A DNA stretch of 64,000 bases from Limnothrix sp. CACIAM 69d (lineage in GTDB: Bacteria > Cyanobacteriota > Cyanobacteriia > CACIAM-69d), in contig MKGP02000003.1 in NCBI GenBank assembly GCA_001913845.2, forward strand, positions 62,001 through 126,000. Direction: 5' to 3'. Below are positions 1 through 64,000 of the stretch, one piece after another. The notes beneath the pieces are model-generated. The model saw only the letters and a list, made by a program, of their open reading frames with translations, had not been told where the DNA came from and searched no databases. Position numbers and translations under genes: made by a program. Each line of letters opens with the position of its first letter. Position 1 is the stretch's first letter.

Positions 1-1319
1 GGAAACTGCACGTTCCAATCGGCATGGTAACCGGGGGACAAAACCCGCACTCGCAACTTGTCCCGATCGCGCACACATTGCACCACGATGCCTTCGCCGG
101 GACTGCTGACCCGTTCCACCACATCCGAAACCGCCGTGCCCGCCCTTTGGGGTGCAAGAATTTCAGCCGGTGCGGGAATTTGTCCTTGCTGGGCCGCCTC
201 GATCGCCTCGAGACTCACATCCAAACAAGCCAAATAACCATTGGTCGTCACCAAATACAACCGGCGATCGTGCCATTGCATCGACAGGGCCGATCCACAG
301 CCGCTGGCTAACTTCCAAAGCCGTGTTCCAGTGCGATCGAAACAATAAACCGACGAGCAATTATCCCCCGCAAAAATATATTGCCCCTCCGCATCAGCCG
401 CACAAGAATAAACCGCTGAATCGCACTGACATTGGGTTAATAATTCGCCCTGTTTGCTGAATTCATAAACCAATTTACTGCTTGTGCCTGCATAAACCGT
501 GGAGCGCCCTTGCCAACCAAATAGCACAGAGCCTTTGGTGGATTGTTGCCATTGCACGCGCCCTTCCAAAAAGTCATAGCAGGTGATGCCATTGCTGTGG
601 CCGTGGTAGATCCCTTGGTCATCGCAGCGCACCATCCAACCGGCTTGGCCCGTGGAAAGCCTCGTCCAATTGCGCTCTTCGTCTTCCGGGTGAAACAGCG
701 CCACCTGACCATTTTGATCGGAAACGCCTAGCCATCCGTCATAGATATCGAGCCAATAAATGTCGATATTTTCTTCAATTTCATAGGCCAATCGCGGCAG
801 TTTTCCCGACAAGTCATAGACATTGCCGTCATCGCACCCGGCATAGAACCAAAGATCATCGGCTACCAAACATTTCACACCGTCGGGTAGCTGAAATTGA
901 TTGAGAACTTGGCCTTGCTGGTCAAGGGCAAACACTTGGCCCGATTGATTGCCCACCCAACAGGCGGTGGGGCCGATGAAAATGCCAAAGGCGGCGGCTC
1001 CGGAGTTGAATTGCCAAAGAACGGGGGCCGATCGGGCGGTGGAACGGCTGCTGGTGACCTGGCGGCGCGTGACGGAACGCTTGGGCCGGCCCCCTTGCAC
1101 GGCGGGTTCGTAGCCCTTGCGCAGTTTTTCTTGAATCTTTTTTTGGGCAGCGGCCTGGGCTTTTTCGGGGGTGGGATAGTCCTGGGTTTGCAGCCGTCCA
1201 GAATCCCCGATTCGGCCGTAGCGGATGTTGACGGTGGTGTCTTGCACCGTGACTTCATAAAACTTGTGGGATCCGCCGTCGGCTTCTGACAGTTCCAGGT
1301 AGGTGACGGAATGGCTCAT
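1..1319 (-). CDS. WGR-domain protein with C-terminal beta-propeller (3' end outside window)
   Basis: The frame is open from an ATG at 1319 to the left edge, so the C-terminus is missing. It begins MSHSVTYLELSEADGG. Residues about 4-75 look like a WGR domain (YEVTVQDTTVNIRYGRIG followed by a Lys/Gln-rich helix), with Tyr in place of the Trp of the name motif. A Ser/Arg-rich linker follows, and then repeated blades of the WD/PQQ type such as GNQSGQVFALDQQGQVL, GCDDGNVYDLSGKL and AGDNCSSVYCFDRTGTRLW. WGR domains occur in PARPs and MolR-like proteins and are thought to bind nucleic acid. The role here is unknown. It is co-directional with ruvA but 163 bp downstream of it, so a shared transcript is possible but not shown. 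Confidence 0.8.
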   Translation of the reverse strand, partial: MSHSVTYLELSEADGGSHKFYEVTVQDTTVNIRYGRIGDSGRLQTQDYPTPEKAQAAAQKKIQEKLRKGYEPAVQGGRPKRSVTRRQVTSSRSTARSAPVLWQFNSGAAAFGIFIGPTACWVGNQSGQVFALDQQGQVLNQFQLPDGVKCLVADDLWFYAGCDDGNVYDLSGKLPRLAYEIEENIDIYWLDIYDGWLGVSDQNGQVALFHPEDEERNWTRLSTGQAGWMVRCDDQGIYHGHSNGITCYDFLEGRVQWQQSTKGSVLFGWQGRSTVYAGTSSKLVYEFSKQGELLTQCQCDSAVYSCAADAEGQYIFAGDNCSSVYCFDRTGTRLWKLASGCGSALSMQWHDRRLYLVTTNGYLACLDVSLEAIEAAQQGQIPAPAEILAPQRAGTAVSDVVERVSSPGEGIVVQCVRDRDKLRVRVLSPGYHADWNVQF

Positions 1320-1482
1320 GGGGGGCTGAGGAAGAGTGGAAATCTGCCCGATCGGGGAGACTTGCTCCAACCTAGCTTCTGTGGATGGGTTGATCAACCG
1401 ATTGCCCATTGGGGGCACTGTGGGCGGCAGGATGACCGAATTCCTCATTCCTTGATCGCGCCACCCGATCGCCTCAAATACC

Positions 1483-2112
1483 TCAAAGGGCCGATTGACT
1501 CAGCCAAGCGATCGCCTCTCGGATCCAACGTTCTGGATCGCCTTCCTTGCTGAGGGCGGTTTGCTGGCCCACGGTCTCCAGGGCTTGGGTCACCTCCCGA
1601 TCGCTGTAGCCCAAAGCCAAAAGGGTCATTTCCACATCTTCCCGCACCAGCCCCACCGGCCCGGCCGCGGGCGTGGTGGATAGCCCCGACTGATCGCGCC
1701 ATTCCGCCAACTTGGTTTTCAGTTCAAGGGCAATTCGGCCGGCGGTTTTGGGGCCAATGCCGGGGGTTTTTGCCAGCAGGTTGGCGTTGCCGCTAACGAT
1801 CGCTTGGATCAGCACCGGTAATTCCAGGCGATCGAGCAGGGCGATCGCCAACTGTGGCCCCACACCATTCACGGCAATCAGTTGCCGAAACAGATCCCGC
1901 TCCGCCACCGTGGCAAACCCGAACAGCAACCATCGATCGTCTCGCAGTTGCAAATGGGTAAAAACCTGTACCGTTTCGCCAATGACCCATTCCATGGCCG
2001 ATCGGGGCAACAGTTGCACTTCATAGCCCACCTGCGCCACATCCAACAGCCCGATCGCCCGATTGCCCTGCACCTGAAGGGCCAAAACCTGCCCACGCAA
2101 CGATCCAATCAT
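1483..2112 (-). CDS. ruvA: Holliday junction branch migration protein RuvA
   Basis: The 209-residue product starts MIGSLRGQVLALQVQGNRAI and has the three RuvA parts in order. They are an N-terminal OB-fold (about 1-65), a helix-hairpin-helix core with FRQLIAVNGVGPQLAIALL and LAKTPGIGPKTAGRIALELK (about 66-140), and a C-terminal RuvB-contacting helical domain (LALGYSDREVTQALETV). RuvA tetramers bind Holliday junctions and load the RuvB motor during recombinational repair. Length is normal for the family. ruvB and ruvC are not nearby, as is usual in cyanobacteria. Start is the ATG at 2112, with no competing upstream ATG in frame. Confidence 0.97.
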   Translation of the reverse strand: MIGSLRGQVLALQVQGNRAIGLLDVAQVGYEVQLLPRSAMEWVIGETVQVFTHLQLRDDRWLLFGFATVAERDLFRQLIAVNGVGPQLAIALLDRLELPVLIQAIVSGNANLLAKTPGIGPKTAGRIALELKTKLAEWRDQSGLSTTPAAGPVGLVREDVEMTLLALGYSDREVTQALETVGQQTALSKEGDPERWIREAIAWLSQSAL

Positions 2113-2129
2113 TTGCGCCTCATTCGCGC

Positions 2130-2375
2130 CTATTTACCCACCATCACCGGCTGCACCGGTCGGGGCCGCTCCGTCACCACCGTGGGGCCACAGCTCCGGT
2201 ATTCATAGGCATCGCAGGGCGCATAGCAATTGTTGGGCCGCCAGCATTCAGAAGCCCACAGCAGCGGCCGCCACAGGCAGGAGCCATCCGGGCATTCCTG
2301 CAAAGCCGGTGACAGCAACTGCAACACGATCAGATAAGACACCACACCCATGAATATGCGCGTACCGACAAACAT
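2130..2375 (-). CDS. small Cys-rich exported or membrane protein
   Basis: Two ATGs are possible, at 2381 and 2375. A perfect AGGAGG (2385-2390, read on the minus strand) lies only 3 nt from the first but 9 nt from the second, so MFVGTRIFMGVVSYLIVLQL is the more likely start (81 residues). A hydrophobic stretch at about residues 6-25 looks like a signal peptide or membrane anchor. The rest holds six cysteines in a Trp/Pro/Tyr-rich context (CPDGSCLW, SECWRPNNCYAPCDAYEYRSC), which suggests disulfides outside the cytoplasm. I do not recognise the family. It lies 17 bp upstream of ruvA on the same strand. Confidence 0.6.
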   Translation of the reverse strand: MFVGTRIFMGVVSYLIVLQLLSPALQECPDGSCLWRPLLWASECWRPNNCYAPCDAYEYRSCGPTVVTERPRPVQPVMVGK

Positions 2376-2384
2376 TGCCATTCA

Positions 2385-2390
2385 CCTCCT
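2385..2390 (-). promoter_or_regulatory. strong ribosome binding site of the Cys-rich protein gene
   Basis: AGGAGG on the minus strand. Its spacing of 9 nt to the ATG at 2375, against 3 nt to the ATG at 2381, favours the shorter product. Confidence 0.6.
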
Positions 2391-2511
2391 CTGTTAGGGC
2401 TATTGTGGGGGCGATCGATTGGGGCCATCCTACCCTAATCGTCCTAGCGGATTCGAGGGAGTTTCGCCACCCATTGAAACCGGAATTCTTGGCCTATTTT
2501 CAGACCTGGCC

Positions 2512-3567
2512 TTAGGTTTGAATCACCGGAATTTTTGCAGCACTATTCAACGCCTCTAGGGCTTCTTCAGTGCGTTCTTCTCGTTTCAGCTCGGCGAGAT
2601 CACCATTCAAGGCATGATCCAAATTCTGATTTAAATCATCATTGCGGTCAGGATTGCGGTCAGGGGTTCGATCGCCACTGCGATGACCACTTTGATCCTC
2701 TTTGCGATCGCCGGCATCGGGCGGAACCACCGAATCTTCCGGTTCATGCTCCACCACAAACACATTGGAATAAAGATTCGCAATCACTTGCTTGCCCTGC
2801 TGAGTCAGGCGCAAATATTCCAATGCATCTTTCACATAGGGAAAAACACCATTCCAATAGAATTTGGGATAGTTTTTTCGCAGATCGCCCGGGTGGGCAT
2901 AGCCTAAATATTGATTGGTGCCAGTTTCTTCAAATTCGTAATAAAGGGCGCTGATTTTATTCAGATAGCGCGGATCGGACAATTGGCCAATTAAATCTGA
3001 AGCTCGCACCATGCCTGGATAGTTCAGGGTGTCTTGGTGATCTTCTTCCTTGGGAACCGGGAAGCGGGTGAGTTCAATGTTGCGCTCGATCGCCTCAGAG
3101 TCAATTAATTTGTGACCCCCAAAGCGTTCCTTTATAAACATTTTGGCGCGATCGACATGGTAGGGCGTGAGGCTGGCATCGGAGGCCCCCGGCCGCAGCT
3201 TCACCAACTCATCTCCACGTCCGGTGGCATAGTAGCGGCCATTGTCCAGGCGACAAACCCCTTTGACATAGCCAATGTCGTGACAGAGCAGAGAGATGAT
3301 GAAATGCAGCCAATCTTCTGGCGACACGCCCCCTTCGCGAATATGTTTGCCCCGGATCACTTCCTGGCCCACCAGGGTGACCAGGATGGTGTGTTCCACA
3401 TCGTGGTAAAGCGCGTCACTATTGGCAATATTTTCGAGGGCCATGTTGCCGGCCCAGCCAATGATGTCTTCGTACTCCGGTTTCCAGCCGCCGTAGGTAC
3501 GCCGATAGCCCTCTTTGAGGCGATCGACAAATGCATCAATCAGAATTTCCGTGGCGTTAAACAACAT
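2512..3567 (-). CDS. HD-domain metal-dependent phosphohydrolase
   Basis: 351 residues. The HD motif is visible as ALYHDVEHTILV (His and Asp pair near residue 55) and ISLLCHDIGYVKG (second HD near 95), the layout of metal-dependent phosphohydrolases acting on nucleotides or cyclic dinucleotides. Further His and Asp residues lie in YHVDRAKMF and RASDLIGQLSD. The C-terminal 75 residues are hydrophilic and repetitive (DRTPDRNPDRNDDLNQNLD), probably disordered. It is a single gene with 130 bp and about 240 bp spacers, no operon partner, and no visible sensor domain. The substrate cannot be told from the sequence. Confidence 0.85.
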   Translation of the reverse strand: MLFNATEILIDAFVDRLKEGYRRTYGGWKPEYEDIIGWAGNMALENIANSDALYHDVEHTILVTLVGQEVIRGKHIREGGVSPEDWLHFIISLLCHDIGYVKGVCRLDNGRYYATGRGDELVKLRPGASDASLTPYHVDRAKMFIKERFGGHKLIDSEAIERNIELTRFPVPKEEDHQDTLNYPGMVRASDLIGQLSDPRYLNKISALYYEFEETGTNQYLGYAHPGDLRKNYPKFYWNGVFPYVKDALEYLRLTQQGKQVIANLYSNVFVVEHEPEDSVVPPDAGDRKEDQSGHRSGDRTPDRNPDRNDDLNQNLDHALNGDLAELKREERTEEALEALNSAAKIPVIQT

Positions 3568-3811
3568 AGGCGAGGGGGTCGCGGGAGGCGATCGCAGCGC
3601 ATCCGTTGGAATCCGAGTCGATTGTAACTGAGTCTGAGAGTGGCTTGCCGTTGTTGAGTAACGGTTTGCCCATCAGCGCGGCCCTAGCCTAAGGCTTTGG
3701 GAACCGGTTTGGGGGCAACGGCGATCGCCCTTGGGGGTGCGAGATCCATGGGGGACAGGCATTCATCCGGGGCCACGAGTCAGTTTTGCGACCAAGCGAT
3801 AAACTGGATAG

Positions 3812-4340
3812 ACGGAGAGTGTAGGCGAGGCGGTTGCGGATGATCATCCGGATCTCGCTTGGGCTGGCTGTGGCCGGTTCAAGGGGCGATCGGTGGTCAT
3901 CTGAGGAAAGTCCGGGCTTCCGAAAGACCAGGCTTGCTGGGTAACGCCCAGTGCGAGCGATCGTGAGGATAGTGCCACAGAAAAATACCGCCGAGCCACC
4001 GAGCCGCTTAAAAATTCCCCACCCAAACTGTCCCACTTTGCTGCGGCAGAGGATTGTTTTCGGTGACTGAATTGTTAACGGCTCTGGCTCGGTAAGGGTG
4101 CAAAGGTGCGGTAAGAGCGCACCAGCAGCATCGAGAGGTGCTGGCTCGGTAAACCCCGGCCGGAAGCAAGGTGAGGGGCAAGGGTTGGTCTTTTTCCTGT
4201 CCCGCTTTGAGAACCGCTTGAGGCGATCGGTAACGATCGTCCCAGATAGATAACCGCCCATTGATTGGCCCTTGGCGTGCGGCTTGCTGTGCTCCGAGGC
4301 CAATTGAGGACAGAACCCGGCTTACGTCCTGCCTCTCCTT
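3812..4340 (+). ncRNA. rnpB: RNase P RNA (M1 RNA), cyanobacterial type A
   Basis: The universally conserved core GAGGAAAGTCCGGGCT is at about 3901-3917, followed by the P3/P4-region elements ACGCCCAGTGCGAGCG and GATAGTGCCACAGAAAA. Near the 3' end are GGTAAACCCCGGCCGGAAGCAAGG and ACAGAACCCGGCTTACGTCC, the 3' strand of P4. GGAGAG at 3814 pairs with CTCTCC at 4333-4338, closing P1 and fixing both ends. The RNA is the catalytic subunit that trims tRNA 5' leaders. It lies only about 25 nt upstream of rnc, on the same strand. A 204-codon antisense reading frame across it is a shadow. Confidence 0.96.
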
Positions 4341-4364
4341 TTAATTTGTTGTCCAGAAGCGTTC

Positions 4365-5147
4365 ATGGGTTCGTTGGCATCAACCGTACTAAGCTATCCC
4401 CGCCGACAACGGGATCTCGAGGCCCTGTTATCGCGCATGGGGTTGGATGAGGGTGCAAATGTCGATTGGGTGTTGCTCGATCGGGCCCTGACTCACCCCA
4501 CGGCGGATTCCCAAACCAACTACGAACAGTTGGAATTTGTGGGGGATGCGATCGTGCGGACGGCAGCGGCCGAATTGCTGTGGGAAACCTATCCCGATTG
4601 GCCCGTGGGCGAAATGGCGGCGGCGCGGGCGATTTTGGTGAGCGATCGCATGTTGGCGCGAATTGCCGACACCTATAATCTGGAGCGTTACCTGATCATG
4701 GGTGGCAGCGCGGCCCGGGATCTGGAAGGGCGGCAATCGCGCTTGGCCGATGCCTTGGAAGCAACCATCGGAGCCTTATATCTTTCGGTGCGATCGCTGG
4801 ATTTGGTGCGGCCTTGGCTCGATGACCATTTTCGGGCGATCGCCCACCAGGTGCGCAACGACCCGGCCCGCCAAAACTACAAAGCGGCCCTCCAGGAATG
4901 GACCCAAGGGCGCTACAAATCCTTGCCGGAATATCGAGTGCGGGAACTGAGCGCCGTTCATGGGGATGTGCAGCGCTTTGAGGCCCAGGTTTGGTTCCAT
5001 GGCCGTTGTTTGGGCCAAGGCCGCGGTCGATCGCGCAAGTTGGCGGAACAGGCCGCGGCTCAGGAAGCATTCCTCTGGCTGTGCGATCGGGATGATTTGC
5101 CCAGTGATTTACCCAGTAATTTGCCGAACGATTTGCCAAACGATTAA
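4365..5147 (+). CDS. rnc: ribonuclease III
   Basis: 260 residues. The RNase III signature is NYEQLEFVGDAIVRT (residues about 51-65), and the second catalytic acidic patch is DALEATIGALYL. A double-stranded-RNA-binding domain follows (about 168-240; DPARQNYKAALQEW to SRKLAEQAAAQEAFLWL). It processes rRNA precursors and structured mRNAs. The C-terminus ends in a degenerate repeat, DLPSDLPSNLPNDLPND, not normally part of the enzyme and encoded by near-identical 15-nt units. The start is the ATG at 4365, just after rnpB, so the two RNA-processing genes may share a transcript or promoter region. Confidence 0.95.
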   Translation: MGSLASTVLSYPRRQRDLEALLSRMGLDEGANVDWVLLDRALTHPTADSQTNYEQLEFVGDAIVRTAAAELLWETYPDWPVGEMAAARAILVSDRMLARIADTYNLERYLIMGGSAARDLEGRQSRLADALEATIGALYLSVRSLDLVRPWLDDHFRAIAHQVRNDPARQNYKAALQEWTQGRYKSLPEYRVRELSAVHGDVQRFEAQVWFHGRCLGQGRGRSRKLAEQAAAQEAFLWLCDRDDLPSDLPSNLPNDLPND

Positions 5148-5241
5148 TGAGGTAATTCACTGGGCAATTGCGATCATTTACCCGTTGAGAAACAGTGCAT
5201 CAACCCTGTCATTAACCCCCGCCCATCAACCCCACAATACA

Positions 5242-6276
5242 CTAGGCGGACTTGCGGATCCATTGCTTGAATTTCTGCTTAAACTTCCGTTGGGCCCGCT
5301 CCCACAAACTTGGAGGCGCATTATGGGCCCGGGGGCGACCAACCAAGCGGGGGCGCTGCTGTGGATGCTTGAGGTAGCGGTAGTGCAAGAAGGTGTCGCG
5401 ATAGGGGAAGGTGATATTTTCACCTGCGCAAACCCTGGAAAAGAGGGACGACGATAGGCCGATATAGTGCAAATAAAGTAGGGGGCGATCACGATCGAAC
5501 ACTTGTCCCGATCGCTCCACAAAATGTTTTGAAGTGACGCTATTGCCCGTGACCTGTTCTTTGGGCCAATGGTGCGCACAGTTATGAACCTTGAGGTTCG
5601 ATCGCATCACCAAATAGTTCAACAGTGCCTGATCGGCCGATCGGGGATAGAGCACATCTGACTCGCCGGCCTGAAGCTGTTTCAACAACTCATCGCAGCG
5701 ATCGAGTGTCAGCACGCCTCGCTTGGTGGCATACAGCCCCGAACAAAACAGCGATTGCTGCATTTGCTCCGGTGAAAACAGCGATTTCAACAGAGGACTC
5801 GCCACCCGATACACATGGGCCGGGTCTTTGTACTGAAAATCGTAGGTGACCCAATCGGCGGTTTCCAAGGCCCCAAACAGGGGCGCGAGGGGCTGGAGCA
5901 CTAAGGTATCCGCGTCCAGATAAATGAATCGATCGAACGGGCCCTCAAAGGCCGCCAACCGCCGTCGCCCGCCCATGGTGCGCCCGTAAAGGTTCGGTTC
6001 TTGTTCATAAAGTTGCAAGGCCAGGGGGGTGGCTTCAATGACGGATTTGGAAAACTGATCCCAGCGGGCCATTAAGTCCCAATCTTCCAAAATCCGCACA
6101 TGGGGCCAGTCAGCCAAGACGGTTCTCAGGCGATCGATCCGATGGTCATAGGGACAAACCAGCACCGGATAAGGACTGCCATCAGGCAAGCGGCCGCCAT
6201 TGGCTTCAACGCTGTTCAAAAAGGCAATGAGCTGATCCAGAACCACATCGTTGGCTAATGTGTAGAGACCATCCAT
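5242..6276 (-). CDS. GT8-like glycosyltransferase, Npun_R2821/R2822-type
   Basis: 344 residues. The metal-binding DxD motif of retaining GT-A enzymes is seen at residues 121-123 in FDRFIYLDADTLVLQ. It is preceded by a nucleotide-sugar fold (VLVCPYDHRIDRLRTVL) and followed by an acceptor/metal region (SADQALLNYLV, LLYLHYIG). The C-terminal 40 residues are very basic (RAQRKFKQKFKQWIRKSA) and may dock to the membrane. The family is common in cyanobacteria as a conserved protein of unknown acceptor. The ATG at 6276 has a G-rich ribosome-binding region just upstream. It is the last HIP1-rich gene before the foreign island. Confidence 0.8.
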   Translation of the reverse strand: MDGLYTLANDVVLDQLIAFLNSVEANGGRLPDGSPYPVLVCPYDHRIDRLRTVLADWPHVRILEDWDLMARWDQFSKSVIEATPLALQLYEQEPNLYGRTMGGRRRLAAFEGPFDRFIYLDADTLVLQPLAPLFGALETADWVTYDFQYKDPAHVYRVASPLLKSLFSPEQMQQSLFCSGLYATKRGVLTLDRCDELLKQLQAGESDVLYPRSADQALLNYLVMRSNLKVHNCAHHWPKEQVTGNSVTSKHFVERSGQVFDRDRPLLYLHYIGLSSSLFSRVCAGENITFPYRDTFLHYRYLKHPQQRPRLVGRPRAHNAPPSLWERAQRKFKQKFKQWIRKSA

Positions 6277-6647
6277 AAAAATTCCCCCCCGGGTCTTTGT
6301 GAGTTCGATCGCGTTTGGGATCGCTACTCTGTGGAAGCCACCCGATCGCGACTTATTCAGGTTTAACCGATCGCCCCTGGGATCACCGCGCCGTCCTTAA
6401 AGCGCTGATGCTTGCGTTGGGCGATCAGTGTGAATAAGAGACTAAATTGGCTGACTTTAAATGAGGCATATTGAAGGATCAAAAGCAATAAGAGCTTTTT
6501 CTTGCAGCATCCTGATCAGACTGCTTGTAGAAGCTTTTCTTATAAAATACTCATTTCACAAGAGCAAATGCTCTATCACCAACAAATTCATGATGCCCAT
6601 CTACTAAAATACGCAGTATGAGTGCAAAAGCTACAGAATACAAATAG
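6277..6647. other. intergenic boundary of the HIP1-free island
   Basis: HIP1 cores are present until about 6370. From there the sequence becomes AT-rich (for example TTATAAAATACTCATTTC). No gene, inverted repeat or integrase-like remnant is seen. The promoter of the long gene at 6648 should lie here, but no clear -35/-10 pair could be chosen. Confidence 0.5.
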
Positions 6648-9600
6648 ATGAGCATTGCAGGAATTCGCTCCAACCGTGGCGATAACTATCAGACTTTAGT
6701 AGCCTTTGGCTGGGCATTGACCGTTCTATCTGATCCTGAATATCAATGGCTTGAGGTTGATTCGATAACCTACCCGGTAGACGATGTAGTAATTGGCAAA
6801 ACTAACGGTTCAGTAATTTGTTGCCAGTGCAAAAAGAACCAGTCCGATTTTACAGCCTGGTCGATAGCCAATCTTGGGGACGAGTTAGATAAAGCTTTTC
6901 TAACCTTGGCAAGGAATCAACAAGCCCAAGTCTACTTCTACTCACGGAACAATTTTGGAGCACTCGATAAACTACGTGAATATAGTGCCCTCTATGCCAA
7001 TGAATCTACCTATCTGGAAAACCTAACAAAAGAACATAAAAAAACAGATAGTGAGTTGGCTGACCGCATTGCCTTACAAGCCCCTGACCTCTCTACTTAT
7101 GATTTTCTTCGTCGTACCACCTTTGAGGTCACCAAAGATTTTTCTGGATTAGAGGCTTCTCTGTATGAACGCTTACGCCAAATTGCAAGCAATTCAAAGG
7201 TAGCCTTCGATGACCTCTGGACTCGTCTAGACAAACTCGGCGGGCGCATAGAGGGCAATAACCTGTCTGCCTCTCATCAGCATCGTCTTACAAAAGATGA
7301 CCTCAAAAAGATTCTTTATGATGCGGGGGCAATACTGTTTCCACCAATAGATATTGCACAGGTGCGGGCAATATTTTCAAGCACTTCAGCTATTGGCAGG
7401 TCGTGGCATCGAGACATTGCAGGGCATCGCATTACAAGTCTGATTGTCAACGAACTTCTAGATGCTATCAATGCCAGGAAACGCAGCATCCTGCTTACTG
7501 GTGGGCCTGGTTCTGGCAAAACTTGTGTGATGCTGAATCTGCAGGAAGCATTGGAAAATCGCACACAAGCCCAAGCAGACTTAGTACCACTCTTCATTCA
7601 GTCGCGTGAATTCGCTGACTTAGCGACGGCACAAGAACGTCAAGCACAAGGTCTACCAGAGCAATGGGTAGGACAGGCTGCTCGATTGGCAGAAGATACC
7701 CGTGTGGTTGTGGTCATTGATTCACTAGATGTTTTGTCTATTGCTCGTGAACATAGTGTATTGACATACTTCTTGGCACAAATTGATCAGTTGCTACAGA
7801 TTCCTAATGTTACTGTCGTCACCGCTTGCCGAGACTTCGACCGCAAATACGATCAACGTATTGCCATAAGGCAATGGGACTACGAATTACAATGCCCGCC
7901 GCTGGACTGGGAGTCCGAAGTTTTACCTCTACTTGCCACGGTTAGAATCGATTCAACCTCTATTGATGCTGTTACCCGTGAACTAGTCCGGAATCCTCGC
8001 GAATTAGCCTTGTTTGTTGAACTGGCTCAACGTGAGGGTAGCTTTAACGTGGTAACTGGCCAAGCACTAGCGCAACGATACCTGGATACCATCGTGCAGT
8101 CCAATCCTGCCTTAGGCGACGAAGCAATGCTAGCGATTGAGGCCATGGCCGATGAAATGCTAAAGTCGCGCAGTCTCTCTATTCCACGTCAGCGCTTTAA
8201 CGCCTCGCAGGATATTCTACGGCGACTGCACAGTCTCAATGTGCTGCAAAAGACCCACGATGAGAAATTGACATTTGGCCATCAAACCCTGCTAGATGTG
8301 TTGGTAATAAGTAGTGCTATACGCAAGGGTATTTCGCTTCAAGCATTTATTCAAAGCTTACCGCCTGTTCCCTTCGTACGTCCAAGCATCCGTAGCTTTG
8401 TTGCACAACTGGCAATGGGAGACCGTCGCGAATTTAGGAAACAACTACGAACAGTTTTGATGGGTAATGCGGCCTTCCATATTCGCCGCTTAATTGCTGA
8501 ATCATTTGCCCAACAAAGACCAAAAGATGATGACTGGTCATTGATACGAGATTTACGAAACAGTCACCGAGAAATATTTCAGGTAATTTATACCCAATCA
8601 TCGTTGGTTGATTGGCATCACTTCTGGTTAGCCCATCTAGTGCCTATATTGAAAGAAACACAGGATTCTGAGGGGCTGGCCGCCCACGTTTATCGTGTCG
8701 CTCAGTGGAAGCGTGAAGATACTGCCGGAGTATTAGCATTCTGGATGGCAGCTCTGGAGATTGATTGGCTGGATCGCCAAAAAATTGCTGATTTTTTGAG
8801 CTTTTCTCTATCTGAATTTAAAACAGATAATTTATCACTGATTGCCCCTTTGGTAGAGCAACTTATTAATATGCCGACTTCAGAGCATAGCGTCTTGGGA
8901 CATTCTGTTGCATATTGTGTAAATGCCGGCACTATTAGTGATGAATTACTCTGGCATTACATCGTTGGCGATATTAGCGAAGAAGATGTGCTACAGGAAG
9001 ATTTAAGGCACAAATTACGTTGTCAGCCGCATGAATTCGGAAGTGCAGGCGAAAAATTCTTGCAAGAGCGAATGGTGCAATCCACTACACTACTAGATTT
9101 AGTATTGGAAGCTATTGAGCAGTGGAGTCAAATTGAATCAAGTCATTATGGTACTTGTCATCAAGGATTTTTGTGGGATACTTCATATCGAAATATTCAC
9201 TCACAGCTTGATATTCATCCCATAGATTGCAAGACAATTCTGCTTAATGCAGTTGAAGAAGCTATTTTTCATCATGCTCAAAAAAATTCCGACTGGTGGC
9301 AAAATAATAGAGAGCGCCTGTGCTTTAATCCTGAAAAGTCTTTGCTCTATTTTGCTATTCGCGCTGTCACCAATTTTCCACAACTCAATATTGACTTGAT
9401 TGGTTGTTTATTATGCAGTAAAGATTTATTAGAATCCAAATTTTCTTACGAGTTGAGTATGTTGATGAAGACGGCCTTCATTTATCTAAATAGCCATGAC
9501 CAACTCGCAGTAATGGAAACAATTCAAACTATTTGGAAGGAAGCTGAAACAAATGAGGAGGTAAGGTTTCAGATATTGAGGGCAAGAGCTGAGTATGTAT

Positions 9601-11204
9601 CCACCATTCCATGCTATCTTCGCTCACCAGAAATTCAAGCAATACTAAATGATTTTGAAAACCTCAATGGGACACTAATTCAACAACCATTCATCGGTAT
9701 AAGGGGCGGAATGGTGACTGCCCCATTTTCATTTGAAATATTTCTGAGTGCTAGCGATGAAGGTGTAATCCATCTGCTAGAGCACTATTCTGCACATAGC
9801 CAGGCTTACGATGACTATTATGCTGGAGGTACGAGAGAAGTTGGTTGGCAACTACGTAAGGCTTCTTCTCGCCAGCCATTACGATTTTTAAAGCTATTGG
9901 TCATGAATTGGATCAATATTTCAGCAAGTTTCCGTGATGACATCATGGAGGGCATTGCCTACCACTTGGCATGTCGCCGTGGCAACCTGTCGCCTAATGA
10001 AACTTGGACACCCATTGAAGAGCCTGATGCTCTGGCTTTAGCAAATCAAATTCTTGATGAGCTAGAGAGACATCCTGCTCACTGGTCCTTAAATCGCTCC
10101 ACTGCGGAAGCCCTGAAAGAATGTGCATATGTTATCCGAGATGAACAAGATGCAGCTCGACTGGTTTTTTGGACTATAGGCTTTGGCAATCTTAAAGAGA
10201 AAAGCACCACTCAAAGTGGTTCAGACTCTTTGCTCAATGCCGGTATTAATATGGTTACAGGCATAGTCGCTGAGGCTTTGATGATTCTGGTCAATAATCT
10301 TCAAGAGCACGATATCGAATTGCCAGAGTTATTACTACCTACACTATGTCGGTTTGCTCGCAATACAAATCCGGCAATTCGTGCCCTGGTTCTGCGACAG
10401 TTGCCGTATCTCCAGCATAAGAATCCCGAGTTAGGCTGGAAATTATTTAGCCTCGCTATACAGAATTCTACAGGGCTTTGGCAGTATGCCGAACGTTGTC
10501 TATATTATGCTTATCAGGATCATTGCAACAGAGTCGCACTCTTACTTGATTGTATCCGACACGAGGGCAATGAGAAAGATATGGAAACTTGGGGGCGTAT
10601 TTCAGCTTTATCTGCCTTGAGTGGGTATATTGATTTTGCTCATTTTCTTGATTACTTGAATTCTGTCAACATCACTGAAGCATGGAAGGGGGCTGCAAGT
10701 GTTTGGACAAACACTAAGAATATTAATCAATACCGTGAACAATGCTTTCAAGGAATAAAAGTGGGACTCGAAGCAGGTAACTCTCATGCAATGTCTATTG
10801 CCAAAAATATGGAAAATATTTTTCGAGAAAATACACCACCAATTTTCGTTTCACCAGACTTGATTCAGCTTTACTTCAATGTGTGTGAAAATGATAAAAA
10901 AGACAAATCTCACGACATATTTAGGATCGGAAAATGGCTTAACGCCATCGTGCAGCGAGATTCGGATTTTGCTCTAGCTGTAGCCGAAATTTACCTAAAC
11001 TATATTAAGCGCACTAAGCAACTTTGTTATGACTATGATGATCAATTTGTTAAATTATTGACTAGGCTTTTTGCAGAATCTGAGGAACGAGAGGAAGCTG
11101 ATCAAGGTGAGATGCTTAATCGCGTGGTATCAATGCAAGATTCACTGTTATCGCTAGGAGTAAGCTCTATCAATGATTGGCTAAAGATGGCAGAGAGACA
11201 ATAA
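6648..11204 (+). CDS. Avs-like anti-phage STAND NTPase with N-terminal Cap4-type nuclease
   Basis: 1518 residues in three parts. Residues 1 to about 200 resemble the Cap4/Mrr-type PD-(D/E)xK DNA endonuclease domain: RGDNYQTLVAFGWAL, then DDVVIG (45-50) and the Q-x-K strand CCQCKKNQ (58-65). Residues about 240-560 form a STAND P-loop module: Walker A GGPGSGKT (285-292), Walker B VVVVIDSLD (353-361), a sensor strand TACRDFD (392-398) and a winged-helix end FGHQTLLDVLV. About 950 further residues are alpha-helical and repeat-like, the place where Avs proteins sense phage terminase or portal. The gene stands alone, is AT-richer than its surroundings and contains no CGATCG hexamer, so it was probably acquired. 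The exact Avs subtype is not assignable by eye. Confidence 0.75.
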   Translation: MSIAGIRSNRGDNYQTLVAFGWALTVLSDPEYQWLEVDSITYPVDDVVIGKTNGSVICCQCKKNQSDFTAWSIANLGDELDKAFLTLARNQQAQVYFYSRNNFGALDKLREYSALYANESTYLENLTKEHKKTDSELADRIALQAPDLSTYDFLRRTTFEVTKDFSGLEASLYERLRQIASNSKVAFDDLWTRLDKLGGRIEGNNLSASHQHRLTKDDLKKILYDAGAILFPPIDIAQVRAIFSSTSAIGRSWHRDIAGHRITSLIVNELLDAINARKRSILLTGGPGSGKTCVMLNLQEALENRTQAQADLVPLFIQSREFADLATAQERQAQGLPEQWVGQAARLAEDTRVVVVIDSLDVLSIAREHSVLTYFLAQIDQLLQIPNVTVVTACRDFDRKYDQRIAIRQWDYELQCPPLDWESEVLPLLATVRIDSTSIDAVTRELVRNPRELALFVELAQREGSFNVVTGQALAQRYLDTIVQSNPALGDEAMLAIEAMADEMLKSRSLSIPRQRFNASQDILRRLHSLNVLQKTHDEKLTFGHQTLLDVLVISSAIRKGISLQAFIQSLPPVPFVRPSIRSFVAQLAMGDRREFRKQLRTVLMGNAAFHIRRLIAESFAQQRPKDDDWSLIRDLRNSHREIFQVIYTQSSLVDWHHFWLAHLVPILKETQDSEGLAAHVYRVAQWKREDTAGVLAFWMAALEIDWLDRQKIADFLSFSLSEFKTDNLSLIAPLVEQLINMPTSEHSVLGHSVAYCVNAGTISDELLWHYIVGDISEEDVLQEDLRHKLRCQPHEFGSAGEKFLQERMVQSTTLLDLVLEAIEQWSQIESSHYGTCHQGFLWDTSYRNIHSQLDIHPIDCKTILLNAVEEAIFHHAQKNSDWWQNNRERLCFNPEKSLLYFAIRAVTNFPQLNIDLIGCLLCSKDLLESKFSYELSMLMKTAFIYLNSHDQLAVMETIQTIWKEAETNEEVRFQILRARAEYVSTIPCYLRSPEIQAILNDFENLNGTLIQQPFIGIRGGMVTAPFSFEIFLSASDEGVIHLLEHYSAHSQAYDDYYAGGTREVGWQLRKASSRQPLRFLKLLVMNWINISASFRDDIMEGIAYHLACRRGNLSPNETWTPIEEPDALALANQILDELERHPAHWSLNRSTAEALKECAYVIRDEQDAARLVFWTIGFGNLKEKSTTQSGSDSLLNAGINMVTGIVAEALMILVNNLQEHDIELPELLLPTLCRFARNTNPAIRALVLRQLPYLQHKNPELGWKLFSLAIQNSTGLWQYAERCLYYAYQDHCNRVALLLDCIRHEGNEKDMETWGRISALSALSGYIDFAHFLDYLNSVNITEAWKGAASVWTNTKNINQYREQCFQGIKVGLEAGNSHAMSIAKNMENIFRENTPPIFVSPDLIQLYFNVCENDKKDKSHDIFRIGKWLNAIVQRDSDFALAVAEIYLNYIKRTKQLCYDYDDQFVKLLTRLFAESEEREEADQGEMLNRVVSMQDSLLSLGVSSINDWLKMAERQ

Positions 11205-11413
11205 ATCTGACGAAAGACAAGTAGCGAGTCGGGTAGACAATGCCTATCACTATTTAGCCAAATTGTATCCATGCTCAAAACAATAATCACTGCTTTCCAC
11301 AGTGTGATCGAATTGCTTTAGTGATCAGCTATTGAGTGTACTACGGACTAAAGTCTGCTTGAGCTAGCATACAAAGGTAAATCAGATCGTAGATGATCCA
11401 TGAGGAAAATTCG

Positions 11414-11671
11414 ATGCAAATTACCCTAAATCTACCTGATATCCTTAGTCAGGCAGAAACCTTTAACCAGAGCGACTGGCTTCGAGAAATTGCCATTGCT
11501 CTGTTTCAACAAGAGCGAATTTCCCTCAGCCGTGCCAGCAAAATTGCCGGGATAGAAATCATGAGCTTTCAAAAGCTGCTGGCAAATCGCGGCATTTGCG
11601 TTCATTACGACGTAGAAGACATTGAGCAAGATGTTCAACATCTGCGCGATCTTGAAAGTTGGCAAGATTGA
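11414..11671 (+). CDS. UPF0175 family small protein (antitoxin-like)
   Basis: The 85-residue product MQITLNLPDILSQ...QERISLSRASKIAGIEIMSFQKLLANRGI has the typical UPF0175 pattern: a short strand, then a helix-turn-helix-like segment and an acidic tail (HYDVEDIEQDVQHL). GAGGA at 11402-11406 is well placed for the ATG at 11414, rather than for an ATG at 11393. UPF0175 genes usually precede a PIN-domain (DUF3368) toxin. Here no PIN gene follows, and the next two genes belong to other families. It lies just beyond the Avs-like gene at the edge of the HIP1-free island. Confidence 0.8.
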   Translation: MQITLNLPDILSQAETFNQSDWLREIAIALFQQERISLSRASKIAGIEIMSFQKLLANRGICVHYDVEDIEQDVQHLRDLESWQD

Positions 11672-11716
11672 GCCTTTGATCTTGGGCAGCTATTTATTTC
11701 TGAGGAATTTTAGCCA

Positions 11717-11992
11717 ATGACGATCAGACAACCTCGATACAGTAAAGAAGAGTTTGCTCGGCGGGGCGATCAGATTTATCAGACTCAGATTCGCCCACAA
11801 GTCGAGCCAGGCAGCCATGGGAAAATTGTGGCGATCGACATTGAAACGGGAGAATTTGAGGTCGCTGAGGACACAATGACCGCCACGCGAAAACTGCGCG
11901 AGAGGTTGCCCGATTCCCAAACCTGGGTAGTCCGAGTTGGCTATCGCGCCGTTCATCGCTTCGGAGCACGCAGCTTGAACGAACAGATATGA
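11717..11992 (+). CDS. small conserved protein paired with aspartic protease
   Basis: 91 residues, MTIRQPRYSKEEFARRGDQIY to RVGYRAVHRFGARSLNEQI. It is soluble, mixed charge and has no motif I can name. Its stop overlaps the start of the following retropepsin-like gene by 4 nt (ATGA at 11989-11992), so the two are translationally coupled. Small proteins of this kind commonly precede DTGF-type proteases in cyanobacteria. Whether it is the substrate, an inhibitor or an antitoxin-like partner is unknown. Confidence 0.7.
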   Translation: MTIRQPRYSKEEFARRGDQIYQTQIRPQVEPGSHGKIVAIDIETGEFEVAEDTMTATRKLRERLPDSQTWVVRVGYRAVHRFGARSLNEQI

Positions 11993-12372
11993 TGCAAGGC
12001 TACGTCAACAAAAATTACGAAGCCACACTTCTTGTGGTTGTTCGTAACCATGACAAACTCAAATCTGTCAACGCTGTGATTGATACGGGGTTTACAGGGT
12101 TTCTCAGCCTCCCCAGCAAGATCATTACTGAACTAGATTTGCCGTGGAGTTATCGCGATCGCGGAACTTTGGGGGATGGCAGCGAAGTTTTATTTGATAT
12201 TTATGATGCGGTAGCGATTTGGGATGGCCAAGCCCGCGATATTGAAGTCAATGCAGCAGAAACAGATCCACTGATTGGGATGAGTCTGCTGCGTGGGTAT
12301 CGGTTGCAAATCGATACGATCGAAGGCGGGCTAGTGGTGATTACAGACTTGTCGGATATTGCCAACAACTAG
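11989..12372 (+). CDS. clan AA aspartic protease, DTGF motif
   Basis: 127 residues. The retroviral-type aspartic protease signature is VIDTGFTGFLSLP (Asp near residue 32). A second hydrophobic strand with the usual glycine follows (DPLIGMSLLRGYRLQID). Length fits a single-lobe protease that works as a homodimer. The family corresponds to the bacterial DTGF group of clan AA. An ATG at 11989 (or 11992) overlaps the stop of the 91-residue gene. No signal peptide, so it probably acts in the cytoplasm. The target is unknown. Confidence 0.85.
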   Translation: MMQGYVNKNYEATLLVVVRNHDKLKSVNAVIDTGFTGFLSLPSKIITELDLPWSYRDRGTLGDGSEVLFDIYDAVAIWDGQARDIEVNAAETDPLIGMSLLRGYRLQIDTIEGGLVVITDLSDIANN

Positions 12373-12535
12373 ACACACCCCTGCAACAGAACCAGGCTTG
12401 TAGGCGCTTTGTCAGTCAAGCAGACCACATCCTGAGCAGCCATGAGTGAGATCCACAAAAATTCAGCTTTGCCGATCGCCCTTGAGCGTTCAATCGCCCG
12501 ATCGGGTCGCGATAATAGGACAATAGCCGTTCGAC

Positions 12536-14653
12536 TTGCCCCGACCGATCGTGCGTCTTCATCCCGACACCGTAGAAACCGTCAAACAACGAGCCGACAT
12601 CGTAGATGTGGTCTCGGAACGGGTCGTGCTGAAAAAAAACGGCAAAGACTTCAAAGGCCTCTGTCCCTTCCACGACGACAAATCCCCCAGCTTCACCGTC
12701 AGCGCCACCAAAGGGTTCTATTACTGCTTCTCCTGCGGGGCCGGGGGCAACGCCATCAAGTTTTTGATGGAGCTGGACAAGCGATCGTTTGGTGACGTGG
12801 TGTTGGACTTGGCGCGGCGCTACCAAGTGCCCGTGCAAACCCTGGAACCGGAACAACGCCAGGAAATTCAGCGGCAAATTACGGAGCGCGAACAGCTCTA
12901 TGAAGTGCTGGCCGTGGCGGCCGGGTTCTATGCCCATGCCCTGACCCAACCTTTGGGGGCGCGGGCCATGGATTATTTGCTGGAAGAACGGCAACTGCGC
13001 CAGGAAACGATTCAGGCGTTTAATTTGGGCTATTCGCCGGCCGGCTGGGATGCCCTCTATCGCTACTTGGTCGATCAAAAACGCTATGCCGTTTCGCTGG
13101 TGGAAAAGGCGGGGTTGATTGTGCCCCGGAAGGCGGGCGGTGGCTATTACGATCGATTCCGCGATCGGCTGATGGTGCCGATTCGCGATCCCCAGGGCCG
13201 GACGATCGGCTTTGGGGGACGGACGCTGAACGGCGATGAGCCAAAGTATCTGAATTCGCCGGAAACGGAGCTATTTGATAAGGGGAAGACGCTCTTTGGG
13301 TTAGACCAGGCCAAAACGCCGATCGCCAAACAGGATGCGGCGATCGTGGTGGAGGGCTATTTCGATGTGATTGCGCTCCATGCGGCGGGGATCGAAAATG
13401 CCGTGGCGGCTTTGGGCACGGCCCTGAGCTTGGCCCAGGTGAAGCTGCTGACGCGGTTCACGGAATCGAAGCAAATTATCCTGAACTTCGACGCGGACTC
13501 GGCGGGCCAAAAGGCGACGGAGCGAGCGATCGGGGAGGTGGAAGGGCTGGCTTACCGGGGCGAAATTCAACTGCGGGTGTTGAATTTGCCGGGGGGTAAG
13601 GATGCCGATGAGTTCCTAAAAACCTACAGCCCGGATCATTACCGCACCCTGATTGCCGATGCGCCCCTCTGGCTCGATTGGCAGCTCGATCGGGCGATCG
13701 GTTCCCGGGATTTGCGCTTAGCCGACCAGTTTCAAGCGGCCGTGGGCGATGCGGTGAAGCTGCTAGGCCAACTGCCCAATCCTGCCACCCGCAGCCACTA
13801 CATCCGCCGCTGTGCCGACCTGCTGGGCCAAAAGGATAGCTACTTTACGCTGCAATTGGAGCAGGATTTGCGATCGCAGGTGCAGGGCCAGCGCTGGCAC
13901 GGGCGATCGGCCAAGTGGCAACGATCGGGCGATAGCAGCCTGCGGGAGTCGGCGGAGGGGCAGCTTTTGCGAATTTATTTGCACCGGCCCGATCGTCGTC
14001 AGCAAATCCTGGCCATTTTGGAAGAGCGGGAGTTGGAGTTTGGCCTGTCACACCATCGCTTTTTGTGGCGGCAGATTTTGCAATTGCAAGAGCAATGGGG
14101 TCAGGAGGCGGCCGAGTTGGCGATCGAGTTGCGATCGAACCCAGACCTTTCCCATGAGGATTTGGCCATGGTCGATCGGCTTTTGAGCTTAGATGAGCGT
14201 ACCCTGTTGGATCTCGATCGCCCCGGCCTCGCCATCCGCGCCGCGATCGCCACCCTCGAAAGCCTGCAATGCGCCAAGCGTTGCCGCCACCTGCTGGATG
14301 CTTGGCTCTCGCACTACTTGCAAGCGGAAGTGGCGGCCGAAGCGTTGCGGCGGGTCTTTGCCGGTGAACCCCCGATCGGCTCCGGAAACGATAAGGTGAT
14401 TAGCCTGCGTGGCGGGGGTGGTGGCGGGGGTGGCGTGGCCGGCAATTTGGCCCTGGCTCCTGACCCGATCGACCTGGAACGCCTAGAGGAAAACCTCAAT
14501 CGCGCCTACGAACAGCAACAAACCTTCCACGATCTTTACTATCAAGAACGCCGCTACTTACAACAATTGCAACAGGAACGATTCACCAGCTTTGAAGATT
14601 TGGCGCAAAACCCTAGTGATGGAGCAATTTCGCCACTTAATCAATTGTTTTAA
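12536..14653 (+). CDS. dnaG: DNA primase
   Basis: 705 residues. The N-terminal zinc-binding domain has the CHC2 pattern CPFHDDKSPSF...YYCFSCGAGG (residues about 43-75). The TOPRIM core includes VVEGYFDVIALHAAGI and ILNFDADSAGQKA, and the C-terminal domain would contact the DnaB helicase. An in-frame stop at 12524 leaves the TTG at 12536 as the earliest start, giving MPRPIVRLHPDTVETV. An eight-glycine run (RGGGGGGGGVAGN) at about residue 625-635 marks the flexible linker before the last helices. Primase makes RNA primers at the replication fork. Confidence 0.95.
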   Translation: MPRPIVRLHPDTVETVKQRADIVDVVSERVVLKKNGKDFKGLCPFHDDKSPSFTVSATKGFYYCFSCGAGGNAIKFLMELDKRSFGDVVLDLARRYQVPVQTLEPEQRQEIQRQITEREQLYEVLAVAAGFYAHALTQPLGARAMDYLLEERQLRQETIQAFNLGYSPAGWDALYRYLVDQKRYAVSLVEKAGLIVPRKAGGGYYDRFRDRLMVPIRDPQGRTIGFGGRTLNGDEPKYLNSPETELFDKGKTLFGLDQAKTPIAKQDAAIVVEGYFDVIALHAAGIENAVAALGTALSLAQVKLLTRFTESKQIILNFDADSAGQKATERAIGEVEGLAYRGEIQLRVLNLPGGKDADEFLKTYSPDHYRTLIADAPLWLDWQLDRAIGSRDLRLADQFQAAVGDAVKLLGQLPNPATRSHYIRRCADLLGQKDSYFTLQLEQDLRSQVQGQRWHGRSAKWQRSGDSSLRESAEGQLLRIYLHRPDRRQQILAILEERELEFGLSHHRFLWRQILQLQEQWGQEAAELAIELRSNPDLSHEDLAMVDRLLSLDERTLLDLDRPGLAIRAAIATLESLQCAKRCRHLLDAWLSHYLQAEVAAEALRRVFAGEPPIGSGNDKVISLRGGGGGGGGVAGNLALAPDPIDLERLEENLNRAYEQQQTFHDLYYQERRYLQQLQQERFTSFEDLAQNPSDGAISPLNQLF

Positions 14654-15229
14654 GTGGAGATCAAGAATTTTTAGAAAATCACGAATGAAGGCTATATCCT
14701 AAAAAAATGCTTGAATCGCTAAAACCAATGCCCTACTAGCCCAAGCGATCAACAAAGACAAGAGCGTAAAGATAAGAGAGTTCAGACCCTTGACCCTATA
14801 ACGATTGCTGCTCTGGCAATATTCTCAAGATACTGCTCAGAGGATGTCTGAAAAGCCAAAATTGCTATTCTGTACGCTCCAGGGATCGATGTAGACAAGG
14901 GGCTTAAGCCCCTTGCTCCCACGATAATTAATGTTTAGCCCGTACTGAAAGATACTGCTCAGACATCCTCTCAGAGATCTTGACCGATTGGGTTTCCTGA
15001 AACCAGCTCCTCTGGCATGAACGTTTATTGAATATTCGATGAATTCACCAAACTTTTAAGGGGTTTAACTTGTGATTCTAGCTCTGCTAAATTGTGATGT
15101 CAGTGAATCATCTCTTCCCGAGTTTTACCATCTTGCGGCGTTAGAGTAACCTAGGGAGACGACTCCGCAATCAAGAGTCAGTTGGTCAGTGAACCCAGCA
15201 GGTCAGTCAGCAGGCCAATCAAATGCCCA
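14654..15229. other. 576-bp spacer between dnaG and a sensor kinase
   Basis: AT-rich spacer holding the 133-bp inverted-repeat element described separately (14839-14971). No gene or terminator with a T-run is evident after dnaG. A promoter for the kinase is expected but not distinct. Confidence 0.4.
14839..14971. repeat. 133-bp MITE-like element, family A, copy 1
   Basis: Perfect 12-nt inverted ends AGAGGATGTCTG (14839-14850) and CAGACATCCTCT (14960-14971). The second copy at 19640-19772 has the same length and the same ends, and also shares internal bases such as AAAG(C/T)CAAAATTG. This copy carries the palindrome CAAGGGGCTTAAGCCCCTTG (14896-14915) in its centre. There is no coding capacity, so a non-autonomous mobile element or folded RNA element is likely. 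Confidence 0.75.
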
Positions 15230-17011
15230 ATGATGCGCACCTTCAGAACGTGGTTTCAGGGGCTTCAACGCTGCTTGCTCGTTAACCGTAGGCCGGGTGC
15301 GATCGTCCAGATCAAGGCAGTTTTGGGCTATGATTCAACCTCCGTGGCCTCAGGAACCCAAGCTGTGCGATCGACCGCTCTGTTGGGTTATCCTTTGTCA
15401 GAAAACTCCGTCTTTGCCAGCTATCCTGACTCGATCCACACCAATCCTAAGCAACCAGAATTGAAGCTGAATTCACCTGATCACGCTGATCACAATACCA
15501 ATCCCGATCGCGTTCCATCCCCGGAGTTGGACATGGATTTGCCAGCCAGTGACGTAGCCCATGATGGTCATGGGATGTTTCCCCTTCCCACTGATGAAGA
15601 GGAACGATTACAAGACCTGCTCGACTATCAAATTTTGGACACGGTTCCCGAGCGCCAATACGATGATTTGACCAAGATTGCAGCCCAAATTTGTGGCACT
15701 CCTATTTCGCTCATTAGCTTGCTGGATGGCGAGCGGCAATGGTTTAAGTCTCGCCATGGAATTGATGCCACACAAACGCCACGCAGCCAAGCTTTTTGTG
15801 CCCACGCCATTTGCCGACCTGATGAAGTTTTAGTTGTGGAAGATGCACTAAAAGATGGACGCTTTACGAATAATCCTTTAGTCCAGCAAGAACCGAAAAT
15901 TCGCTTCTATGCTGGGACACCTTTGCTGACTACCAATGGCCATGCGATCGGGACATTATGCGTGATTGACAAAACGCCCCGACAGCTAACAACCCAGCAA
16001 ATGGAAGCCCTAGAGGCGCTGGGTCGTCAGGTCATTGCTCAGTTGGAACTGCGGCGAAAAGCAATTCAACTGGAAGCGGAGGTGAAGCGTCGCCAAGAAA
16101 TTGCCCAAGTAGCCACCGAAAAAAGCAAAAAGCTAGCCCAAGCCCTTGAGAATTTACAAAAGGCACAAATCACATTAGTTCATGCAGAAAAAATGTCAGC
16201 CTTGGGGCGTTTAGTGGCGGGCGTGGCCCATGAAATTAATAATCCCATTAACTTTATTCACGGCAATCTTCATCACTGCCAAACCTATCTAGAAGAACTA
16301 TTAAACTTAGTAAGTCTCTATAAAAAACATTATCCCAATCCCCATGAGGACATTACCGCAGTCCTGACGGAATTGGATTTGGAATATATTACTGAAGATT
16401 TTCCGCCTCTCTTTAGCTCTATGTTCGTGGGAGCTAATCGCATTAAAACTGTCGTGAATCTCTTGCGCATGTTTTCGCGCTTGGATGAGTCAACGATTAA
16501 GTTTACCGATTTGCATGAAAACCTTGATGCCACGATTAGCCTGATGGGGGTTCACTTAGCCGGAAATGGCAAACGTCCCTCCATTCAAGTGGTGCGCGAC
16601 TATGGGGATTTGCCCTTAGTGGATTGTGCGATCGGGCAGTTAAATCAATGCTTCATGCAAGTGCTCTTAAACGCGATCGAAGCGTTGGATCAGGGTGTGG
16701 GCGACAGCTACCCACCGGATACCCCGCCAACCATCACCGTTCGCACGGAAACCGTCGAGCCAGATCGCGTGCGAATTGCGATTTCAGACAATGGCTTGGG
16801 GATGAGTGATGAATTACGCCGCCAAGCTTTTGACCCGTTTTACACCACAAAATCGGTGGGTAAAGGAATCGGTATGGGGCTAGCCATTAGTCATCAAATT
16901 ATTGTGAACTTACATGGGGGAATGTTGTCCTGCTTGTCGGAACCAGGCAAGGGAACAGCTTTCATTATGGAAATTTATCGATCGTTTCCGGCTCGCGAAT
17001 CAGAGTCCTGA
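15230..17011 (+). CDS. GAF-domain sensor histidine kinase
   Basis: About 593 residues from the ATG at 15230; a TTG at 15182 is also open, and conserved sequence only begins near MFPLPTDEEERLQDLLDYQIL, so the N-terminus is uncertain. Order: a Ser/Pro/Asn-rich N-terminus without motif, a GAF domain (DDLTKIAAQICGTPISLISLLDGERQWFKS to AIGTLCVIDKTPRQL), a short coiled coil, an H-box GVAHEINNPINF, then N, G1 and G2 boxes (LLNAIEAL, DNGLGMSDEL, GKGIGMGLAIS). It should autophosphorylate on the H-box histidine in response to a GAF ligand or redox/light cue. No receiver gene is adjacent. Its core is closely related to the kinase that converges on it. Confidence 0.85.
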   Translation: MMRTFRTWFQGLQRCLLVNRRPGAIVQIKAVLGYDSTSVASGTQAVRSTALLGYPLSENSVFASYPDSIHTNPKQPELKLNSPDHADHNTNPDRVPSPELDMDLPASDVAHDGHGMFPLPTDEEERLQDLLDYQILDTVPERQYDDLTKIAAQICGTPISLISLLDGERQWFKSRHGIDATQTPRSQAFCAHAICRPDEVLVVEDALKDGRFTNNPLVQQEPKIRFYAGTPLLTTNGHAIGTLCVIDKTPRQLTTQQMEALEALGRQVIAQLELRRKAIQLEAEVKRRQEIAQVATEKSKKLAQALENLQKAQITLVHAEKMSALGRLVAGVAHEINNPINFIHGNLHHCQTYLEELLNLVSLYKKHYPNPHEDITAVLTELDLEYITEDFPPLFSSMFVGANRIKTVVNLLRMFSRLDESTIKFTDLHENLDATISLMGVHLAGNGKRPSIQVVRDYGDLPLVDCAIGQLNQCFMQVLLNAIEALDQGVGDSYPPDTPPTITVRTETVEPDRVRIAISDNGLGMSDELRRQAFDPFYTTKSVGKGIGMGLAISHQIIVNLHGGMLSCLSEPGKGTAFIMEIYRSFPARESES

Positions 17012-17098
17012 AACTTCGATCTAGCTGTTCTTTCGCCGATCGTTTTAGGCAGAGTTTTCTAGAAACATTCTGGGGTTTGAGTGCTTGAGCATTGATTT

Positions 17099-19306
17099 CT
17101 AAGTTCGGGGCGCAAAACTGCTCAAGGAATCGATCGTCAAGGCTGGCGAGACCGATCGCTCAGTGGCAGCAGGACTGGAAAAATATTGCTCGATCGGGAT
17201 TTTCACCACAAATTGGGTTTGTCCCTGCTCATTCACCTGATACCAAAGTTCCCCGTGATGCCGCTTCACAATGATTTGGTAGGCATTCGCCAGGCCCATT
17301 CCAGTTCCTTGCCCGATCGGCTTGGTGGTGAAAAAGGGATCAAAAATCTTATCCGCCAACGCTGGGTCAATCCCTGAACCATTGTCAGTAATTTGAATTT
17401 GTGCAAACCGTTGCAAGGTCAAACCATTGGCATGTTGCTGACAAATCAGGCGTGTTTCCACCTTCACCATGGGCACAAACATTTCTTGCAATCGACAGCG
17501 TTCTTCAATGGCATCCAGAGCATTGCTAAACAGATTAAACAGCGCTTGATTCAGCAAACCGGGATAGCATTCCACCGTGGGAATATCGCGATCGTAGGCG
17601 CAATGAGACTGGATCACTTGACCACAGGTGGACTCTAAAAACCGCTCGGTCAAAATGCTGAGCGTGCTATTAATGCCATCGTGAATATCAACGGATTTGA
17701 GTTCCGATTCATCCAATCGCGAAAAATTGCGCAATAACAACACAATTTCCCGAATTCGATCGGCCCCGTTTTTCATAGAGGTTAGAAGCTTAGGAAAATC
17801 GACTCTTAGAAATTCAAATTCCACGTCCGAGAGCCACTGGGCGATCGGGTTCACTGGATTAGGATAATGCTGCTGATAGAGATCAAGACCTTGAAACACT
17901 TGATTACTATATTCCTGGGCGTGGGTTAAATTGCCATAAATAAAACTCAAGGGATTATTAATTTCATGGGCAATGCCGCCAACCATTTTGCCCAAAGAAG
18001 CCAACTTTTCTGACTGCACTAACTGAGCTTGGGTTGCTTGCAATTGATTTAATGTGGTGGCTAATGATGCTGCTTGCTGTCGCGCCTCTTGTTCAGAAGC
18101 TTGTAGGGCTAAAGCAGTTTGTTGCTTTTCTTGTAACTCTTCCTGCAAGCGGTTCATCAACTTACTTTGGCGCAGGGCGATTCCCAATTGCAAACTCAAC
18201 TGCTGCAACGCTTCCACTTCCAAATTGTCCCAAGATCTTGCCCTCTGACAAGATTGGGCAATTAATAATCCCCAAAGATAAAACGTAGCCGGGGTGCTTG
18301 TTTGATCACCAAGGCTTTCCTGCCAATCTAAATGACTAGATTCTGATTTCCATAAAATTGGAATTACTAAGTTGCTGCGCACTCGTAAACTACGCAAAAA
18401 TTCTCGATGACATTCCTGCAAGGAGCTGACTTCAATGTCTTCAATCATGCAAATGCGTCCTGCTTGGTACAGAGGAGCATGTTTTTCTTGAAAACAAGGA
18501 TCTACGAAGGATTGTCCCAACAGGCTTAAGCTGGGATCCGAAACAGATTCTGTGGAAACTGCGCCGCTGAAGTCTGAATTGAGCTGAAAAATCAGCACCC
18601 GATCGACCTGCAAAAACTCGCGAACATCTTGCACCAGGGTTTGAAACAGGGGTTCAAAGTCCGCCGTTGTCCAAACACGCTGCAAGGTTTTAGAAAAAAT
18701 TTGTTCACAGGCTAACCGCTGAGCCAAAGACTGTTCAATCGATTGGCGTTCCTGAATCTCTCGCATCAGTTGAGTATTTTTGGTTTGTAACTCAACGGTG
18801 CGATCGGCAATTCGGGCCTCCAAATTCTGATTAATTTGGGCTAATTCTTGGGCAATCAGCTCCCGACTGCTGACCTCCTGTTGCAATTGTTGATTAATCC
18901 GCTCCAGTTCGTCCGGACTGCGCAACGACAAAAACTGAGGTAATAAATTCACCAAAGAAACAGCCGTATAACAAGAAATTAGAGCCGTTAAAGCTTTTTC
19001 AATTCCCGCTAGCCAATAGGCCCCATACCATAGTGTCCAAACTTCCAGCAAATGACCTAAGCCACATAGGATAATAAATGCCCCGAACATCAAAAAAATG
19101 CTGATTGGCAAAAATTTCCGACGCTGATAAGCAAAGTACATCAGCATGGCGGGAATCGAAAAATAGGCGATCGCAATTAGTGAATCACTAACCACATGCA
19201 GCCCTACTAAGGGCGTTTGCCACAAATAACAATGACCATGGGGCATATAAGATTGGCTGCCCAAAACGATCGCTTCAAAAATTTCCTTGATTTTTTGCAA
19301 ATCCAT
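17099..19306 (-). CDS. ethylene-receptor-like sensor histidine kinase
   Basis: 735 residues. Three membrane helices (about 35-120) match the ethylene-binding domain: [13 protein letters not shown] and [19 protein letters not shown]. Asp41, Cys81 and His85 sit where plant ETR1 has Asp25, Cys65 and His69, the Cu(I)-linked ethylene site. A coiled coil, a GAF domain of phytochrome-like type ([22 protein letters not shown]), another coiled coil and a complete kinase core follow ([42 protein letters not shown]). The family is known to sense ethylene or, with a bilin-binding GAF, light in cyanobacteria. The GAF shows no obvious CH chromophore cysteine motif, so bilin binding is doubtful. Confidence 0.88.
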
Positions 19307-20093
19307 TGAAGGTGCTCGCTGTAGCGGGAGATGGTCACTATGAGCAGGAGATGAAGTTTCTGGTTTCGAGAATTAGCAAGGCTTGAGCTGCTTGATCCAT
19401 TTAAGCATCCTAACAAAAAATGAAGTTTAAATAATTATTAGCTCATTACTTGTCAGCCCCCCATCTTAGCTTAATCCTCAGAAAATGAGAGAGATAATGG
19501 AAGCAAGATCAAGATTACCAAACTTCTATGCTGTATCAAAATATGCAAAGCATCAAAATCATGGATAGCCAAAACCTAGGTTGGCCTTTATTGTGGTGAT
19601 TTGTTATGGTGAGTCCTGCAAAGCGTCTTCATTATTTTAAGAGGATGTCTGGAAAGTCAAAATTGATACATTGTAGATCTTCCCAAGCAGCAAGAATCAG
19701 GAGTCTAAGTTTCTTGATCCCACGGCTGTTACTGCTTAGTTAGCGCTCCAATTCACTGCTCAGACATCCTCTAAAAACAAAATTTTTTGCATCGTCGTCC
19801 GTTGAAATCAAGTGATTAAAATAGATGAAAACTGTTCAGGAACAAACTCAATCATTTTTAAGATTGAATATTTGTGATCAAAATTAATTCTAGACAAGTT
19901 CAGCTTGCTTGACATCTAAACATCGCAACTTAAGGTCACAACTTAAGCTCAAAGGAGCTGAAATTGGTAAACTTTATAGTATTTTCAACGTAAGTATTCA
20001 TTGAAACAATCTATGTTCACAGGCGATCACTCTGTTTCAAGGCAGCGATCGCGGCAGAATTTCCCGAAGTTAGTTGCAAGGTTTGGGGGCTGA
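19307..20093. other. 787-bp AT-rich spacer
   Basis: No gene supported on either strand. It contains the second 133-bp family A element (19640-19772). The flanks are AT-rich, with HIP1 cores only near 20040, and may hold the divergent promoters of the ethylene-receptor-like kinase and the AAA operon. Confidence 0.4.
19640..19772. repeat. 133-bp MITE-like element, family A, copy 2
   Basis: Same 12-nt inverted ends (19640-19651 and 19761-19772) and the same total length as copy 1 at 14839-14971. Similarity continues inside both ends, while the middle has diverged and the CAAGGGGCTTAAG palindrome is not intact here. Confidence 0.75.
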
Positions 20094-21437
20094 ATGGCCG
20101 AAATTCCAAAAGTCCATAAACGATATCGCGGCGTTATGTTAAGTCCTCAAGGTTGGCAACGCTTGCAGTCCGCAGAGCAAATCTCTGCAACCCAACAGAA
20201 CCAAGGAAAGCCCTACACTTTAGAGCAGCTCAGCTACTTAACTCAATTGAGTCCTAATACCTTAACGAAGGTGCGCCGTCGCGAAAAATTGGTGGACTTT
20301 CAATCACTCCTTCTCTACTTTCAGGCTTTTGGTTTAGATCTCAGCGAGGGAGACTATTTAACTTCTATGCAAGTTCGCAATCTTGAGCGCACCAGAAAGT
20401 CAACTGATTGGGCGATGCAAGTGGCTCCGCCCCGGGGGCAATTACCGATCGACTCTCCATTTTATATTCATCGACCACCCCTCGAAAATCTTTGTATTGA
20501 AGAGGTGGTTCAGCCGGGATCGCTGGTACGAATCAAGGCCCCTCGACAATATGGCAAAACATCCCTCATAGCGCGTACCCTCAGCGAAGTTCAGCAGCGA
20601 GGATTTCGGACAGCAGTTGTCAATTTACAGGGAGCCGATCGACAGGTTTTAGGAGACTTAGACTGGTTTTTAAAGTGGTTTTGCGCCAGTGCAGCCAAAA
20701 GCCTGGGCTTAACCGATCGCCTGGCGGATCAGTGGGATCCGATGTTTGGGGTGAGTTATGCTTGCTCAGAATATTTTGAAAACTATCTATTGACAGAATC
20801 TGATGCGCCATTACTCTTAGTTTTAGACGAGCTAGATCGGCTCTTTGGCTATCCCGAATTAGCCACGGATTTTTTCGGCTTATTGCGATCTTGGTATGAG
20901 CAGGGACGCTATGGCTTGGAAAATCGAACAATTTGGCATAAATTACACATTGCTATTATCCACTCTACGGAAGTTTGGTTGCCCCTAAGTCTCAATCAAT
21001 CACCATTTAATGTGGGACTGTTGCTGGAACTGCCCGCATTCACTTGCGAGCAAGTTGTGACCCTTGCCCAACAATATCAACTAACCGCAGCCAAAGAATA
21101 TGGCCATGCCATTTTCACGTTTTTAGGGGGCAATCCCTTCCTATCTCAAATTGGCTTATTTTATTTAGCGCATCAAAAACTTTCTTTGGCGGATTTGCCG
21201 CAACAGGCAACGAATCCCGATAGCGTTTTTAGTAGTTACTTACGCCGCTTGCTGAAGCTCCTTGAACAACAGGAACTCCTAGAAACCATGCAGCAGGTGG
21301 TGCGATCGCCCAAGGGGTTAGAACTGCCCCACACGAAGGCCTTTCGACTCCAGGGTTTGGGGTTGGTCACCTTTGATCAGCGCTTGGCGTTTCCCAGTTG
21401 TGAACTGTTTCGACAGTTTTTCCTAACCCTTCCATGA
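20094..21437 (+). CDS. AAA-like (STAND-type) ATPase with N-terminal HTH-like domain
   Basis: 447 residues. Residues about 15-95 look like a helical DNA- or partner-binding domain (LSPQGWQRLQSAE, PYTLEQLSYLTQLSPNTLTKVRRR), similar to N-termini of cyanobacterial vWA/MoxR-associated proteins. The AAA-like domain (PF14516 type) follows: Walker A-like KAPRQYGKTSLIARTL, Walker B PLLLVLDELDRLF, then a domain with LGGNPFLSQIGLFYLA. There is no enzyme or repeat domain at the C-terminus. Its stop is 1 nt before the ATG of the next AAA-like gene, so the two form an operon. Proteins of this type are linked to NTP-dependent conflict or signalling systems; function here is inferred only. Confidence 0.75.
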   Translation: MAEIPKVHKRYRGVMLSPQGWQRLQSAEQISATQQNQGKPYTLEQLSYLTQLSPNTLTKVRRREKLVDFQSLLLYFQAFGLDLSEGDYLTSMQVRNLERTRKSTDWAMQVAPPRGQLPIDSPFYIHRPPLENLCIEEVVQPGSLVRIKAPRQYGKTSLIARTLSEVQQRGFRTAVVNLQGADRQVLGDLDWFLKWFCASAAKSLGLTDRLADQWDPMFGVSYACSEYFENYLLTESDAPLLLVLDELDRLFGYPELATDFFGLLRSWYEQGRYGLENRTIWHKLHIAIIHSTEVWLPLSLNQSPFNVGLLLELPAFTCEQVVTLAQQYQLTAAKEYGHAIFTFLGGNPFLSQIGLFYLAHQKLSLADLPQQATNPDSVFSSYLRRLLKLLEQQELLETMQQVVRSPKGLELPHTKAFRLQGLGLVTFDQRLAFPSCELFRQFFLTLP

Positions 21438-21438
21438 C

Positions 21439-22137
21439 ATGATCAACCCCGCCTCTCCTTCGGATTTTGTCTATCAGGTGGGGGGCAGTGTGCCGCCCCG
21501 ATCGCAGGCCTACGTGCAGCGCCAGGCGGATGATTACCTGCTGCAAGCTCTGTTGGCGGGCGAGTTTTGCTATGTGTTCAATGCTCGGCAAATGGGCAAG
21601 TCGAGTCTGCGGTTGCGCACCATGATCCAACTGCAACAACAGGGCATTAGCTGTGCGGCGATCGACCTGACGGCGATCGGGTCGCAGAAAATTGAAATTG
21701 AACAGTGGTACGCGGCGATTGCGGCCATGCTGAGTAAGCCCCTACCGTTGCCCTTCGATTTGCGATCTTGGTGGAAGGAATATGCCTACTTACCGCCAGC
21801 GGCTCGCTTGGGGGAATTTATTGATGCAATTTTGCGATCGGGCATTACAAATCGCCTAGTTATTTTAATTGATGAAATTGATACGATTCTGAATTTAAAA
21901 TTTCCCACGGATGATTTTTTTGCTCTAATTCGCACCTGCTATAACCGCCGCGCGGAGTTAGATCTCTATCAAGGATTAACCTTTGCTCTGTTTGGAGTCA
22001 CCACCCCCGGCGAGCTAATTTCTGATAAAAGTCGAACACCTTTTAACATTGGTCAAGCCATTCAATTAACGGGGTTTCAGCACTCAGAAGTTAGCAGTTT
22101 GGCGGCGGGGTTGGTGAATGTGGTTCCGCAGCCATAG
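21439..22137 (+). CDS. AAA-like/WD40 protein, N-terminal part (ends at in-frame TAG)
   Basis: 232 residues with the AAA-like domain: NARQMGKSSLRLRTM as Walker A and RLVILIDEIDTIL as Walker B. The frame stops at TAG (22135-22137) in the middle of the conserved domain. The same frame continues directly with RVLWEILRWTNGQPFLVQK, the expected next segment of the family, through to 25125. Without the TAG the product would be about 1228 residues. Either a real nonsense mutation, a programmed event or a sequencing error explains this. As written, the ATPase domain is truncated. Confidence 0.8.
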   Translation: MINPASPSDFVYQVGGSVPPRSQAYVQRQADDYLLQALLAGEFCYVFNARQMGKSSLRLRTMIQLQQQGISCAAIDLTAIGSQKIEIEQWYAAIAAMLSKPLPLPFDLRSWWKEYAYLPPAARLGEFIDAILRSGITNRLVILIDEIDTILNLKFPTDDFFALIRTCYNRRAELDLYQGLTFALFGVTTPGELISDKSRTPFNIGQAIQLTGFQHSEVSSLAAGLVNVVPQP

Positions 22138-22155
22138 CGAGTACTTTGGGAAATT

Positions 22156-25125
22156 TTGCGTTGGACTAACGGGCAACCGTTTTTGGTGCAGAAAATTTGT
22201 GCCTTGGTGTTGCGATCGCGCCAATTGTCAGCGGCCATGCCCGCCGCCGCAATTGACCCAACTACCAATCACGGGGCCGATCGCGCCGCCGATCAAGCTG
22301 CTGACCCCGCCGATACCAATCCGCCTGCCCGGTTTTCGCCCAGGGCCTTTGTCGATCGGCTGATCCAAAGCCAAATCCTGAACCATTGGGAAGCCTCCGA
22401 TGAACCGGAGCATTTGAAAACCATCCGCGATCGACTGCTGTATGACGAGCGATCAGCCGGGCGACGGCTGATGCTCTATCGCCAAATTTGCCGCGCCGAA
22501 CTGAGCGCCGATCCGCCGCCCCACCCACCGGGCCAAGCCACTGTCCCCCTGGTGCAGGCGGATGGATCCGCGGCCCAAACGGAATTGCTGTTGGCGGGAA
22601 TTGTGGAAAAACGGGATGGCTACTTGCGGGTTAAATGTCGCATTTACCGGGAAGTCTTTAACCTGGCCTGGGTCGATCGACAGTTAGACGACCTGCGCCC
22701 CTACGCCATTTGGCTGAATGCTTGGGTGGAATCCAACTACCGCGATGCGTCCTATCTGTTGCGGGGCAATCCGTTGCGGGAAGCCTTGGATTGGATGCAA
22801 AAGCGCAGTCTCGACGACTTGGACTATCGCTACTTGGCCGCCAGCCAGGAACTGGAGCAACTGGAAATTCAGCGCCAACTGGAACTCGATCGCCTGCGGG
22901 AGGCCGAAGCCCGTTTGGAAATTGAGCAACGCAGCGTCCAGCGCCAACGCCAACTGCTGGTGGCCCTGAGCATTACCCTTGCCGCTTCCTTGGTTTCCGG
23001 TGGCATTACCCTGTACGCCTACCAGCAGGCCGCCATCAGCGACGTGCGATCGACCATTGCCGCCTCCCGAGGGAGTTTTGCCTCCGATCAACGACTGGAT
23101 GCCCTGTTGCAAGCTTTGCAAGCACGCGATCGCTTCCAACAATTGCGCTTTGTGCCGGCCCAAACTCGCCAAGAACTGAAGCAACGCACCCAAAGTGTTT
23201 TGGAGCAGGCGGTTTATGGCGAAAACGAGAAAAATCAGCGCTTTGCTCACCCCGGTGGCGCATTGGCCGCAGAATTTAGCCCCGATGGTCAATCGATCGT
23301 CACCACCGGCACCGATCGCACCGTCAAAGTGTGGCGCTCAAACGGCGCGTTGGTTCATACCTTGGAGCACAGTTCCTTGGTGTACGATGCCACCTTCAGC
23401 CCCGACAATCAAAAGCTGCTGACCGCCTCCCTTGACGGCAATTTGCACATTTGGGATTGCAACTCCGGCCGGCTGCTCAAAAAATTTACCGCCCATCAAG
23501 GGGGGATCTGGTCTGTGGACTGGAGCCGAGATGGGCAATGGATTGTTTCCGGCAGCAGCGACCTGACCGCCAAAATTTGGTCAGCCACCACGGGCAACTT
23601 GAAAACCACCTTGCGGGGCCACAAATCCACCGTTTGGTCCGTGGCCTTTCACCCCAACAGCCAACGGGTAATCTCCACCGGCATTGATGGGCAAATGCTC
23701 CTGTGGTCGATCGAGGGACAACGCCAACGCCAATTCAACGCCGGAGCCAGCGCCGTTTGGGATGCTATCTTCAGCCCCGACGGTAACTTGATCCTCTCGG
23801 CTCACGCGGACAATCAGTTACGGCTGTGGCGGGCCGATGGCACAGCGGTACGCACCATTTTGCGCCATGAGGCAGCGGTGATTAACGTGGCGTTCAGCGC
23901 CGATGGCCAACGGTTTGCCTCCGCTTCGGCCGATCGCACCGTGCGCCTGTGGGAAACGGCCACCGGTCGCCTACTGCGGATCTATCCGGGCCATGCGGCC
24001 ACCATCCGCGGCCTTTCCTTCAACCAGGACGGCAAAACCCTGGCCTCCGTCAGTGAAGACGGCTTTCTGCGGTTTTGGGCCACCGAAAACGTCTTCTTTG
24101 AGCAATTGCACGACCACCCCACTACGGTTTGGCGGGTGAATTATGCCGCCAAGTCTTCTCCCCTGTGGCCACAAATGACCACCATCACCGCCAGCGATGT
24201 GCGTTTTTGGCAACGGAACGGGCGACCGGTGCGGGAGTTCGCCAATCTCAGCGAGGGAGAGCTATACAGCCTGGCCCTGCACCCCACTCAGCCGCAGTTT
24301 GTGGCGGGGGATGCCAACGGCAAGCTGACTTGGGTAGATGTGGCCAGCGATCGCCGCCAATCCATGACCGGCAGCCAGTCGCCGATCCATGGCGTGGCCT
24401 TCAGTCCCGATGGGCGCTATTTGGCAGCGGTGGGCGACGATTTGCACTTCAACCTTTGGCGGCATGAGAACAATGGGCGCTATGTGCAGTTGCAACGGTT
24501 CCCGGCCCACAAAGCTCGCGTTTGGGATGTGGCTTTCAGTCCCGATGGTTCCTATGTGGCCACCTCCAGCACCGATAGCACCGTGAAGCTTTGGACTTGG
24601 GCCGATCGCGCTCGCAGCCGACTTCAGGAACAACCGGCCCAAGTGCTGAAGGGCACGGGCAGCGGCATTTGGGGCTTGGCGATTCGGGCCGACAGTGAAC
24701 AAATCGCCGCCGCCAGCCGCAACCAAGAGGTGCGGATTTGGAACCGGCGGGGCGAGCTGCTGCGCCAAATTCCCACCCAAGGGGATAGTGGCCTGACGCG
24801 AATTGCCTGGAGTCCCGATGGTCAGTTATTGGCGATCGCGAAAAACAACAGTGCGATCGAGCTGCGATCGCCCGAAGGCAAGCTGATCACCACTCTCAGC
24901 GGCCATAGCTCGATCGTCAGCAGCGTGTCTTTTAGTCCCGATGGGCAACAGCTCGCCTCCGGCAGCGAGGATCGAACGGCAACCCTTTGGAATTTGTCCC
25001 AAGTGCGATCGCTCAATTTTGTGGAATATGGCTGTCGATGGGTTGCCGATCGCTTGCAACATGGGGCGCAAGATTTTGATTTACCCCTATGTGGGCCTTA
25101 TTTGGATTTCAAAAGTAAAAGGTAA
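22156..25125 (+). CDS. AAA-like/WD40 protein, C-terminal part with 14 WD40 repeats
   Basis: This is the continuation of the 21439 gene in the same frame after the TAG. The first possible start is the TTG at 22156 (up to 989 residues), so expression as a separate protein is uncertain. It carries the end of the AAA-like domain (RWTNGQPFLVQKICALVL), a Gln/Glu-rich coiled coil, one membrane helix (LLVALSITLAASLVSGGITLYAY) and 14 WD40 units, such as ASADRTVRLWE, SSTDSTVKLWT and SGSEDRTATLWN. Fourteen units fit two seven-bladed propellers. Related intact proteins in cyanobacteria are putative membrane-bound signalling or conflict ATPases. Confidence 0.8.
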   Translation: MRWTNGQPFLVQKICALVLRSRQLSAAMPAAAIDPTTNHGADRAADQAADPADTNPPARFSPRAFVDRLIQSQILNHWEASDEPEHLKTIRDRLLYDERSAGRRLMLYRQICRAELSADPPPHPPGQATVPLVQADGSAAQTELLLAGIVEKRDGYLRVKCRIYREVFNLAWVDRQLDDLRPYAIWLNAWVESNYRDASYLLRGNPLREALDWMQKRSLDDLDYRYLAASQELEQLEIQRQLELDRLREAEARLEIEQRSVQRQRQLLVALSITLAASLVSGGITLYAYQQAAISDVRSTIAASRGSFASDQRLDALLQALQARDRFQQLRFVPAQTRQELKQRTQSVLEQAVYGENEKNQRFAHPGGALAAEFSPDGQSIVTTGTDRTVKVWRSNGALVHTLEHSSLVYDATFSPDNQKLLTASLDGNLHIWDCNSGRLLKKFTAHQGGIWSVDWSRDGQWIVSGSSDLTAKIWSATTGNLKTTLRGHKSTVWSVAFHPNSQRVISTGIDGQMLLWSIEGQRQRQFNAGASAVWDAIFSPDGNLILSAHADNQLRLWRADGTAVRTILRHEAAVINVAFSADGQRFASASADRTVRLWETATGRLLRIYPGHAATIRGLSFNQDGKTLASVSEDGFLRFWATENVFFEQLHDHPTTVWRVNYAAKSSPLWPQMTTITASDVRFWQRNGRPVREFANLSEGELYSLALHPTQPQFVAGDANGKLTWVDVASDRRQSMTGSQSPIHGVAFSPDGRYLAAVGDDLHFNLWRHENNGRYVQLQRFPAHKARVWDVAFSPDGSYVATSSTDSTVKLWTWADRARSRLQEQPAQVLKGTGSGIWGLAIRADSEQIAAASRNQEVRIWNRRGELLRQIPTQGDSGLTRIAWSPDGQLLAIAKNNSAIELRSPEGKLITTLSGHSSIVSSVSFSPDGQQLASGSEDRTATLWNLSQVRSLNFVEYGCRWVADRLQHGAQDFDLPLCGPYLDFKSKR

Positions 25126-25193
25126 AAAGTGAAAAGTAAAATTTGAAAGGCAAAAATAAAAGTAAAAAGCGATCAAACTCTTTCTAAGTAAAT

Positions 25194-25342
25194 GCCTGAA
25201 AAGCAAATATCGGAAAAGCCAAAACTACTGACTTTTGGGTCTCATTGATCGATAAAAACAAGGGGCTAAAATCGACAAAGACAAGGGGCTTAAGCCCCTT
25301 GCCCCGATGACTTGATGATTACCGGTGAGTTGCTTTTCAGGC
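25194..25342. repeat. 149-bp inverted-repeat element related to family A
   Basis: Inverted ends GCCTGAAAAGCA (25194-25205) and TGCTTTTCAGGC (25331-25342). The ends resemble those of the 133-bp elements (CTGAAAAG core). The centre holds the palindrome CAAGGGGCTTAAGCCCCTTG (25282-25301) and a half copy just before it. It lies between the convergent ends of the WD40 and DUF2927 genes and may act as a bidirectional terminator. Confidence 0.65.
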
Positions 25343-25347
25343 CGCCT

Positions 25348-26331
25348 CTAGCGGAAAAGTTGGCGAATTTGTTCGCGGGTTTGACCACTGCGCACCCGGC
25401 GATCGTAAAGCATTTGAATTAAGTCCCGATCGAGCGGCGAAAAATCCTGCGTTTCCGTCCAGCCTTGATAAAACGTGCTGTCGCGATAGGTTTCCGCATC
25501 GTTCATCAAGCCCAAAGATTGGGTCAGTTCTTCCCGGATCAGGTGCGATCGCTCCCGTTGGCTCACCCCCGTGGTGCTAATTAAAATTTGGGCCCGTTGA
25601 ATTTCTAAATTGCCCGTCCACCAAACCCGAAAAAATCCCAAATTTCGGGGCACATAGTGGGGGTCATATTTCGGAAAATCTGCTTCCGGCACAAAGTAAA
25701 TGACGGCATTGGGATTTTGGGTGGTGAAGCGAATCCGAATTACACCGCCCAATAATTGATTGAGATCACCCACAATTCGATCGAGCGTTTCCCGATCGGC
25801 CGTCGTCGGCTCACCCCGCACCGCCAACCGCAGATCGCTCGCCCACTTGCGAATGTAGTTTGTATCAGGATTATTGGAAAATTCGTTCCCAAAAGCCACT
25901 TCCACGAAGTAGTCCAAGGCGGCCCGAGAATAGCGCCGATCGCTCGATCGGCGCGTGCTCATGAGCCACTGAGCAAGCGGTTGATGGGGTTGATTCTTGA
26001 GATATTGCTGATCATTGGGTTGATCATTGGGTGGATTATTGGGTTGATCATTAATTTGATCACTAATTTGATTATCAAATCGGCCAACAAACTGATCAGC
26101 AAACTGGTCATTAAGCGGATTACCAATTAGCTGATTACTCGCCAAGACCGATCGCCCCGGAGCCGGATCAGTGGCGCGGCCCCAGGAACCCACCCCCCAC
26201 AGCAACATTGCCAACCCGATCGCCCCCCATAGGGTATTTCGGGGGATTGATCGACTCTTGGGTTGAATCTTGGATCCACTCTTGGATTGACTCTTAGATT
26301 GAATCTTTCGAGAACGGGGACGATCGCTCAT
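25348..26331 (-). CDS. DUF2927 exported protein
   Basis: 327 residues. A basic N-terminus (RSRKIQSKSQSKSGSK) is followed by one hydrophobic segment (TLWGAIGLAMLLWGVGSWG), so it is probably anchored or exported. Residues about 65-110 are a degenerate Asn/Asp/Gln/Pro repeat (NDQPNNPPNDQPNDQQ). The DUF2927 domain fills the C-terminal two thirds and ends in SHLIREELTQSLGLMNDAETY and FSPLDRDLIQMLYD. The HLIREE segment resembles a metal-protease helix, though with only one clear histidine. Function unknown. The low-complexity part is encoded by 15-18-nt repeats. Confidence 0.8.
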   Translation of the reverse strand: MSDRPRSRKIQSKSQSKSGSKIQPKSRSIPRNTLWGAIGLAMLLWGVGSWGRATDPAPGRSVLASNQLIGNPLNDQFADQFVGRFDNQISDQINDQPNNPPNDQPNDQQYLKNQPHQPLAQWLMSTRRSSDRRYSRAALDYFVEVAFGNEFSNNPDTNYIRKWASDLRLAVRGEPTTADRETLDRIVGDLNQLLGGVIRIRFTTQNPNAVIYFVPEADFPKYDPHYVPRNLGFFRVWWTGNLEIQRAQILISTTGVSQRERSHLIREELTQSLGLMNDAETYRDSTFYQGWTETQDFSPLDRDLIQMLYDRRVRSGQTREQIRQLFR

Positions 26332-26445
26332 AGCTATTGGCTAACTTCTTGTGCCGTTGATTAACCCATGATTGAGACCTAGGCCGAGACCCAGACGCAT
26401 GGCGGCGGCAGCACCCGACTAACCGGCAATCCCCTAAACCGCCCC

Positions 26446-27036
26446 CTAAACTGCACTGAGACCAAAATAGGTCGGCTCATTGCCAGGTTTCCACTTGATG
26501 TTGCAACCCAAGCTGGGAATTTGGGGTTCCGGAACCGGTTCCCCCGCCCAAACGGCCGCCAATGCAGCCCGCAAATCTGCCCCATCATTGGGTTCTGGGT
26601 TGCCGGGGCGGCTGCGATCGAGCTGGCCACGATAGACCAAAGCGCGATCACGATTAAACACAAAGAAATCTGGGGTGCAGGCGGCCGAGTAGGCCTGGGC
26701 CACCGCCTGAGTTTCGTCATAGCACACCGGGAAGTTGAATCCGCAGTCCCGGGCCCAGTCCGCCAGCCGATCGGGCGCATCATCGGGATAGGCCACCGCA
26801 TCGTTAGCGCTGATGGCAATGATCCCGGCGCGATCGCCCCAATCTCGACCCAACTGGGCCAACTCCGCCTGAATATGCTTAACGTAGGGGCAATGGCGGC
26901 AGAGAAACATCACCAATAGCAACGGGCGATCGGCCACCGTTGCCAGGGAAATGGTCTCGCCCGTGGTCACCTCCGGCAGGGCAAAATCCGGAGCCAGAGT
27001 ACCCAATTCCAACATCATTGAAGCGGTTAGCACCAT
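26446..27036 (-). CDS. thioredoxin-fold redoxin (AhpC/TSA-like)
   Basis: 196 residues. MLELGTLAPDFALPEVTTGETISL is the usual redoxin start, and CRHCPYVKHI (near residue 51) supplies a CxxC active pair. ACTPDFFVFNRDRALVYRGQLD is the cis-Pro region and final strands. Family members reduce peroxides or disulfides using thioredoxin. The ATG at 27036 gives the expected N-terminus, with AGGAG about 15 nt upstream. No partner gene is adjacent. Confidence 0.88.
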   Translation of the reverse strand: MVLTASMMLELGTLAPDFALPEVTTGETISLATVADRPLLLVMFLCRHCPYVKHIQAELAQLGRDWGDRAGIIAISANDAVAYPDDAPDRLADWARDCGFNFPVCYDETQAVAQAYSAACTPDFFVFNRDRALVYRGQLDRSRPGNPEPNDGADLRAALAAVWAGEPVPEPQIPSLGCNIKWKPGNEPTYFGLSAV

Positions 27037-27223
27037 AACGGCTCAGTCTCCTGGAATAGACAATTGATTAACAAGCTTGGGGTAAAAAGCTTGGGTTAAC
27101 CGGCTTTGGTCAACCAGCTAACGAAGAGGGGACGAAGCCTAGAATAATAGGCGCTTCATCCAGTCCCGAGAAATTGCCCGATCGCCAACCATCATTTCCA
27201 CTCCCCTACCTCAGGATCGCCTC

Positions 27224-29809
27224 ATGTCCTTTCGCGCGCGCTCGCAAGTTTGGCCCTGGCTGAGAGTTTGGTTGGGATTCACGATCGCCCTCGGCCCAGT
27301 CTGGATCAGCGGCCCGGCCCTGGCCGAAGTGGTTCCGGCTGATGACGGATTGGGAACCCTCGTGGATCGCCCCAATGATCAACAATTCAACATCACGGGT
27401 GGCAGTCGATCGAGCAGTGGAACCAATCTCTTCCATGGGTTTGAGCAATTTGATCTGGAACCGGGCGACAGAGCCACCTTCATCATCGATCCCAGTATCC
27501 AGAACATCTTCAGCCGCATTAGCAGTGGCGATCCCTCAGTGATTAATGGTCTGGTGCAAATGAGCGGTGGTTCCGCCAATCTTTATCTTTTGAACCCGGC
27601 GGGCATCGTCTTTGGCAGCACGGCCCAAGTGAACGTACCCGGCAGCTTTTATGCCACCAGCGCCAACGCTGTGCAGTTTGGTCTTCAGTGGTTCAACGTC
27701 TTTGAGGACAATGACTTACGGGGATTGAACGGCACGCCCACGGCCTTTGCCTTTTCGCCGCTCCTGGCCGGGTCGATCGTTCACGATGGAACCATTCAAG
27801 CCAATCAACAGGTGGCCCTCCTGGGGGGAACCGTCCTTTCCACGGGGTCGATCGCCTCAGGGGCCAACGCCGTCACGGTGGCCGCCGTGGAGGGCGATCG
27901 GGTGGTGCGGATCCAAGCGATCGGCAACATCCTCAGTTTTGATATTGGCATCCCTAGCCTCAGTAGCCCCGAAAACAGCCCAATTCGACCCGCTGATACG
28001 GGATTCTTTGCGCCCCTCACCCTGCCGGAGCTGCTGAGCGGCCCCGCTGAAAATGTCGCCACCAGCATTGCAGTGGAGGACGATGGAACCGTGCAACTCA
28101 CCCGCACTGGCGAAACGGTCGCCCTGGAGCCAGGGGCGGCCTTGGTGACGGGGCCGGTTAATGGCCAAGTGGGGGGCACGGGTTTGCAAGTGTTGCGCGA
28201 TCAATTGCCGCTCCCTTTGCTGCCAGCGATTCCCGATCGCCCCGAATCTCTCGATGAACTGGGCGATCGGCTACCCCCTAACAACGCCCAAGATATTGCC
28301 AGCGACTTTGAAGCCGGAAAGTTTGACCCGCCCGGACTGCAAGGGGAGTTTGGCGATCGGGACTTTGGCCCCGGTGGCCCTTGGGGAGAGGGGAATCTAG
28401 CCTTTGATCCAGGGGAATTTGGCCCCGATTTCCCTCTGGGACCCGATGGTGAATTGGGCCCAGAACCTGGAGAGTTGGGGCCCGATGGTGAATTTGGCCC
28501 CAGTGAACTGGGCCCCGAAAGTCTCGCCATGCTGGCTGACATTGAGGCCAGTAATTTAGCCCTGGATGCCAGTTTGGGCGATACCTTTGTGCAGGGAAAT
28601 TTTGACTTGGGCTTGGATCGACTGGAAAACGCCTGGACACAGCAAATTGAGACCTATTTAGGTAGTTCAATCTCCAACAACCCCGTCAGCAGTGCCTCTT
28701 TACGGGAACTGTTGGGCGACATTCGACAACAGACCAACAGCCAAACCGCCTTGATCTACGTGATGTTGCAGGAACAACAAACGGATCTGGTGGTGATTAC
28801 CAGCAGCGGGGAACCGATCTACCGGCGATCGGGCGTGGGCCGGGCCGAGGTGTTGGCCGCCGCCGATCGCCTGCGCCAAGCGATCACCAATCCTGTGCTG
28901 CGGCAAGGCAACGCCTACCGCACCGCAGCAGAGCAGCTCGATCGTTGGCTGATCGCCCCGATCGCCCCAGAACTGGCCGCCCAAAAGATCGATACCCTGC
29001 TGATTTCCCCCGATGTGGGCCTGCGATCGCTCCCCTGGGCCGCCCTGCATGATGGTCAGCAATTTTTGGTGCAGCGGTTTGCCCTGGGCATGACCCCCAG
29101 CGTCAACCTAACCGATGCCCGCTACGTCAGCCTTCGAGATGCGCCCATTTTGGCCATGGGAGCTTCCGAATTTCCAGCGGGGTTGAATCCCCTGCCCGCC
29201 GTGCCCATGGAACTGCAAACCATTGCCCAGGAACGGGCCCAAACCACCACCTTCTTGAACGAAGCCTTCACGATCGCCAACCTGCAAACCCAGCGCCAAC
29301 TGCAACCGGCCCCCATTTTGCATCTGGCCACCCATGGCGAATTCAAACCCGGCCAACCGGTGAATTCCTATATCCAGTTCTGGAATCAGGAGCGCCTGAC
29401 GCTCGATCGACTGCGGGAACTGAGTTTGAACAATCCGCCAGTGGAATTGCTGGTGCTGAGTGCCTGTCGCACGGCCGTGGGTGATGCGAATGCGGAGTTG
29501 GGGTTTGCAGGGCTGGCCGTGCAGGCGGGTGTAAAATCTGCCCTCGCCAGCCTGTGGTATGTGAGCGACGAAGGAACCCTGGCCCTCATGAGCGAGTTTT
29601 ATCGGCAACTCTCGATCGCCCCCACCAAGTCCCAAGCCCTGCGCCAGGCCCAAATGGCCATGATTGAAGGACGAGTCCGTGTTGAAGGGAGCGGCCTCAC
29701 CTCCAGCGCCCGGGGGCCGATCCCCCTGCCGTCGCTGCCTGATAATTCCGGCTCCCTGGCCCATCCCTACTACTGGGCCGCCTTCGTGGCGATCGGCAGT
29801 CCTTGGTAA
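27224..29809 (+). CDS. fusion of TPS haemagglutinin domain and CHAT protease
   Basis: 861 residues. After a signal peptide (WLGFTIALGPVWISGPALA), residues about 38-270 form the two-partner-secretion (TPS) domain of filamentous-haemagglutinin type (GTNLFHGFEQFDLEPGD, NLYLLNPAGIVFG). A linker of about 90 residues follows, rich in Gly, Pro and acidic residues (GPDGELGPEPGELGPDG). The C-terminal domain is a CHAT caspase-like protease with His704 in HLATHGEF and Cys748 in LSACRTAVGD, both intact. TPS domains are recognised by an outer-membrane TpsB pore, so the protease is probably exposed outside the cell. No TpsB gene is in the window. The same two domains are separate, adjacent genes at 40.4-46.1 kb. 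Confidence 0.88.
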   Translation: MSFRARSQVWPWLRVWLGFTIALGPVWISGPALAEVVPADDGLGTLVDRPNDQQFNITGGSRSSSGTNLFHGFEQFDLEPGDRATFIIDPSIQNIFSRISSGDPSVINGLVQMSGGSANLYLLNPAGIVFGSTAQVNVPGSFYATSANAVQFGLQWFNVFEDNDLRGLNGTPTAFAFSPLLAGSIVHDGTIQANQQVALLGGTVLSTGSIASGANAVTVAAVEGDRVVRIQAIGNILSFDIGIPSLSSPENSPIRPADTGFFAPLTLPELLSGPAENVATSIAVEDDGTVQLTRTGETVALEPGAALVTGPVNGQVGGTGLQVLRDQLPLPLLPAIPDRPESLDELGDRLPPNNAQDIASDFEAGKFDPPGLQGEFGDRDFGPGGPWGEGNLAFDPGEFGPDFPLGPDGELGPEPGELGPDGEFGPSELGPESLAMLADIEASNLALDASLGDTFVQGNFDLGLDRLENAWTQQIETYLGSSISNNPVSSASLRELLGDIRQQTNSQTALIYVMLQEQQTDLVVITSSGEPIYRRSGVGRAEVLAAADRLRQAITNPVLRQGNAYRTAAEQLDRWLIAPIAPELAAQKIDTLLISPDVGLRSLPWAALHDGQQFLVQRFALGMTPSVNLTDARYVSLRDAPILAMGASEFPAGLNPLPAVPMELQTIAQERAQTTTFLNEAFTIANLQTQRQLQPAPILHLATHGEFKPGQPVNSYIQFWNQERLTLDRLRELSLNNPPVELLVLSACRTAVGDANAELGFAGLAVQAGVKSALASLWYVSDEGTLALMSEFYRQLSIAPTKSQALRQAQMAMIEGRVRVEGSGLTSSARGPIPLPSLPDNSGSLAHPYYWAAFVAIGSPW

Positions 29810-29863
29810 CGTGCATGGAATGCACATGATTTAGCGATCCACACAGTCCAGCGCACCTCGAAA

Positions 29864-32800
29864 ATGCCTCTAAGCCTTGAATCTTCAATTGCAGCTTTCA
29901 GGAAAGCAGTTAAAGGAAAGCTTTCCAACCCAGCAACCAGCGAACAACCTGAAGATCAGCTTAGCGGCCCCTTTGAGCAATTATTAATAGACCTTGCTGA
30001 GTTGGTCGGTCTCAAAAAGGGCGATGTGATCCCTGTCGGAGAATCGGCCATTGGAGATTTGAAAACTCGCCCCAATTATTCCATTACTGTGCGGCGCGTT
30101 TTAGTGGGATTTATTGAACTCAAAGCCCCCGGAAAGGGTGCAGATCCCAGAAAGTTTAAGGATCGCCATGATAAGGCTCAATGGGAAAAACTAAAAGCAC
30201 TTCCCAATCTGATTTATTCCGATGGCAATAGCTTTAGCCTCTGGCAAGATGGGGAGTTGGTTGGCTCGATCGTTTCCTGCTCTGGGGACATTGCAACGGC
30301 AGGACAACAATTAACTGCACCAGCAAGTCTTCTTGATCTATTTCGCCAATTCTTATTTTGGCAGGCAGTTTCACCCCGCAATGCGAAGGAATTAGCGGCT
30401 ATTAGTGCGCGTCTTTGTCGGTTATTGCGAGATGAGGTAGTTGAGCAATTAGCCCTGGGTTCCGAGTCACTGACAGCCCTTGCAGAAGACTGGCGACAAC
30501 TGCTATTTCCCGATGTAACGTATGAAAAATTTGCAGATGGTTATGCACAGGCCGTAACGTTTGGGTTACTCATGGCTCGGGCTAATGGAATTGAGTTAGC
30601 TCAGGGACTCGATCGAGTGGCAATTACCCTCAAAGCCAACCATTCTCTGATTGGTGCAGCTCTGCAATTATTAACAGAAACCTCTGAAAATCAGGCGACG
30701 CTGAAAACATCGTTGCGATCGCTCACCCAAGTTTTCGATGCCGTCGATTGGCCAACGATCAGCAAAGGCGATCCTGAAACCTGGCTTTACTTCTATGAAG
30801 ATTTCCTAGAAGTTTATGATAACGAGTTACGCAAACAAACCGGGTCATACTACACACCACCGGTTGTTGTTGAAACGATGGTGCGGCTAGTTGATGATCT
30901 TTTGAAAAGTCCCAACTTCGGCCTGCATTCAGGTTTAGCTTCACCATCCGTAACGGTCATCGATCCAGCAACGGGCACAGGAACCTATATGCTGGGAATT
31001 CTCAAGCAAATTGCTGAATCGGTGCGCGAGAATGAAGGAGAAGGGGCAGTTCCCCAGGCAATTAATGCAGCCCTGAAGCGATTGATTGCTTTTGAAGTGC
31101 AATTGGGGCCGTTTGCTGTGGCCCAATTGCGAATTTTAGCGGAAATTATTACGTTAACTGGGAATAGTCCGACTGAATCCCTGCGAATGTTTGTGGCTGA
31201 TACTTTGGCTGATCCGGAGGATGATGCCGGGTGGATTCCGCAACTGCTGGCCCCGATCGCCCAATCCCGCAAAGCTGCCAACCAAATCAAACGTACAGAA
31301 CCAATTACCGTCGTCATTGGCAATCCACCCTATAAGGAAAAAGCAAAAGGGCGTGGCGGTTGGGTGGAGTCTGGTAATTCTCAAACGGTAACCCTTGCGC
31401 CGCTTAATGACTGGCAACCGCCGAAAGATTGGGGTGTAAGTGCCCATGCGAAGCACTTACGCAATTTGTATGTTTATTTTTGGCGCTGGGCCACTTGGAA
31501 AGTTTTTGACCATCACCCGAATAACAGTACGGGAATGATTTGCTTCATCACCGTTTCTGGTTTTTTAAACGGGCCTGGCTTTCAGCGAATGCGGCAGTAT
31601 TTGCGGGAAGTCTGCGATCGCATCTGGGTGATAGACTGCTCCCCCGAAGGCCATCAATCGGATGTCAACACGCGACTGTTTCAAGGTGTTCAGCAGCCTG
31701 TTTGTATTGTTCTCGCAAGTCGTTCAAAGCAGAAAAAGGCCAATGAGTTGGCAACTATAAAATTCCGAACACTACCGATCGGATTGCGGGATCAAAAGTT
31801 TGCTGAGTTGAGCCAAATCACCCTTGATGGGCCCGGTTGGCTCGACTGTCCCTTGGACACAGACTGTTCACAATCGAGCAGCCGATCGCCCTTTGCGCCT
31901 GGTTCAATGGGCGCTTGGTCAACCTATCCTTACTTACAGGACTTTTTTAACTACAATGGCTCGGGCGTGATGCCAGGTCGTACCTGGGTGATTGCACCTG
32001 ATGTTGAATCATTAAGTCAACGCTGGCAAACGTTAATCAAGGCTCCCATTAGTCAAAAAGATCGCCTCTTTCATCCCCATCTGAGGAAAGGTAAGCCAGG
32101 AGATAAACACTCAGCAAAGATCGTCAGTCAGCCTTTAGCCGGTCAGCCCCAACGTCTACTGCCGGTAGCAAATGATACTCAGCCAGTTTTGCCACCAGTT
32201 GGGTATGCCTATCGATCATTTGATCGCCAATGGATCATTCCTGATAGTCGGTTGATCAACCAACCAAATCCGACTATTTGGCAGTGGCACTCAGACCATC
32301 AAATTTACTTGACAGCTCTTTCGCGAACTTCACCGGCTACCGGGCCTAGCTTTACGTTCACTGCACTCATCCCTGATCTTGACCATTACAAAGGTTCATT
32401 TGGAGGGCGAGTTTTTCCGCTTTGGGCTGATGCAGATGCGAGGGTTTCTAACATGAAGCCTGAGCTACTGGAATGGTTAAGCAGCACATTGAGCCAGACG
32501 GTTAGCCCAGAACTTTTGATGGCGTATTTGGCAGCAATTGCCGCCCATTCAGGTTTTACAAAGCGCTTTCAAACAGAGCTGAAAACACCAGGAATTCGGA
32601 TTCCGCTGACTGCCGATCCCAAGTTCTTTGCTGAGGCGGTAAAAATCGGACAACGGGTGTTGTGGCTGCATACGTTTGGCGATCGCTGTGCTGACCCGAG
32701 CCAGGGCCGGCCACCGGGGCCGCCGCGCCTGCCAAGCGATCGCCGCCCGACAATTCCCAAGGGTGGTGCGATTCCGGCTGATCCTGACCGAATGCCAGAC

Positions 32801-33214
32801 ACCATTAGCCACGATCCCAGCCACAATCGGCTCCATGTGGGCGGCGGCTATATCGACAACGTGCCCGCTGCGGTTTGGAATTATGAGGTTTCTGGTAAAC
32901 CGGTGATTCTGCATTGGTTCAGCTATCGCAAGCGAGATCGCAGCCGCCCCCTATTGGGCGATCGCCGTCCCCCCTCTCCGTTGAGCGAGATTCAACCCGA
33001 TCGCTGGCTGCCTGAGTACACCACGGAGTTACTGAACCTGTTGAATGTGCTGGGCTGGCTAGTGGCGCTGGAACCTAAACAGGCGGCATTACTCGATCGA
33101 ATTTGTCAGGGAGCCACGTTATCTCGGCAGCAACTGATGGAGGCAAACGCCTTGACCGAAACGGTGGTTAAGAGCAAGTCTGCCGTGAGTCCCGGTCAAA
33201 TTCCGTTACTTTGA
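29864..33214 (+). CDS. single-chain restriction-modification enzyme (type ISP / IIG-like)
   Basis: 1116 residues. The N-terminal nuclease has a PD-(D/E)xK layout: GESAIGD (59-65) and VGFIELKAPGKG (81-92). A helical region is followed by an N6-adenine methyltransferase with motif I DPATGTGTY (367-375) and motif IV NPPY (487-490). The C-terminal 400 residues match the target-recognition part of type ISP enzymes (WLHTFGDRCADPSQGRPP, GYIDNVPAAVWNYEVSGKPV). Full ISP enzymes also have a helicase; none is seen here, so type IIG-like behaviour is likely. It starts with the ATG at 29864, 54 nt after the TPS-CHAT fusion gene. HIP1 sites are sparse until about 32680, which hints at acquisition. Confidence 0.85.
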   Translation: MPLSLESSIAAFRKAVKGKLSNPATSEQPEDQLSGPFEQLLIDLAELVGLKKGDVIPVGESAIGDLKTRPNYSITVRRVLVGFIELKAPGKGADPRKFKDRHDKAQWEKLKALPNLIYSDGNSFSLWQDGELVGSIVSCSGDIATAGQQLTAPASLLDLFRQFLFWQAVSPRNAKELAAISARLCRLLRDEVVEQLALGSESLTALAEDWRQLLFPDVTYEKFADGYAQAVTFGLLMARANGIELAQGLDRVAITLKANHSLIGAALQLLTETSENQATLKTSLRSLTQVFDAVDWPTISKGDPETWLYFYEDFLEVYDNELRKQTGSYYTPPVVVETMVRLVDDLLKSPNFGLHSGLASPSVTVIDPATGTGTYMLGILKQIAESVRENEGEGAVPQAINAALKRLIAFEVQLGPFAVAQLRILAEIITLTGNSPTESLRMFVADTLADPEDDAGWIPQLLAPIAQSRKAANQIKRTEPITVVIGNPPYKEKAKGRGGWVESGNSQTVTLAPLNDWQPPKDWGVSAHAKHLRNLYVYFWRWATWKVFDHHPNNSTGMICFITVSGFLNGPGFQRMRQYLREVCDRIWVIDCSPEGHQSDVNTRLFQGVQQPVCIVLASRSKQKKANELATIKFRTLPIGLRDQKFAELSQITLDGPGWLDCPLDTDCSQSSSRSPFAPGSMGAWSTYPYLQDFFNYNGSGVMPGRTWVIAPDVESLSQRWQTLIKAPISQKDRLFHPHLRKGKPGDKHSAKIVSQPLAGQPQRLLPVANDTQPVLPPVGYAYRSFDRQWIIPDSRLINQPNPTIWQWHSDHQIYLTALSRTSPATGPSFTFTALIPDLDHYKGSFGGRVFPLWADADARVSNMKPELLEWLSSTLSQTVSPELLMAYLAAIAAHSGFTKRFQTELKTPGIRIPLTADPKFFAEAVKIGQRVLWLHTFGDRCADPSQGRPPGPPRLPSDRRPTIPKGGAIPADPDRMPDTISHDPSHNRLHVGGGYIDNVPAAVWNYEVSGKPVILHWFSYRKRDRSRPLLGDRRPPSPLSEIQPDRWLPEYTTELLNLLNVLGWLVALEPKQAALLDRICQGATLSRQQLMEANALTETVVKSKSAVSPGQIPLL

Positions 33215-33456
33215 AGTCTAGTTCTTAGCAATCTCTAAGTAAGCTCAACGGATTGCGGCCAAAGGTACACAAACGGCTCATGAAAGCCAGATGGGATGAC
33301 GGTTTAGATGGCATTGACCGTCACCCCTCAATTCAGAATCAAATTGAGTAGCCAGGTCGCTCGATTCTTCACCTCTTGATCGCCCGTTGGGATCATCCCC
33401 ATCACCGAGGGCTGCCGGGCGATCGCACGAGGAGTTTTTCGAGAATCGCAGGGGCC

Positions 33457-33741
33457 CTAAGCCTGGCTACTGACCATCGAGAAAGGGCGATCGCTCGGGG
33501 CCGCCTCCTCTGCTTCATCGAAAATGGTCAAATCCGTGGGTTTGCAGCGGGCTACCTTCACCGCAATGCCCTGCGCTCCTTCGATTTCCAAATCTTCCAC
33601 ATAACCGGCCACCGATGCTTTGGCTGTGGACTCCAAGCTAAAGGGACCGAAGTAGTAGGTGCACCGAGGAACCTGGGTCGTGATTTCGACCCAATAGGCC
33701 AGGCCCAGGGCATTCATTAAACGGGCAGAGAAGTCTTTCAT
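33457..33741 (-). CDS. DUF1816 protein
   Basis: 94 residues, MKDFSARLMNALGLAYWVEITTQVPRCTYYFGPF to EGAQGIAVKVARCKPTDLTIF. This is the DUF1816 pattern found in cyanobacteria: W-x-E-I, CTYYFGPF, GYVEDLEIEGA. The small fold is thought to be related to phycobilisome-linker CpcD-like domains, but no function is proven. Two conserved Cys are present. It is a single gene, with the spacer 33215-33456 showing nothing else. Confidence 0.85.
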   Translation of the reverse strand: MKDFSARLMNALGLAYWVEITTQVPRCTYYFGPFSLESTAKASVAGYVEDLEIEGAQGIAVKVARCKPTDLTIFDEAEEAAPSDRPFSMVSSQA

Positions 33742-33753
33742 AGGCGCTGTGGC

Positions 33754-34101
33754 TTGCGGGCGCTATTCAAAGTCAATTGCTATGGATATACGGGAAAGAC
33801 GCGGACTGCAACAGACGACACTCCGGTCAGTGTGGAGGAATGTGGCTTTGAGGAAAGCGCAATAGGATACAGAATCACGCTCGATGGGGGCAGTCACATC
33901 GAAACGTTTGGTCTCTCGATCGAGATCTTTACACTTCGTTATACTCTGCTTAGCCCATTTTTCCAAGCACTGTCCGAAGGAAAGTTATGGCGATTCGTCA
34001 AGGAAATGGGGATCAGTGAAGACTGGAGGGCGATCCCGGCTGATCCGGTGATGACTCCGGTTGTTAAGCCACTGCAGCGTAGCAAAGATTTTTGGTACTG
34101 A
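33754..34101 (+). CDS. hypothetical protein
   Basis: 115 codons from a TTG at 33754 to a stop at 34102, without HIP1 sites except near the end. The product (YRITLDGGSHIETFGLSIEIF, FFQALSEGKLWRFVKEMG) has plausible secondary structure but no motif I recognise, and no ribosome binding site is seen. It could be a real acquired gene or a remnant. It diverges from the DUF1816 gene, and no other strand reading is better. Confidence 0.3.
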   Translation: MRALFKVNCYGYTGKTRTATDDTPVSVEECGFEESAIGYRITLDGGSHIETFGLSIEIFTLRYTLLSPFFQALSEGKLWRFVKEMGISEDWRAIPADPVMTPVVKPLQRSKDFWY

Positions 34102-34355
34102 TCAAAAACTGGGTTTGGCGCTTCGTCCTTGCCCCCCAACCAACTTCCTTGGCCAAGCCAGCCAAAAGCCAGGCAGGGATTCAGATCCTTATTCTCGCGG
34201 TAATTTTTTTCTTTTGCGTCAGTCTTGCTCGATTGGGTTGAAAGCTGGGTTAGAGGCTGAGTTGAAGCGGGAGCCATGGGGGCCGATCGCCCGGATGTCC
34301 GGTGGCATCGGGTGACTGGATCCGCGAAATTAAAACCTCTTAGCGTGGCCAATGG

Positions 34356-35825
34356 TTAAATTAAGGCGGCCCAGAGGGCTTGGAGCTTGAGTTGAATTTC
34401 GGCCAGCTCGCGTTCGGGGTCGGATCCGGCCACGATGCCCGCGCCCGCAAACAGCCGGGCCCGATCGCCCTGGATCAGAGCCGATCGAATCCCCACCGCA
34501 AATTCCGCATTCCCCATCGGATCGAGCCAGCCGATCGCTCCGGTATAGAGCGATCGCTCAAAGGGTTCGTAGCGATCGATGGCGGCAATGGCGGCCGATC
34601 GAGACAAACCTGCCACGGCCGGGGTGGGGTGCAAGGCCGCCACCACATCCAATGGATCCACATTGCGCGGTAACCGGCCACAGATCGGCGTTTGCAGGTG
34701 TTGAATATTGCTCAATTTGCGCAGGCCGGGCTTGACGGCCACCTTGGGATGGGCCCCCAACTGGGCAAGCCGATCGGCAATGAAGTCCGCCACCAGTCGG
34801 TGTTCGTGCAGTTCCTTGGGGTTGTTGAGCAGCCGATTGCCCCAGATGCGATCCAGTTCCGGTGTGGTGCCGCGCGGGGCCGACCCGGCCAGGGCTTCCG
34901 TGGCAATCCGGCCGTGATCAATGGCCACCAAACATTCAGGGCTGGCTCCCAAGAAGGTTTGCCCCCGATCGTTCCCCACCGCAAAGGTGTAACAACCGGG
35001 GTGACGGTGGCGCAGGTTATGGAGCAACAGGGCTGGATCCAAGGGTTCCGGGGCTTGCCAGTCGATCGCCCGGGCCAGTACCACCTTGCAAAACTGTCGA
35101 TCGGCAATATCTTTCAGGGCCGATCGGGCCGCCGCCAAAAAGGCCGGATCATCCGGGGCGGCCAGCTCCCACCCGCTGGACTGGTAACGGGCTGTCCTGG
35201 CGCTCAAGCTGGTGCTGCTGCTGCGCCACTGCAACAGTCGATCGAGCGGTTGCCACAGTTCCCCACAGAGCTGATCCAAATCGGTGCAACCATCCACCCA
35301 AGCATTGGCCGTGAATGTGGTGATGGGGCCTTGGGCGGTGGTGCGGCGAACCACTTGCCAGCGGGGTAAAAAAATCAACGCCTCCCCAAAGGGACTGCCC
35401 AGGTCGCGCGGTTCATCAAGGAAGGGAAACGCACAAAGCAGCGACGGAATCGATCGGGTCGAGGCTGGGCGATCGCCCTCGGCCCTGCCATAGGCCCGAT
35501 CGCTTGCCCGCAACAGACCATGAATCTTTCGAGCAAAGGCCTTGGTTTTGGTGAACCGATCGCTCCCGGCCACCGCCAAGGATACCGTGCGATCAAAGGC
35601 AGCAATTGCCGATCGACGATCAGGTTTTTCAAAATAAAAACTGAGGCAATCCGCCTGGGAAAACTCAGCAAAAACTTCCAGGGGATCGAGCGCCGGAATT
35701 TCAAAAGTTAAACGCACAATTTGCGATCGAAACGATCGCAAGAACTCGTCCCGAGCTGCCTCAAGTATGCAATAGAGGCGCGTTGGTGAGAGCAAATCTG
35801 TTTGCTGACCCAGTGCGCTTAACAT
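34356..35825 (-). CDS. menF: isochorismate synthase
   Basis: 489 residues. The chorismate-binding fold is recognised by KVVLARAIDWQ, TFLGASPECLVAI, TEALAGSAPRGTTPELD, LNNPKELHEHRLV and TPAVAGLSRSAAIAAI. The Mg-binding glutamates lie in the ELHEH and ERELAEIQLK segments. It turns chorismate into isochorismate, the first step of phylloquinone (vitamin K1) synthesis. It is divergent from menA, with a 288-bp spacer. The chorismate it uses is made by the aroC product, encoded 14 kb away. Confidence 0.93.
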   Translation of the reverse strand: MLSALGQQTDLLSPTRLYCILEAARDEFLRSFRSQIVRLTFEIPALDPLEVFAEFSQADCLSFYFEKPDRRSAIAAFDRTVSLAVAGSDRFTKTKAFARKIHGLLRASDRAYGRAEGDRPASTRSIPSLLCAFPFLDEPRDLGSPFGEALIFLPRWQVVRRTTAQGPITTFTANAWVDGCTDLDQLCGELWQPLDRLLQWRSSSTSLSARTARYQSSGWELAAPDDPAFLAAARSALKDIADRQFCKVVLARAIDWQAPEPLDPALLLHNLRHRHPGCYTFAVGNDRGQTFLGASPECLVAIDHGRIATEALAGSAPRGTTPELDRIWGNRLLNNPKELHEHRLVADFIADRLAQLGAHPKVAVKPGLRKLSNIQHLQTPICGRLPRNVDPLDVVAALHPTPAVAGLSRSAAIAAIDRYEPFERSLYTGAIGWLDPMGNAEFAVGIRSALIQGDRARLFAGAGIVAGSDPERELAEIQLKLQALWAALI

Positions 35826-36113
35826 TAGAATTCAGATTTGATTAAAGGCTGTAAAAAAATTAATTATCGTCCGAACTGCCGCAATGCTTCGACTACTGGT
35901 TATCTTAATCGAGTTTCCTCAATAATACCCGCCCCCTAAGGCGCATCTGGTAAATTTGGCATGATTCAGTAGTGACCCGATCGCTCTGCGCGATCGCCCT
36001 GCCTGAACCGCGCCTGAATTCTGTCTGAACCCCCTTGGGCATTGGTGAGGCCGCCCTGGGCCTGTCGGCTGCCCAAGCCACCATCTACCACCGTTGACTG
36101 TCGTGATCGCCCT

Positions 36114-37052
36114 ATGACTGCTCCCAGTCTTTCTGCCCCGCCCAACAGCCCGCCTGAAGCGCCCTCCCGCCGTCAACTGTGGAAGGCGGCGATCAAACTG
36201 CCCATGTATACCGTGGCAGTGATGCCGATTCTGTTGGGATCCGCCACCGCCGCCTTTGAAACCCAACGGCTGAATGGGGGAATTTTGGCCCTGTTTTTAG
36301 GGGCGGCCATTGCCATTATTGCTTGGTTGAATCTAACCAATGATGTGTTTGATTCTGACACGGGCATTGATGTGAATAAAGCCCATTCCGTGGTGAATTT
36401 AACCGGCAACCGATCGCTGGTCTTTGCGATTGCCAATCTATTTTTGGTAGCTGGAATTACAGCCATTGGGGCGATCGCTTGGCTCCAACAGGATTGGACA
36501 GTTTTGGCCATTATTTTAGCCAGTTGTATTTTGGGCTATAGCTATCAAGGGCCGCCCTTTCGCTTTGGCTATTTAGGGTTGGGAGAACCGATTTGTTTTG
36601 TTACCTTTGGGCCCATGGCCCTGGCCGCTGCTTACTATAGCCAAACCCAAAGTTGGTCGCTGCTAAATTGGGGCGCGTCCGTCTTTATGGGCATCACCAC
36701 CAGCCTGATTTTGTTCTGTTCCCATTTCCATCAGGTGGCTGATGATTTGCGGGCGGGCAAACGATCGCCCGTGGCCCGGCTGGGCACGGCTCGATCGGCC
36801 GCCCTGCTGCCCTGGTTTTGTGGCACGGCCTTTGGGGTGGTGATTGCGGGAGTTCTGTGGGGGGCTTTCCCCCTTTGGACGTTGCTCACGGGTTTGAGCC
36901 TGCCGATCGCCCTGCATTTGTGTCGGCATGTGGGGCAACACCACGACCAGCCCGATCGGGTCAGCAACAGCAAATTCATCGCCGTCAAATTTCATTTTTG
37001 GAGCGGTTTAGCCCTCAGTGGCGGTTTTCTGTTGGGGGCTTGGTTACAGTAG
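36114..37052 (+). CDS. menA: 1,4-dihydroxy-2-naphthoate phytyltransferase
   Basis: 312 residues from the ATG at 36114; a longer frame from 36042 only adds an atypical Pro-rich leader. UbiA-family membrane prenyltransferase: NLTNDVFDSDTGIDVNKA is the first Asp-rich motif, and FCSHFHQVADDLRAGKRSPVARLG the second. About eight to nine membrane helices are visible. It attaches the phytyl chain in phylloquinone synthesis at the cell or thylakoid membrane. It is the first gene of a menA-menC-menE run. Confidence 0.93.
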   Translation: MTAPSLSAPPNSPPEAPSRRQLWKAAIKLPMYTVAVMPILLGSATAAFETQRLNGGILALFLGAAIAIIAWLNLTNDVFDSDTGIDVNKAHSVVNLTGNRSLVFAIANLFLVAGITAIGAIAWLQQDWTVLAIILASCILGYSYQGPPFRFGYLGLGEPICFVTFGPMALAAAYYSQTQSWSLLNWGASVFMGITTSLILFCSHFHQVADDLRAGKRSPVARLGTARSAALLPWFCGTAFGVVIAGVLWGAFPLWTLLTGLSLPIALHLCRHVGQHHDQPDRVSNSKFIAVKFHFWSGLALSGGFLLGAWLQ

Positions 37053-37076
37053 TGGCCAACCCCCCGGCCTAAAATC

Positions 37077-37082
37077 AGGAGG
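37077..37082 (+). promoter_or_regulatory. ribosome binding site fixing the GTG start of menC
   Basis: Perfect AGGAGG, 6 nt before the GTG at 37089. Confidence 0.7.
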
Positions 37083-37088
37083 AAACTG

Positions 37089-38066
37089 GTGCGATCGAAT
37101 CGCTTGAATGTGCAATTTCGATATTACGAACGCAACTTTGTGCGTCCGTTACAAACCAGCTATGGCAGTTGGGCCAAGCGCGAAGGAATTGTGGTGCGGC
37201 TGCGAGATGAAGCCGATCGATTCGGTTGGGGAGAAATCGCACCCTTGCCTTGGTTTGGCACTGAAACCCTGGAGCAGGCGATCGCCTTTTTACGATCGCT
37301 GGATGGGGAAATTTCACCGGCTCAACTGTGGCAAATTCCAGACACTTTGCCCTGTTGTCAATTTGCCTTGGAATCGGCCTTCAAAAGCCTGGCTAACGAT
37401 CGGGAACCGGCCCCCTTCACCCTCCCGCCCGATCGCTTGGCGGCCCTGTTACCGGCCGGTGAACGGGTGTTGAGCAGTTGGCAAACTCCCTGGACAGCCG
37501 GCCATCGCACCTTCAAGTGGAAAATTGGCGTTTTTGCCAGCGAATTGGAATGGGGCTGGTTTGCACAATTGTTGGGGAACCTGCCGCCGGAGGGCCGGTT
37601 GCGACTGGATGCCAACGGGGCGCTCACAGAGGCCGCCTGTCGCGGCTGGCTGGAACGGTGTGACGGAGCGGGCGATCGGGTGGAATTTTTGGAACAGCCC
37701 CTGGCCCAGGTGGCTCCCATGCAGGCGATCGCCCCCCATTTCCGCACCCCGATCGCCCTTGATGAATCGGTGACCCAGTTCAAACACCTGCAATCCGCTG
37801 TTCAAGGTGGCTGGCGTGGTTTGTTTGTTCTGAAACCCAGCATTGCCGGATTTCCCAGCCGCCTTCAGGCCACCATTCAAACCCGTGGCCTCGATTGCGT
37901 GTTTTCTTCGGTGTTTGAAAGTTTTGTGGGCCAAGGGGCCGCGCTGCGGTTGGCGGAAGTGGGGGCACGGCCCGGGGGCGCACGGGCCCTGGGGTTTGGA
38001 GTGGGCAGTTGGCTGGATCCCTTGCCTCCTCGCTGGCTGGAAGGCCTATGGAACCGGCGATCCTAA
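37089..38066 (+). CDS. menC: o-succinylbenzoate synthase
   Basis: 325 residues from a GTG start with an excellent AGGAGG. Enolase-superfamily features: the barrel lysine motif TFKWKIGVF, metal ligands in RLRLDANGAL, EFLEQPL and IALDESVTQF, and the second lysine in LFVLKPSIAGF. It dehydrates SHCHC to o-succinylbenzoate in phylloquinone synthesis. Its 3' end overlaps the start of menE by 19 nt, so the two are probably translated together. Confidence 0.94.
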   Translation: MRSNRLNVQFRYYERNFVRPLQTSYGSWAKREGIVVRLRDEADRFGWGEIAPLPWFGTETLEQAIAFLRSLDGEISPAQLWQIPDTLPCCQFALESAFKSLANDREPAPFTLPPDRLAALLPAGERVLSSWQTPWTAGHRTFKWKIGVFASELEWGWFAQLLGNLPPEGRLRLDANGALTEAACRGWLERCDGAGDRVEFLEQPLAQVAPMQAIAPHFRTPIALDESVTQFKHLQSAVQGGWRGLFVLKPSIAGFPSRLQATIQTRGLDCVFSSVFESFVGQGAALRLAEVGARPGGARALGFGVGSWLDPLPPRWLEGLWNRRS

Positions 38067-39511
38067 CGCCCGATTTGGCCTGGGCCGCGCCCGATCGCTG
38101 GCTGGCCACATTGCGCGATCGGACGGCGGCCGGGTGGCTGTGGGGCCTTGAGGCCGAGGCACTGCTGCGGGCCACGGAGGAACGAGCGGCGGCCCTGGCG
38201 CGATCGGGTTGCCGGGGAACCCAATGGCGAATTTTGCTGTTGGAATCGGAGCCGTTACCCTTCTTGGCGGGATTTTTCGCAGCCGTTGCCCAAGGATGCT
38301 CCGTTTTTTTAGGCAATGCCCAATGGAGCGCCGTTGAACAAACCCAGGTGTTGAATTGGTTGCAGCCCGATCTACTCTGGGAAACCCAAGGCGAAACCAT
38401 CCCAGGCACGCCCCCGGGCGATCGCGCTCCCTTGCCCTCAGCGACGGAGCCTTGGATTGGGCTACCCACGGGCGGCACATCGGGCCAAATCCGCTTTGCA
38501 CTGCACCAACCCCGATCGCTGGCCGCTTCCGTGGCCGGCTTTTGCGCTTATTTTGCGGAAGATTGGCCCGGCCCCCAAGCCCACAGCACCCTTTGCACCT
38601 TGCCCCTGTGTCATGCCAGCGGGTTAATGCAGGTCTTGCGCTGCTTTTGGGGCGGCGGCCGGTTGGCCCTGGCCCCGATCGCCCAAGGATTGCGCTTGGG
38701 GTCGATCGGGTTTTTGTCCCTGGTTCCCACCCAACTTGTGCGGCTGCTGGGGCCAGAAACCCCTTGGCTGAAGCAATTTCGCGTGATCCTGTTGGGGGGT
38801 GCGCCCGCCTGGCCGGCCCTGTTGGATCAAGCCCAGGTGGCGGGGGTGCGGCTGGCTCCCACCTATGGCTCCACGGAAACCGCTTCCCAAGTCGCCACCC
38901 TGCGGCCCGCTGAGTTTCTGGCCGGGGCCCGAGGCGCGGGGCAGGTGTTGCCCCATGCAACGGTGGTGATCGAGCCAGACTGGGCCCACAATCCCCTTTC
39001 CCCGCCCATTCCCAAACCCAACTCGCTTGGGAGCAGGTCAACCATCGGCCGAGTGGCGATCGCGGGGAATTCCTTGGCGGCGGGCTATCTGAGCGCCCAA
39101 GGGTTTGCTCCTCTGGACACCAGCGTTACGGGGCAATTCCTGACGGATGATCTGGGCTATTTTGACGGGGCCCAGCGGCTGCATCTGGTGGGCCGCGCCA
39201 GCCACAAAATCATCACCGGGGGCGAAAATGTCTATCCCGCTGAGGTGGAAGCGGCCCTGTGGGAAACGGGATGGGTGGTTGATGTGGTGGTGTTGGGGTT
39301 GCCCGATCGGGAATGGGGCCAGGCGATCGGGGCGGCCTATGTGCCCGTGAACTCAACGATCACGCCCGATCAACTGCGATCGGCCTTGGGCGATCGGCTC
39401 AGTCGCTACAAAATTCCCAAACGCTGGCTACCCTTGACCCAAATTCCCCGCAACGCCCAAGGCAAGGTCGATCGGTTGGCCTTAGTCACACAGTTTCAAC
39501 AACTTGGTTAA
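38048..39511 (+). CDS. menE: o-succinylbenzoate-CoA ligase
   Basis: 487 residues from the ATG at 38048 (MEPAILTPDLAW). ANL-superfamily adenylate-forming enzyme: P-loop-like GLPTGGTSGQIRFALHQP, the A5 motif LAPTYGSTETASQV, FLTDDLGYFDGAQRLHLVGR (A7/A8) and a C-terminal lysine in IPRNAQGKVDRLAL. It activates o-succinylbenzoate with CoA. It lies last in the menA-menC-menE run and overlaps menC. Confidence 0.93.
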   Translation: MEPAILTPDLAWAAPDRWLATLRDRTAAGWLWGLEAEALLRATEERAAALARSGCRGTQWRILLLESEPLPFLAGFFAAVAQGCSVFLGNAQWSAVEQTQVLNWLQPDLLWETQGETIPGTPPGDRAPLPSATEPWIGLPTGGTSGQIRFALHQPRSLAASVAGFCAYFAEDWPGPQAHSTLCTLPLCHASGLMQVLRCFWGGGRLALAPIAQGLRLGSIGFLSLVPTQLVRLLGPETPWLKQFRVILLGGAPAWPALLDQAQVAGVRLAPTYGSTETASQVATLRPAEFLAGARGAGQVLPHATVVIEPDWAHNPLSPPIPKPNSLGSRSTIGRVAIAGNSLAAGYLSAQGFAPLDTSVTGQFLTDDLGYFDGAQRLHLVGRASHKIITGGENVYPAEVEAALWETGWVVDVVVLGLPDREWGQAIGAAYVPVNSTITPDQLRSALGDRLSRYKIPKRWLPLTQIPRNAQGKVDRLALVTQFQQLG

Positions 39512-39603
39512 ACCAGGCCGGTTAACTCGCCTTGATTCAGGCGAATCAGAGAAATTTCGAGGAAGATAGTGATTGAGCACCTATCTTTCCCCTCCTTCTG
39601 ATC

Positions 39604-40383
39604 ATGATTCATGTTCAGTCTCGTTGTGTTGGGTTTGGACTAACCCGCATGGCCATTGTTTTGGGTAGTTTGTTGGCAGGGGTGACACTCGGAGTCTTGC
39701 CGGGATGGGCGATTGACCCGCTCCAGCCGATCGGCCGCCTGACCCATCCCACCCTGAACCAAACCCAGCGGCAGCTCAAACAAACCAGACCCCCTGTGCG
39801 GGGCGATCGACCGATCAATGGCCGCGGGGACGGAGCCGGGAGCTATAGCGGCTGTGTCGTGGGGGGGGAAGCGGATCCGGCCAAGCTGTTGGTGGCGCTG
39901 GTTCCGCAGACTATTTGGGAAGATGGGACAACGGTGGTTTTGGGCGAAACCCGCCATGCTCAGCCTGGATTGTGGTTTTATGTGGGCTATCCAGCGGGCA
40001 CGGTGTTGGAATGGGAATTGCAAGATGCGGTCGGTCATTCCCTGGATCAGCAGCGCCTGGTGATGGGTTCCCAAGCGGGGCTGCTGCGATTGCCCCTATC
40101 ACCCAACGGCCCAGACCTTGCGCCTAATCGCTTCTATCGCTGGTACTTGCGGGTGAGCTGTGCCAATCGACCCGAGGAAACGGTGGACTTTGTGACGGGC
40201 GAGATCGTCCATGCGGCCCATGCCAAAACGGAATATTGGCTGGATCAGCTCGATCGGCTCTTGAGTCCCGACGGCCAAGGGCGATCGCCCCAATTGATAG
40301 AACTCCTGGATCAAGAGGGCTTGGGCGATTTGCGCGAGGCCCCCTTGGCTTCCCCGCTCCAGCTAGCGCCAGTCACCAATTAG
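39604..40383 (+). CDS. DUF928 exported protein
   Basis: 259 residues with a signal peptide (TRMAIVLGSLLAGVTLGVLPGWA). An Arg/Gln/Pro-rich stretch follows, and then the DUF928 domain (LLVALVPQTIWEDGTTVVLGE, PGLWFYVGYPAGTVLEWELQD, RFYRWYLRVSC). Function is unknown and it probably lies in the periplasm. DUF928 genes often neighbour CHAT and haemagglutinin-type genes in cyanobacteria, which fits here: its 3' end overlaps the 3' end of the CHAT gene on the opposite strand by about 20 bp. An alternative start at 39649 would remove 15 residues. Confidence 0.8.
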   Translation: MIHVQSRCVGFGLTRMAIVLGSLLAGVTLGVLPGWAIDPLQPIGRLTHPTLNQTQRQLKQTRPPVRGDRPINGRGDGAGSYSGCVVGGEADPAKLLVALVPQTIWEDGTTVVLGETRHAQPGLWFYVGYPAGTVLEWELQDAVGHSLDQQRLVMGSQAGLLRLPLSPNGPDLAPNRFYRWYLRVSCANRPEETVDFVTGEIVHAAHAKTEYWLDQLDRLLSPDGQGRSPQLIELLDQEGLGDLREAPLASPLQLAPVTN

Positions 40384-42966
40384 GACAAAGCCCGCCCAGG
40401 AATAGGGATCGGCAGCCAGGCTGTTGCGATCGCGCAGCAGCTTCAACTTGGCCTGCTGGAGGGCGCGGGCTTTGGACAGTCCAGCCAGCCAACCCCTGTA
40501 AAACTGGCTAAAAAACTGATTGGCGGTGTTGTCGGCGGGAATATTCCACAACGAAGACACCAGACTGCGCGCGCCCGATCGCACCGCCAACCCTGCTAAA
40601 CCCAAGGACTCGTAACGATCGCCCGTGGCCGTTTGGCAGGCGGACAAGGTGAGCAAATCCAATGGTTCCGACCGCTTGGCCCGCCGCTCCTTCAGCAACT
40701 GATCCAAATCTTCCGTGTTGAGCTTGCCTTCCCAGGTCAGCAAGAAGGTGTCATCGCGCTGGGAACTAAATTGCCCATGGGTGGCCAAGTGCAACACGGT
40801 GATCGGTTGGCTGACCAAGGCTTGGGTCAAGGCCCTGGGCGTAAAGTCCTGATTGAGCAAAATTTGCCCCTTCAGCAGTTTTCCCAACTGGGCAAGCTGT
40901 TGGGGCACGGGAGCCAGGGCCGCAAAGCCCTCGCGCGGTTCGGACAAGCCAGCCCACAGGGCCGGGCCACGCCGTCCCCGATCGGAGGCTGGATCCAGCT
41001 TCACATCAGGGGCGATCGCGACGGCAAAGGATTCCACCAAATAGCGCTCTCCGTCAAACAAGGCATCGATCGGCAAGTTCCGCAGGGAAGGATCCAATAC
41101 ACAAACCAACAGGTTAATACCCGCCGCCGTCAGGATGGGGCGATGGGGTTCCAAAATCCAGCGATAGAGCTGTTGGCTGTCCTGTTGCAAGGCGCGGGCC
41201 CTGCCCACTTGTCTGAAGTGGCGGGTAAGGCGTTTGACAATCATCTCCAACTCGGATCGGGCGATCGGCTGGCGGTGAAGGTTTTGGCGTTCTTGGCCCG
41301 TTTGGGGATCCTTCCAGCGCACCAGCGTATCGATCGACCGGTTGGCCGATCCCGAGGCCAAATCCGGCGGCAATTCCGTGATCGCCACCACCACCACCGC
41401 CGCCCGTTCATCGGTAGTCGAGTCAGCCAACTGAAGCAAATCCGATGGGGCGGAATTGTCGAGGCGACATTGCAAAAAGTTCTCAATCCGTTGCAGTTGC
41501 AGGTTTTGGAGCTGTTGGCTGGCTTCAATCCGATCGCTGGTTTCAGCCGAAGCGAACAACAACCCCATTTTTTGGCGATAGAGCGGCTCAGCGCGATCGA
41601 GCCAGCCTTGCACGCCTTCCGTTTGCAGTCCCGGCAGCCGCACACTCAGGCCCGCCAAACTGGAGCGGGCGGCCTGGGCCGCTTCGGCGGCCAAGCGGTA
41701 AGCAGCCAAAGCCTCGCGGGCTTGGCCCAAATGGTGCGCCATTCGCCCCCACAGCCACAGGGCTTCATAATTCCATTCGGGCCGATCGAGCGGTTCCCAT
41801 TGCTCAAGGGCCGATCGGGCCGCTTGGGCCGCCCCTGCCCGATCGCCCCCTTGGGCCAACACCTGGCCGCGCAATTGCCAAGCCCAACTCAACAGGGCCC
41901 GATCGCCCAAGGATTCCGCCTGTTGTTGGGCCCGTTGCACCAGGGACAACACCTGCGCCATGGGCATCGGTTGGCTTAATTGGCTTAAGGCCCGGGCTGC
42001 CGCCAACTGCAACGCCACCGCCGATCGCCCCCCTGTCCAGCGCTGGGCCACCAGTCGCAATTGTTCCGCCCACTCCGACGACTCTGGCCGCCCGCGTTCT
42101 GTGGCCAATTCCAGTCGCCCAACCATGGCCGATCGCCATAGGGCTGGATCGGGCCCCAAAATCACCGCGTGATAATGCTCGATCGCGGTTTCAGCCCAAC
42201 TAGCCTGCTCGGCGGCGGATCCGTCCATGGCCGCCCGCCGACTGGCGATTTGGGCCAAGGTCAATTCCGCCGCCGCGCCCAAAACCGGTTTTGTCTCGAT
42301 CGCCACCTGCCAAGCCTGTTCAAAATCCTCCGCCGACAGCAACGCCAGGGCCAAGCGATGCAATCCCCGGGCCCGAACGGCGATCGCCTCCGGTTCCTGG
42401 GGTGGTTCCTGTTGCCAATGGCGCTGCAAATCCCACAGCCGCACCAAGGCCCGGCGCTGGTTGCCGGCCCCCTGCCAAACGGCGGCCTCGTCAATTTGGC
42501 TATTGAGAGTTCCCACGGAGTCGCTGGCCGCTTGGTATTGCTGGGCGGCCATTTGAAAAGCCTGCTCCGCCACACTCCACTGTTGTTGAAGGGCGGCAGT
42601 TGCTCCGGCAGCTCCCCACAGCCGAGCGGCCACGGCAGCCGACAGACCACCCGCGAGGGCCGATCGCCCCCGATCGATCCAAGCTTGGGCCGCCGTCATT
42701 TCACTGAGTTGCAGGTGGGCCCAAGTCAAATAACTGGCCACCAGCCCAAGGGTTTCTCGATCGCCCCGCTGCGTTGCTGGTTCCAACACCGATTGCCAGA
42801 GGGCGATCGCCTCCCGGTAGCGACCCTCGTGATAGGCTTGCCGGCCCGCTTCGAGCAAATCGTCCAGCGCTTGGGCTTGGGCCCGTTCCCCGAGACCCGA
42901 CAGGGCGATCGCCCCGCCCCACCCCAACAAACCCAGAAGCGATCGACGAGACCAGGAGCGGTTCAT
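40363..42966 (-). CDS. exported helical-repeat CHAT protease
   Basis: 867 residues from the ATG at 42966. That ATG overlaps the stop of the upstream haemagglutinin gene as ATGA; a start 21 nt earlier is less likely. The N-terminus SRRSLLGLLGWGGAIALSGLGERAQA is a twin-arginine (Tat) signal. Residues about 35-480 are TPR-like helical repeats (EAGRQAYHEGRYREAIALWQSVL and so on). The C-terminal CHAT caspase-like domain keeps His730 (HLATHGQF) and Cys777 (LSACQTATGD). The protease should therefore fold in the cytoplasm and act in the periplasm. The substrate is unknown; the adjacent TPS protein is the obvious candidate partner. Confidence 0.88.
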   Translation of the reverse strand: MNRSWSRRSLLGLLGWGGAIALSGLGERAQAQALDDLLEAGRQAYHEGRYREAIALWQSVLEPATQRGDRETLGLVASYLTWAHLQLSEMTAAQAWIDRGRSALAGGLSAAVAARLWGAAGATAALQQQWSVAEQAFQMAAQQYQAASDSVGTLNSQIDEAAVWQGAGNQRRALVRLWDLQRHWQQEPPQEPEAIAVRARGLHRLALALLSAEDFEQAWQVAIETKPVLGAAAELTLAQIASRRAAMDGSAAEQASWAETAIEHYHAVILGPDPALWRSAMVGRLELATERGRPESSEWAEQLRLVAQRWTGGRSAVALQLAAARALSQLSQPMPMAQVLSLVQRAQQQAESLGDRALLSWAWQLRGQVLAQGGDRAGAAQAARSALEQWEPLDRPEWNYEALWLWGRMAHHLGQAREALAAYRLAAEAAQAARSSLAGLSVRLPGLQTEGVQGWLDRAEPLYRQKMGLLFASAETSDRIEASQQLQNLQLQRIENFLQCRLDNSAPSDLLQLADSTTDERAAVVVVAITELPPDLASGSANRSIDTLVRWKDPQTGQERQNLHRQPIARSELEMIVKRLTRHFRQVGRARALQQDSQQLYRWILEPHRPILTAAGINLLVCVLDPSLRNLPIDALFDGERYLVESFAVAIAPDVKLDPASDRGRRGPALWAGLSEPREGFAALAPVPQQLAQLGKLLKGQILLNQDFTPRALTQALVSQPITVLHLATHGQFSSQRDDTFLLTWEGKLNTEDLDQLLKERRAKRSEPLDLLTLSACQTATGDRYESLGLAGLAVRSGARSLVSSLWNIPADNTANQFFSQFYRGWLAGLSKARALQQAKLKLLRDRNSLAADPYSWAGFVLIGDWR

Positions 42967-45900
42967 GGTTCGGCCCCCCAACGGCAACTCGAGTCAAATC
43001 CCGCCCATTGCACTGGAGCAGCGGCCACCAACTGAATTTGCCCAGTTTCGGTTCTTTGCCAATGGGTGGCTTCCAAGATTGGCTCCCGCAGCGGAGAGGT
43101 GGTTTCGGCTTGGGCGGTGGTCGTTGGGGCGATCGGGCGCAAATCCGCCGCAAAGGGCATGGTTTCCAAGGTAGCCGCCTCGATCGGGTTGGGTGCTTGG
43201 CCCGCCCGTCCCAAGGCAAAAAACTCGATCGCCCCCGGATCCGATCGGGGGCCGCAGGGGCTGGTGGGTTTGGGGGGTACACCAACCGCCGTCGGCAGGG
43301 CGATCGCCCCTCGGGCCGGGTCGGGGTTCAACACTTCCAGTTGCACCGTGCCGCTAAATTCGGGCCCCCGCGCGGAGCTGGCGGTGATATCACTGCGATC
43401 GGTCAGCGCTTCCCGAAACGCCGTGCCAAACACCCCTTGGGCCCGCAAGTTCACCCGCCCACCAAAACTATTCACCGAATTTGCGGCAATATCGCTGTTT
43501 TCCAGTGCTACCAGCGTGTCAGTGTCAATCACAATGTTGCCGCCCGTTGCTTCCCCCTGAGCGTTGGTGCTGATCAGCGATCGCTCCCGTAATTCGATCC
43601 CTTGGCTATCAATTTGAATACCGCCAAACGCCCCCGATCGCGTTTCTGCTGACAAATGCCCATTATTCATCTGCAACTGGTCAACAACGAGTCGCATCCG
43701 TCCCGCTGCGCCACTGCCGGATGACCCCACAGCCAAGGTCGTTCCTGGCTGCAAGGTCAAGGATCCGGCTTGTATATCAAGGCTGCCTCCTTCTCCCGTT
43801 GACTCGACATCTGCTCCCACAAAAACGCCGCTAAAAGAGCCAAGATTTCGCCCCACAACATTTTCACTAAATAGTTCTTGTCGAACAGCAAAACGGGGAT
43901 CGAATCCTTCTACTAAAACTTGGTCAGCGCTGATTGTAATGTCACCGGCATGGCCTGCTTTTGTAGTTGTAGCAATTGCTTGTCCCCCACTCAGAAACGA
44001 TAAGCGATTGACTGTAAGGGTAATACTGCCAGCATCCTGATTAGTTAACGTTTGGGTATTAATCACGGCTCCGTTGGAAACAGTCAATGACTGCGCTTCA
44101 ACTTGGATTGATCCGCCACGTCCAAGGCTCTTTCCTTCTGAAGAACTAATAATCGCACTAGAAGATAAATCGGGACCAACTCCATCAATAACCATGTCTC
44201 CAGCTACTTGAATGCGAATACTTCCAGCGTTACCGCCTCCATCTGTTCTCGTAATAATTAATCCACCGCGATCTATGGATAAAGATCCTGCACTAATTTG
44301 GATGTTACCCCCTTCCCCTTTACTAGTTCTGGAAGCAGAACTATAAAGTCCACTGGACTGTTGAAAAATTAGTATCTCGTTCTCGGGAAATACAAGTACT
44401 TCGTCTAATTGACTAACGCCAGAGATGGTAATCCCATCAGTAACATGAATTAATAAGTTTCCAGCATTACCAGTTCCGCGAGTGGTGGCAGTCATGAACC
44501 CCCCATCGCGGAGTGTTAATGAACGAGCTTGGAGATCGATCGTGCCGCCATTTCCTGTGGAGTCCTCTGCACTGCGGCTGTAGATTCCACTTGACTCACG
44601 ATCAACATCCCCAAAACGGGTATCGACTCCCTCGATTAAGACATCCCCCGTGGCACGAATCATAATGCGCCCCGCATTTCCCAGACCTGCGGTATTAGCC
44701 CGAATTGAACCACCATCTAATAAATGAATGGAGCCAACTTGAATATCAATTAATCCGCCATCGCCCGTACCAGATACTTCAGCTAAATTCAAAATACCGC
44801 TGTAGAGGAAAGGGTTTTCACTGCTGCCAGCAACCATTAACTGATCAGCAATTATCTTTAGATTTCCAGCATTGCCAACTCCTTCAGTGCCAGTATAAAT
44901 GCGACCGCCATTCGATAGCTGAATAGACTGAGCCTGAACCGTTGTATTGCCCGCGTTTCCCATGGCATTTGGATCAACAGCATTTGAAAAAAAGGTTAAT
45001 CCTCCATCAAGGGTAATTGTGTCTGTTGCGCGGGCGCGGATATCCCCACTGATTGGTAAGGTATGAAGAGGTACTTGATCAGCAGCTATTGAGCTAGGTT
45101 CTACACCGTCAACCGATTCGGGCGCACGAACTCCCGCGAAAATTTGAGAGCCGGAATTCAGCAAAATATTGTGACCATCAAGTTCCACTGTGCCGCCTTG
45201 GGTCAAATCTCGAACATCCAAAAGGGCTTTATTTGTTAATAGAATGTTCGATGGTGAAATAACAGCTTGACCAGTGCCGATCGAGCCGAAATTTGTGGCT
45301 TGAATAGTGGCAATTGGTGTATTAAACGCTAGGGTTGCATCGGGAGGGCTGGCGATCAGTTGCAGGCGACCACGTGGCGCAATCAACACACCACCATCCA
45401 GCTTGATCGCCCCACCAAACAAGCCGATCGCCTGACCCGGTTTCACTTCTAAACCCGTGGGAAGGGTCGCAGTTGGATCGAGCGATCTCGCCTCCACCCG
45501 AATCGGCCCCGGCGCTGCCCCATACTGCAACCCCATCGGCACGCTCATCGACAGCAACGGCCGCCCCGCCGCATCGTTAACTCCAAAACTCAGCCCATCG
45601 GCAAACACCAGGCGATCGGCCGTGCTGGCAAAAAACGACCCGCCCAGATCTAGGCGAGCATTGGGCCCAAACAAAATCCCCGCTGGATTTAATAGGAAAA
45701 GATTGGCTGCCCCATTGGCCCTCAGCGTCCCATCCAGGAGCGATCGCTGGCCGCCAGTCACTCGGGCAAAAATGTTGGCCACGTCGGCGGCGTTGTTGAA
45801 GTGAGCCAGTCCGCCCGTGGGAATCGAAAATTGCTGAAAACTATGAAACAGGTTGCTCCCGGCCCGATCGCCCCCCTCGATCGTCCATTGGTTGGGTTCC

Positions 45901-46064
45901 CGTTGCTGCACCGTGGTTGAAAGCTGCCCATCCGGGGCGATCGACTCAGCAACCGCAGCAGTGGCCAAAAAACCCGCCATCAACCCATGGGTTAACATAA
46001 CCCCCACTCCAACCAGGGAGATGGTGCGGCAGTTTAGCCCTTGTAAACCCCAAATGTGTGCCAT
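42963..46064 (-). CDS. TPS-domain filamentous-haemagglutinin-like exported protein
   Basis: 1033 residues from the ATG at 46064; a GTG at 46088 is also possible. A long signal peptide (LVGVGVMLTHGLMAGFLATAAVA) precedes the TPS domain (GSNLFHSFQQFSIPTGG, NLFLLNPAGILFGPNARLDLGG). Hundreds of residues of beta-helix-type repeats follow (DGGSIRANTAGLGNAGRIMI, GNAGNLLIHVTDGITISG). TPS proteins cross the outer membrane through a TpsB pore, absent from this window. The gene is 55 nt downstream of the DUF1822 gene and overlaps the CHAT gene by 4 nt, so it sits in an operon with both. Confidence 0.88.
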   Translation of the reverse strand: MAHIWGLQGLNCRTISLVGVGVMLTHGLMAGFLATAAVAESIAPDGQLSTTVQQREPNQWTIEGGDRAGSNLFHSFQQFSIPTGGLAHFNNAADVANIFARVTGGQRSLLDGTLRANGAANLFLLNPAGILFGPNARLDLGGSFFASTADRLVFADGLSFGVNDAAGRPLLSMSVPMGLQYGAAPGPIRVEARSLDPTATLPTGLEVKPGQAIGLFGGAIKLDGGVLIAPRGRLQLIASPPDATLAFNTPIATIQATNFGSIGTGQAVISPSNILLTNKALLDVRDLTQGGTVELDGHNILLNSGSQIFAGVRAPESVDGVEPSSIAADQVPLHTLPISGDIRARATDTITLDGGLTFFSNAVDPNAMGNAGNTTVQAQSIQLSNGGRIYTGTEGVGNAGNLKIIADQLMVAGSSENPFLYSGILNLAEVSGTGDGGLIDIQVGSIHLLDGGSIRANTAGLGNAGRIMIRATGDVLIEGVDTRFGDVDRESSGIYSRSAEDSTGNGGTIDLQARSLTLRDGGFMTATTRGTGNAGNLLIHVTDGITISGVSQLDEVLVFPENEILIFQQSSGLYSSASRTSKGEGGNIQISAGSLSIDRGGLIITRTDGGGNAGSIRIQVAGDMVIDGVGPDLSSSAIISSSEGKSLGRGGSIQVEAQSLTVSNGAVINTQTLTNQDAGSITLTVNRLSFLSGGQAIATTTKAGHAGDITISADQVLVEGFDPRFAVRQELFSENVVGRNLGSFSGVFVGADVESTGEGGSLDIQAGSLTLQPGTTLAVGSSGSGAAGRMRLVVDQLQMNNGHLSAETRSGAFGGIQIDSQGIELRERSLISTNAQGEATGGNIVIDTDTLVALENSDIAANSVNSFGGRVNLRAQGVFGTAFREALTDRSDITASSARGPEFSGTVQLEVLNPDPARGAIALPTAVGVPPKPTSPCGPRSDPGAIEFFALGRAGQAPNPIEAATLETMPFAADLRPIAPTTTAQAETTSPLREPILEATHWQRTETGQIQLVAAAPVQWAGFDSSCRWGAEP

Positions 46065-46119
46065 GGAAGCCCTGACGAAACCAGACACATTTTATCGAAC
46101 CCTAGCGAGCGGGCGCGAA

Positions 46120-47319
46120 TTACAACGATGGTGCAGTTAAAGTTTCAATAACTTTAAAATTCCCCAGCACCACTTGTGCCATGAAGGTTTCCCCAGGTTC
46201 TGCAATGAAATCAATTTGCAAACAGGTGTGACTGTCACTATCTGGGGTGGCCTGTTCTAAGGTTTGTCCCAAAGGATCCAAAAGTGTGAGTTGCAATTCG
46301 TTGGGTAAAGGCATTTCCACATTCAGATTTTGCAGCCGAATGGTGATGTCCCACAGCAGGAGGCTCTCAGACAAGTTCTCAGGACTGATTTCTTCTTCTT
46401 CGGTGAGTTCATGGTTGCCAATCACCACACTCAAAATAATTGGCTTTTCCAAATTCTGAATATCGAGGGCTTTTGCGCCTGTTGTTTTGGGTTGTTTTCG
46501 GTAGCTAACCCTAAAAGAATCTGGTTCCAGGAGATCTTGTAATAAATCGCTCAGATTCTGCCAACCATGATCAAACTGCTTGTCTAGCCAAGAAATCAGG
46601 GAAACGGCCGGCTTGGCTCCCGTTGGTTTGACTTCTGGAGGGAGTTCTGAATCAGGTTCTGGATTAATTCTAGGATTGATTGTTGGATTGATCTCTGGAT
46701 TAATCTTGGGATCAATTTCTGAGTCAGCTACGGCGTTGCTGGTTGAAACATTCTGCTGACTAGTTTCAGAATTTATAACGCGAGTTTCTGCAACTTTTGC
46801 ATCCCACCATTCTAAGAAATCATCCAAAGATTGGAGGTCTGAGAGCCAAATTTGTTCTCGATCGAACAAGGCCGATGTGGGGATGAACCCAATCAAAGTG
46901 GCTTCGGGGCGATCGCCCGTTTGCAAATCCAAGCCAATGGCAAAGTAGCCCACCCGATCGACCCGGGATTCTGGGGCAATTTCCAAAGCATCAGCCCCCG
47001 GAAAAACCGGCCGGCACTCTACCCGACCAACGCCCTCGATCGCCAAATCTGCCACATCATCAAATCCTCGAATTATAGAATCCCAACTCTCGCAATCCTG
47101 ATGGGAATGGGGAATTTGCAGCCAATTTAACCAATCACTGAGGGCTAGGATCGCCAACGTGTTGTGATAGATCACATCACGCTGGTCTGGATGCGTTGCG
47201 ACCTTAGCAAATTGTTCGGCAGTAGCTCGGTGCTTGGAGCGCAGGGGAATTGTAATTGTTTCGTGAAACTGGTTAGTTTCTGTGGGTTGAGGATTGGGTG
47301 AAATGGGGTCAAGGGTCAT
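46120..47319 (-). CDS. DUF1822 protein
   Basis: 399 residues. The N-terminal half matches DUF1822 (HRATAEQFAKVATHPDQRDVIYHNTLAILALSDWLNWL, VGYFAIGLDLQTGDRPEATLIGFIP). A low-complexity linker (INPEINPTINPRINPEPDSE) separates it from a C-terminal part with beta-strand character (ILSVVIGNHELTEEEE, DITIRLQNLNVEMPLPNELQLTLLD). No signal peptide or membrane helix, so it is cytoplasmic. It lies between a sigma-like factor upstream and the TPS and CHAT genes downstream, a neighbourhood seen for DUF1822 in cyanobacteria. A regulatory role, perhaps toward the sigma factor, is an inference. Confidence 0.82.
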   Translation of the reverse strand: MTLDPISPNPQPTETNQFHETITIPLRSKHRATAEQFAKVATHPDQRDVIYHNTLAILALSDWLNWLQIPHSHQDCESWDSIIRGFDDVADLAIEGVGRVECRPVFPGADALEIAPESRVDRVGYFAIGLDLQTGDRPEATLIGFIPTSALFDREQIWLSDLQSLDDFLEWWDAKVAETRVINSETSQQNVSTSNAVADSEIDPKINPEINPTINPRINPEPDSELPPEVKPTGAKPAVSLISWLDKQFDHGWQNLSDLLQDLLEPDSFRVSYRKQPKTTGAKALDIQNLEKPIILSVVIGNHELTEEEEISPENLSESLLLWDITIRLQNLNVEMPLPNELQLTLLDPLGQTLEQATPDSDSHTCLQIDFIAEPGETFMAQVVLGNFKVIETLTAPSL

Positions 47320-47506
47320 GATCTAGTTGTCCGTCATTGGAGGGTTAACCAACTCAATTTTGATTGAAATTCAAGTTTGTTTCAGGCTAGTTTCAAGTAA
47401 TTTTCAATCATTAATTCTGATTGACAATACCGATTTTGAAAAACCAAAGACCAGGGATGGTAGTCCCCAACTGGAGTTGATCAATGTTTGGTCAATCGTC
47501 AATTAG

Positions 47507-47710
47507 AAGAAGCAATTGAAAGAAGCAATTGAAAATTTAGAGCCACCTGAATCGAGAATACTGTCTCCTCTTAGAGGGTTTTTGCTAAAGAATCGGTTTG
47601 ACGATTGGAGAGTGACGAGAATGATAAAGATGAAGAGCGTGGATGTATTAGGAGATGAATGTCTAGATTTAATTAACCAACTCACGAGAAGAATTTTCCT
47701 GAAAAACTAA
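47507..47710 (+). CDS. possible small protein or gene remnant
   Basis: An open stretch of about 67 codons; the first start in frame is the TTG at 47516. The product (LKEAIENLEPPESRILSPLRG to SVDVLGDECLDLINQL) looks protein-like, but it lacks a ribosome binding site. The 5' end contains a direct repeat, AGAAGCAATTGAA, twice in a row. It lies in the 419-bp gap between the sigma-like gene and the DUF1822 gene, opposite to both. It could be a remnant of a mobile gene. Confidence 0.25.
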   Translation, partial: KKQLKEAIENLEPPESRILSPLRGFLLKNRFDDWRVTRMIKMKSVDVLGDECLDLINQLTRRIFLKN

Positions 47711-47738
47711 GTTCAAGGAAGTTTCTGCGTGAATTAGG

Positions 47739-48500
47739 CTATTCGTCGGGCGGTTGGAGCGACTTCTTAAAGCGCCTAACCGACTCGAAGAACTGATCTT
47801 TATTGCGAGTGTAGATGGAGCTGAGTGTATTGGCATTGACGGATAGTTCAATCGCCAATTTCCGCATACTCTTTCCTTGATTTTTAGCATCAATCAGTTG
47901 TTCAAGGCGGATTGACTCAAAAACCACTTTTTGTAGCAATCCGTCAGGATCTTGGACTTTGTAAAGTCGCCAAACTTCCGATGAATCTAGCTCTTCTTGG
48001 GCCATGAGTGCTGACCAAGGGTTCATATCGGCGGGTAGCTCGCCCTGCTCATCCAGGTTTTCCAGATCTACACCGATTGCAAAGGGTGTGCATACCCCGG
48101 TTAAATCTCGAACAGCTTCCTTGAAAAGGTGGTTAAGTTTGTTGTTGAGCCAAGTCATGACTTCACCCCGATCGGGATCGTACGTTTTCCTTTGGATAGC
48201 TTTGGGTAGCCAATCAAGCAGGAGAAAAACTGCTTCATCATAAAAATCCCCATATCGAGGATGATCGGAACGAACGTTTTTGGTGCTCAGAGAACGTCGA
48301 AGCCGGTTTGATTCACAAACAAGTTTCACCACCTGTTGGATCGCTTTTTTGAACTCTAGACTTTGGGGCGGTAGACTTTGGGCCCGCAGCACCAGGGTTT
48401 GGAGGGTTTGGTTTAATTGGCGATCGCGATCGGGATCGGGGGATCCTGGCGGTGGAGGCTGGAAGGTGAATCGCACCACAGACGAAGACCTAATAGACAT
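47739..48500 (-). CDS. divergent sigma-70-like factor
   Basis: 253 residues from the ATG at 48500; a TTG at 48518 is an alternative. The middle resembles region 2 of sigma-70-family factors (DFYDEAVFLLLDWLPKAIQRKTYDPDRGEVMTWLNNKLNHLFKEAV). The C-terminus resembles a region-4 helix-turn-helix (GKSMRKLAIELSVNANTLSSIYTRNKDQFFESVRRFK). Similarity is weak, so this is an ECF-like assignment by pattern only. It is the first gene of the run leading to DUF1822, TPS and CHAT, and is probably their regulator. No anti-sigma factor of known type is next to it. Confidence 0.65.
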   Translation of the reverse strand: MSIRSSSVVRFTFQPPPPGSPDPDRDRQLNQTLQTLVLRAQSLPPQSLEFKKAIQQVVKLVCESNRLRRSLSTKNVRSDHPRYGDFYDEAVFLLLDWLPKAIQRKTYDPDRGEVMTWLNNKLNHLFKEAVRDLTGVCTPFAIGVDLENLDEQGELPADMNPWSALMAQEELDSSEVWRLYKVQDPDGLLQKVVFESIRLEQLIDAKNQGKSMRKLAIELSVNANTLSSIYTRNKDQFFESVRRFKKSLQPPDE

Positions 48501-48576
48501 CGATGTTGAGGCCGGCAATCATCTTTCTATCGCAGCGGTCACCAAAATTTGTGCAAGAGCAGGGAATTTGTTGCGT

Positions 48577-49524
48577 TTAGTTTACGGCCGGGGAAGCTGG
48601 CGGGGCGATCGGGGACGGTGCATTGCTGAGCAAATCCTTGGCGGTGATGCCTTGGCCTTCGGGGCCGAAGTACCAGAGAGCGGCGGCGGCTTCCCCCTGG
48701 GTGATCGGTTTTTTGGGTTGCAGAAGGGTGGTGAACCCAAAGACCCGGCGAATGTTGGAGAGTTCGCCGTTCTCGCGATCGGCCGCGATCGCCCGGAGGG
48801 TCTGGGCATCTATCTTGGTTGCATCCAAAAATCCCCAAGCCTTTTGCACGGTTTCCACGGTGGCCGGCGGCAAGGGACGACGCAAATCGAGGGGCACTTT
48901 CCACAGCACCATGGTTTCCCGTGTGAGGGGGCCATCGGGGCTGAAGGTGGGGCTGTTGTTGCCCGTTAAGCGACTGGGGATAATGCCCGCTTCGGCCAAG
49001 CCTTGGATGGTGGAAAAGTCTGGATCCGTGGTGGGCACATCGGTGAAGAGGGGCTGGCTGGTGGCACTGGCCGATCGCACCTGCCAGGCCGGGCGGTTTT
49101 GGAACAGTTGGTTATTGGCGCTCACGAGCCAGCGGGCAAATTGCCGCCGGGTCACGATTTGGTTCGGATCCTGGAGGCCCTGGAGGCGATCGAGCTTGCG
49201 CCAATCTTGCCAATAGGGTTGCAATTCCTGAGAGAGGCTGGCGATCGGGCTGGGTTGAACGGTGGGACTCGGGCTGGGGCTGGGACTGGGGGCGATCGGG
49301 CTGGCGATCGGGTCAGGACTCGGAGCAATCAAGCTCGGACTCGGGCTGGGTTGAACGGCGGGGCTGGGACTCGCTTGCAAGGCCGGGTCGGGCGCGAGGG
49401 ATTGTTCCAAGGCTCGGCTGGCTGCACCATCGTTGGCACAGCCGCCCAAACCCAAGGGCAATAAGCCGCACAGCAACCCCAAAATGCCCGCCATGCCGAA
49501 TCTCGACTTGGCCGATCCTGACAT
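48577..49524 (-). CDS. SLH-domain lipoprotein
   Basis: About 315 residues from the ATG at 49524 (MSGSAKSRFGMAGILG), chosen because it gives basic residues before the hydrophobic core. A lipobox LGLGGC follows. Next is a Pro/Ser linker of about 70 residues (SPSPAVQPSPSPS), then SLH-like segments (IVTRRQFARWLVSANNQLF, ATSQPLFTDVPTTDPDFSTIQGLAEAGIIPSRL, KPITQGEAAAALWYFG). SLH domains bind cell-wall-linked polymers. The gene lies 70 bp after aroC on the same strand. A much longer reading frame upstream overlaps aroC and is not credible. Confidence 0.8.
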   Translation of the reverse strand: MSGSAKSRFGMAGILGLLCGLLPLGLGGCANDGAASRALEQSLAPDPALQASPSPAVQPSPSPSLIAPSPDPIASPIAPSPSPSPSPTVQPSPIASLSQELQPYWQDWRKLDRLQGLQDPNQIVTRRQFARWLVSANNQLFQNRPAWQVRSASATSQPLFTDVPTTDPDFSTIQGLAEAGIIPSRLTGNNSPTFSPDGPLTRETMVLWKVPLDLRRPLPPATVETVQKAWGFLDATKIDAQTLRAIAADRENGELSNIRRVFGFTTLLQPKKPITQGEAAAALWYFGPEGQGITAKDLLSNAPSPIAPPASPAVN

Positions 49525-49594
49525 CCTCAATCTCGACATACCCGATCTCGACTTGGCTGATCTCGATTTGGCTGATCTGAACGCAATCTCTACG

Positions 49595-50695
49595 CTATGC
49601 CAAATCTTCGAGGGTGTGGCATTGGGCCCGATCGCGCAGCAAATGATCACAAACCACCAAGGCCACCATCGCCTCCACCATCGGCACGGCCCGGGGCAAC
49701 ACACAGGGATCGTGGCGACCCTTGCCCGCCAGCACCTTGGCTTCCCCGGTTTGATCGACGGTGTTTTGGGCCTTGCGGATCGTGGCCGTGGGTTTGAAGG
49801 CAATGCGGATCACGACGGGTTCGCCGTTGCTGATGCCGCCTTGAACTCCGCCCGATCGATTGGTGGTCGTCCGCAGTTTGCCCGTTTCGTCCGTGTAAAA
49901 CTCGTCGTTGTGTTCGCTGCCCTTCAGCAACGTGCCCGCAAAGCCCGATCCCACCTCGAACCCTTTGGTGGCAGGCAACGACATCACTGCTTTGGCCAAG
50001 TCCGCTTCCAGGCGATCGAACACAGGCGATCCCAAGCCCATCGGCAAATTCCGCACGACGCATTCCACCACGCCGCCGACGGAATCGCCCTCATCGCGAA
50101 TCGACTCAATCAGGGCGATCGCCCGTGCCGCAAAATCCCCATCGGGCGATCGCAGAATGTTGCTTTCCACCTGCTCCGTCGTCACGGCCAATGGATCGAT
50201 CGCCGCTTCGAGATCCTTAATCCGCTTCACGTAGCCGACAATTTCGATGTTGCCAAATGCCCGCAGGATCTTTTTGGCGATCGCCCCGGCGGCCACCCGC
50301 CCGATCGTTTCCCGCGCGGACGATCGCCCGCCCCCTTGCCAATTACGAAACCCATATTTCGCGTCATAGGTTGCATCGGCGTGGGACGGGCGATAGGTCT
50401 TGGCCATCTCGTCGTAGTCCTGGGGCCGGGTGTCCTTATTGCGCACCAAAATCGCGATCGGGGTACCCAGGGTTTTGCCCTCAAACACGCCCGAAAGGAT
50501 TTCGCACTGGTCGGTTTCTTTGCGCGGCGTGGTGATTTTGCTTTGGCCGGGCCGGCGGCGATCGAGTTCCACTTGAATTTCTTCGGCCGTTAGGGGCAAC
50601 CGGGGCGGGCAACCATCGATCACAACGCCAACCCCACCACCGTGGGATTCGCCAAAGGTGGTGATCCGAAACAGATGTCCAAACGTGTTGCCCAT
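49595..50695 (-). CDS. aroC: chorismate synthase
   Basis: 366 residues. Signatures: [65 protein letters not shown] and [22 protein letters not shown]. It needs reduced FMN and makes chorismate from EPSP, at the end of the shikimate pathway; chorismate then feeds aromatic amino acids and, via menF, phylloquinone. ATG at 50695. Length is normal. Confidence 0.97.
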
Positions 50696-50863
50696 GGTGA
50701 CTTTGTGTGGTGCGGCGGTGCGATCGGCCTGTGAAGCGGCGCTGATTAGTCGAATTTGTATCCTATCACCCGCCTCCGCGTTCCCAGACTGTGGGCCGGA
50801 GAGGATAGACCTCTTGCACGAATTAACCCTCTCTGATCAAGATGGGCTAATTAACGATCACTT

Positions 50864-50949
50864 CGTAGGTTGGGTTGAAGTACGAAACCCAACAGCAGCA
50901 AGACTTGCAGTGATCGAGTTGGGTTTCGCAAAGCTCAACCCAACCTACG
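50864..50949. repeat. 86-bp GTAGGTTGGGTT hairpin repeat
   Basis: Inverted ends CGTAGGTTGGGTTGA (50864-50878) and TCAACCCAACCTACG (50935-50949) match perfectly. A second nested pair (CGAAACCCAAC and GTTGGGTTTCG) extends the hairpin. This kind of repeat is widespread in cyanobacteria and other bacteria. It sits in the spacer upstream of aroC. Confidence 0.75.
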
Positions 50950-50967
50950 GAACTAGCTGGTGAGACC

Positions 50968-51055
50968 CATCGATCGGCACAGACAAGGGGCCTCATCGAT
51001 CGGCACAGACAAGAAGCCCCATCGATCGGCACAGACAAGGGGCTTAAGCCCCTTG
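50968..51055. repeat. three 26-bp tandem repeats ending in a palindrome
   Basis: CATCGATCGGCACAGACAAG begins at 50968, 50994 and 51020, a regular 26-bp period. The last unit runs into the palindrome CAAGGGGCTTAAGCCCCTTG (51036-51055), found also in the spacers at 14896, 25282 and (with one change) 60861. It lies just downstream of the alpha/beta hydrolase stop and could work as a terminator. Confidence 0.75.
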
Positions 51056-51075
51056 CCCCCCCACGACAACTCCCA

Positions 51076-51948
51076 TTACTTGGGTGAATCGAGTGGCCCA
51101 AAACCCTGTTCCTGAAGCCAGCGATCGATATCTGCCAAAACCCGATCGGGAATTTCCCAAGGAAACAGGTGTGCCACGCCGTCATAACAGTTCCATTGGC
51201 TGTGGGGTAAGCCGGTGGCGGTTTCCAGGCTCGCGATCGGGGTGATGTGGCGATCGCCCGCTCCGGCCATCACCAGTGCGGGACAGCGAATTTTGGCCAA
51301 ATCCGCCCGGCGATCATAGCCAGCCTGAAGCGCCTGACGCAGCGATCGGGTGGCCGCTGCTGAGGTTTGCAACACATCCCACACCGCCGATTCAGCTAAG
51401 TAGCGATAGGTTTCGGGGGTGTGGCGCTGAATTAGGTAGCGCAGGAGCGATCGCTCGCCAAATTGCCGAATATTCCAAGCCCAACCGGGCCATACCCCAT
51501 TCAACAGCGCTGCAATCAGGGTGTAGGCCAAGTCCCATCGTCGGCTGGGCATGGGGGCGCTGCGGGGGCGGGCCGCCGTGGCGATCAGAATCAGCCCTTG
51601 CACTCGATCGGGATGTCGCAGGGCCAACTCCAGGGCCAAAATTCCCCCCAAAGACCAACCTAAGACAAGGGCTTGGTCAATTTGGAGTCGATCGAGCAGG
51701 GCAACCAAATCCGCAATGTGGGCTTCCATGGCAAAGTCACCCCCCGATCGACTGCGGCCATATCCCCGCAAATCCGGCGCGATCGTCCAGAATCGATCGG
51801 CCCAATGGCGCGTAAACACTCGCATACTGCGCCCAGAGCCGGGGTGACCATGCAAACACAACAGCGGCAGCCCCCGGCCGCGGGTTTCCACATGGAGCGC
51901 TTGCGGGATGGCTTGAGGAATTGCTGGGGCCTGTTCAGAAGCAGCCAA
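51076..51948 (-). CDS. alpha/beta-fold hydrolase
   Basis: 290 residues from a TTG start at 51948; no ATG is available upstream in frame. The nucleophile elbow is GWSLGG (Ser near residue 98), the oxyanion loop LHGHPGSGRS, a likely acid in GAGDRHITPI and the histidine in DGVAHLFPWE. This is a complete catalytic triad of the esterase/lipase or peptidase type. The substrate cannot be told. No operon partner. Confidence 0.85.
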   Translation of the reverse strand: MAASEQAPAIPQAIPQALHVETRGRGLPLLCLHGHPGSGRSMRVFTRHWADRFWTIAPDLRGYGRSRSGGDFAMEAHIADLVALLDRLQIDQALVLGWSLGGILALELALRHPDRVQGLILIATAARPRSAPMPSRRWDLAYTLIAALLNGVWPGWAWNIRQFGERSLLRYLIQRHTPETYRYLAESAVWDVLQTSAAATRSLRQALQAGYDRRADLAKIRCPALVMAGAGDRHITPIASLETATGLPHSQWNCYDGVAHLFPWEIPDRVLADIDRWLQEQGFGPLDSPK

Positions 51949-51995
51949 CGGTTGATCAACCTCATTACCATAGGAACATCGATATTATGATTCGT

Positions 51996-52041
51996 AGTTC
52001 GATGGCCGAGTTCGATGGCCGAGTTCGATCGTCTAGTTCGG
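51996..52041. repeat. 13-bp degenerate tandem repeat
   Basis: AGTTCGATGGCCG starts at 51996 and 52009, with degenerate units at 52022 and 52035, a strict 13-bp period. It lies in the divergent spacer between the hydrolase and the 2TM protein gene, where it could space or bind a regulator. Confidence 0.6.
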
Positions 52042-52149
52042 TTGAAATCGCCGAATGAGATTGCTGAAGTTTTGGATCGCCGAGTTCATCGCCCGATCGC
52101 AGGTAGCCCCGCCTGATAAACAACGGCCAAGACCAGATATAACCCACCT

Positions 52150-52665
52150 ATGACTAACGCTGATCGATCGCCCTTAGCCAATCCTGATGCACGCGGTTCC
52201 GACTCCCGCTTCATTGATGTGCCCACCCGCGATAATTACGATCGGGATGCGGTTCAGGAAATTTTGCAACTCGCGATCGCCCGTCGCCAGGATATTGAGC
52301 AATATTCCCGCAGTCAGCTTCTGGAATTGGCCGATGAAATCGGGATCGATCGCACTGATTTGTACGCAGCCGAACAGCGTTGGTTGGCTCAAAATGGGGA
52401 TCGATCGCAACGCCAACAATTCGTAGCCGCCCAACGGCAGCGCTTAAAACTAAACCTGGGTAAATTTGGCATTGTCAACGGTTTTTTATTACTGATTGAC
52501 TTGGTTTCCTCGGGTCATTTGGGCTGGTCGCTCACCTTGGGTTTGGGGTGGGGAATGTTCATTGCCCTGGATGCCTGGAAGTCTTTGCAACCGGATACGG
52601 AAGACTTTGAAAAACGATTCCAAAAATGGCAACTTCAGCAAAAAACTGTGGATGATTGGGATTAA
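52150..52665 (+). CDS. 2TM-domain protein
   Basis: 171 residues. An N-terminal helical part (DRDAVQEILQLAIARRQDIEQYSRSQLLELADEIGI) is followed by two membrane helices (FGIVNGFLLLIDLVSS, WSLTLGLGWGMFIALDAW) and a short charged tail. This matches the 2TM family (PF13239). Function is unknown; it is likely an inner-membrane protein. Start is the ATG at 52150. Confidence 0.8.
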   Translation: MTNADRSPLANPDARGSDSRFIDVPTRDNYDRDAVQEILQLAIARRQDIEQYSRSQLLELADEIGIDRTDLYAAEQRWLAQNGDRSQRQQFVAAQRQRLKLNLGKFGIVNGFLLLIDLVSSGHLGWSLTLGLGWGMFIALDAWKSLQPDTEDFEKRFQKWQLQQKTVDDWD

Positions 52666-52737
52666 AGCAACTCCCAATTCTGGCTGAATTCTGGCTGAGT
52701 CTTGGATCATATCGAAGCTACTGAACCTGAGTCTTAA

Positions 52738-53577
52738 CTAAGCGGTAACCACCTGAATTGGCCCCTCGATCGCACTGTTGAAAAACTGGCGCACGTAGGG
52801 ATTATCAGTGGTGTCAATTTCCTGGATTTTTCCCTGCCAACGAATGCGCCCATCGTACAAAAACACCACCCGATCGGCTGTGCGGCGAATAGTGCTGTCC
52901 TGGTGGGTCACGACCACATAGGTTGAGCAAAAATTGACCTTTTGGCTCAGTTCCCGCATCAGATCTTCCACAATTGTGGAGGCGATCGGGTCAAGGCCAG
53001 CCGTTGGCTCGTCATAGAGCAACACTTCGGGAGTGGGTGTGCCGTCGGGAGCAGGATTTTCAATAATGGCGCGGGCAAAACTGACCCGTTTTTTCATGCC
53101 GCCCGACAACTCCGCCGGGTAGCGATCGGCAATGGCCGGCAACCCCACTCGCTCCAGGGCGCGATCGACTAATTTTTGAACTTCATTCGGGGGCAACTGG
53201 CCCGCCTCCAGCAAGGAAAATCCCACATTTTCGCCCACCGTCAAGGAATCAAACAGGGCGGCTTGCTGAAACACCAACTTGATTTCTACCCCCTCCGGTT
53301 CGTGGCTGTCGCCTAGCAGGCCTTGGCGGGGTTCTCCTAACAAATAAACCTCCCCTTCGTCGGGTTCCAATAGGCCGCTAATCACCCGTAGGATGGTTGA
53401 TTTTCCTGTGCCGGAGGGGCCAATAATTGCGATCGCCTCGTTGGGATAAATGGCGAAATCTACCCGATCGAGAATTTTGCGATCGCCCAGCGTTTTGCTG
53501 ACCCCGCGCAGTTCCACCAAGGGGCGATCAAGGGGCAGCGGGTTCGCCGATCCGCCACAAACCAGGGATTGAGACAT
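52738..53577 (-). CDS. ABC transporter ATP-binding protein, MlaF-like
   Basis: 279 residues from the ATG at 53577 (MSQSLVCGG); a longer frame upstream lacks conserved sequence. Walker A GPSGTGKST, Q-loop LVFQQAALFDSLTVGENVGF, signature LSGGMKKRVSFARAI, Walker B VLLYDEPTAGLDP and H-loop VVVTHQ are all present. The QQAALFDSLTVGENV segment and LSGGMKKR are typical of the MlaF/TGD3 group, which powers lipid transport across the envelope. The permease and MCE genes are not nearby. Confidence 0.88.
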   Translation of the reverse strand: MSQSLVCGGSANPLPLDRPLVELRGVSKTLGDRKILDRVDFAIYPNEAIAIIGPSGTGKSTILRVISGLLEPDEGEVYLLGEPRQGLLGDSHEPEGVEIKLVFQQAALFDSLTVGENVGFSLLEAGQLPPNEVQKLVDRALERVGLPAIADRYPAELSGGMKKRVSFARAIIENPAPDGTPTPEVLLYDEPTAGLDPIASTIVEDLMRELSQKVNFCSTYVVVTHQDSTIRRTADRVVFLYDGRIRWQGKIQEIDTTDNPYVRQFFNSAIEGPIQVVTA

Positions 53578-53937
53578 GGCTGGAATGATTGGATGATTGC
53601 TTGCTGTTTTGGATCCGATCGCGGCAAATGTGGCAATTGATGGGTTGCGGCCAATGGGTTGCGATCGATCGGTTGAACTGGTCTCGCAGCACGAATTAGA
53701 CCGACTGACCAGCAGCCAGCATTCCCAGCCATGCCAACCCACCGAGCGGGCTACTCATCCCGGGATCCAATCCGCAACGCGCTATCCTCATGGAAATTAC
53801 GACGGTTGGAAACGGTTGATTCCGTTGCTCGCCATTTTAGCCCGCCCGTTTGCGGATCCAGGCTGGGGCGATCGGGATTCAGGATCAGCGGATTAATCAC
53901 CGGCTCAATCAACGCCAACAACGGGGATCCATGGGTG

Positions 53938-54085
53938 TTAGGGCATGTCGTCAAATCGTCTAAAACCTTGATTCCGCCGTTGGCAGATCGTGGGGGACAA
54001 GGGGCTTGAGCATCTTGTCACAACGACTGGGATATGGAAAATCAATCGTTTCCACCTGATCCTAGGAAATGACGACAGGCCCTAA
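53938..54085. repeat. 148-bp MITE-like element, family B, copy 1
   Basis: Ends TTAGGGCATGTCGTCAAAT (53938-53956) and AAATGACGACAGGCCCTAA (54067-54085) are inverted repeats with 17 of 19 matches. A second element with the same ends lies at 61864-62055. It fills part of the 703-bp spacer between the MlaF-like and YvcK genes, which otherwise shows no gene. Confidence 0.7.
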
Positions 54086-54280
54086 GCCTACGTCCTTGAA
54101 GACGTTCTTGAATACGTGCTTGAAGGAGACGGTAGCCATTGGCCAGAACCCGATCCCCCACCAATGGTTTAATTTCCCTGCATCCCGGTAGCTGCTGCCG
54201 TTGCCGCCGTTGTGGCCCCAGTGCTTGTTGTTGATTCTGCTTGCCTTGGCTTCGTTTGTCCGTTTTTCCCCACCTTTCCC

Positions 54281-55675
54281 TTGAAGAATCGACTGTCCTA
54301 CTCAACCGTTCACTGGCTCAGCAACCTACCGCGAGCCATTTTGCAGCGCCGCGCCCCCAAACGGGTTAACCAATGGGTGAAATGGCTTGCACCGGGTCTG
54401 TTGGTCAAGCGCTGGCTGCTGACCAGTGCGAGCGGGGCGGTGTTGGTGTGGTTTGGGGCGGCCATTTGGACAAAGCAAACCCCGGTGTTTTACACCACTC
54501 AGTTTCTGCAAGAGTTTGTGGGGCGCTTGGCCACCCTAATTCCCAACAATGTTTCTGGGCCGCTGGTGTTGGCGGGGGGGTTGGGGTTGGTGTTGTGGGG
54601 ACAAACACGCACCCTGGGCACGATCGCGGAAGTGCTGATGCCCGATGGGGATGAGGAGCTGATTGATCGTCTCTTGACCCATCGGCGGCTGAATCGGGGG
54701 CCGCGCATTGTGGCGATCGGGGGCGGCACGGGCCTTTCCACCCTGTTGCGAGGCCTGAAGCAATACAGCGCCAATATCACGGCCATTGTGACGGTGGCGG
54801 ATGATGGCGGCTCTTCAGGACGGCTGCGACGCGATTTTGGGGTGCTGCCACCGGGGGATATTCGCAATTGCTTGGCGGCCCTGTCGGCGGAAGAGCGGTT
54901 GATGACGGCTTTGTTTCAATATCGCTTCACCACCGGCAGCGGGCTGGCGGGCCACAGCTTTGGCAATTTGTTTTTGACGGCCATGAGCGACATCACGGGA
55001 GACTTGGAACAGGCGATCGATGCCAGTTCCCAAGTCTTGGCGGTGCAGGGGCGGGTGCTGCCGGCCACGCTGGAGGATGTGGTGCTCTGGGCCGAACTAA
55101 CCGATGGCCGCTACGTGGAGGGCGAGTCGAACATCAGCGAGGCCCATGGGCAAATTGCCCGCATTGGTTGTTCGCCGTCCAATCCTCGGGCAGTGCCTCG
55201 GGCGATCGAGGCGATCGAGTCGGCGGACTACATCATCATCGGCCCGGGCAGTCTGTATACGAGCGTAATCCCCAATCTGTTGGTTCCGGAAATTACGGAG
55301 GCGATCGCCCGTTGTCCGGCTCCTCGGATCTATGTGTGCAACGTGATGAGCCAACCGGGAGAAACGGAGGGCTACACCGTTTCGGATCACATTCGGGCGA
55401 TCGACCAGGCCTGTGGTCAAAAGTTGTTTGATGCCGTGTTGGTGCAAAAAAATCCCCCCTCCCCCAAAACCCTCGATCGCTATGCCCGCGAACATAGCCA
55501 CCCGATTCAGCTCGATCGGGAAGCAGTGGCCCGTCTGGGTCGTCGGATTGTGATCGCCAACGTCATTGACGAAGATCCCCACACGGGCCTGATTCGCCAC
55601 CATTCGGGCAAGTTAGCCCGCGTGTTGCTCCGGTGGTTCGATCGCGCTGCTGCCCACAATCTCGAGAATTCCTAG
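54281..55675 (+). CDS. YvcK/CofD-family protein
   Basis: 464 residues from a TTG at 54281; the frame is open to a GTG at 54212, and the shorter start gives the usual cyanobacterial N-terminus (about 28 residues before [11 protein letters not shown]). Two membrane helices ([32 protein letters not shown]) precede the CofD/YvcK domain: [69 protein letters not shown]. Bacillus YvcK acts in gluconeogenic growth and cell shape and binds UDP-sugars. The membrane-anchored form is typical of cyanobacteria. Confidence 0.88.
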
Positions 55676-56183
55676 GGCCAATTGCGCCGTTACCCCAGGG
55701 CCAAGATCGCTGATGGGCTGGATTGGGGTGAGCGGCGCGAAGGAGTCGATCGCTTGAAACGGTTCGATCGGCTCCATATCCAATCAGAATTCATGCCCTG
55801 GAACCTGCTGCACCTGTTGGTGAGGGACTTGCTGTTGTGGGGGGTGTTTTGTAATTTTGAATGATTAATTTCAGTAATTTCACGTAGAATTGATGTCACA
55901 CTATTGAGATCTAAAATCAATAATATTTTGTCTTTGTTCTGCCTTAGATCGATCTAGAATTCGCTAGAATGACGATCAAAACTGATTCATCGCCGCTTAA
56001 TTATCTTTTCATAAATCAGATTGAGAATCATTATCTTTTTGATGAATGCGAAGGGATTTGGCTCTGGGCTGGCGACCTTGGAAGGGCAGTGATTTTGAGG
56101 AATTGCTGCCAGCTTTTGATGGTTAAAGGCTAAGGATGAATTCAGTTTGCAATGGACTCAGATTTTTCGTGTGAGGTTTGCCT
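55676..56183. other. 508-bp spacer upstream of the iron porin
   Basis: AT-rich, without a supported gene (a 60-codon frame at 55682 is unconvincing). It holds the Fur-box candidate and possible -10 hexamers (TAGAAT near 55950-55970). The 5' untranslated region of the porin mRNA is probably long. Confidence 0.45.
56017..56035. promoter_or_regulatory. candidate Fur box upstream of the iron porin
   Basis: CAGATTGAGAATCATTATC matches the 19-bp Fur consensus GATAATGATAATCATTATC at 15 positions, including 12 of the last 13. It lies about 150 bp before the start of a gene for an iron-uptake porin, so iron-dependent repression is a consistent reading. No experimental support in the sequence itself. 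Confidence 0.55.
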
Positions 56184-57851
56184 ATGTCTCGGTTCCATTG
56201 GCGATCGCGCTTAACCCCGATCGCTGCCCTGGCCCTGTTGGCGGCGGCTCCCGCTGCACCGGCCTTGGCCCAATCCGTTAATTCCACTAGCCCTGACTTG
56301 GCCAATCCCGACTCGATCGGGGCCGTGGCCGACACCAGCGAGCTGATCAACGACCTCAACCAATACGGCCAAGAGGGACGCAACCGCCGCACCAGCAGCG
56401 CCGATCAGGTCACCTCCGTTTCGCAACTGTCGGACGTGCAACCCACCGATTGGGCCTTCCAAGCCCTGCAATCGCTGGTGGAGCGCTACGGCTGCATTGC
56501 CGGTTATCCCGACGGAACCTACAAGGGCAACCGGGCCATGACCCGCTACGAGTTCGCAGCCGGTTTGAACGCTTGCCTCGATCGAATCCAAGAATTGCTC
56601 GTGACCAATGTGGCCGACTACGCCACCAAGGCCGATCTAGAAGTCCTGAAAAAATTGCAGGACATGTTCAAGACCGAGCTGGCCGCGCTGCGCGGTCGCG
56701 TAGACACCCTGGAAGGTCGGATTTCTTACCTGGAGAAAACCCAATTCTCCACCACCACCAAGCTGACCGGGAACGCGATCCTTGGTTTGCAAGGGGGAAC
56801 CCTCACGGGCGATGACGACGACAGCAACGCCGAAAACGTCACCTTCAGCAATCGGGTGCGACTGGTGTTCAACACCAGCTTCACGGGCCAAGACACCCTG
56901 ACCACCCGTTTGGAAACCAACAATGTTCAGAATCCGCTGAACGATGTGACGGGCTTGGGTTCCCTGAGCTATGGCGACGGCAACAGCAACCAAGTTAGCC
57001 TGACCTATTTGGGCTATCGCTTCCCGATCGGGGAAAAAGTGGAAGCCCTTGTGGGAACCACCGGGTTGGATTTGGATGACATCCACGACACCCACAACCC
57101 CTTCCTCTATGGCGATGGTTCCGGGGCTCTGTCGCGATTTGGTGATCGGCCGCCCGTGTTGCGCCAACCGGCCGATGCTGGGGTGGGCTTGGTTTGGAGT
57201 CCCAGCGATCAATGGTCGATCGGGGCCGCCTACATGGCCGGCAACGCCGCCAGCCCCAGTGATGGTAGTGGCCTTTTCGGCGGTAGCTACAGCGCCAGCG
57301 CCAGCTTGAACTACAAGAGCAGTGACAGCCGCTTCAGCGCTGGCCTGTTCTTTGCCCACAGCTACTACTCCAACGACGATTACCAATACGCCGACGAAGA
57401 CTTGGGCCTGTTGGGTCGCACCGGCACGCGCCGCACGATCAACCCCTTTGGCGACCATTCCGCGATCAGCAACAGTGTTGGCCTGCAAGCGAACTATCTG
57501 TTCTCGCCTAAGGTGGGCTTGAACGGCTGGGTCGGTTACACCAAGGCGGAAGATGCCCAAAGTGACGACAGCATCGATGTGCTGAACTGGGCTGTGGGTT
57601 TGGTCTTCCCTGACTTGGGCAAAGAAGGCAACCTGGGATCCCTGTTGGTGGGTCAGCCGCCGACGGTGATCAGTGCGGATGGCGTGGAAGAGGATGACGA
57701 AACGCCGATCCACGTGGAAGCGCTCTACCGTTGGGCCGTGAACGACTTCATTTCGATCACGCCGGGAGTGATTGCGGTGTTCAATGCGGACACGGGCAAC
57801 GACAACAACACGGCCGTCTTGGGTGTGGTTCGCACTGAGTTCAGTTTCTAG
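56184..57851 (+). CDS. OprB-type iron-uptake porin with SLH domain
   Basis: 555 residues from the ATG at 56184 (MSRFHWRSRL); GAGG lies about 8 nt upstream. A signal peptide (IAALALLAAAPAAPALA) is followed by an SLH domain (DVQPTDWAFQALQSLVERYGCIAGYPDGTYKGNRAMTRYEFAAGLNACLDRI). Next comes a coiled coil (residues about 140-185, TELAALRGRVDTLEGRISYLEKT) and a long beta-barrel rich in Gly/Asp/Ser that ends in the C-terminal Phe (VLGVVRTEFSF). This is the cyanobacterial SomA-like layout: the SLH domain binds the cell wall, the barrel forms an outer-membrane pore. It is probably Fur-regulated and ends at a strong terminator. Confidence 0.92.
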   Translation: MSRFHWRSRLTPIAALALLAAAPAAPALAQSVNSTSPDLANPDSIGAVADTSELINDLNQYGQEGRNRRTSSADQVTSVSQLSDVQPTDWAFQALQSLVERYGCIAGYPDGTYKGNRAMTRYEFAAGLNACLDRIQELLVTNVADYATKADLEVLKKLQDMFKTELAALRGRVDTLEGRISYLEKTQFSTTTKLTGNAILGLQGGTLTGDDDDSNAENVTFSNRVRLVFNTSFTGQDTLTTRLETNNVQNPLNDVTGLGSLSYGDGNSNQVSLTYLGYRFPIGEKVEALVGTTGLDLDDIHDTHNPFLYGDGSGALSRFGDRPPVLRQPADAGVGLVWSPSDQWSIGAAYMAGNAASPSDGSGLFGGSYSASASLNYKSSDSRFSAGLFFAHSYYSNDDYQYADEDLGLLGRTGTRRTINPFGDHSAISNSVGLQANYLFSPKVGLNGWVGYTKAEDAQSDDSIDVLNWAVGLVFPDLGKEGNLGSLLVGQPPTVISADGVEEDDETPIHVEALYRWAVNDFISITPGVIAVFNADTGNDNNTAVLGVVRTEFSF

Positions 57852-57999
57852 GTTCCTGGTGCTCCTGACCCAAGATCAGGGTTTTAACGATCGATTGGGG
57901 CTAATGGTTCGATCGTGCCCAATTCCCAATCATTCATGGAATCATCGTTGCCCAATTCTTGAATGATTTTCTCGTTCTTTTATCCTCACCTTTTTGATG

Positions 58000-58028
58000 A
58001 ACTGCGATCGCCCGATCGCAGTTTTTTT
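58000..58028 (+). terminator. Rho-independent terminator of the porin gene, built from HIP1 sites
   Basis: AACTGCGATCG and CGATCGCAGTT pair over 11 bp around a 2-nt spacer, followed by TTTTT. The stem is formed from HIP1 cores in opposite orientation. It lies about 150 bp after the porin stop codon. The rest of the 309-bp spacer 57852-58160 shows no gene. Confidence 0.8.
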
Positions 58029-58160
58029 GTTGAAAAATCAGAACAACAGCTATAGAATCGCGCGATTAAGCTGATTAATTAAATAATTTACAGTTAATAG
58101 CTACGAATAATAACTTGCAAAAGCAATTATTAAGTGATTAATTTTTCCAACGACCAATCG

Positions 58161-59612
58161 CTATGATCGCCCGTTTTGGTAGAAGCTAGCAAGCTTGTTC
58201 GCGAGGGCCATTTTTTGGCTGGTGCAGTCCGTTTCGCGCATTCGGCGGCGCAGCAGCTCCGTGGCGCTATACATCAGGGCTTGGGCTTGGTCTACATTAC
58301 CCAGGGCCCGATACGTGTCGATCGCCCCTTGGGCCGCTTCTAAATACCAATCTGGATGGCGATCGGGCGTAAGGAAATTGAGGGCTTGCTCAAAACAGAG
58401 CCGCGCTTCCTGCAAGTAGGGAAAGGCATCGGAGTGGCGCTGGCCTTCATCAACATGGGCCCGGCCCTTGTGATAGTGCAAAATGCCGCAACCGAGGGCA
58501 TAGTCTGGGGCTTGGCGATCGAGGGAGTCGATGCCCTGATTCCAGTTTTTGAGGGCGGCCGCGTAGCCATGGAGCCGCCAAAGGGCACAGCCCCGATTAG
58601 CCCAGGATTTCCAGTGACTGTTTTGGGTAAGGGCCAGGGCCCGATCGAACGCGGTCACCGCTTCGCCTAACTGCCCCAAACTATCCAACGTGAGGCCACA
58701 GTTATTCCACACATCGGGATTATTCGGATCGCTGGCCAAGGACTGGTGAAAGGCTTCTAGGGCTTCCTGGTGGGCCTGTTGGCTATCGAGGGCAATGCCC
58801 AAGTTATTCCAAGCTTCGGCATATTGAGGATCCAGCTCGATCGCCCGTTGATAGGCCTCGCGGGCTTCCTGGGTGCGGCCCAAATCTTCGAGCAAGTTGC
58901 CACGATAGTTCCAGGCTTCCTTGCAATGGGGATCGATCGAAAGAGTGCGCTCAAAAGACTCCAGGGCTTGAGTCCGTTGACCGAGCTTTTTCTGAAGCAG
59001 TCCCCGAGCAAACCAGGCCGCACTGGCGGTGGGTTGCAACTCCAAAGCCCGTTCATAGGCGGCGGCGGCCTCGCTCCAGCGGCCTAGGGTTTGCAGCAAC
59101 CGCCCACAATCGAGCCAGGCGTTGACAACGTTGGGATCAATGGCCAGGATGTGGCGATAGGCGGCGAGGGCTTCCTCGTGGCGTTCCATGGCCGTGAGGG
59201 CGTGGCCATAGTTCCCCCAAAGATCCATTTGGTGCGGAATTTGTTGCAGGAGTGCCTCCAGTTCCGGAAGGGCTTCGGCATAGGCCTTGGCTCCCACCAG
59301 GGCGATCGCCCGGCCGTGGCGAGCAACGGTTAAGTCGGATTGGATGTCGAGGGCCCGTTCAAAGGCTTCGATCGCCCCAGGATAATTGCTGGCTTCGAGC
59401 TGCTGAAGCCCCAGATCCAACCACTGCTGTAACAGCCAGTCCGCAGAATGCTCGGGCATGACGGTTACTTCGCTGACCATCTCTTCTGGCGGCACTGGGG
59501 GCAACCAATCCGCTCCCCCAATTGCCCCGGGCGCAAGAGGTGGCGGCCCAAATAGGGTCACCCCGGGCGACGATGCACCATTAAACGGATCGGAAAAGGA
59601 TAGGGGTTCCAC
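58161..59612 (-). CDS. tetratricopeptide-repeat protein
   Basis: 483 residues from a GTG at 59612. A Pro-rich N-terminus is followed by about nine TPR units with the 34-residue rhythm, for example AWLDCGRLLQTLGRWSEAAAAYERALELQP, AWNYRGNLLEDLGRTQEAREAYQRAIELDP and VWNNCGLTLDSLGQLGEAVTAFDRAL. TPR arrays hold protein complexes together. No enzymatic domain, signal peptide or membrane helix. The partner is unknown. Confidence 0.85.
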   Translation of the reverse strand: MEPLSFSDPFNGASSPGVTLFGPPPLAPGAIGGADWLPPVPPEEMVSEVTVMPEHSADWLLQQWLDLGLQQLEASNYPGAIEAFERALDIQSDLTVARHGRAIALVGAKAYAEALPELEALLQQIPHQMDLWGNYGHALTAMERHEEALAAYRHILAIDPNVVNAWLDCGRLLQTLGRWSEAAAAYERALELQPTASAAWFARGLLQKKLGQRTQALESFERTLSIDPHCKEAWNYRGNLLEDLGRTQEAREAYQRAIELDPQYAEAWNNLGIALDSQQAHQEALEAFHQSLASDPNNPDVWNNCGLTLDSLGQLGEAVTAFDRALALTQNSHWKSWANRGCALWRLHGYAAALKNWNQGIDSLDRQAPDYALGCGILHYHKGRAHVDEGQRHSDAFPYLQEARLCFEQALNFLTPDRHPDWYLEAAQGAIDTYRALGNVDQAQALMYSATELLRRRMRETDCTSQKMALANKLASFYQNGRS

Positions 59613-59912
59613 AGGCTGATCGACGAGCTAACGCGCAATAGGGATCCAAAAGACGGAATTCAGCGAGGTTAGGCGATCGAGCGGTTTCGGGTGACAAGGG
59701 GCGATCGGGGATCGTTGGGGTCAGTCAAGCGCGCTCATGTTGACATCAGGAATACCAAGCTCAACCCATTCCGTCAATTCCCTAACCGACAAATTGGCCC
59801 AACTGTCAGCAGTTCCTGGGATTTAGCGAGCATTTTGGGCAACAGGGTCTGTTTTGATCGACTTTGATCGACGGCTTGGGCTTTTTTGTTTTGTTGGGGC
59901 CGTTCTCAGGTT
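59613..59912. other. 300-bp spacer
   Basis: The spacer between two minus-strand genes holds no gene. It contains a single truncated copy of the GACAAGGGGC motif at about 59692 and otherwise nothing recognisable. Confidence 0.4.
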
Positions 59913-60776
59913 CTATCGGCGGCGACGGGGGCGATCGCGGCGATCGTCCTCAAAGTTCTCGAAATCGTTGTTCTCAACGTCATCTTCAAGATCATCAAAC
60001 CGCCCGCGCCCCTCGGAGGCATCACGCCGATCATAACGGGCCAGGGCCCGATCTCGCGGATCCGGGCGGCGGGCTAAGCCGGTCTCCTGGCTCGGGGCCG
60101 GACGGCTGGGCCGACGCGATCGACGATTGGGCGGTGGGTCGCTCAGCTCCCGGCTCACCTCCTCAAAGGCTTCCCGCTGCAACAGGGGATAGTCACTGAT
60201 CCAAACCAGGCGATCGGGAATGTAAAAGTCAGCCACCTGGGCCACGCGGCTCAGGTCAGGGCGATCGGACAAAATCAGGGTCTGGGCCCGCATTCCCGGC
60301 TTAATGCCCTTGTGCTCACGGCGTAATGGAGCCTGCAAACGGGTTTCAAATCCCGTCTCGTCGCCCACTTCCAAGTTGAGGCAACGCTCCCGGTTTTCCA
60401 CAATCACCAACTCGCCCTGGCGGTTCACCGTTTCCTCTTGGCCCACCAGCTCTTCGGTCACATAAACATCCAGAATTTCACCTTCCCAAAAACCGCAATA
60501 GCCGAATTTTCGCACCTTGCCATTGCGGAGGCTGGCCCAATAGATGGGGGCCCAAAACCAGTAGAGCGCTGCCGCAAACCCCAGCACAAACCAAATGGGG
60601 CCCGTTGCATCGCCCGTGGCCAGGCTGCCCAACCAGGTCACCACCATGCCCACCACGGAAATGGCCAGGCGGCGAATGAAGTCCGCCGGTTGCCCCCAAT
60701 AGAATTGGTATTGCGGATAGGTGGCGATCGAGGGAATCAGTCGATCGAAAGCGTCACGGGTCAGCGGAACCAGCAT
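59913..60776 (-). CDS. conserved cyanobacterial two-helix membrane protein
   Basis: 287 residues from the ATG at 60776 (MLVPLTRDAFDRLIPSIATYPQYQFYWGQPADFIRRL), the usual start in this family; a GTG at 60824 is also open. Two membrane helices (LAISVVGMVVTWLGSLA, WFVLGFAAALYWFWAPIYW) precede a soluble beta-rich part (YVTEELVGQEETVNRQGELVIVENRERCLNLEVGDE). The last 80 residues are Arg/Asp-rich and probably disordered. Such proteins are often labelled as a phosphate ABC transporter permease, but the sequence does not support a permease. Confidence 0.75.
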   Translation of the reverse strand: MLVPLTRDAFDRLIPSIATYPQYQFYWGQPADFIRRLAISVVGMVVTWLGSLATGDATGPIWFVLGFAAALYWFWAPIYWASLRNGKVRKFGYCGFWEGEILDVYVTEELVGQEETVNRQGELVIVENRERCLNLEVGDETGFETRLQAPLRREHKGIKPGMRAQTLILSDRPDLSRVAQVADFYIPDRLVWISDYPLLQREAFEEVSRELSDPPPNRRSRRPSRPAPSQETGLARRPDPRDRALARYDRRDASEGRGRFDDLEDDVENNDFENFEDDRRDRPRRRR

Positions 60777-60860
60777 AGGTTGTTCGGCGGTGGTTCTGAG
60801 GAAGTTATTAAGGCGAGTGGGCACGGTTCAGCCATCGGAGGGCCACGCCAGTTGCCCTCA

Positions 60861-60880
60861 CAAGGGGCCTAAGCCCCTTG
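60861..60880. repeat. palindrome copy CAAGGGGCCTAAGCCCCTTG
   Basis: One change from the palindrome at 14896, 25282 and 51036. It lies between the 3' end of dapB and the 5' region of the two-helix membrane protein gene. Confidence 0.7.
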
Positions 60881-60947
60881 CTGCCTAGTGATCGGGTAAC
60901 GGCAACAGCCATTGGACTTGACCGATCGACATCAGGTTGTCGCGCTG

Positions 60948-61775
60948 CTACAGCAGTTTTTCGAGACCATAAACCAAGCACTTCAGGTCTATCAGCTTCC
61001 GAATCGTCAGCAACACACCGGGCATATAACAAGCCCGATCGCTCGTGTCGTGGCGCAGCGTGTAGATTTGGCCCGGCGCACCGAAAATCACCTCCTGGTG
61101 AGCAATTAAACCCGGCAAGCGAACGCTGTGAACATTGATATTGTCGCCGGCCAAGCTGCCCCGCGCACCGGGAATCAACTCCTTTTCTTCCACCTGTGCC
61201 GGATTGAAGGTTTTGCCCAATCCAGACATCAGTTGCACCGTTTGCAGGGCCGTGCCACTGGGTGCGTCGGCTTTTTGGTTGTGGTGCAGCTCAATGATTT
61301 CCACATGATCGAAATATTGGGAGGCTTGAACCGCAGCCTGCTGAAGCAACACCATCCCGATCGAGAAGTTGGGAATGATGGCACAACCGGTGCTGGCCTT
61401 GTCGGCAAATTCCGCCAACTCGCGCACCTGTTCCTCACTCAGCCCCGTTGTGCCGATCGCGGGTCGAATGCCATAGGCGATCGCCGATCGGGCATTTTCA
61501 TAGACCGAACTGGGGTGCGTGAAATCCACCATCACGCCCAACTGTCGCTCTTGGGCCGCCATGGCCAAAGTCGCCTCTAGCTGATCCAAAATTGGCACTT
61601 CCAAGGGGCCGCAACCGACCACTTCGCCCACATCCTGGCCCACTAGCTCCGGCGCGCGATCGACCGCCCCAATGAGGGTCATATCGGGTGCAGCCGCCAC
61701 CGCCTTCACCACCTCACGGCCCATCTTGCCAGCCGCACCAACCACCACTACCGGAATTGGGGAATTTTGAGTCAT
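60948..61775 (-). CDS. dapB: 4-hydroxy-tetrahydrodipicolinate reductase
   Basis: 275 residues from the ATG at 61775; the ATG at 61781 would add two residues, and GGTGA fits the shorter start. Dinucleotide-binding loop [18 protein letters not shown], then [20 protein letters not shown] and the substrate and catalytic segment [21 protein letters not shown] (catalytic His and Lys). It makes tetrahydrodipicolinate in the lysine and diaminopimelate pathway, needed for peptidoglycan. Single gene. Confidence 0.96.
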
Positions 61776-61863
61776 GCCCATTCACCGCCGCGTTAAAGAC
61801 AAACAGAATCAGTCAACCAAGCTCAATCAGTCAACCAAATCAAACCAACCAAATCAAACCGGC

Positions 61864-62055
61864 TAGGGCCTGTCGTCATTTCCATCGCCGTAGGGGTTGG
61901 GTCTCCCAACCCTAACCCGGGTGATCGCTACAACCCTGCCCACCCCTGAGAACACCCAAGGATCACGGGAATGGGCGAGGAAACCTCGCCCCTACGACTG
62001 ATTGGCTTGAAGAACGAGGTCATCAGGGTTGCAGGCCATTTGACGACAAGCCCTC
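61864..62055. repeat. 192-bp MITE-like element, family B, copy 2, with nested repeat
   Basis: Ends TAGGGCCTGTCGTCATTT (61864-61881) and, at the other side, ATTTGACGACAAGCCCT (62039-62055), inverted with few changes. Inside is a second inverted pair GTAGGGG (near 61891) and CCCCTAC (near 61997), with the short stem GGGCGAGG/CCTCGCCC, a known type of cyanobacterial intergenic hairpin. Copy 1 of the family is at 53938-54085. Confidence 0.65.
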
Positions 62056-62527
62056 AATCAAACCAACCAAGACCAACAACCTAAAACAAATGGGCAACCT
62101 AAAACAAACTCCTGCCATAAACCAACCTCTGAAATTTGTCAGCCCCTGAAAATCAGCAAGCGAAGACCGACAAGCCACCCCGAACCCACCCAAAACTGCC
62201 GCATGGGCCAGGGTCAATGTTCACGCTTCACTCACAGTCGATCGAATATTTTCAGAGCATCGTATTAATTGCTACTTAGTTGATTTCGGGGTCTGAAGAT
62301 GCGATTGATATGCTCTTTGCGTTGCAACTTGGTCATATTAGACCTGAAAATATCCATTTTTCGCAAAAATAACGACGATGGGCAGAGATCATCAGCCAGG
62401 ACATAACCGTGATTATGCGGAAAATGATCCAAGAATGCTTCCTCGCCAGAAGCTGAGTCAGCGATAAGATATTGGTAGTTTGCCGTGATGCGGCTTCATT
62501 TGCGCCTCAGCTTTTGAGGAGAGCCTT
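62056..62527. other. spacer upstream of the REC-cyclase gene
   Basis: About 470 bp, AT-rich in the second half. No gene or repeat was identified. An upstream promoter for the gene at 62528 is expected but not distinct. Confidence 0.4.
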
Positions 62528-64000
62528 GTGACTTTCTCGATCGACCCGTCTGCCGAGAGTTTGCCCGACGGTGCAGAGAGACCCGTTCTGCGTCCTGATT
62601 GGTCGGTGGCCCGCTCCAGTCTGTTGATCGTGGACGATCGAACGGACGATCGAACTCTTTTGCATCAACTTCTAGCGCGTGAGGGCTATCACATCCTGCT
62701 TGCGGATAGTGCCCATCAGGCTTGGCAGCAACTGAAGCACCATACCTTTGACCTCATCCTATTGGATGTGTATCTGCCCGATCGCAGTGGCTTTGCCCTT
62801 TGCGAGGAGCTGAAAACCAACCCAGAAACTGCGGATATTCCGATTATTTTCACCGGTAGCTCCGATGGCAGCTTAGATAAAATTCAAGCCTTCAAAGTGG
62901 GTGGCGTTGACTATTTAATTAAACCCTTTGCCCTCGAAGAAGTGTTGGTTCGGGTTAACACGCACCTGAAAATTCAGCGTGCCGCCAAGCTGGTCGCCGA
63001 ACAGAATCAACGCCTGCTGGCGGAAATTGCAGAACATGAGAAAACCGCCGCTGTTTTGCGCGAACAAAAGCAATATTTGCGCATCATTTTAGACAATATT
63101 CCTCAGCAAATTTTTTGGAAAAACGCTGATTTGGTTTTTTTGGGCTGTAACCAAAGTTGGGCAAAAGCATCCGGCTTAGGGGATCCCGAAAGTGTGATTG
63201 GCAAAACCGATCAGGACTTAATTGAAGATCCAGCCATTGCGGAACAATTTCGGGCCCAAGATCGCCGGGTGATTGAAACTAATCAACCCATTTCTCACCA
63301 ACTATTACGCAAATATCGTCACTCTGAAGGGGGCCAGCCCATCTGGCTAGATTGCTACCGCGTACCGATTCGCGACGAAGCGGGGCAAGTGATTGGGGTC
63401 TTAGGGGTTTTGGACGACATCACCGATCGCAAGTTGGCGGCCGATGCCCTGCAAAAGGCGGAAGAAAACTATCGCAGTATTTTTGAAAATGCCCTAGAAG
63501 GGATCTTTCAAGCCACTTGGGAAGGGCGATTTATGAGTGTGAATCCGACCTTAGCCCGAATTTGTGGCTATGGATCTCCTCAGGAGATGATGGCATTAAT
63601 TACCAATGTGGGCCATCAACTTTATGTGCGATCGCACCGTCGCGAGGAATTTTTGGCTTACATGGCTCAATACGGAGAAGTATCCAATTTTGAGTCGGAA
63701 GTTTACCGGAAGGATGGCCGGCGAATTTGGATTTCTGAAACCGTTCGCAGTGTTTATGACGCTGGGGGCAAGTTTCTTTACTTTGAAGGCATGGTGCAAG
63801 AGATTACCGAACGCCGCAAAACGGAGCTGGAACTGCGGCAACAACGGCAACAGTCGGAGCAATTATTGCTGAATATTTTGCCCCAAAAAATTGCCCAGCG
63901 CCTGAAAATGCAACAGACGGCTATGGCCGATCGCTTCGAGTCGGCAACGGTGCTGTTTGCGGACATCGTGGGGTTTACGGAATGGGCTTCCCAAATTCAA
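62528..64000 (+). CDS. response regulator with PAS domains and class III nucleotide cyclase (3' end outside window)
   Basis: The frame is open from a GTG at 62528, with AGGAG at 62517-62521 and a 6-nt spacing, to the right edge. A receiver domain comes first (SSLLIVDDRTDDRTLL, LILLDVYLPDRSGFALC, KPFALEEVLVRV; phospho-acceptor Asp in LLDVYLP). Two PAS domains follow (LDNIPQQIFWKNADLVFLG and IFENALEGIFQATWEGRF with PAC-type ends). The start of a class III adenylate/guanylate cyclase is then seen (LLLNILPQKIAQRLK, TVLFADIVGFTEWASQ, containing the first metal-binding Asp). The product should make cAMP or cGMP under control of a histidine kinase. Specificity residues lie outside the window. Confidence 0.88.
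   Translation, partial: MTFSIDPSAESLPDGAERPVLRPDWSVARSSLLIVDDRTDDRTLLHQLLAREGYHILLADSAHQAWQQLKHHTFDLILLDVYLPDRSGFALCEELKTNPETADIPIIFTGSSDGSLDKIQAFKVGGVDYLIKPFALEEVLVRVNTHLKIQRAAKLVAEQNQRLLAEIAEHEKTAAVLREQKQYLRIILDNIPQQIFWKNADLVFLGCNQSWAKASGLGDPESVIGKTDQDLIEDPAIAEQFRAQDRRVIETNQPISHQLLRKYRHSEGGQPIWLDCYRVPIRDEAGQVIGVLGVLDDITDRKLAADALQKAEENYRSIFENALEGIFQATWEGRFMSVNPTLARICGYGSPQEMMALITNVGHQLYVRSHRREEFLAYMAQYGEVSNFESEVYRKDGRRIWISETVRSVYDAGGKFLYFEGMVQEITERRKTELELRQQRQQSEQLLLNILPQKIAQRLKMQQTAMADRFESATVLFADIVGFTEWASQIQ

Follow-up and report, generated by a model that had tools for sequence, protein, structure and literature searches.

Organisation of the locus

The window, i.e. the whole stretch of 64,000 nucleotides analysed here from contig MKGP02000003.1 of Limnothrix sp. 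CACIAM 69d, contains four minus-strand genes, which code for a sigma-like protein, a DUF1822 protein, a TPS surface protein and a TPR-CHAT peptidase, and a convergent plus-strand DUF928 gene. The coordinates of the genes and of their main features are presented in Table 1; the positions and the domains named in the initial annotation, which was made from the sequence alone, are confirmed for all five genes. A gap of 31 bp separates the DUF1822 and TPS genes, and the 3' ends of the CHAT and DUF928 genes overlap by 21 bp, tail to tail. Compared with the congener G002, each of the five genes shows purifying selection (omega: sigma 0.20, DUF1822 0.23, TPS 0.19, CHAT 0.18, DUF928 0.58). The spacer between the sigma and DUF1822 genes is 88% identical in the same congener and absent in G001, where the two genes overlap; it is possibly a regulatory region, and given its length and AT-richness one transcript over all four genes is not assured. 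Scans of the locus for consensus promoters and terminators gave matches near chance level, and no promoter was assigned.

Table 1. Genes and features of the locus, with their positions in the window.
Feature	Position	Strand	Evidence and remarks
Sigma-like protein, ECF-type	47739..48518	-	Translation more likely starts at the ATG at 48500; sigma2-like helices ~29-140, sigma4-like HTH ~205-254
Sigma-DUF1822 spacer	47320..47738	-	AT-rich, non-coding, 419 bp
DUF1822 protein	46120..47319	-	PF08852, 135 bits; model; fold search
DUF1822 linker, predicted disordered	46606..46743	-	Residues ~193-238; low pLDDT
TPS (TpsA) surface protein	42963..46088	-	PF05860, 179 bits; TIGR01901, 83 bits; signal peptide, beta-helix repeats
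TPS C-terminal module	42966..43256	-	Cys945 to Cys1035; tail ILEATHW...GQIQLVA...SSC
ATGA overlap of TPS stop and CHAT start	42963..42966	-	Translational coupling
Exported TPR-CHAT peptidase	40363..42987; from ATG, 40363..42966	-	PF12770, 179 bits; 867 aa
CHAT catalytic His730 codon	40777..40779	-	Invariant in 44/44 CHAT domains
CHAT catalytic Cys777 codon	40636..40638	-	Invariant in 44/44 CHAT domains
DUF928 protein, signal peptide	39604..40383	+	PF06051, 59 bits

The sigma-like protein and its DUF1822 partner

The window sigma-like protein gives no Pfam match with its own sequence. Sigma70_r2/r4_2 are matched by 8-9 of the 38 members of its family, and RpoE is the top PDB match of the family profile (E 0.004). 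The structural model (mean pLDDT 81) aligns with E. coli sigma-E (1or7_B) with a Z of 10.2 over 157 residues, the rmsd of 19 reflecting the two domains, and with the sigma2 domain of SigC with a Z of 8.8 and an rmsd of 2.1 over 86 residues. The family matches and the model together support an ECF sigma fold with sigma2 and sigma4 domains; the absence of such a fold, an outcome for which the initial annotation had allowed, is not what was found. A contig search with three close sigma sequences returned one congener, Oscillatoriales cyanobacterium PH2015_14S_56_116.

Concerning the gene neighbourhood, whole-genome searches of 59 cyanobacteria, together with the fetched flanks, place the sigma gene directly before a DUF1822 gene for all 42 sigma homologues. 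The distance matrices of the two proteins are correlated (r 0.77, 0 of 2000 permutations), also when paralogues of the same genome are compared (r 0.75); part of this correlation would be expected from shared descent alone. The sigma factor and DUF1822 are an obligate pair, and the conservation of the neighbourhood across cyanobacteria, left for checking in the initial annotation, is present both for this pair and for the recurring wider set described below. A second sigma–DUF1822 pair in the genus of the window (L131, L130, L132) adjoins neither an EACC2-CHAT nor a TPS gene. Other DUF1822 genes are preceded by a second, longer upstream gene (~390-570 aa; L076-L092, L109-L129); one example of its products (L086) matches Sigma70_r4 and another matches nothing.

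The model of DUF1822 consists of an alpha/beta N-domain (22-192) and an Ig-like beta-sandwich (279-395), joined by a disordered linker. A widespread protein without known function is thereby given a shape, two domains and a linker between them, and a place as obligate sigma factor partner. The protein is presumably cytoplasmic and is predicted to be a partner of the sigma factor; the linker would be the candidate cleavage site, if DUF1822 is cut at all, and its length is a trait of the window's genus. No known anti-sigma factor resembles DUF1822 by sequence or fold in searches in which the fold comparison barely covered the N-domain, the Foldseek and VIA lists being filled by matches to the Ig-like C-domain. 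Sequence searches of the PDB with CHAT, TPS and DUF1822 returned nothing useful. DUF1822 is labelled a TPR protein by Kaur et al. (2021); the model, which has no tandem helical hairpins, does not support this label, and there is no TPR Pfam match.

Distribution of the wider array

Neighbourhoods of an ECF sigma factor, DUF1822 and an EACC2-caspase have already been published (Kaur et al. 2021, eLife, PMC8195603); there, the gene after the sigma–DUF1822 pair mostly codes for a cytoplasmic EACC2-caspase(CHAT)-CHASE2 membrane protein. The initial annotation, which noted that these families are found together in cyanobacteria and knew of no described function, is not quite right on the latter point, as the association has been described in part. 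In our set, 26 of the 42 loci have an EACC2-type CHAT as the next gene after the pair, in most cases with CHASE2 as the receptor half; Pfam detects both CHAT and CHASE2 in this protein, while EACC2 has no Pfam entry and is assigned from the architecture. The further genes of the 42 loci are DUF928 (at least 17), a CHAT gene or fusion (at least 12), TPS (at least 13) and TpsB (at least 4), all of them lower bounds, as the flanks are short. The fullest array is sigma > DUF1822 > EACC2-CHAT-CHASE2 > DUF928 > < CHAT < TpsB < TPS (L058, L075, L065). DUF928 genes cluster with CHASE2, TPS and CHAT genes, and CHASE2 is close by in 16 of 41 cases versus 0.7 expected; within the incomplete coverage of our full-text searches, the family is named in one paper. 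TpsB is present at the locus in L058 and L075, and it is missing from the window locus, with two ShlB-type genes located elsewhere in the same genome. Beside the sigma–DUF1822 locus of L057, a single polypeptide of 1441 aa (2797-7122) combines a TPS domain with a TpsB-type barrel.

In the window's genus the order is sigma > DUF1822 > TPS > CHAT >, which is kept in all three genomes, and DUF928 is convergent in two of the three. Compared with the systems of Kaur et al. (2021), the locus shares the sigma–DUF1822 pair, a caspase-like CHAT peptidase and the cyanobacterial host, whereas it has a TPS gene and an exported TPR-CHAT instead of EACC2-CHAT-CHASE2; the accessible part of PMC8195603 contains no mention of an extension of the neighbourhood by TPS, DUF928 or TpsB. 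The EACC2-CHAT-CHASE2 gene is absent from the window locus and is found on another contig in all three genomes. It is intact in G002 (L137:7788-10442) and G001 (L136:8254-11016); in the window genome (G000:C15) the ORF is split by a frame break into two overlapping parts (L135:3319-5535 and 5499-5918); the break is either genuine or due to misassembly.

The position of this gene bears on an alternative in which EACC2-CHAT-CHASE2 would sense the envelope through CHASE2 (perhaps with DUF928), its cytoplasmic CHAT would cut the DUF1822 linker and free the sigma factor, and the TPS protein, the exported CHAT and DUF928 would serve as surface input or output. Such trans-envelope signalling would follow the logic of Craspase, with DUF1822 in the place of Csx30; it is compatible with the explanation that we prefer, and we consider it a realistic possibility, if short of a probable one. 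The frequency of the gene directly after the pair, its combination of CHAT and CHASE2, its retention in all genomes of the genus, the association of DUF928 with CHASE2 and the two-domain model of DUF1822 speak for it, as does the coupling of caspase activation to the sigma factor that is predicted in PMC8195603. The absence of the gene from the window locus, the broken frame in the window genome (with an intact ORF in the congener) and the restriction of the long linker to this genus speak against it.

It is very improbable, in our judgement, that the neighbourhood is due to chance, i.e. that the sigma–DUF1822 pair landed before a TPS–CHAT operon in this genus and exerts no control over it. 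The 419-bp spacer, the missing EACC2 gene and the existence elsewhere of TPS–CHAT pairs without a sigma gene (L138, L144, L145) would fit such an origin; however, the set of sigma, DUF1822, DUF928, CHAT and TPS genes recurs in different order in other families (L056, L057, L058, L075), the arrangement is kept throughout the genus, and the genes are under purifying selection.

Concerning type III-E Craspase (TPR-CHAT, Csx30, RpoE), the locus is similar in having a TPR-CHAT near an ECF sigma factor and the partner of that factor; in contrast to Craspase, which comes with Cas7-11/gRAMP and Csx30/Csx31, the locus has no CRISPR genes, the CHAT is exported rather than cytoplasmic, and the partner is DUF1822. 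Membership was rejected, as none of the five proteins has a PADLOC match and the CHAT has an export signal. The initial annotation had drawn this parallel and judged a direct copy unlikely, which stands; the CHAT that it chose for the comparison was the wrong one, since the CHAT linked to sigma–DUF1822 is usually the cytoplasmic CHAT-CHASE2 protein, here encoded elsewhere.

The TPS protein and its two-cysteine C-terminal module

The window TPS protein has an N-terminal TPS domain after the signal peptide, followed by beta-helix repeats (PF05860, TIGR01901), and Cys945 and Cys1035 are its sole cysteines after the signal region. A two-cysteine C-terminal module, defined as one cysteine at most 30 residues from the end and another 60-175 residues from the first, is found in 58 of the 64 intact unfused TPS proteins; the spacing has a median of 91 and a range of 65-157. 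In 47 of the 64, there are only two cysteines after the signal region, and the last 30 residues of the unfused proteins contain 61 cysteines versus 4.4 expected. The consensus of their C-terminal tail is VEAxGW....G.V.LVA...C. The tail is found in none of the 29 fused TPS-CHAT proteins, 28 of which have a CHAT domain that ends within two residues of the C-terminus; these counts are based on strict patterns and cysteine positions, and a looser pattern also matches the CHAT ends in five fusions. As the TPS domains of fused and unfused proteins look like two subfamilies, the mutual exclusion of tail and CHAT does not have to mean that one replaces the other in function.

The module resembles the periplasmic anchor of HMW1 and HxuA, whose C-terminus remains in the periplasm and holds the protein by means of a disulfide loop (PMC5422565, PMC4873976), and by this analogy a disulfide and a periplasmic location may be expected here as well. 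The common traits are the TPS domain, the signal peptide, the beta-helix and two C-terminal cysteines. There are also differences: the cysteines of HMW1 and HxuA lie much closer together, with a spacing of 6 residues in HxuA versus a median of ~91 in the cyanobacterial TPS proteins, which carry the conserved VEAxGW...LVA tail, and the window has a peptidase gene inside the operon. In the congener G002, DUF1822 and CHAT are apparently separated by a tandem pair of TPS genes (L054:15237-17528 and L139:18087-18890), the second of which is cut by a contig break.

The exported CHAT peptidase and its association with TPS

With the ATG start at 42966, the numbering of the catalytic Cys777 in the initial annotation is correct, and its partner is His730; the His/Cys dyad is intact in every CHAT domain examined. 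The N-terminus of the window CHAT is a signal of the twin-arginine type (NRSWSRRSLLGLLG), in agreement with the export noted there. A hydrophobic N-terminal segment is present in 18 of 19 TPS-adjacent CHAT proteins, the 19th having an over-long start call; the twin-arginine form is found in the window's genus and Sec-like segments elsewhere. Judging from these N-termini, the CHAT proteins adjoining TPS genes are exported.

Looking at ten genomes searched completely, 29 of the 55 TPS genes are fused to a C-terminal CHAT within one ORF, always with the TPS part first. Among the 26 unfused TPS genes, 7 have a CHAT within 6 kb (~1 expected) and 19 have no CHAT gene nearby, so the two-cysteine module does not need a linked peptidase. 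The window itself contains such a fusion 13 kb from the locus (27224-29809, plus strand), a single 861-aa ORF which is 95% identical in the congener. In the tree of CHAT domains the window CHAT groups with its two congeners and the deeper links are mostly unsupported; common descent with the CHATs of the sigma–DUF1822–DUF928 loci thus cannot be claimed. The genomic arrangement supports a functional pairing of TPS with CHAT, and the overlapping genes together with the fusions make it more plausible that the exported window CHAT is tied to the TPS protein. The peptidase probably trims or releases this surface protein.

The exported CHAT might instead act on another target, such as envelope or extracellular proteins or in self-killing, with the TPS protein as a merely co-expressed surface partner. 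CHAT genes far outnumber TPS genes (141 versus 55 in the ten genomes, and up to more than 30 CHAT per cyanobacterial genome), and a link to cell death is common for caspase-like proteins of bacteria (PMC8195603); however, the TPS-CHAT fusions and the ATGA overlap tie the CHAT specifically to TPS, and we regard a different target as unlikely.

A CHAT peptidase commonly has its substrate encoded by a neighbouring gene (PMC9729208), and the maturation proteases known for TPS adhesins are encoded outside the TPS operons (review, PMC5422565). On these two grounds, and as the two proteins would meet in the periplasm, we propose that the CHAT processes the TPS anchor. Bordetella FhaB is similar in being a TPS adhesin processed by proteases at its C-terminal end, whereas its proteases DegP, CtpA and SphB1 belong to other families and are unlinked; here a clan CD CHAT, to which cleavage is provisionally ascribed, is co-translated or fused.

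Proposed mechanism

The explanation that we tentatively prefer, with somewhat less than even confidence, combines a sigma/DUF1822 switch, a disulfide-anchored TPS adhesin and a periplasmic CHAT which processes the C-terminal anchor of the adhesin. A dedicated sigma factor of the ECF type would form, together with DUF1822 as its constant partner, a cytoplasmic expression switch for the TPS surface protein, which would be threaded through a TpsB pore encoded elsewhere in the genome and held by its disulfide-closed C-terminal module. As in HMW1 and HxuA, the end of the module would stay in the periplasm. The TPR-CHAT would be made from the TPS message by translational coupling and would act periplasmically on the C-terminal region of the TPS protein, so that the adhesin is matured or released; in the fusions the CHAT domain itself would replace the C-terminal module. 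DUF928 would be exported and have an accessory role. The membrane EACC2-CHAT-CHASE2 protein, encoded after sigma–DUF1822 in most relatives, is probably an envelope sensor by which the pair is unlocked, and its gene would have moved away in this genus. The steps that we infer in this account are the binding of DUF1822 to the sigma factor, the disulfide, the periplasmic location of the module, the cleavage and the trigger.

A broader generalisation is speculative and, as we see it, rather unlikely: the cyanobacterial TPS adhesins could constitute a secretion type of their own, in which a periplasmic anchor with two cysteines is combined with a CHAT peptidase of clan CD dedicated to release (adjacent, or fused instead of the anchor) and with a sigma/DUF1822 switch. 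If true, a caspase-family protease would serve the shedding of surface proteins, and not death or defence. Discussion of the cyanobacterial CHAT peptidases has mostly centred on death and defence; here a large subset is exported and linked to adhesins by gene overlap and frequent fusion. The association with TPS also provides a testable substrate and a prediction at the level of residues (Cys777 of the peptidase, Cys945 and Cys1035 of the adhesin).

The association of sigma, DUF1822 and caspase, the TPS systems and the C-terminal anchors are each already known separately, whereas the gene combination, the frequent TPS-CHAT fusion and the two-cysteine module look new. In the searched literature we found no description of this fusion or of the module, and in full texts, within incomplete coverage, none of a CHAT joined with filamentous hemagglutinin or with CHASE2 in cyanobacteria.

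Other features of the window

Directly upstream of DUF928 lie menaquinone/phylloquinone-type genes (menF, menA, menC and menE-like, judged from their translations; positions 34356-39511). The window also contains a bacterial RNase P RNA on the plus strand (3818-4340; RF00010, 240 bits).
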